25,375 bases of DNA. It comes from a virus. The notes beneath the pieces are model-generated. The model made no database searches. It saw only the letters and a list, made by a program, of their open reading frames with translations, and was not told the origin of the DNA. The position numbers were made by a program, and so were the translations under genes. Of the stretch, positions 1 through 25,375 are shown piece after piece. The stretch's first letter is position 1. Every line of letters starts with the position of its first letter. The stretch spans positions 1 to 25,375 of IMG/VR virus record IMGVR_UViG_3300035698_013214; one strand, given 5' to 3'.

Positions 1-177
1 ACAATTGAATATTGCAAAGTGACGAACTATAATGTTACTTCCACACAGAATGATTTCGTTACATCTGATATGACAATGATTATGTCGGATCCAGATTCTG
101 ATCCAAGCAATAGTGCATCGTGGCCTGTTTGGAATAGCAACTCAGAGTTCAGTTCTGATTCTTCGGCCAGTACATGA
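1..177 (+). CDS. C-terminal end of a phage structural protein, probably tail tube (partial)
   Basis: Open reading frame running in from the left edge and ending at TGA 175-177, giving 58 residues. The visible part is rich in Thr, Ser, Asn and Asp with few Lys/Arg, and it ends in a Ser-rich tail (SEFSSDSSAST), as expected of a phage structural protein. It sits immediately before a strong terminator and the tail-assembly-chaperone pair, the usual place of the major tail (tube) protein in long-tailed phages. The function is inferred from position only; no domain is recognisable in this fragment. The Ser-rich end echoes the poly-Ser protein at 7386. A second in-line TAG follows directly in the same frame at 178-180. 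Confidence 0.7.
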   Translation, partial: TIEYCKVTNYNVTSTQNDFVTSDMTMIMSDPDSDPSNSASWPVWNSNSEFSSDSSAST

Positions 178-208
178 TAGTTTGAAAGTTTCCTGTTCCA
201 TAGCCCTA

Positions 209-241
209 GAAGGCGAACCTTTTTGGTTCGCCTTCTTTTTT
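209..241 (+). terminator. Rho-independent terminator after the tail-tube-like gene
   Basis: Perfect 11-bp stem (GAAGGCGAACC at 209-219 with GGTTCGCCTTC at 225-235), a 5-T loop, and a run of six T (236-241). It lies 32 nt after the stop of the upstream gene and 50 nt before the next start. Read-through or attenuation here would give much more tube protein than chaperones and tape measure, matching the stoichiometry of tails. No strong promoter is evident between the terminator and the next gene. Confidence 0.93.
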
Positions 242-290
242 GTTATATATGATAGTGGTTTTCACATAAATTAAAAGGAGAGAACAGAAC

Positions 291-719
291 ATGAGAAGTT
301 TGAAACTTAGTCTAGACGGGAATAAGTACGAGTTTTCCACACTATCACGAACACAGGTTAGGGCCTTGCGCACTGACGGTAGAAACAAGGAAGTAAGAGA
401 ACGCGCAAAGCGGATGGAAAAGCTTAATAAAAAGTTGGATGAAAATAAAATTTCAGATGAACAACTTGAAGAACTAGAGTTGTTGGAAGAATTGGAATTT
501 GCAGAACTTCTTAAACTTGTTAGGCTGTCAATGAGAAAGAAACATCCTGAATTTGATTTTCAAAAGGACAATCCTGAGAAGGAAGTGGAAATTGTTCAAA
601 AGCTTGATGACCTGCTGGATATGAGAACATTACAGCAAATTTCCATTTTTGCCATTTCCGGAACAGTGCCCAAGGATGACGAAGAATTGAAAGAGGACGA
701 AGATATTGATCTTTCATAA
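291..719 (+). CDS. Putative tail assembly chaperone (first of pair)
   Basis: 142-aa, highly charged protein, rich in Glu/Lys/Leu and predicted almost entirely helical, with a very acidic end (roughly residues 126-142). The start is supported by AAGGAG at 275-280 upstream of ATG 291. Size, composition and position (after the tube-like gene and before the tape measure) fit the G-type tail assembly chaperone of long-tailed phages, which coats the tape measure before tube polymerisation. No sequence motif proves this. The gene ends in TAA and the next gene starts 2 nt later in the -1 frame. Confidence 0.6.
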   Translation: MRSLKLSLDGNKYEFSTLSRTQVRALRTDGRNKEVRERAKRMEKLNKKLDENKISDEQLEELELLEELEFAELLKLVRLSMRKKHPEFDFQKDNPEKEVEIVQKLDDLLDMRTLQQISIFAISGTVPKDDEELKEDEDIDLS

Positions 720-721
720 AA

Positions 722-1324
722 ATGGATACGAAAGAAAAAGCTTATGTGCAGGAGATATTAGATTCTGAAGCAAATCTTGTAGAACTCGGCGACACAGTAG
801 AATCCACCAACTTGTATGAACATGCACAGTTGGTGGATTTTTTTGCTTCAGAATATGGATTAGGAGGGTGTAGGAACCTATCTGAATTTTGGAAAATGAT
901 TGATGAAGAGGATCCAGTAAAGATTAATTTGTTACAGGTTGCGGCAAATGAAAGGAAAAGAGCTGAAAGGGGAGAACTGGGGAACGATAAACCTACAATG
1001 GGTGCTGTAAAGAGAAAGGCAGTTGTGGAGCCACGTAAGAAAACTGAGGATAGTAAAAGTGTAAACAGTGATCTTGTCATGTCTGAATTTTTGGTTCACA
1101 TGGGCGCAGACCCTGAAAAGGTGAAAGAAGCGAGCGTTAAAACACGAAATAGAAAGATAAAAAATATTGATTTATCTTACATAACGCCAGTCGGTATAGT
1201 AGAAGATGGTTTCAACGTTAAAGAGGCGCTTAATGAAATAAATCAAGTTATCAGAAGTTCAGAGAATTTTAAAGTCTCCCAAAGAACATACGAAAAAGCT
1301 AGAAGTAGGAAAAAACATGGCTAA
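722..1324 (+). CDS. Putative second tail assembly chaperone (T-like)
   Basis: 200-aa charged, helical protein with a very basic C-terminal half (many Lys/Arg from about residue 85 onward). It begins 2 nt after the stop of the previous gene, in the -1 frame, with no convincing Shine-Dalgarno sequence near ATG 722, so translation is probably coupled. In many siphophages the second chaperone product is made by programmed frameshifting from the first. Here the -1 frame is open only from 710 and I see no canonical slippery heptamer in it, so reinitiation is the simpler reading. It overlaps the tape-measure start by 8 nt. Assignment rests on synteny; the protein itself is not recognised. Confidence 0.55.
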   Translation: MDTKEKAYVQEILDSEANLVELGDTVESTNLYEHAQLVDFFASEYGLGGCRNLSEFWKMIDEEDPVKINLLQVAANERKRAERGELGNDKPTMGAVKRKAVVEPRKKTEDSKSVNSDLVMSEFLVHMGADPEKVKEASVKTRNRKIKNIDLSYITPVGIVEDGFNVKEALNEINQVIRSSENFKVSQRTYEKARSRKKHG

Positions 1325-4300
1325 TAGAGAAGCTTTAAAAATAGATATGCGACTCCAACTTGCAGGGGGCAAAAACGTTACCAAAACAATCGTTGGTGGC
1401 GTTAAGGATATTGAAAGAGAAATTCAGCGATTGGGTCGCAGCCTTGATGTAGTGGAACGAAAAGCTGGGAAAGCACTGAAGACCCGCCTTGCAACATATG
1501 AACAAGCGACCGCTGGAAGTAGAGCAAAGGGGGCTCCTGCAACAAGAGGTAGACAGGCGAATATCAGAATAGGTCAGAAGGGAGGGAAAGTAGTTTCTGG
1601 ATTAAAACAAGTTCCTGCTGCTTCCGCTGGTGCTGCTGGCACTTCTAGTGTGATGAAGATGCGAGGGATTCAGCTTGCAGGGCTTAGAGAGGCCCAGGAA
1701 AAGGCAGTCCGGACAGTAAGTAAAACAATTAAGTCAGCCGGTAGGGAGACTGCTAATTCTGTTAAAATGATTAATGCAGAAACAGATAAGTCTTACAAAA
1801 AGATACAAGCAACCATTAAGGGTATAGTTACACAAGGGTTGAAAAAAGGTAGATCTCAAGCAGGAATATCTGGTTCTATAAAAAGAGCTCGTGACAAATT
1901 TGAGAAAAAGGAAAAGAAACAGTTTAGGGAAAGGCTTGAAGGTGCAAAGCGAGTCAATCAAACAGAAAGAAAAACGATACAGAAAACAATAGCTCAACAG
2001 GGTCGTGTTAAAAGGTTGAAAGCAAGAGAGTTTAGAAAAATACGTAACATGCACCGAGACAGTTTACGCAAAATAGATGAGTTAAAGCAGGGTGCAACTT
2101 GGGGAAAAGCCAAAAAGAAGATAAAGAATGTAGGTAAAGAACTAACATTCGAATTTGAGAAGATGGAGAAAAATCTCGAAAGAGGCATTAGAGAAATAAA
2201 AATTGAGCCAGGAGAAACAATTGAAACAGCTTTACAAAGAGTCTTTGACGATGTAGGTGATGAACTTAAAAGAATAAGTGTACCGCGTGTTAAACGTGCT
2301 GAACATTTACAACAACAGCAACCTTTCCACAAGGCATTTGCACAACAGGCTAAGGGCGCATTAGGGTTTGGTGCCATCGAGATAGGCCAGCGACTTTTAC
2401 AGGTCTTTAATGGTAAAAGGCTGAGAGGGCAGTTGAGTCAAAGCGTGTCTGGTTTGACAGGGGCCATAGGCGATATGTTCGGAGGGTTGGTAGGACAAGT
2501 CACTAGGGACATTGGTGAAGCTGCTGGTGGATTGGCTGAAATTTTCATAAATAGGCTTACACTTGATCTGCGTAGATTAGGCTTAGGGCTTGGAAGTTTT
2601 GTTAAAGCACTTGGTTTCACAATTGCAAGTGGAATTTTTACTGGGATGAAAGGTGTCATGGCAGGCTTTAGCTGGAAAGCATTGGGGATTCAGGGGCTTT
2701 CTGTAGCACTTCTTGGTAGTTTATTTTCAGTAATGAATATCGTTCAAGAAAGCATAGAAGAAATGCTTAGTAACCTGCAAGTTGCCTTTGAAGCTTTGAC
2801 CGCTATCGCTAGAGCGTCTTTGAATGTAATGGTTGGAGTGGTGAAAGCGGCAGGGAAAATAATTTCAGAAGTGTGGAAAGGGTTGTGGATGACCATGAAG
2901 AATGTGGTTAAAGCAAGCTGGCAGACAATGAAGGGATTGACACAAGCTGGATTGTTGTTTATTAAGGCATCGTTTAAAGCGTATTCAGAGTTACAGTTTA
3001 AAGCAAGGCAAGCTGCAACAGAGTTAGTAGATATTGCAAGAGATGCCACAGGACAAATGCAGGGTATCATGCTCAAGCTTGGTAGGGATTGGGGTGTGGG
3101 ATTAGAATCTGCGTTTAGATCCGTATTCTCAGTGGTGTCGTCCGGTTTCAGAAGTGTAAAAGAAGCAGAAATGATAACAAAGTCAGCAGCAAGGTTAGCG
3201 CTGGCCGCAGAGGGTGATATAGCTACTGCTACAAATGTATTGATTACAGCTTATCAAAACTGGGGTAAAGCGGCAGGTGGTGTGTTGAGTATGGAAAGAC
3301 AAATTTCTGCGGCGACAACTTTAAGTGTGGCAAACCTTTCTGAATTTGGGCCTGCGTTGAAAAGTGTTGCAGGTATGGCAAGTAGATTAGGCGTATCCTT
3401 CAAAGAAACTATGTTGAGTCTAGGCATGATGACAAGAGTATTTGGTAGAGGGTCTGCTCAACCTGCCGCTAGATTTCTTAACAGAATGTTGGAAGCAATG
3501 GCGATGCCTACCGGAAAAGCAAGAAAAGAATTAGAAAGTTTAGGTGTAACATTCGATGATACAAATTCAAGTATGAAAAATTTAACTTTTAGTGTCTTTA
3601 ATACTATTAAAGCGATGAAGGACATACCATTGGTGAATTTAAGACAGTTCTTCCCAACAGTGCAATCAAGAAAAGGGTTCCTGGCTTTGACAAAAGATAT
3701 GTCACAGTTTTCAAAAATGTTCAAGGAGCATGGTGCTATTGTTGCAAAGTATCCACGGCAAGTGGCAATGATGCAGAATACAATTAAAATACAATTTGCA
3801 AGAATTAGTAAATCTTTTGAAAGTGTGTTTGCTTTCGCCGGTGAACGTTTGAATAACTTTTTTTCAAAGGACCTGTCTAAATTCACAAAGATGTTTGTAG
3901 CCTTTATAAGGAACCTGCATAAAAACAAAGCTATAGTGAAGGTGTTTGAATTTTTGGGAAAACAGCTCAAGCCGGTTATGGATCAAATATTTACGCCTAT
4001 CTTTGACGCTATGGGCGAGGTTTTTAATATTTCGAAGATGAGCCCAAAAGACATAGTGGACACTGTCTTTGGTGGCACTGAAAAGATAAAAGGCTTCGCG
4101 GAAGATCTGGAAAGTATTGTAAAAAAGATAAAAGGATTGCCAGAAAAATTAGCAGGATTTAAAATTTCTTTAGGGCTGATTAACGAAAAATTGCTTAAAC
4201 CAATGGGGGAATTGGTGAGTAGTGTTGGAGAAAAGTTTAAAGATATAAAAATAGAAGATGTTGTAGAAAAAATCAATGTGTTGATAGCTAATTTGGCAGA

Positions 4301-6599
4301 TTTTCCAAACATGATAGCAAATATTGGGGGAGCTTTTAAGAAAGCTTTTGGCATTGATACGTTGGAAGATTTTAAGAAAAGCTTTAAATATTATGCAAGC
4401 AGTATGGGTAAAATCTTTTTGGATGTATTTTTAACCATTTTCACAAAGCTGACTGAGAGCTTGAAAAATATGCTTGGGACGGCTCTTGAAGCGGCCAAAA
4501 AAGATCCGCGAATGGCAGAATTTATTTATGTGCTCCAAAACGCTTTTACAGAAATACCTAAATTGATTATGAAATCTTTGATGAAAGGAATGACGAAATA
4601 TCTGGGGTTGGCAGGTATTATAACACACTTTGCTGGTGAAAGGGAAGAAAAAGAAAAAACAAAAAAATATCGTGATAGGATTATGGCAAGTGCTGATGCT
4701 CCAGAAAAAGCGCGTATGAAAGCTGATGAAGCAAGCGATCCGGAAAAGTTTTGGAAGTTGATGAAAATACGTGCAGGGTTAGAAACAGGTGTAGCTGGAC
4801 AGCTGATGAAAATCAATGAGAACTTATTAGATACCCTCGGCAATACTGTGGAAAGTTTCAAACCATCCACCGAACAGATTAAAAAAGATGCTGCTGAATT
4901 TTCAAATGCATTGAAAGAATTGGCGTTCAAGACAAAAACAGTAGCTAGTGAAATTCTCACACCAACTGAAAAAGCCCGTAGGAGTATCGATGCGGCAGCA
5001 ATAGATAGCAATATGGAAAAACCTTCTACAGAAAAAACTTTTAGACAAGTTTTAGGCTTTAAAGACCCTGCGTCTGTAGCGCAGGAAAAAATTAGAAAGT
5101 TTAAAACTGGTGGGATGGTGAACACTGGTTCTACCGTAAAAGATACTGTACCCGCTATGTTGAGTAAAGGCGAATATGTTTGGGACAAAAAGACTGTAGA
5201 TAAAAATAGATGGGCTATTAGTGCTATGCATAAAGGAGTTAAAGGCTATGAAACTGGTAGAATGGTGAACACTAGTTCTACCGTAAAAGATACTGTACCT
5301 GCAATGCAGGAAAAAATTAGAAAGTTTAAAACTGGTAGAATGGTGAACACTGGTTCTACCGTAAAAGATACTGTACCTGCAATGCAGGAAAAAATTAGAA
5401 AGTTTAAAACTGGTGGAATGGTGAACACTGGTTCTACCGTAAAAGATACTGTACCCGCTATGTTGAGTAAAGGCGAATATGTTTGGGACAAAAAGACTGT
5501 AGATAAAAATAGATGGGCCATTAGTGCTATGCATAAAGGAGTACAGAAATTTAAGACTGGTGGAATAGTGAACACTGGTTCCACTGTAAAAGACACTGTA
5601 CCTGCAATGCAGAAAAAGGTTAGAGCTTCTGGCGATGGTGGATCAGATGGGACCGATTCTAGTGAAAGAAATAGAACAAGAAGATTCTTGCCTCCGGATT
5701 TTCATGGAATCATGGAGCTTTTAGACAAACAGAGAAAGGAAGTCGAATATCGGAAATCCAATATCGAACGAATGGAAAGAATACAAAGAAATAAGATGGT
5801 AGGCAGACGGAGAAAGGAAGTCGAATATCGGAAATCCAATATCGAACGAATGGAAAGAATGCAAAGAAATAAGATGGTAGGCAAAAATATTGGTGTTAGT
5901 GTGGGAAAAACTGTCGACGCACCACCTGCAATGCAGAAAAAGGTTAAAAAGTTCGAAAATACTGGTTCGGAGTTACCCAAATATCGCGAAGAACGTGAGA
6001 AAATAGATAAGTGGAAAGCAGAACAGTGGAGTAAAATGAGCGGGTTGAGAAAAGGTAAAGAAAACAGAATAAGAAAATTGATGGATGATTATGAACTTGA
6101 TTATGAACTTGAGATAATGAAGGCTAAAAATCAAGGATCCACACCTAAAGCAGTTGAAAAGGTGAAAGATAAAATAAAAACTATTTATAAAGAAAAAGTG
6201 GAAAAACTGGATGTTTTATATAAAGAAAGAACGTCCGGGTTAAAGAAAAAGGTACAAAAGGAATATAAAGTTAAAAAGTCAAGATTTAGAAAAGAATTTG
6301 GTTTCAATTATGGAAAGTCCGGAGCAGGAGCACAGGCTACCACACCCATCGAAAATCAAATGATGCCAAGTCACGAAGCTATCCCAGGGACGGAAAGGAC
6401 AGCACCAACTACGACTTCAGGACAAAGTACAAATACGAGTATGATCCAAAGTGATGGCATGTCTAGAAAACAGCTAGCTTCCAGAAGTGAACTCATTACA
6501 GCCATGAGTGATTTAACAAATGCAGTGAAGGGGACAAAGGTGTTTACTCCACGTACAGAAACACTAGATCCTGAAAAAGCGGATATTGATGCAGCATGA
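1317..6599 (+). CDS. Tail tape measure protein, TP901-like core
   Basis: 1760-aa tape-measure protein that sets tail length and is ejected during DNA delivery. Residues 1-340 are very basic and helical. Residues about 420-475 form a Gly/hydrophobic stretch with membrane-like segments. Residues about 577-800 match the TP901-type core, with the typical pattern around the AEMITKSA, ATNVLITAY and LGVSFKETML segments. Residues about 1256-1436 contain repeated copies of a KTGGMVNTG...DTVPAML..GEYVW unit, recalling the TVPAML..GEFV motif common in tape-measure C termini. Residues about 1472-1523 carry a 26-residue tandem repeat, followed by a Lys/Glu coiled-coil-like end. At about 0.15 nm per residue the tail would be very roughly 260 nm (inference). 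The start has a good Shine-Dalgarno-like AGTAGGA at 1304-1310 and overlaps the previous gene by 8 nt. Confidence 0.93.
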   Translation: MANREALKIDMRLQLAGGKNVTKTIVGGVKDIEREIQRLGRSLDVVERKAGKALKTRLATYEQATAGSRAKGAPATRGRQANIRIGQKGGKVVSGLKQVPAASAGAAGTSSVMKMRGIQLAGLREAQEKAVRTVSKTIKSAGRETANSVKMINAETDKSYKKIQATIKGIVTQGLKKGRSQAGISGSIKRARDKFEKKEKKQFRERLEGAKRVNQTERKTIQKTIAQQGRVKRLKAREFRKIRNMHRDSLRKIDELKQGATWGKAKKKIKNVGKELTFEFEKMEKNLERGIREIKIEPGETIETALQRVFDDVGDELKRISVPRVKRAEHLQQQQPFHKAFAQQAKGALGFGAIEIGQRLLQVFNGKRLRGQLSQSVSGLTGAIGDMFGGLVGQVTRDIGEAAGGLAEIFINRLTLDLRRLGLGLGSFVKALGFTIASGIFTGMKGVMAGFSWKALGIQGLSVALLGSLFSVMNIVQESIEEMLSNLQVAFEALTAIARASLNVMVGVVKAAGKIISEVWKGLWMTMKNVVKASWQTMKGLTQAGLLFIKASFKAYSELQFKARQAATELVDIARDATGQMQGIMLKLGRDWGVGLESAFRSVFSVVSSGFRSVKEAEMITKSAARLALAAEGDIATATNVLITAYQNWGKAAGGVLSMERQISAATTLSVANLSEFGPALKSVAGMASRLGVSFKETMLSLGMMTRVFGRGSAQPAARFLNRMLEAMAMPTGKARKELESLGVTFDDTNSSMKNLTFSVFNTIKAMKDIPLVNLRQFFPTVQSRKGFLALTKDMSQFSKMFKEHGAIVAKYPRQVAMMQNTIKIQFARISKSFESVFAFAGERLNNFFSKDLSKFTKMFVAFIRNLHKNKAIVKVFEFLGKQLKPVMDQIFTPIFDAMGEVFNISKMSPKDIVDTVFGGTEKIKGFAEDLESIVKKIKGLPEKLAGFKISLGLINEKLLKPMGELVSSVGEKFKDIKIEDVVEKINVLIANLADFPNMIANIGGAFKKAFGIDTLEDFKKSFKYYASSMGKIFLDVFLTIFTKLTESLKNMLGTALEAAKKDPRMAEFIYVLQNAFTEIPKLIMKSLMKGMTKYLGLAGIITHFAGEREEKEKTKKYRDRIMASADAPEKARMKADEASDPEKFWKLMKIRAGLETGVAGQLMKINENLLDTLGNTVESFKPSTEQIKKDAAEFSNALKELAFKTKTVASEILTPTEKARRSIDAAAIDSNMEKPSTEKTFRQVLGFKDPASVAQEKIRKFKTGGMVNTGSTVKDTVPAMLSKGEYVWDKKTVDKNRWAISAMHKGVKGYETGRMVNTSSTVKDTVPAMQEKIRKFKTGRMVNTGSTVKDTVPAMQEKIRKFKTGGMVNTGSTVKDTVPAMLSKGEYVWDKKTVDKNRWAISAMHKGVQKFKTGGIVNTGSTVKDTVPAMQKKVRASGDGGSDGTDSSERNRTRRFLPPDFHGIMELLDKQRKEVEYRKSNIERMERIQRNKMVGRRRKEVEYRKSNIERMERMQRNKMVGKNIGVSVGKTVDAPPAMQKKVKKFENTGSELPKYREEREKIDKWKAEQWSKMSGLRKGKENRIRKLMDDYELDYELEIMKAKNQGSTPKAVEKVKDKIKTIYKEKVEKLDVLYKERTSGLKKKVQKEYKVKKSRFRKEFGFNYGKSGAGAQATTPIENQMMPSHEAIPGTERTAPTTTSGQSTNTSMIQSDGMSRKQLASRSELITAMSDLTNAVKGTKVFTPRTETLDPEKADIDAA
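5081..5612 (+). repeat. Tandem long/short repeats inside the tape-measure gene
   Basis: Two nearly identical 159-bp (53-aa) full units lie at 5081-5239 and 5384-5542. Truncated units lie at 5240-5305, 5306-5383 (78 bp) and about 5543-5612. All share the segment coding MVNTGSTVKDTVPAM or close variants; only the full units continue into LSKGEYVWDKKTVDK. The full copies differ at only a few bases, which indicates recent duplication. A decayed sixth copy, PPAMQKKVKKFENTG, appears around 5920-5970. Reading frame is preserved throughout, so the repeats act at protein level. Confidence 0.9.
5732..5884 (+). repeat. Second 78-bp tandem repeat in the tape-measure gene
   Basis: Two adjacent 78-bp units (5732-5809 and 5810 to about 5884) encode a 26-residue charged helix with core RKEVEYRKSNIERMER. 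Across most of their length they differ by a single base, with divergence only at the junction. The unit length equals the 78-bp period of the neighbouring short motif repeats, although the sequences are unrelated. Confidence 0.9.
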
Positions 6600-7384
6600 T
6601 AAACCCTACGTACAACGGAGTTCTTTTGGCACAGTCTGGCAATGCGGTGCTTAGTGGTGATGCACAAGCTGATGTAATGACGTATCCACGAGCTAAAGGT
6701 GTTCTTATACGCCCTTCTAACATAAAGCAAGCAACACTCGTATTAAACTGTGAACTTGTTCTAGCAGGGGATTCCGATAGCAAAGAGAATCAGCAGCATC
6801 TATTGAATGAGAAACTTTTGTCTATAGCAAGTGGAACTGTCGCCTTTGATGGCTTATCTATAGAAAACTGTGTTCCTGAATCCGTTTCTTTTAATGAAGT
6901 TAAAAACAGAAGTAATTATTACACCATAACGTTCGCTGTGGGAACGCAGAATACATATACAAGTTTGCCGAATGTGACATATAATCAATTGTCTAATCCT
7001 GCCGATCTTGGAGGCTTCAGGTATGGAACATTCGCCATAGATGATATGGAACCTTTTTATTTTGGTCAGAGAATAGATCAGCTCAAGAGTGCAAAATATA
7101 CGGTGATAAGAAAACAAAAAGAATCTTGGGCATATGAGTACGATGTTAAAATGATAGGCGGTGTAGAAACAATAAAACTCACAGGTTGGATAGTGGACAC
7201 TGGTAGGGAAGCGCTGCAAAGCTTTATCTACAATGCCATATTCGGACCTTTGGGAAAAATGGGCACTTTAACAGCAGGTACAGATGCAACTACATATGCT
7301 TTTTTTCAGTCGATAGAAATGCAATCCATAATACAGGGAAGTATGTATTGGACAGCAACTTTCCTTTCTACTTTAAAGTGTTAA
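6596..7384 (+). CDS. Putative distal tail (Dit-like) / tail-tip protein
   Basis: 262-aa protein whose ATG overlaps the tape-measure stop (ATGA), implying translational coupling. It is beta-rich and appears to be built of two similar halves. Each half has a central beta segment followed by a helix of the pattern LLNEKLLSI or LQSFIYNAIF and a closing beta hairpin (YYTITFAV, YWTATFLST). The gene directly after the tape measure usually encodes the distal tail protein that joins tube and baseplate, and the fold pattern is compatible. No diagnostic motif was seen, so another minor tail-tip protein is possible. Confidence 0.5.
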   Translation: MINPTYNGVLLAQSGNAVLSGDAQADVMTYPRAKGVLIRPSNIKQATLVLNCELVLAGDSDSKENQQHLLNEKLLSIASGTVAFDGLSIENCVPESVSFNEVKNRSNYYTITFAVGTQNTYTSLPNVTYNQLSNPADLGGFRYGTFAIDDMEPFYFGQRIDQLKSAKYTVIRKQKESWAYEYDVKMIGGVETIKLTGWIVDTGREALQSFIYNAIFGPLGKMGTLTAGTDATTYAFFQSIEMQSIIQGSMYWTATFLSTLKC

Positions 7385-7385
7385 T

Positions 7386-9050
7386 ATGTCAAGCTCATCA
7401 TCTAGTTCAGTTGAAACCAAAAGCTCCAGTAGCTTCAGTTCTTCTAGTAGTAGCCTTAGCTCTTCCAGGAGTTCTAGTAGTTCTATAAAGGCACAAAGCT
7501 CTAGTAGTTCATCCAGTTCTGGTGATAGTTCGTCTAGTTCAAGTCGACACAGTTCTAGTAGTCAAAGCAGCAGTAGCAGTTCCTTGATAAGTTATACTAG
7601 TTCTAGTAGTAGTAGTTCTTCAAGCACTAGCAGTGTGAAACAGAATCCATCCAGTAGCAGTTCCAGCAGTAGTTCTGTCGAAACTAAGAGTTCTAGCTCT
7701 TCCAATAGTAGCAGTTCTAGTTCAGTAGTGACTAAAAGTTCTAGCAGTTCTAGTTTATCGTCTAGTTCAGTGGCCACAAAAAGTTCCAGTTCTTCAATTG
7801 AAACCAAAAGTTCCAGTTCTTCAATTGAAACCAAAAGTTCCAGTTCCAGTTCAGTGGAAACTAAGAGTTCTTCTAGTTCCAGTTCATCATCCAGCTCTAG
7901 CAACAGCAGTTCAAGTTCATCGTCTAGTTCTAGTAATAGTAGTTCCAGTTCAGTGGCTACTAAAAGTTCTAGTTCCTCAGTAGCTACAAAGAGTTCCAGT
8001 TCCAGCTCTATTGAAACTAAAAGTTCAAGCTCTAGTTCTAGTTCTGAGATATCTTCTGCATTCAAGCTTATATATCCACGATATGTTGCCCTTACACAGG
8101 ATGAAAAAGTGGGTGGTTCAGTTTCGCCTTACGATGTTGAAATACCGTTGACATCTCAAGGTGATGTATTTTATCCGGGATTGATACCGGATACAGCAGT
8201 GGGATATTATCAATATCAAAAAGTATTTATAGAGGTGTCAGATAGTGCAGTTACTAATGTAAAAGTGTACGGGTATAACAGCAAAGCCAATGACGTTGTC
8301 CATTTTGCGATAGAAAAGAATTGGGACGGTTTAACAGTGGACGGAACAGAGGTTGTTAAAAACTTTGAAATAGAACCTAAAACTTATGGATCGTATGAAT
8401 GGCAAGATTTAGATAGCGCTCACGCTATATCATATGGGTCTATATTGGCAGGTGAACGATTAGGGGTGTGGTTAAGAATGGGAGTTACCAACACAGATAC
8501 CTACGATGCAGACGATGCCTTTGTCCTGGGGGTGAAATGGGATCAGGGTGGCACGAGCTATGAGCTTACAAAAGAAATAGAGCACACAAGAGTTTTACAG
8601 GACTGTACAATAGCCAAATTAGAAACAGTGAGTAGGGCGGAAAGAATAGTAGGTGTTTATATAGATGACCCAGTAACATCAACATTTTATGCAGATGAAG
8701 AAGATCAGTGGAAAGCTGTTTATATAAATGGAGAATTCTATGATGAGTTTAGTGGACTTTACACAGAAATACAAGTACCATCATTGAATCATCATTATGA
8801 TTTAGAAGTTTATTATTTACCGTTCTATGGATATAGATATAGTGACATTTTCCAAATGCCAGGAAATAGGGCAAGGTTACAATTTAAGGTGAAAAATCCA
8901 GAAGTGTATGATATGGAAAAGATACAAATTTTTACAGATAATAAAACTGGCACATATCAAACAAGACCAATGTGTGTGATAAATGCAAAAACAGCAGACG
9001 GTGGTGGAATGTTAGTACATCGTGTAATAGTAGAAACAGAAGGACTATAA
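7386..9050 (+). CDS. Tail protein with ~220-residue poly-serine N terminus
   Basis: 554-aa protein. Residues 1-220 are roughly three quarters Ser, broken at intervals by VETK, VATK, IETK and similar four-residue spacers. Residues 221-554 are a normal, acidic, aromatic-rich beta domain with no recognised family. The Ser tract uses all kinds of Ser codons (AGT, AGC, TCT, TCC, TCA) mixed together, so it is kept at protein level and is not a simple DNA repeat expansion, although one 27-bp unit is tandemly duplicated at 7779-7832. The start lies 1 nt after the previous stop (TAATATG) with no Shine-Dalgarno sequence, suggesting coupling. Its place among tail-tip genes suggests an exposed tail or baseplate protein with a flexible Ser-rich arm; glycosylation or surface adhesion are possible roles but unproven. 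Confidence 0.8.
   Translation: MSSSSSSSVETKSSSSFSSSSSSLSSSRSSSSSIKAQSSSSSSSSGDSSSSSSRHSSSSQSSSSSSLISYTSSSSSSSSSTSSVKQNPSSSSSSSSSVETKSSSSSNSSSSSSVVTKSSSSSSLSSSSVATKSSSSSIETKSSSSSIETKSSSSSSVETKSSSSSSSSSSSSNSSSSSSSSSSNSSSSSVATKSSSSSVATKSSSSSSIETKSSSSSSSSEISSAFKLIYPRYVALTQDEKVGGSVSPYDVEIPLTSQGDVFYPGLIPDTAVGYYQYQKVFIEVSDSAVTNVKVYGYNSKANDVVHFAIEKNWDGLTVDGTEVVKNFEIEPKTYGSYEWQDLDSAHAISYGSILAGERLGVWLRMGVTNTDTYDADDAFVLGVKWDQGGTSYELTKEIEHTRVLQDCTIAKLETVSRAERIVGVYIDDPVTSTFYADEEDQWKAVYINGEFYDEFSGLYTEIQVPSLNHHYDLEVYYLPFYGYRYSDIFQMPGNRARLQFKVKNPEVYDMEKIQIFTDNKTGTYQTRPMCVINAKTADGGGMLVHRVIVETEGL
7779..7832 (+). repeat. 27-bp tandem duplication in the poly-Ser coding region
   Basis: Two perfect adjacent copies of a 27-bp unit (7779-7805 and 7806-7832) encode the nine-residue unit KSSSSSIET. 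This is the one place in the Ser tract where an exact DNA-level tandem copy is obvious; elsewhere the codons have drifted. Confidence 0.85.
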
Positions 9051-9061
9051 GGAGAAGTAAA

Positions 9062-9262
9062 GTGAGTGTATTGCAAGCAGAAATTTATACAAATAAAATT
9101 GGAGAATGGAGATTCAGAGTTAGAGATGCTGATGGTAAAGCGCTGTGTGCGTCTAGCACAAGTTATGTAAGAAGAAGAGCTTGTATACGTGCATTGAAAA
9201 GTGTTGCGCGTTCTTCAGAGAAAATTGATATTGTGGATCTGAATCGGGCCGATACTGAATAG
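9062..9262 (+). CDS. DUF1508 / YegP-like small protein
   Basis: 66-aa protein starting at GTG 9062. That start is chosen because AAGGAG (9049-9054) lies 7 nt upstream; the longer open frame from 8972 would overlap the previous gene by 79 nt. The pattern EIYTNKIGEWRFRVRDADGK followed by a Ser-rich turn, a Tyr, a basic stretch and an ALKSVAR helix matches the single-copy DUF1508 (YegP/UPF0339) unit, in which a short beta sheet is followed by a helix. The family is widespread in bacteria and poorly understood; its role in a phage tail region is unknown. The gene ends 4 nt before the convergent minus-strand gene. Confidence 0.75.
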   Translation: MSVLQAEIYTNKIGEWRFRVRDADGKALCASSTSYVRRRACIRALKSVARSSEKIDIVDLNRADTE

Positions 9263-9266
9263 GTAG

Positions 9267-10388
9267 TTATTTATTCGCACTTTTGTAACTTGGAGTGGGG
9301 CAGTCAACTTCATAAACGGGTTGTACTTGCCCCTTATGATTCCATTTTGTGATGACTTGTTGAGTTGGCCGTAAAGCCTTGTCTTCATAAGCCATGTTGG
9401 TAAACTCTGGACAAAATGACTTGTCCTTTTCAACAACTTCCGTAATGATAGAATTAATATCAGAAGCAGATTTATCTGTAAAGAAACCTGTGTATCTAGA
9501 AGTGTATGTCGGAAAGATGCGTGTAGGGGAAAGGTACCAAGGGAGCCATTGTCCATAAAGATCGTAATGTAAAGCATCACAGTCCACACCAACAGATTCA
9601 ATGGAGAATGTACGTTTTTGTGGGTTTGAACAAAGAATCTCACCATCAACTGGGTGATTAATCGTGCAGTCTTTTGGTCTGCATCCTTCGCAATTGCCAC
9701 ATAAAACATTGTAACCTATTTTGTGATTGGTTCTTATATCTTTAGTTATCCTAGAAAGGTAATTGTCTGTTAATCTGTCTGGATACATAAGAAACATTAA
9801 TGTAGCACTTGTGTAAGAATAACGGCGATCTTTCCAAACGTTTTTGAATACCCACTTATAATCCATAGAAAGAACTAAAAGATAAAAATTTTTGTTTGAA
9901 GGTTTTAGTTGTGTAAAATGTGGGCTGTAGGTGGGACAACCTCCACCGGATCCTTTACAATTACCGCAAGAAAAGAATCTTTGGTAATCGGACATCAGTG
10001 GGATATCCGTTCTATTAAAGTAGAAACATTCAAGGTAAAGTGAAAGAGTGCTACCACTAGCAGTTTGATAAGGTATGTGACGAGAAAAAACTTTATTTGG
10101 ATGGGAAGATGGAATTGGAAAATTTATTTCACTGGAAACTGGGACATCTAAAACAGGTGGGCGTTCGAGAGGTTCATCGGGCGTAGGGTGTGAAAAACAA
10201 TATAAATGCCTTATTAAATAACCTTTATCAGTTTGTTTTGGAACATCTTCAAAGTAGTTATGGTAAAGCTTTAATAGGGTGGCTTCATTCAGATATTTAA
10301 GCTCTTCTAAGTCGTGAATATTAATTGAGTTCACCTTAGAATGTGTTTTTGGAACGATAATTGTTTTGAAGTCTGTGTGATGGTACAT
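9267..10388 (-). CDS. DUF2284-like predicted metal-binding protein, minus strand
   Basis: 373-aa protein, the only clear minus-strand gene in the window, interrupting the tail module. Its start has AAAGGTGA (complement of 10392-10399) and a TATAAT just upstream. The first ~135 residues are unrecognised. Then come two Cys clusters. The first, CGNCKGSGGGCPTYSPHF, is followed by a mixed alpha/beta segment. The second, LCGNCEGCRPKDC, leads to a segment with the order C..P.KR..S.E..GVD. This arrangement resembles DUF2284 proteins, where C...C..CPPY.P is followed by C..C.....C..P.KA..SMEA.GIDV, presumed to bind a metal or Fe-S cluster. The last ~90 residues are unrecognised. The family match is by eye and from memory. 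Isolation on the opposite strand with its own signals is typical of a phage moron gene. Confidence 0.75.
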   Translation of the reverse strand: MYHHTDFKTIIVPKTHSKVNSINIHDLEELKYLNEATLLKLYHNYFEDVPKQTDKGYLIRHLYCFSHPTPDEPLERPPVLDVPVSSEINFPIPSSHPNKVFSRHIPYQTASGSTLSLYLECFYFNRTDIPLMSDYQRFFSCGNCKGSGGGCPTYSPHFTQLKPSNKNFYLLVLSMDYKWVFKNVWKDRRYSYTSATLMFLMYPDRLTDNYLSRITKDIRTNHKIGYNVLCGNCEGCRPKDCTINHPVDGEILCSNPQKRTFSIESVGVDCDALHYDLYGQWLPWYLSPTRIFPTYTSRYTGFFTDKSASDINSIITEVVEKDKSFCPEFTNMAYEDKALRPTQQVITKWNHKGQVQPVYEVDCPTPSYKSANK

Positions 10389-10407
10389 GTTTCACCTTTG
10401 TTAGTGT

Positions 10408-10435
10408 ATTATAAGTAATGTAAAACAAAACAAGA
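10408..10435 (-). promoter_or_regulatory. Putative promoter of the minus-strand gene
   Basis: On the minus strand a perfect TATAAT (complement of 10408-10413) lies about 20 nt before ATG 10388, with the ribosome binding site between them. The -35 region is T-rich but has no good TTGACA match at 16-18 nt. The implied leader is only about 12-13 nt. The 10389-10447 gap separates divergent genes and may also drive the + strand gene at 10448, but I see no convincing forward promoter. Confidence 0.4.
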
Positions 10436-10447
10436 TAGAGGTTCACA

Positions 10448-11014
10448 ATGAGTAATTACGGATTCTTTGCAACTAATATTGGTGTTCCTGCCACAGGGCT
10501 TACTCCAACATGGAGTACTTTGAAGAAAATCAGTGACAATAGTGATGTAGCACAACCGGTGATCTCTGAGGTTGGAGGCGGTTGGTATAAATATTCACAC
10601 ACTGTCGATTATAATGAACATCATGTAGGTGTGATAGATGCAGGGAGTTCTTTGATAAACGCTGAAAGATATGTACCTGTGGACATGGTATATTATGATT
10701 TTGAAGGAAGAGATAAATACGTGCATTTGACACCTGTTTATAGCGAAGATGCAGATGCCATTACATTCTTAGTGTTTATGTTGGAAGACGGACAAATAAA
10801 AACTACAAATTTGACATCCGTCGCCGTATCAGTTTACAACGAGGGCCATGTGCTACAGTTCACATTGAACGGTGTCGCATTCACAAATGGTGTCGCAGTA
10901 TTAACAAAAAACTCACCATCTCTAGATGCTGGTGAATCATATTATGCAACAGTCGCGTTCACTACAAGTCAAGGTACGGTGACTGGTGCAGCAACTTATA
11001 ATATCCTTCAATAA
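10448..11014 (+). CDS. Putative tail/baseplate accessory protein, beta-rich
   Basis: 188-aa protein with a GAGG-like ribosome binding site a few bases before ATG 10448. The first half has a pattern often seen in phage tail-associated proteins: ATGLTPTWSTL, then a Pro, then EVGGGWYKYSH and a GVIDAG turn. The second half looks like a small Ig-like beta sandwich (AVSVYNEG...ESYYATVAF). It is rich in Tyr, Val and Thr with little charge, typical of virion proteins. The next gene starts on its stop codon (TAATG), so the four genes from here to 15223 form a coupled set. The function is inferred only from composition and position. Confidence 0.55.
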   Translation: MSNYGFFATNIGVPATGLTPTWSTLKKISDNSDVAQPVISEVGGGWYKYSHTVDYNEHHVGVIDAGSSLINAERYVPVDMVYYDFEGRDKYVHLTPVYSEDADAITFLVFMLEDGQIKTTNLTSVAVSVYNEGHVLQFTLNGVAFTNGVAVLTKNSPSLDAGESYYATVAFTTSQGTVTGAATYNILQ

Positions 11015-11949
11015 TGTACACATTACGTTCCAATCAAAGTAGATTTGCTTTTGTCCCTCGCGACCAACACGGAAGGGTCTATAGGGATAAAATTGTTGTC
11101 ATACCGTCAGCACTACACGCTAATATAGTTATGAAGACGACGGTGTTTAATCCTTATTGGGCGTTCACCGTAATCTCTGTCCCATTTGACACAGGGACGT
11201 ATAAGTTTAAAATAAGAACTTACGATCAACTGAATAACGAAAGTCATGGAGTAGAAGACAGGGTTGATATTATAAACAACGTGTTACCGCCAGTAGATCC
11301 AGTATTGGCCGCTACAGGGAGCAGCGTAGTTCTTTCGTGGGAAGTGTCATCGGACGGCGCACCTACATGGTATAGAATATATAGCAACAATGGTTCAGGG
11401 GAAATTGATAGATCAGTACCCTACGATACAATATCAGGCGCCTTACTAACAATTAGTTATAGTGGCTTGGCAGACGGAGATTGGCTTTTCGCCATTGAAG
11501 CATATGATGGTACGGAAGAAAGTATAGATTATTTCATTATAGGCGCAACACTGCCAACGTCGAACACTATTCCTGAAAATCCAACTTATGATAATGAAAG
11601 TTTTCAGTCTGCACCTGTAGTGGGAGAAAATGCAACAGTAGGTAAGTTGAAAATAATGTTCTTTTGGCTGTTTGGAAGTAACGCTAGCTATTTTAGATTG
11701 TATCACGATAGTGGTACAGGCACGGTTGATTATACAAGCTGTTATAGATTCGCACGACAAGCGGGTTTTGTGCAACAATACACCACACCCCAAATTTATA
11801 CAGCAAAGACACAGCAGACTTTTAAGTTTGTTGTAAGAGCTGAGTCACCTGATGGAGTAGTCGAAACAAATACAAATGAATATTCCGCTATCCTAGACGG
11901 AGTTCAACCATTGGAGGTTGAAAATTTAGATATAAGGTCACAATACTAA
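11014..11949 (+). CDS. Putative tail protein with fibronectin III/Ig-like domains
   Basis: 311-aa, beta-rich protein starting within the TAATG overlap. After a ~90-residue N-terminal domain, residues about 92-175 show an FnIII-like pattern (PPVDPVLAATG, VVLSWEVS, YRIYSNN, FAIEAYDG). Residues about 190-300 repeat this pattern in weaker form (FFWLFGSNASYFRLYHDSG, FKFVVRAES). Such domains are common in tail-tip and fibre proteins, where they are thought to aid surface binding. Four-base coupling to both neighbours suggests they are made in similar amounts. Confidence 0.6.
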   Translation: MYTLRSNQSRFAFVPRDQHGRVYRDKIVVIPSALHANIVMKTTVFNPYWAFTVISVPFDTGTYKFKIRTYDQLNNESHGVEDRVDIINNVLPPVDPVLAATGSSVVLSWEVSSDGAPTWYRIYSNNGSGEIDRSVPYDTISGALLTISYSGLADGDWLFAIEAYDGTEESIDYFIIGATLPTSNTIPENPTYDNESFQSAPVVGENATVGKLKIMFFWLFGSNASYFRLYHDSGTGTVDYTSCYRFARQAGFVQQYTTPQIYTAKTQQTFKFVVRAESPDGVVETNTNEYSAILDGVQPLEVENLDIRSQY

Positions 11950-14408
11950 TGTCCATAACTTTAGAATTCAAGGATATGATGACAGATAAGAAGTTACTTC
12001 TTATGCCAGATTATTCACCATGGGGCAGTAGTTCATTTACAAGCACTGATCTTTTTATGTCTAAAGTAGTGAGCTGTGGAGTGTCGTTGGGGAGTACAAT
12101 TGACACAGCAAAAATAGAAATGCTGGATAAAAAGTTTGGGGATCATGCAAATTATTATCAACCTATAAAAATAGTGTACTTGAAAACATTGTCATCTGGA
12201 GGTAGTTCCATTTCTACAGTGTGGCGAGGATTTGTGGTCGGTGAAACAGGACAGTTAAACACAAGCAACGATACACTTACAGTGACTGCATATGATTATA
12301 AATGGTTTTTGAGTAAAATAACTAAAGTGCGTGGGAGATGGTACTCTAATGATTCTGCCGTGCCAACAACATATGGTTCACCTTTCACACAGGGCGATGC
12401 GAAGTTTGCTTATGAAAAATTCAGAGGCGCAATAGGGGACGATGCAGGATATTTACAGAATCAACCATGCGTGTTTAATAAAGGTGGTGTCCCAGATTGT
12501 AAGGTGGAAACAAATGTTGCAAAACACTGTGTTTTTTATCACGGTAAAATAGTTAGAGATGAGAAGCTTGGGCCAGATGAAACATATTGGCAAGGGGAAG
12601 ATTGGAAAGGTCAGTACTGGACATATGCTCAAATCTTAAGACACTTGGATTACTATTGGATTAGTCCTTACTTTAATTCATTTGTGCAGTTTAAAATAGA
12701 TAATCAAAGTTTTACAGAAATAAATAAATTAGACAATAAGAACCTCATACCGCATAATTTTTCAATCGAAGGCATAAACCCACTACAAGCCATAGACGCT
12801 GTGGTGAAGGCCATGCCTGGAAGATGGGTGTGGTGGATTGATTATAGTTCTAATATGATTTTGATTAAGATAAGAAACATAAGAAAAAATCTTTTTCCCG
12901 CTAAAAGTATTATAGTCGGGGACGACACGAAACTACCTGAAATGGATCCTTTGACAAATGTAAGTAATGTAACAATGACAAGGGACACTGCCGATGTCGT
13001 AAAATATGCGATAGCTAAAGGCGGCGCAGTGAAAATGATTACAACATTGAAATTTATGCCACTCTGGCCTAGATACTACGATAGCAGTCCCGGAAAATAT
13101 ATGGATTTTAAGAATGAAGCTGATTATAAAAAATGGAAAGAATACGATAAGAAGGTTAGGAAAGGCGATGAGGATACAAAGAGATTTTTTAGTCAAGATC
13201 AGCTTGAAAGATATCCGTTGATTTACAAAAGGTACGGATTGGCAAAAGAGGGGGAGAATATAGCTGATTCCATGATAGACAGTCAGTCAACAGAATCAGT
13301 GTTATATCCAGATACTGTAGATTTGACTGGTGTTGTGGGCGTAGAATATGCAGCGTTCACAAAAGACATAAAAGAAATGTTCTTCAAAAATACAAAAATA
13401 ATAAGAAGAATTGATCCACCTCAATTTGATAAATATGGAGACAAGGTGCAAGTTTTTCTTAGGGATGATTTAATAGATTACGATAATGCTATTTTTACAA
13501 AGGCAAAAAGGGTGGATCTTAACACACCTACAACACCTCCTTCCGCTTATAACGATAATTGGCTGTATCCAGAAGCGGATGACATATCTTTTGAATTTGA
13601 TGAAAATAGTGGGATAATGGTTTTTGAAAAAGCACAGTGTATGCGCAGGGTAAAATTTGAAGGTTCAAATGTCAAAAATTCAGTTGAGGTATATCCTCCT
13701 TATGCGAGAATGCAATCAAGACGTGTTTATGCGACGTGTACTTTAGTTTCAGACGTTGCGGCAATAATGGGAAGAAAAAGGCAGAACTCCTTTATAGATA
13801 TTTATTACGGTAGCCAGTTCCCTGGATATGTTGACACAAAAGGGGTAGACATAACATTCCATCACAATGCATGGTATCCGATCAACTATAACAGGAAGAC
13901 AGCCACAATTGAAACAGACAATACCACAGAGGCAGATGGTGAAGAAATAGGGACACTGTTGAGGAAGTGTGATAGTTTCGCAAATTATAAACAGTATGTG
14001 GGAAATGGTGCTTACGAATTGATGAGAGCGCTTATAAGTTATTTATCCATAAATAGTGATTACACAGAACAAGGGAATGTGGATCTTGGCTTTCTTTCGG
14101 TACATTATAGACTCGGCGACAGAATAAAGAAAATACAGAATAGTACAACAGACAACAACGGTTCTGGATATAGTAATATGAGAGTGTTTGTGACAAGCGT
14201 AAGACATACAGCAGTGGGAGATGGTTTAAATTATTCAACTGCGTTGTCATTAACAAATAAAGTAGATAAAAATGTGAGTGGCGTAGATGCAGTATATAGG
14301 CCAAAAGAAAGACGGAAAAACGTTTTACAACTTATGGGGCCTCAGAACCTTTCAGATACACCTGATCCTGGATTACCTAACTGGGCAGAAATACAAAATT
14401 TATTATGA
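11949..14408 (+). CDS. Putative baseplate hub / tail-associated protein
   Basis: 819-aa protein starting in another TAATG overlap. The N-terminal ~130 residues resemble hub proteins of the gp27/gpD type: a first beta domain, then VWRGFVVGETGQL and LTVTAYDYKWFLSK, the usual 'modification of the local frame, then barrel' pattern. A segment around residues 174-198 has three Cys and two His (C174, C184, C194, H193, H198) and could hold a metal ion. A domain with TEINK...NPLQAIDAVV follows (around residues 258-285) and is also hub-like. The C-terminal end is Pro-rich and precedes an ATGA overlap with the next gene. Size and place fit the large hub protein at the tail tip; no lysozyme or peptidase motif was seen. 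Confidence 0.6.
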   Translation: MSITLEFKDMMTDKKLLLMPDYSPWGSSSFTSTDLFMSKVVSCGVSLGSTIDTAKIEMLDKKFGDHANYYQPIKIVYLKTLSSGGSSISTVWRGFVVGETGQLNTSNDTLTVTAYDYKWFLSKITKVRGRWYSNDSAVPTTYGSPFTQGDAKFAYEKFRGAIGDDAGYLQNQPCVFNKGGVPDCKVETNVAKHCVFYHGKIVRDEKLGPDETYWQGEDWKGQYWTYAQILRHLDYYWISPYFNSFVQFKIDNQSFTEINKLDNKNLIPHNFSIEGINPLQAIDAVVKAMPGRWVWWIDYSSNMILIKIRNIRKNLFPAKSIIVGDDTKLPEMDPLTNVSNVTMTRDTADVVKYAIAKGGAVKMITTLKFMPLWPRYYDSSPGKYMDFKNEADYKKWKEYDKKVRKGDEDTKRFFSQDQLERYPLIYKRYGLAKEGENIADSMIDSQSTESVLYPDTVDLTGVVGVEYAAFTKDIKEMFFKNTKIIRRIDPPQFDKYGDKVQVFLRDDLIDYDNAIFTKAKRVDLNTPTTPPSAYNDNWLYPEADDISFEFDENSGIMVFEKAQCMRRVKFEGSNVKNSVEVYPPYARMQSRRVYATCTLVSDVAAIMGRKRQNSFIDIYYGSQFPGYVDTKGVDITFHHNAWYPINYNRKTATIETDNTTEADGEEIGTLLRKCDSFANYKQYVGNGAYELMRALISYLSINSDYTEQGNVDLGFLSVHYRLGDRIKKIQNSTTDNNGSGYSNMRVFVTSVRHTAVGDGLNYSTALSLTNKVDKNVSGVDAVYRPKERRKNVLQLMGPQNLSDTPDPGLPNWAEIQNLL

Positions 14409-15223
14409 ATAACTTAGAAGAAATTCAAATATTGAAAAGGCGCATCAGCGCTTTAGAAGATCAAACACTTGACAGTGTAAGTGAATCTTTTTCAGCATCT
14501 AAACAGAACCCTAAAAATATTATCAGTATCACGGGGATTGCCAGTGGGACCGTTGGAACAAATAATGTAGTAAAGGTGGAAAATAATGCTTTAACTAATT
14601 ATTATCCTAAATTCACTAAGTTAAGCAACAGTGACAATGAACCTGACGGTAGTGGTACATCCTATAAAGTCGGTGTATGTTTAGATAATGCAGAATATAC
14701 TGAATCTATGGAAGTGCAGGTAGAAGGTGTGGTTTTGTTAAAGATCGAAGCATATACAGTAGCACATGAAGCAGACAGCGATAGAAAAATAGGGGTTGGA
14801 ACGGATTTGGGAGTGGGAAATGTGTATGGAGAAGTTGGTTCGGCAAAGTGGGATGAAGTAACGTTCGCTGCTTTTACGGCACTTGAGAATCCTTCCGTGG
14901 GCGACAATGTGGTGAGGGCTGTATTTATAGGGGGGAGTGGAACAAAGGTTTATCTTGTGAAAATTACAGGTATACACCCTGATTCGTATGTGGTTGGTGA
15001 TAACAAGTTAATTGTTTATAGGGGTGATGTTTATGGTAATGGAAAAACTGTTACAGCAACCACAACAGGCGTGACAGTGTATATATTACAAATAGCGGTT
15101 AATGAGCAAGTTCCTGATGACACTTGGTTGCTGTGCATTGTGAATGAAGAAACATGGGTTGATAAAAATGATAGTTACGTGACGGAAGAAGTGTATGAGG
15201 GAACTGTGCCAATATGGCTATAA
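14405..15223 (+). CDS. Structural tail-tip protein with short N-terminal coiled coil
   Basis: 272-aa protein. Residues 1-20 (EEIQILKRRISALEDQ) form a short heptad-like coiled coil, and the rest is Val/Thr/Gly-rich and beta-like. Such a layout (oligomerising helix then beta domains) is common in trimeric phage tip or fibre proteins. It starts at the ATGA overlap with the hub gene and overlaps the next gene by 10 nt. No family is recognised. Confidence 0.55.
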   Translation: MNNLEEIQILKRRISALEDQTLDSVSESFSASKQNPKNIISITGIASGTVGTNNVVKVENNALTNYYPKFTKLSNSDNEPDGSGTSYKVGVCLDNAEYTESMEVQVEGVVLLKIEAYTVAHEADSDRKIGVGTDLGVGNVYGEVGSAKWDEVTFAAFTALENPSVGDNVVRAVFIGGSGTKVYLVKITGIHPDSYVVGDNKLIVYRGDVYGNGKTVTATTTGVTVYILQIAVNEQVPDDTWLLCIVNEETWVDKNDSYVTEEVYEGTVPIWL

Positions 15224-16239
15224 CATTCACAGATTGGGAACATTGTGATTGGCAGGGTGGGTATATTCTTGATTGGACTTTGAGTGGAATGGAAAATCAT
15301 TTATTAACACCCTATTGGGAAGCTGCTAGGCAGGCAGTAGTGGAGAAATATTTAAGAGATAAACACAATCCTGGATTTTCTTCTGGTGATCTGCTCACTG
15401 GAGATGCAACAGAGCTCAATCCTTCAGTGGAAGGTAGATACATAAGTCACGAATTTGTAAAAGCAATTTATTATGCTATTCGTGAATCTTTTTCTACTCA
15501 TCTCGACACAACTCTTTCTTATTATGTAAACCATTTGAATGACGGAGGGGATTGGGAAAACGAGTTTGATGCAGCACCTTTGTGGACATGGTACACAATA
15601 CAAGTGGCAGCAGGGATAACACCTGGAACGTTCACACTGCCCACTGTGAATACAATACCTGATCGTGAATGGATATTAAATCTTAAAAAGATATTGGACT
15701 TAATGATATGGAAAAGAAAAACGGCACAAACTTTTAAAGAACTCTGGTATAAAACCGTGGATGGTTATCCATGGATAACCGCGGTTGCGGATTTTAACGC
15801 TACTTCGTGGACTGTGAGCATGGCAGTATGGGAAGATCATGCGCATCATCAAGCGCGGAAGATCGGTGTGAATAATTTTGAAATCAGGCGAAGGAAAGTG
15901 GCGTATGAATCTAGTTTAAATCCTCAGTTCCCCTATTCACACAATGTTGACATTTATGCTTTCTTTCAAAAGTTTGGCATCGGCAATATATATGAAAATA
16001 ATGATTATTATGTAAATGAAGATTCATGGGGAAAAGTATATACAAATTCCACACCCCAACAGAATGAATATGAGTATTGGGTTGGTGACTTTAATGATAA
16101 TTCAATGACCGAGCCATTAAGCTACCATACCCATCATTGGGAAAACTGGGGGGGGACTTTCTCTCCCAAACCATCCTGGGACCACATACAAAGAACAGTT
16201 TTTAAATTTAATGTTTCAAATGGTTTTATTTTCCTATAA
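15214..16239 (+). CDS. Trp-rich distal structural protein, last gene of the tail module
   Basis: 341-aa protein of unrecognised family, very rich in aromatic residues: 18 Trp (about 5%) and many Tyr and His, including WEHCDWQGGY near the start and HHWENWGG near the end. High aromatic content is typical of carbohydrate-binding or virion tip proteins, so a receptor-binding role is plausible but unproven. GAGGG lies upstream of the ATG within the previous gene. An 18-bp palindrome (15763-15780) and a run of eight G (16148-16155) lie inside it. A one-base loss in the G tract would replace the last ~29 residues with a longer C terminus stopping in the next leader region. Confidence 0.6.
   Translation: MAITFTDWEHCDWQGGYILDWTLSGMENHLLTPYWEAARQAVVEKYLRDKHNPGFSSGDLLTGDATELNPSVEGRYISHEFVKAIYYAIRESFSTHLDTTLSYYVNHLNDGGDWENEFDAAPLWTWYTIQVAAGITPGTFTLPTVNTIPDREWILNLKKILDLMIWKRKTAQTFKELWYKTVDGYPWITAVADFNATSWTVSMAVWEDHAHHQARKIGVNNFEIRRRKVAYESSLNPQFPYSHNVDIYAFFQKFGIGNIYENNDYYVNEDSWGKVYTNSTPQQNEYEYWVGDFNDNSMTEPLSYHTHHWENWGGTFSPKPSWDHIQRTVFKFNVSNGFIFL
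15753..15786. repeat. 18-bp perfect palindrome with outer stem
   Basis: GGTTATCCATGGATAACC at 15763-15780 reads the same on both strands. It is flanked by AACCG (15753-15757) and CGGTT (15782-15786), which can pair as an outer stem across an uneven internal loop. It lies within a coding sequence (residues around DGYPWITA). Confidence 0.85.
16148..16155 (+). repeat. G8 homopolymer near the 3' end of the Trp-rich gene
   Basis: Eight consecutive G in an otherwise AT-rich sequence, at codons 312-314 (Trp-Gly-Gly). Homopolymers of this length are prone to slippage in replication and to sequencing error. Confidence 0.9.
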
Positions 16240-16252
16240 CATTCCAAACAGT

Positions 16253-16280
16253 TTGCTTTTACACTCCACCCTGCTATACT
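16253..16280 (+). promoter_or_regulatory. Sigma70-type extended -10 promoter of the replication operon
   Basis: TTGCTT (16253-16258), 16-nt spacer, TATACT (16275-16280), with TG at 16272-16273 giving an extended -10. It lies in the only gap between the tail and replication modules, and the predicted start (~16287) leaves a leader of about 18 nt before ATG 16305. The -10 and flanking bases resemble the element at 25060-25088. No terminator was seen between 16239 and the promoter. Confidence 0.7.
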
Positions 16281-16304
16281 AATAACTAGTAAGCAAAGGT
16301 GTGT

Positions 16305-18152
16305 ATGAAAAAAGTAGAAATAGATTTAAAGTTAGTTGGTGGAGGTTGGATTGAAGTCGGGATACAACACCCTTCCAGTGACACTTTTAGAGAAACTTTA
16401 GAAGTCTTAAAATATTATTTGCCTGTCTTTAGGTACAATAGTAAGACAAGGAAATATGATACTTCCATTTACCATGTTCAAAAGGTTTTGGATCTGGTTG
16501 AAAAATATAATTGGGAACTATATGCTTCCGATAAGTTTCAAAAATATGTAAGGCTTGTGGAAAGAAAAAAGGCAAAGATAGCCGAAGTTAAACACGATGA
16601 CGAATTTACCACACCTTTGTGGACAGATGACCAAAATGCACAGTTATACCCTTCACAGAAAAAAGCAATAAATTTTGGTCTCCTCAATGGAGGTGGTTTG
16701 ATTATCGATGAAATGGGGGTAGGAAAGACTCTTGAAGCCATTGGCGTAATGTGTAAATTGTTTGAAGAAAAAATGGGGAATGCATTATTCGTAGTCAAAA
16801 ACAGTTTGAAAGATCAGTGGCTAAGCGAAATTCTGAGGTTCACAAAAATAGAAAAGAATAACATATCAATCATAGGTGGTAGACAATGTTATAGATGTCC
16901 CAAGGGCATAGTGGAAGATGGGGCAGTAAACTTTGTACGGAATGGTGGGTGTAAGGAATGTGAAAATGCTATACATTGTAGAAAAGTACTGCGAACAGAA
17001 GCTCTCACGCGCATATACCAAATATCAATAGCAAACATAAATATTTGTTCCTATGAACAGTTGCGTATAAATATTGGTTCGTTTAAAAAGAAACAATATG
17101 ATATAATAGTTTTTGATGAAGCTTCGAAGCTAAAAAATAGAGGCTCCCTTACAAGTAAGTCAGCAGTACAATTATGTCAGGAACATTCAGAAGCTGTAAA
17201 AGTTTTGATGTCTGGCACGTTTATAGAGAATAAGCTTGAAGAATTATATACCCCCATGGCAATATTTAATGGAGCGGTTTTGGGAACATTCGGTAATTTT
17301 GCACAACACTATCTTGTGCGAGATCACTTTAATGTTACGGTGGGTTACAGGAACTTGAAGTACTTTAAAAAGATAATAAGACCGTTTATGATTAGACGCA
17401 CCCTCGATAAAGTTTGGAAAGAAAGACCGTCTTTAACAGAACTTAACAGATATTGTGCCATGACCAAAAAGCAAGCAGAATTATACCAGCAAGCTAAAGA
17501 AGGTGTTTTAAAGGATTTAGCAGATTTAAAATTAGAAAAGAAAATTAACTTTGCGAATGTGCTGTCATTAATACAGTATTTAATACAGGTGGCATGTACT
17601 GGGAAAGTTCTAGTAGACGAGGATAGTGGAAATGATTCATGTTCAACTAAAATAGATGAATTGAAAAGTATACTATCTGAAGAAGTTGGCGAAGGAAAGC
17701 AAGTTATAGTTTTTTGTAGTTATCCGTATAAAGTGTCACCGTATATTGAAGCAGCATTGAAAAAAGACGGGCACAAAGTCTGTGTAGTGGATGGAAAGAA
17801 CAGTAAACACATTAATGAAAGAATAGGAAAATTTAAGGCTGGGGAATACAATGTGTTGCTTTGCTCAGATGTGGTCGCCTATGGGATGAATTTACAATGT
17901 GCTACATATTTAATCAATTTCAATTTACCTTGGAATCCTGCAATGATAGATCAAAGGATAGGTAGGGTCTATAGAAGAGGGCAGACAAATCCAGTTGTGG
18001 TCATAAATCTTGTAACAAAGAACACGATAGATGAAGATATCATGGATAAGATTTTTGCCAAAAGAAAGCTTTTTGATGAAGTGCTGGGATATGGTAAAAT
18101 GCGTAAGATGAAGAAACCGAATGTTGGCAAATTGGTGGAGCTTTTAGGATAA
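16305..18152 (+). CDS. SNF2/superfamily 2 helicase with inserted Cys cluster
   Basis: 615-aa SF2 DNA translocase of the SNF2 type. ATG 16305 is chosen because AAAGG (16295-16299) is well spaced from it; GTG 16299, two codons earlier, would sit on that site. Visible motifs are a Q-motif-like YPSQKKAINFGL, motif I DEMGVGKT (135-142), motif II DEAS (271-274), motif III-like LMSGTF, motif V-like AYGMNL and motif VI DQRIGRVYRRGQ (549-560). Between motifs Ia and II lies an insert with C195, C198, C216, C219 and C225, probably a zinc ribbon. Residues 1-115 are a small extra domain, HARP/SMARCAL-like at best. Likely role: remodelling DNA, fork or bound proteins during phage replication. The next gene starts on its stop (TAATG). 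Confidence 0.9.
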   Translation: MKKVEIDLKLVGGGWIEVGIQHPSSDTFRETLEVLKYYLPVFRYNSKTRKYDTSIYHVQKVLDLVEKYNWELYASDKFQKYVRLVERKKAKIAEVKHDDEFTTPLWTDDQNAQLYPSQKKAINFGLLNGGGLIIDEMGVGKTLEAIGVMCKLFEEKMGNALFVVKNSLKDQWLSEILRFTKIEKNNISIIGGRQCYRCPKGIVEDGAVNFVRNGGCKECENAIHCRKVLRTEALTRIYQISIANINICSYEQLRINIGSFKKKQYDIIVFDEASKLKNRGSLTSKSAVQLCQEHSEAVKVLMSGTFIENKLEELYTPMAIFNGAVLGTFGNFAQHYLVRDHFNVTVGYRNLKYFKKIIRPFMIRRTLDKVWKERPSLTELNRYCAMTKKQAELYQQAKEGVLKDLADLKLEKKINFANVLSLIQYLIQVACTGKVLVDEDSGNDSCSTKIDELKSILSEEVGEGKQVIVFCSYPYKVSPYIEAALKKDGHKVCVVDGKNSKHINERIGKFKAGEYNVLLCSDVVAYGMNLQCATYLINFNLPWNPAMIDQRIGRVYRRGQTNPVVVINLVTKNTIDEDIMDKIFAKRKLFDEVLGYGKMRKMKKPNVGKLVELLG

Positions 18153-18991
18153 TGGATTTTTATAAATATTTAATAGAACAGGCTACAAACTGCGATTTAA
18201 GGCGGGTAATCGGACAGTTGATGGAAGAACTCTGTGTGAAAGAAGAAGACGTTTTAGTAAAAAATAAAAGAACTAAGAAAAAACTACGAAAGAATTTAAA
18301 GGGTAAGATTATCCAAATTTGGAAAAAGGATAGTGGATATTTCTACACTTTTTCAAAGACATCAATAGGAAAATTTGTTGGGGATTGTGTTGGATGCCCC
18401 TTTTCCAGAAAAATAAGAAAAAATAAAAATGGTAAAGTGTTGAAGTATAGAAAGTGTGTCTCAGAAGTTTCATGTGTACATGATTTGCCCAGAAGGATAC
18501 ATGGGTTAATAAAATTGATGGAGTTTGAAGGGTATGTAAGGTGTGTGACAAAAGAAGAAGCCGAAAGGGAAGTTAAAACTTTTTACCCCGATAATATTAA
18601 AGACTGGAAAGTCACAGACTTTGTAAGATACTATGGTGATCTAATGAAGGAGCATTGTCCGCATTTGGTTATAAATAGTGGGTATAGGATTAAAAAACAA
18701 CTCGGCGAGTTTATACGTATAATGCGGGGGCAAGCTGGTGATCACGAAGGGAACGCAAGAGTTAAGAAATATTTACGTGTGAAATTTGAAAGAACAGATA
18801 ACGGCACTGAAATCTATTTAAATGCCCTTTTTAAATCTTCTAGTTATGCGTTGAATATGTACTTTCCTGATTTTTGTAAGAGGGAAGAAATATATTGTTC
18901 GTATTGTTTGCAAGGGGAATGCTGCTTAGAAAAGGAAAATGGTCAATGTACAATAGGCTTAATAAAAAAGATGGGAAAGAAATATAATTAA
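18152..18991 (+). CDS. Cys-rich replication-operon protein of unknown function
   Basis: 279-aa basic protein, not recognised. It has two Cys clusters. The first is CVGC (C79, C82), C102 and C108, set in a Lys/Arg-rich segment. The second is C242, C249, C252, C257, C258 and C266 near the C terminus. The spacing could suit zinc or an Fe-S cluster. The N-terminal ~30 residues are helical. It is coupled to the SNF2-like gene by TAATG and precedes the replicative helicase gene by 3 nt. A DNA-binding, loader, primase-like or nuclease role is imaginable from context only; no catalytic motif was identified. Confidence 0.8.
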   Translation: MDFYKYLIEQATNCDLRRVIGQLMEELCVKEEDVLVKNKRTKKKLRKNLKGKIIQIWKKDSGYFYTFSKTSIGKFVGDCVGCPFSRKIRKNKNGKVLKYRKCVSEVSCVHDLPRRIHGLIKLMEFEGYVRCVTKEEAEREVKTFYPDNIKDWKVTDFVRYYGDLMKEHCPHLVINSGYRIKKQLGEFIRIMRGQAGDHEGNARVKKYLRVKFERTDNGTEIYLNALFKSSSYALNMYFPDFCKREEIYCSYCLQGECCLEKENGQCTIGLIKKMGKKYN

Positions 18992-18994
18992 TTT

Positions 18995-20386
18995 ATGCCT
19001 TTAACACGCACAGAAAGAATAAGACACAGGAATGCAGATTATCGAGATATTAATCTTGAAATTGCTTTTGTAGGTGGAATTGTAGGTTCTGTTGAAGCAC
19101 TTGGCAAGGTGATGGATGATTTTCCTAGCGATGCACTTACAAGTAACAGACTCAAGAATATGTACGATATTGCGATAAAGCTGTATCACGAAGCCGGTGA
19201 ACCATTAACACTTGATTCTTTGGAAAATATGCTGAACGTTTCAGCGTTTAAGAAAGAAGCTTATAAACGGCTTTATAGAAGATGTAAGAAGATAGGTAAA
19301 AAGAGAACAGTTACTGATACATTTGTTGCACAAAAGAAATTACAGCAAATGTATTATGGTCGGCACATTGAATTGTGCATGAAGGGCATCTTAGTAGACC
19401 TCCAAAGTGGGTTGGATGGAAAGCTGGACAAAGTAGACGAAGCCGCTGAAAAAATACAAAGCCTGTCTGTAGACATTACAGACAGGCAGGTGGCAACAGT
19501 TATAGTTGATCCTGTGGTAGGGTATGCGGATTGGAAAAAAAATTACATACATATCCAGAAACATCCAGAATTGTTGAGAAGTATCCCAACAGGTATCCCA
19601 CCCATGGATAGATGTATGCAGGGCATAAGGGGACAGGAATTTGGGCTTATAGCTACACCTTCAAGTGTGGGTAAATCAATCGCATTAATGAACATTGCTA
19701 CTTATTGTTGGAGGACTGTTGGTGATGTAGCATTGATCACAATAGAAATGCCAGCAGAACAATATCAAAACAGACTATATTGTTCATGGTCTGCTATAGA
19801 ATATGAAAAGTTTAGGTGTTACTCTTTAGGTAAAAAAGAATGGAAAGGATTAGATAAGACAATAAAACGATACAAGGCACACGAACACAAGATACATTTA
19901 GTAGACATGCCAGAAAACTGTACGGTGGATGCAATAAGAGCAGAAATACAATCACTGCAAAAGAAGTACGATATTAAGTTGGTGGTTTTAGATTACCTGA
20001 ATATTGTTAGGGACAGTACTGGTGAATTTTCTGTAGGTTGGGAATCACAGTTGCAGACAGCGTTAGAAGCTAAGATGAAGATTTGTCGTGGACTGAGACT
20101 GCCAATGTGGTCAGCAGTCCAGGTAAGTGCAAAGGATCTTGCTTTTTCAACTCATATTAAAGATCAAATTGACATTGGGGTTAAGTTTTTACCCACTGAT
20201 GATTATGAAGACACGAAGATGTTAAAAATGACATGGTTTAAAACTAGAGACTTTGAAGGTGTCCCATCTGTTATTTATACTGACCGCGGCAAGATGAAAC
20301 TGTACAAAAATGTTAGTGTAGAAGAAAAACGTAGAAGAAAAAAATTAAAGAAAATTTCAAAATCTGAAAGAAAGGTTAAAACATGA
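18995..20386 (+). CDS. DnaB-type replicative DNA helicase
   Basis: 463-aa RecA-fold hexameric helicase. The N-terminal ~155 residues are a helical domain. From about residue 190, SIPTGIPPMDRCMQGIRGQE matches the DnaB entry to the RecA fold, then Walker A ATPSSVGKS (K227), ITIEMPAEQ (DnaB motif H1a/H2 region, E after I), Walker B LVVLDYLNIV (D333), SAVQVSAKD (H3/H4), and KTRDFEGVP near the C terminus (the arginine-finger loop). The last 20 residues are strongly basic (KRRRKKLKK), unusual for DnaB. No primase domain is fused. The ATG has only a weak ribosome binding site and follows the previous stop by 3 nt. An 11-bp inverted repeat lies at codons 156-164, between the two domains. Confidence 0.9.
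   Translation: MPLTRTERIRHRNADYRDINLEIAFVGGIVGSVEALGKVMDDFPSDALTSNRLKNMYDIAIKLYHEAGEPLTLDSLENMLNVSAFKKEAYKRLYRRCKKIGKKRTVTDTFVAQKKLQQMYYGRHIELCMKGILVDLQSGLDGKLDKVDEAAEKIQSLSVDITDRQVATVIVDPVVGYADWKKNYIHIQKHPELLRSIPTGIPPMDRCMQGIRGQEFGLIATPSSVGKSIALMNIATYCWRTVGDVALITIEMPAEQYQNRLYCSWSAIEYEKFRCYSLGKKEWKGLDKTIKRYKAHEHKIHLVDMPENCTVDAIRAEIQSLQKKYDIKLVVLDYLNIVRDSTGEFSVGWESQLQTALEAKMKICRGLRLPMWSAVQVSAKDLAFSTHIKDQIDIGVKFLPTDDYEDTKMLKMTWFKTRDFEGVPSVIYTDRGKMKLYKNVSVEEKRRRKKLKKISKSERKVKT
19461..19487 (+). repeat. Perfect 11-bp inverted repeat (hairpin) inside dnaB-like gene
   Basis: GCCTGTCTGTA (19461-19471) and TACAGACAGGC (19477-19487) pair perfectly with a 5-nt loop (GACAT). There is no T run after it, so it does not look like a terminator. 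It lies in the region coding the linker between the N-terminal and RecA domains. Confidence 0.9.
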
Positions 20387-21411
20387 AAGAAATTCCCGTG
20401 ATTCATAAAGAATGTTACATCGCCAGAGCCGAAGTAGAAAATGAAACTTCTAATGTTGGTTTTAGGATAGCGAACTTGATTCATATTCTTGGTGGGGATA
20501 ATAAGTTAAATAAACTTAGTTATTATTCAAACCATGTTGAAGAAAAAAGTGATGATGGCAAGGCACTTAGGGGCAGTTACGGCCCTAGACTAAGATGGTG
20601 GGTTGGCAGCGATCAACTTGCGGAAGCAAATAAAATAAATGTTAATATGGATGATGAAAAGGACATGGTGAAACCTGTAGGTGTCGATCAACTGTTAATG
20701 GCTTATATGGATTTGATACCTGAAGATCAACAGGGATTAGGACTTTCACATTCTTCTTTTGTTGTTAGAAATCCGGCTATAGATTTTGACGAAACAAATG
20801 ATGTACCAGATCTGTTAAGTGGAACTTTTTATATAGATAATTATAGGCTTCACCTTATTCTGAATTATGAAATAATCGAAAATGTGTTTAATGACTTATG
20901 GGCTTTTAGTCAAATCTTGTCGATGATGGCTGTTTGGATTCATGCTGTGCCAGGAAGTCTGATTGTGAATGGGGTGATAGATAATTCAGGTAAATATGAA
21001 ACGTTTGAAACAATAGATAGGTGTTGCCAGCAGGATAGAAATGTGATGGGGTTTGACACAGAAGCAAAGGAATTTTGGGAAGATATGGATACGCTTAATT
21101 ATTTAGAGGGGCATATACGTTGTATCTTCAATAAGGAAGTCCTTATAAATGAAGACGTTGATTATGAAAGTTGTATTGAAATGTTTATGCGCACATCTGA
21201 AGAAAGATTTTTTGGTAATTACCCCAAAGAGCTTTTGTTTGCTTTGCTCATCTGGGCATTGGCTAATAAGTGTGATATGTACGGTGAACAGCATATAATT
21301 CACATGTTGGGACAGATGGAAACGTCGATTAAAGGTGAAGTCATTCACATGCTAAAACAAAGAAGCTGTGGTTTGGACTTGTCCGATTATTTGGAGAACT
21401 GGAGTGGCTAA
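20383..21411 (+). CDS. Thymidylate-synthase-fold protein lacking catalytic residues
   Basis: 342-aa protein, coupled to the helicase gene by ATGA with GAAAGG upstream. It follows the phage dUMP/dCMP hydroxymethylase-thymidylate synthase pattern. NLIHILGG...LSYYSNHVEE SDDG (56-59), then GSYGPRLRWW (64-73) and a DQLL segment match S DDG...GAYG.R....DQL. Later VPDLLSGTFYID and the LILNY...N...AFSQILSMMAVWIHAVPGSL helix match the core of the family. But the catalytic Cys position after Pro142 is Asp143, the P.SRR phosphate-binding element is PEDQQ, and the RS.D element is NYEIIEN. It is therefore probably not a working synthase. The C-terminal ~130 residues are less like the family. Its place between helicase and HU/polymerase genes suggests a structural or binding role in replication (inference). 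Confidence 0.75.
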   Translation: MKEIPVIHKECYIARAEVENETSNVGFRIANLIHILGGDNKLNKLSYYSNHVEEKSDDGKALRGSYGPRLRWWVGSDQLAEANKINVNMDDEKDMVKPVGVDQLLMAYMDLIPEDQQGLGLSHSSFVVRNPAIDFDETNDVPDLLSGTFYIDNYRLHLILNYEIIENVFNDLWAFSQILSMMAVWIHAVPGSLIVNGVIDNSGKYETFETIDRCCQQDRNVMGFDTEAKEFWEDMDTLNYLEGHIRCIFNKEVLINEDVDYESCIEMFMRTSEERFFGNYPKELLFALLIWALANKCDMYGEQHIIHMLGQMETSIKGEVIHMLKQRSCGLDLSDYLENWSG

Positions 21412-21784
21412 AAAATACTATGATTGGAAGGGTTCAAAAAACACAGATGAAGAATTCATCAGTCACCTTGCAAGGGAGTTGGATGTCGGAAGGGATCGTG
21501 CAAAAGAAGTGATAAAGGTGTTTGTCAATAGTGTTAGGTACTGTACAAATCTTAACACGTTTCTTTCGGTGAGACGTCTAGGGGTGTTCGCGATACGGGA
21601 AAGAAAAAATAGTAAATATTTAGACCAAAGTACCGGAGTTTATAAAAGACTGCCGTTGATGAACACAATACACTTTAAACCTTCAGTGAGTTGGCGTGGT
21701 GAGATTAATTTGAAGATAAAAGAAGCCATCAAGAAAACCTTAGATGAAGCAGAAGAACACAAACGGGACATGATAAGATTGTGA
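21404..21784 (+). CDS. HU/IHF-family DNA-binding protein
   Basis: 126-aa protein. GTG 21404 is chosen because GGAG (21393-21396) is 7 nt upstream and the start overlaps the previous stop by 8 nt; the longer frame to ATG 21368 has no such site and would overlap the neighbour by 44 nt. Residues from about 10 follow the HU pattern: FISHLARELDVG, an EVIKVFVNSV helix, FLSVRRLGVFAIRERKNS (the G.F.VR turn), the arm region and IHFKPSVSWRGEIN. It probably bends or organises phage DNA at replication or packaging. The polymerase gene follows with GTGA overlap. Confidence 0.85.
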   Translation: MAKKYYDWKGSKNTDEEFISHLARELDVGRDRAKEVIKVFVNSVRYCTNLNTFLSVRRLGVFAIRERKNSKYLDQSTGVYKRLPLMNTIHFKPSVSWRGEINLKIKEAIKKTLDEAEEHKRDMIRL

Positions 21785-24700
21785 AAAAGAAAATAGTTTG
21801 GAATAGATTACACTGTCATAGCGATTTTAGTGTGAGAGACGCGATTGCAAAGGTGAGCAAACTCGTTGAAAATGCTAAAGAACAGGGGTGTACAGCACTT
21901 GCCTTAACAGATCATGGGAATCTTAGTGGTTCATATCAACTGTGGAAAGATTGCAGGAAAGCGGAAATAAAACCAATTTTAGGTGTGGAAGCATATTACG
22001 TAGATGATTATGAATCTGAATCTGCGAAGGTTGCTTGGAACTATATGCACATTTGTCTATGGGCCGCTAACGCTAAAGGGTGGCAGAATATAAAAGACAT
22101 GATGGAAGTCGCGTGGAACAGAGGTTTTCATGCAAAGCCTCGTATCGATTTTGCACTGTTGAAGAAACACAATGAAGGGGTGTTTGTTGGATCTGCTTGT
22201 GTAGGTGGGCTGGTAGGTCATACTTTGCTTGGTTATGATAAATATCATACCGATCTTACAAAAGTGGAAAAGAATAAAAGAATATGTAAACGTATAAAAC
22301 AAATCCAAAAGGTTTTTGGTGATAGATTCTATCTGGAATACATGATACACGATATGAAAGAGCTTGTTGCTCTTAATAAATACCAAATAAGGCTTGGAAA
22401 AAAGTTTGGCATCCAAGGGATTCTCACACACGACACACATTATATAGCGGATAATGATTATGAAATACATGATATAGTGCTATGTGTTATGCGGAATACA
22501 AAACTACAGGACGAAAACAACGGAACGTATGATTGTAAGGATTTCTCCTTCAGTAGTGTAAAAAAAGTTCAAGAATGTAGAAAAGAACATTTCCCTTATA
22601 TCAAGAAAAAAACTGTGGAAAAGTGGATGAAAAACACGGTTAAGTTCAGCAATAGGATAGAAACCTTTGAGTACAGGACAAAAGAGAGTGCTTTACCTAA
22701 ATACTGTGAAGACGCCAATGCTGTTTTGAGAAAGCTGTGCAAGAAAGGGATGAAGGACAGAATAAAAAGTGTCACTAAAGAATATAAAGCAAAATTAGAA
22801 TATGAATTGGAAGTTATCATTAGGCTTGGGTTTTCAGATTACTTCTTATTTGTGTGGGACATTGCACAGTACTGTAAAGCTACCGGTATACCGTATAATG
22901 CCCGTGGGAGTGTTTGTGGCTCGTTGGTGGCCTTTTGCTTGGGGCTTACAGTAGTAGACCCAATAAGGTTTGATGCTACGTTTGAGAGATTTTTAACAGA
23001 GGACAGATTGTCCCTGCCAGATATAGATGCAGATGTTGGAAAAAAACAACGTCAACTGGTGGTAGATTACATTCAAGAAAAATACGGTTCTGACAATGTA
23101 GCTTACATATTGAACTTTTTACAGTGGCGTCCACGTGGAGCACTGAAGGATGTGAGCAGAGTATGTGGTGTACCTTTCCAAACTATAAATGACATCACAA
23201 AAGCTATTCCAGACAATGTTAGAGAATGGGGAGAAATTCCAGCAACTAAAAAGTTGACCAGATTTTTTGAAAAAAATGAAGACATTGAAGACTGGTCGAT
23301 ACGAATGCAAAAGTTTTACAGACAGCGTGGAACACATGCTTCTGGTATAATAGTCACACCTGGAAAAATGACAAAGTGGATTCCGGTGTCGTACAATACA
23401 ACAGGCGACAAAAGAACAAATAAAACAACTGAATTGAATATGTACGATCTTGAAGAACTAGACATACTCAAAGTTGATATATTGGGACAAACAACTCTAG
23501 ATGTAATAATGGACACGTTAAGGTATGAACAAGTTCCTTGGAATAATTATGACGAGATTGCTATGCACGTACTTGAAGAAGAAAACATAAACGATAAAGA
23601 AGTGTATGCAGGATTACGTGCAGGACACTTGCAGGGTTTGTTTCAACTTGGCACATCTGAGGGGATGAAAAATTTGACAATAGCAATGGGAACTGAAAAC
23701 ATAGAAGATATTCTATATGTGATATCTTTGTACAGGACAGGTGTGTTGAAGGCTGGGATGCATACAGAATTTGTGGAAAGGAAATTTGGTAAAGAATTTG
23801 AATACATACATCCTAAAATGGGTAAGGTACTTGATAAAACAAAGGGTGTGTTATTATTTCAAGAAGACCTATCGGCATTGGCTGTGCATTTAGCAGGGTT
23901 TACACCAACGGATGCGGATCATTTTAGGAAAGGCATCAAACTAAAAGATCCGAGTAAATTTAAGCCTTGGAAAGACAAATTTATAAAGGGTTGTAAAAAA
24001 ATTAGCAACATTAAAAAAAGTGATGCAGCCAAAATATGGCAGTTTATGGAATACTTTAGTGGATATGGATTTAACAAAAATCATGGTTTGAGTTATGCGA
24101 TTGTGGCCTATATAACAGCATATTTGAAACACTATTATCCAGTAGAATTTATGTGCAGCTTGCTAACAAATAACATAGACGATGATAAAAAGCTGGCTAA
24201 GTATGTTAAAGAATGTAGAAGACTTGGCATTAAAGTTTTGATGCCTGAAATAAATGAATCAGGTGCTGAATTTAAATTATCTAAGAGTGGAAAAAATATT
24301 AGATTTCCTTTCAGTGCAGTGAAGGGTTGCGGGGACAAAGCAGTGCAATGTATTAAAGAAGTCAAAGCTAAAGGTAAAATAAAAAGCTTTGAGCAATTTT
24401 ATGAAGACGTGAATAAAACGAAGGTGAATGTCAAGGTTTTGTCGAATATGATTTTTGCAGGTATATTCAGTAAATTCGGAAGTATGAAAAAGGTTTATAA
24501 TAAATATGCAAAGTTGCGCAATGAAAAGAATGAGAGAACCCTCTATTGTTATAGTTGCAGTAACAGGTATCCCATTATATCAAATAAGTTGGTGTGTCCC
24601 AATTGTGGTGATTTAGATGTAACAGTGAAATCTAAAAAAGTCAGGAAGAAAAAATTTAATAAAGCTTATTTGGCGGATCTAGTGTTTGGATTTAATGTCA

Positions 24701-25041
24701 CTAGAAAAGGTTTAACGGACTTTGCACCCATTATACTAAAGGCAAAGTGTAAGCCCTTGTCAATAGTCGAAGAAATAAATACAGGTTCTTTAGTTAAAGT
24801 TGCATTTGAAGTTGATAAGATAAAAGAGATCGTAGACAAGAACGGTAACAAAATGGCTTTTATAGATATAGTTGATGGGGAATTTGATACAAGTATTGTA
24901 ATTTTCCATTCAGACTGGGATGTTTTAAAAGATGTTTTTAAGAAAGGAAGGTGCTACATTGGAAAGCTAGAAAAGGGTAATCGTGGTGATAACTATTTGT
25001 ATTCTTCAAGGAGAAGTAAATTGGATGAATTAAAACTTTAA
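21781..25041 (+). CDS. dnaE: DNA polymerase III alpha subunit (DnaE type) with C-terminal zinc ribbon
   Basis: 1086-aa C-family replicative DNA polymerase starting at GTG 21781 in a GTGA overlap. N-terminal PHP domain: HCHSD (11-15), LTDHGN, GVEAYY, MHICLW and THDTHY look intact in metal ligands, so a PHP exonuclease or pyrophosphatase is possible. Polymerase core: RGSVCGSLVAFCLGLT, FERFLTEDRLSLPDIDADVG with D414 and D416, and VDILGQ with D566 as the third catalytic Asp. Then NKNHGLSYAIVAYITAYLKHYYPVEF and a (HhH)2-like region around FSAVKGCGDKAV. At 923-942 CYSC...CPNC forms a zinc ribbon, followed by an OB-fold-like end (VKVAFEVDKIKEI...FIDIVDGE). No PolC-type exonuclease domain is inserted. 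It is similar in length to typical DnaE. Confidence 0.93.
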   Translation: MKKKIVWNRLHCHSDFSVRDAIAKVSKLVENAKEQGCTALALTDHGNLSGSYQLWKDCRKAEIKPILGVEAYYVDDYESESAKVAWNYMHICLWAANAKGWQNIKDMMEVAWNRGFHAKPRIDFALLKKHNEGVFVGSACVGGLVGHTLLGYDKYHTDLTKVEKNKRICKRIKQIQKVFGDRFYLEYMIHDMKELVALNKYQIRLGKKFGIQGILTHDTHYIADNDYEIHDIVLCVMRNTKLQDENNGTYDCKDFSFSSVKKVQECRKEHFPYIKKKTVEKWMKNTVKFSNRIETFEYRTKESALPKYCEDANAVLRKLCKKGMKDRIKSVTKEYKAKLEYELEVIIRLGFSDYFLFVWDIAQYCKATGIPYNARGSVCGSLVAFCLGLTVVDPIRFDATFERFLTEDRLSLPDIDADVGKKQRQLVVDYIQEKYGSDNVAYILNFLQWRPRGALKDVSRVCGVPFQTINDITKAIPDNVREWGEIPATKKLTRFFEKNEDIEDWSIRMQKFYRQRGTHASGIIVTPGKMTKWIPVSYNTTGDKRTNKTTELNMYDLEELDILKVDILGQTTLDVIMDTLRYEQVPWNNYDEIAMHVLEEENINDKEVYAGLRAGHLQGLFQLGTSEGMKNLTIAMGTENIEDILYVISLYRTGVLKAGMHTEFVERKFGKEFEYIHPKMGKVLDKTKGVLLFQEDLSALAVHLAGFTPTDADHFRKGIKLKDPSKFKPWKDKFIKGCKKISNIKKSDAAKIWQFMEYFSGYGFNKNHGLSYAIVAYITAYLKHYYPVEFMCSLLTNNIDDDKKLAKYVKECRRLGIKVLMPEINESGAEFKLSKSGKNIRFPFSAVKGCGDKAVQCIKEVKAKGKIKSFEQFYEDVNKTKVNVKVLSNMIFAGIFSKFGSMKKVYNKYAKLRNEKNERTLYCYSCSNRYPIISNKLVCPNCGDLDVTVKSKKVRKKKFNKAYLADLVFGFNVTRKGLTDFAPIILKAKCKPLSIVEEINTGSLVKVAFEVDKIKEIVDKNGNKMAFIDIVDGEFDTSIVIFHSDWDVLKDVFKKGRCYIGKLEKGNRGDNYLYSSRRSKLDELKL

Positions 25042-25059
25042 AAAGGTTTTCCAAAAGGG

Positions 25060-25088
25060 TTGTAACCACTGTATACTATTGCTATGTT
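25060..25088 (+). promoter_or_regulatory. Putative promoter for the last gene
   Basis: The gap 25042-25137 contains TTGTAA (25060-25065), a 17-nt spacer and TATGTT (25083-25088). Alternatively the -10 is TATACT at 25072-25077, the same hexamer as in the 16253-16280 promoter and in a similar A-C-C-rich context, but then the -35 is poor. I see no terminator for the polymerase gene here, so some read-through is likely. Confidence 0.5.
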
Positions 25089-25137
25089 AAAAGTGTTTAA
25101 AAAAGTAACGTAACTGGAACCGTAAAGGAGAAAGAAA

Positions 25138-25375
25138 ATGGGTAAGAACAAAGAAAAGAAAGAAACAGTACAAATCTCTACAGCCTATGGCGTGGACTAC
25201 AGTACTAAAGCAACAGGTATCTCGAGTATTCAAGTAACGAGAGAATCTGAAGGCGACGTAGCGGAGTTGACACTGGCGCAGTCAGAAGAAATGGAAGAGA
25301 TCTGGAAGAAGCTTGAGGAAGCAGGGAAGACTATTACGTCTAAACTTGCTGACGACGATGACGATGACGATGACG
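25138..25375 (+). CDS. Small acidic protein with poly-Asp tail (5' part)
   Basis: Starts at ATG 25138 with an excellent ribosome binding site AAAGGAG at 25124-25130 (7-nt spacing). 79 codons are visible: a Lys-rich start (MGKNKEKKE), a mixed middle with an EEMEEIWKKLEEAGK helix, and then at least nine Asp in a row, encoded by mixed GAC/GAT codons, running off the window edge. No family is recognised. The acidic tail could mimic DNA or bind basic proteins, but this is speculation. Confidence 0.75.
   Translation, partial: MGKNKEKKETVQISTAYGVDYSTKATGISSIQVTRESEGDVAELTLAQSEEMEEIWKKLEEAGKTITSKLADDDDDDDD

Follow-up and report, generated by a model that had tools for sequence, protein, structure and literature searches.

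A probable conserved pseudoenzyme of the thymidylate synthase family in a phage replication operon

Few enzymes in biology are as conserved as thymidylate synthase (TS). A phage gene that keeps the scaffold of this family and lacks its chemistry, set between replication genes, raises the question of what its product is kept for. The gene lies at 20383-21411 (+ strand) of a whole IMG/VR virus record of 25,375 bases with a GC content of 38%, called the window here, in which a tail module (tape measure 1317-6599) precedes a + strand replication operon. A first-pass annotation had described its product as a catalytically dead protein with a kept fold in a replication operon; our analysis supports this description, and a second dead protein found in the same operon of another phage strengthens it. 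The tail module has features of its own. Its tape-measure gene contains an in-frame repeat block (5061-5640) of KFKTGGMVNTGSTVKDTVPAM units with a spacing of 78/147 nt, the 261-nt copies being 89% identical, and in the protein encoded at 7386-9050 the N-terminal half is a long run of poly-serine. Also within this module, a Cys-rich ORF of 373 aa on the - strand (9267-10388) shows weak similarity to DUF2284 predicted metal-binding proteins (E = 0.0026).

The operon comprises, all on the + strand, a SNF2-family helicase (16299-18152; PF00176, 7e-35), an uncharacterised protein (18152-18991), a DnaB-type replicative helicase (18995-20386; PF03796, 3e-23), the TS-like gene, an HU-like DNA-binding protein (21404-21784; PF00216, 1.4e-8) and a DnaE-type DNA polymerase III alpha (21781-25041; PF07733, 8e-72). 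The start of a further gene (25138-25374) runs off the contig. DnaE carries a CYSCSNRYPIISNKLVCPNC zinc-ribbon-like insert near its C-terminus (residues about 925-950). The TS-like gene and dnaB share an ATGA start/stop overlap (20383-20386, + strand), which suggests that their translation is coupled, and a GAAAGG Shine-Dalgarno-like site (20370-20375, + strand) can be read directly 7 nt 5' of the TS-like ATG. The GTG start of the HU-like gene overlaps the TS-like stop by 8 nt, and this gene in turn overlaps the start of DnaE (GTGA). The ORF list places the HU-like start at 21368, which is too far upstream; we prefer 21404 because it is preceded by GGAG.

The TS-like frame runs from ATG 20383 to TAA 21409-21411 and encodes 342 aa, an in-frame TAA at 20377-20379 ruling out a start upstream. 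The probability of an open frame of this length and composition arising by chance is about 3e-13. Coordinates, frame and scaffold motifs were found as first described: SDDG (residues 56-59), GSYGPRLRWW (64-73), DQL (77-79 and 102-104) and a long helix (169-185). Profile searches pointed to common descent with the TS/pyrimidine hydroxymethylase superfamily, with E = 1.4e-12 against PHROG 5131, a phage thymidylate synthase family (1.3e-14 for the second member). Values against SPO1-group enzymes were 3e-6 at best and 1e-4 for gp29, the SPO1 dUMP hydroxymethylase; phage G gp319 gave 1e-5, and MilA in the PDB gave 0.0023, or 4.7e-7 when a two-member profile was used. Pfam PF00303 did not match the window protein at E<=10 or the second member at E<=0.01. 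Judged by these profiles, the window protein is a true homologue of phage pyrimidine hydroxymethylases and thymidylate synthases. The kinship to T4 gp42 drawn in the first-pass annotation stands as to the shared TS fold; the nearest relatives, however, are phage G gp319, SPO1 gp29 and MilA rather than gp42.

To what extent has the active site been lost? Relatives were gathered by patterns that leave out the regions of the catalytic Cys, RS.D and His, and 172 of them were sampled; conserved positions are numbered as in E. coli TS. C146, R166, D169, G173, H207 and Y209 are invariant in 172/172 relatives, and 171 of these have E58. In the window protein, the position of C146 is occupied by Asp143 (codon 20809-20811, + strand) in every alignment, in agreement with the substitution reported earlier, and by Asp in the second member too. 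The catalytic Glu (E58) has become Asn31, D169 Glu, G173 Asn and H207 Gly203, while R126/R127, R166 and S167 are lost. The stretch between R71 and R130 contains no Arg, which rules out the R126/R127 phosphate pair under any alignment. In the alignments, residues 163-171 (20869-20895, + strand) form a different and shorter segment where active relatives have the R-S-x-D...G...N substrate loop, and the 161-171 region contains no RS.D. The disappearance of the phosphate-binding Arg and RS.D elements was thus correctly noted at first reading, and the losses of E58, G173 and His207 go beyond it. Taken together, Cys146, Glu58, Arg126/127, Arg166, Ser167, Asp169, Gly173 and His207, which mark an active TS or dUMP or dCMP hydroxymethylase, are all missing. 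Y94 and Y209 are kept; R21, whose column shifts between alignments, is omitted from our strong claims. The other Cys residues of the protein are C11, C214, C215, C247 and one near the C-terminus.

The loss is unevenly distributed. In 95 representatives, 29 columns reach a conservation of at least 85%. From what is known of E. coli TS, we take 12 of them to be catalytic or ligand positions; 10 of these 12 are lost in the window protein, and 14 of the 17 scaffold positions are kept (Fisher p = 0.0007). On this count of aligned residues, the chemistry is selectively lost, which is not a picture of general decay, and we conclude from the same residues that nucleotide binding, folate binding and catalysis would all be gone. 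The dUMP and dCMP hydroxymethylases of PHROG 5131 (SPO1 gp29, phage G gp319) have the SDDG...G.YGPR scaffold, the size and an insert before DQL in common with the window protein, in which their catalytic Cys and Glu, phosphate Arg residues, Asp169 and His207 have each been lost or replaced. T4 gp42, a dCMP hydroxymethylase with TS fold, displays the reverse pattern: it retains the Cys/Glu/Arg166/Asp169/His207 chemistry without the scaffold motifs kept in the window protein.

Structure prediction bears on whether the fold itself has survived. The AlphaFold2 model of the window protein (pLDDT 76, pTM 0.77) superposed on MilA with Z 23.4 and an rmsd of 3.3 over 264 residues, and that of the second member (pTM 0.84) with Z 29.2 and an rmsd of 2.8 over 295 residues. 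Both models are monomers built with active relatives in the alignment. Matches to many TS structures reached Z about 16 for the window model and about 16-19 for the two dead members. Both models thus have the TS alpha/beta fold on which the first reading depended, although the family's N-terminal helix is missing in the window protein. In both, the superposition on MilA takes in a C-terminal helical domain, which is absent from TS and T4 gp42 (PMC5175136), so that the TS fold together with a MilA-like C-terminal helical domain is predicted to be kept. MilA, a CMP 5-hydroxymethylase (PDB 5b6d, 5jp9) with the same fold including this extra domain, is an active enzyme with Cys155, Glu68, His216 and Tyr218 (PMC5175136); of these four, the window protein retains only the Tyr.

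The second dead member came from a scan of IMG/VR for SDD...G.YGPR.R, which is blind to catalytic residues and returned 43 contigs, each with a TS-like ORF. The Cys motif was present in 42 of them, the exception being IMGVR_UViG_3300031673_000038 (contig L209, genome G001; 61,786 bases). Its TS-like protein is 32-37% identical to that of the window over 309-324 residues (148 bits, E = 5e-45). Both contain NxxPDLxSxTF, with Asp in place of the Cys, and a DD..D.VKP.GVDQL insert, which in the window protein spans residues 85-104 (the KINVNMDDEKDMVKPVGVDQL region, 20635-20694, + strand; alignment A5). E58, R166, D169, G173, H207 and Y209 are lost in the G001 protein, and the residues in window and G001 are N/Y at E58, D169 E/Q, G173 N/E, H207 G/K and Y209 Y/G. 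Further scans added no third member: single-protein scans of IMG/VR with the TS-like protein or the polymerase found nothing, YGPRLRWW gave two chance matches, and scans with the two dead members or VKP.GVDQL returned only the known second member besides unrelated or active proteins. In Andromeda-like, Geobacillus and human-gut phages with a related DnaE, no TS-like gene was found at that place.

The dead gene of G001 (8975-10045) has the neighbours of its window counterpart, arranged alike: SNF2 helicase, uncharacterised protein, DnaB, dead TS, HU-like protein and DnaE. The ATGA overlap with dnaB recurs, and the gene after DnaE is homologous to the one cut off by the end of the window (37% over 62 aa, E = 2.6e-7). 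Identity between the phages amounts to 32-37% for the TS-like protein, 31-32% for DnaB and 38-40% for SNF2 helicase and DnaE (38% and 39% in the window features). The uncharacterised protein, placed between SNF2 helicase and DnaB in both phages, is conserved at 22-24% (E = 4e-10), and its G001 copy (L231:6646-7581) gives a weak hint of a replication-initiation O-like domain (phrog_678, E = 0.0066). The HU-like proteins share family and position, with pairwise similarity that is not significant; a relation of the HU-like protein to TF1 of SPO1 was rejected as there is no pairwise similarity. Elsewhere in G001 (L231:15741-17918), RecA is split by an intein with a LAGLIDADG endonuclease domain. 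Because the two phages differ no more in the TS-like protein than in DnaB, we consider this protein to be under selection and not a decaying relic. Within the dead pair, the SDDG...YGPR...DQL stretch and the following insert are most conserved (57-61% identity), and the strands and helix around the pocket least (20-25%), a comparison of sequences which suggests that a surface is now under constraint in place of the pocket. With catalytic residues lost and the gene maintained in the same operon of two phages, we are highly confident that this is a conserved pseudoenzyme, of which two members are at hand.

G001 also encodes an intact hydroxymethylase/TS with every catalytic residue present, at about 37.3-38.4 kb, 28 kb from the dead gene and next to a class II-type ribonucleotide reductase gene. 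The chemistry in G001 is therefore not dependent on the dead protein. The window record is a 25-kb fragment, and the paralogue comparison accordingly refers to G001. Where did the dead gene come from? Intact homologues abut or overlap the DnaE start in three contigs, L051, L152 and L025 (gaps of -11, +2 and +31 nt), each record having one TS-like match. In SPO1, the hydroxymethylase, gp30, the HU-type TF1 and the polymerase lie close together, a neighbourhood like that of the window protein; in T4, gp42 is near the polymerase and helicase genes (gp43 and gp41), as in the window, but gene order and polymerase family differ. The simplest history would be an ancestral working enzyme beside the polymerase that lost its chemistry later. 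The two dead proteins form a clade of their own (SH-aLRT 99) on a stem of 2.5 changes per site, against 1.2 and 1.4 for the tips; rapid change when the function was lost and renewed constraint thereafter would give such branch lengths. With weak support, the pair falls in a set with L051, L152 and phage G. The tree separates the dead protein from the active hydroxymethylase of G001; an AU test on a single clade, however, gave p = 0.31 and did not reject that the dead gene may stem from a duplication of that enzyme.

The intact relatives have peculiarities of their own. At L152:5996-9242, directly before DnaE, the hydroxymethylase is apparently fused to a C-terminal P-loop (GADGSGKTTL) domain and preceded by a carbamoyltransferase gene (PF02543/PF16861), an arrangement that suggests a carbamoylated-base pathway. 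Second, divergent TS-like genes occur near hydroxymethylase genes in Brevibacillus and Arthrobacter-group genomes (L177:5873-6904, L162:3762-4652 and L159:3730-4650), with Cys in other contexts (MPCST, FPCLVHIDIS) and RATH/RHWH replacing RSND.

What, then, might the dead protein do? A structural or regulatory role, as proposed at the outset, is a reasonable inference. The nucleotide-sensing role proposed alongside it is disfavoured, as both dead members lack the residues that contact phosphate, ribose and base. In our best explanation, which we give an even chance of being right in full, the gene product would be a pseudoenzyme descended from the phage pyrimidine hydroxymethylase/TS family, its ancestor having been a working hydroxymethylase sited beside the polymerase gene. 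It would be made from one operon with DnaB, the HU-like protein and DnaE, whose genes overlap and are probably translationally coupled. As a TS-fold dimer bound to the replication machinery it would act by protein contacts as a scaffold or adaptor, and in G001 the enzymatic job would be available from the separate intact hydroxymethylase. Several observations argue for such a scaffold: the dead protein occupies the same place in a six-gene order common to two divergent phages; the loss is confined to the active site, with the scaffold kept and conservation like that of DnaB; the Cys-to-Asp exchange and the insert are common to both members, which form a clade with a long stem and shorter tips; intact homologues sit directly before or overlapping DnaE in the three contigs; and each of the two models resembles MilA, its C-terminal domain included. 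T4 gp42, part of a complex of nucleotide-synthesis and replication proteins, provides a precedent. The enzymes of nucleotide synthesis in T4 are reported to be tightly joined with replication proteins in one complex (PMC6071114). A more specific version, suggested by the operon context, is tentative and in our view rather unlikely: the dead protein may serve the DnaB-DnaE replisome of a phage as a dedicated structural subunit that docks dNTP-synthesis enzymes, the active hydroxymethylase included, at the fork.

The dead subunit might instead pair with the active phage hydroxymethylase or with host ThyA and activate or inhibit it. In the TS family both subunits take part in forming the active sites (PMC5175136), G001 encodes a possible intact partner, and in trypanosomes the AdoMetDC prozyme is a dead paralogue acting as activator (PMC6221367). 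The prozyme and other pseudoenzyme partners resemble G001 in that a dead paralogue stands beside an intact enzyme in one genome, but the prozyme fold is unrelated and the pairing in phage hypothetical. Since the dead protein lacks the two Arg residues with which a subunit completes the active site of its partner, and its gene sits with replisome genes whereas the active enzyme adjoins the ribonucleotide reductase gene, we regard such a heterodimer as unlikely. Still less probable is a repurposed pocket that binds or converts another ligand via the conserved Asp143: the Asp and N..PDL.S.TF are identical in both members at an overall identity of 32-37%, but most other pocket residues differ between them and conservation is lowest in the strands and helix around the pocket. 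In other organisms, TS proteins bind their own mRNA, and the position of the gene between dnaB and the HU-like gene would suit a regulator of operon translation or a binder of replication DNA; no nucleic-acid-binding motif was identified in the dead protein, however, and we hold this to be improbable. A functionless, decaying relic of a former hydroxymethylase gene would fit the complete loss of the active site, but can hardly be reconciled with an intact overlapping ORF in two phages, an identity similar to that of DnaB and scaffold positions selectively kept.

A literature search limited to open-licence papers turned up no description of dead natural TS relatives. A physical tie of phage nucleotide enzymes to the replication fork has been argued for T4. 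On the scaffold or adaptor reading, a TS-fold protein that stays among replisome genes without its chemistry, and whose relative's genome encodes an intact enzyme at another place, would separate an architectural from a catalytic role, and this separation can be tested by pull-down and deletion.
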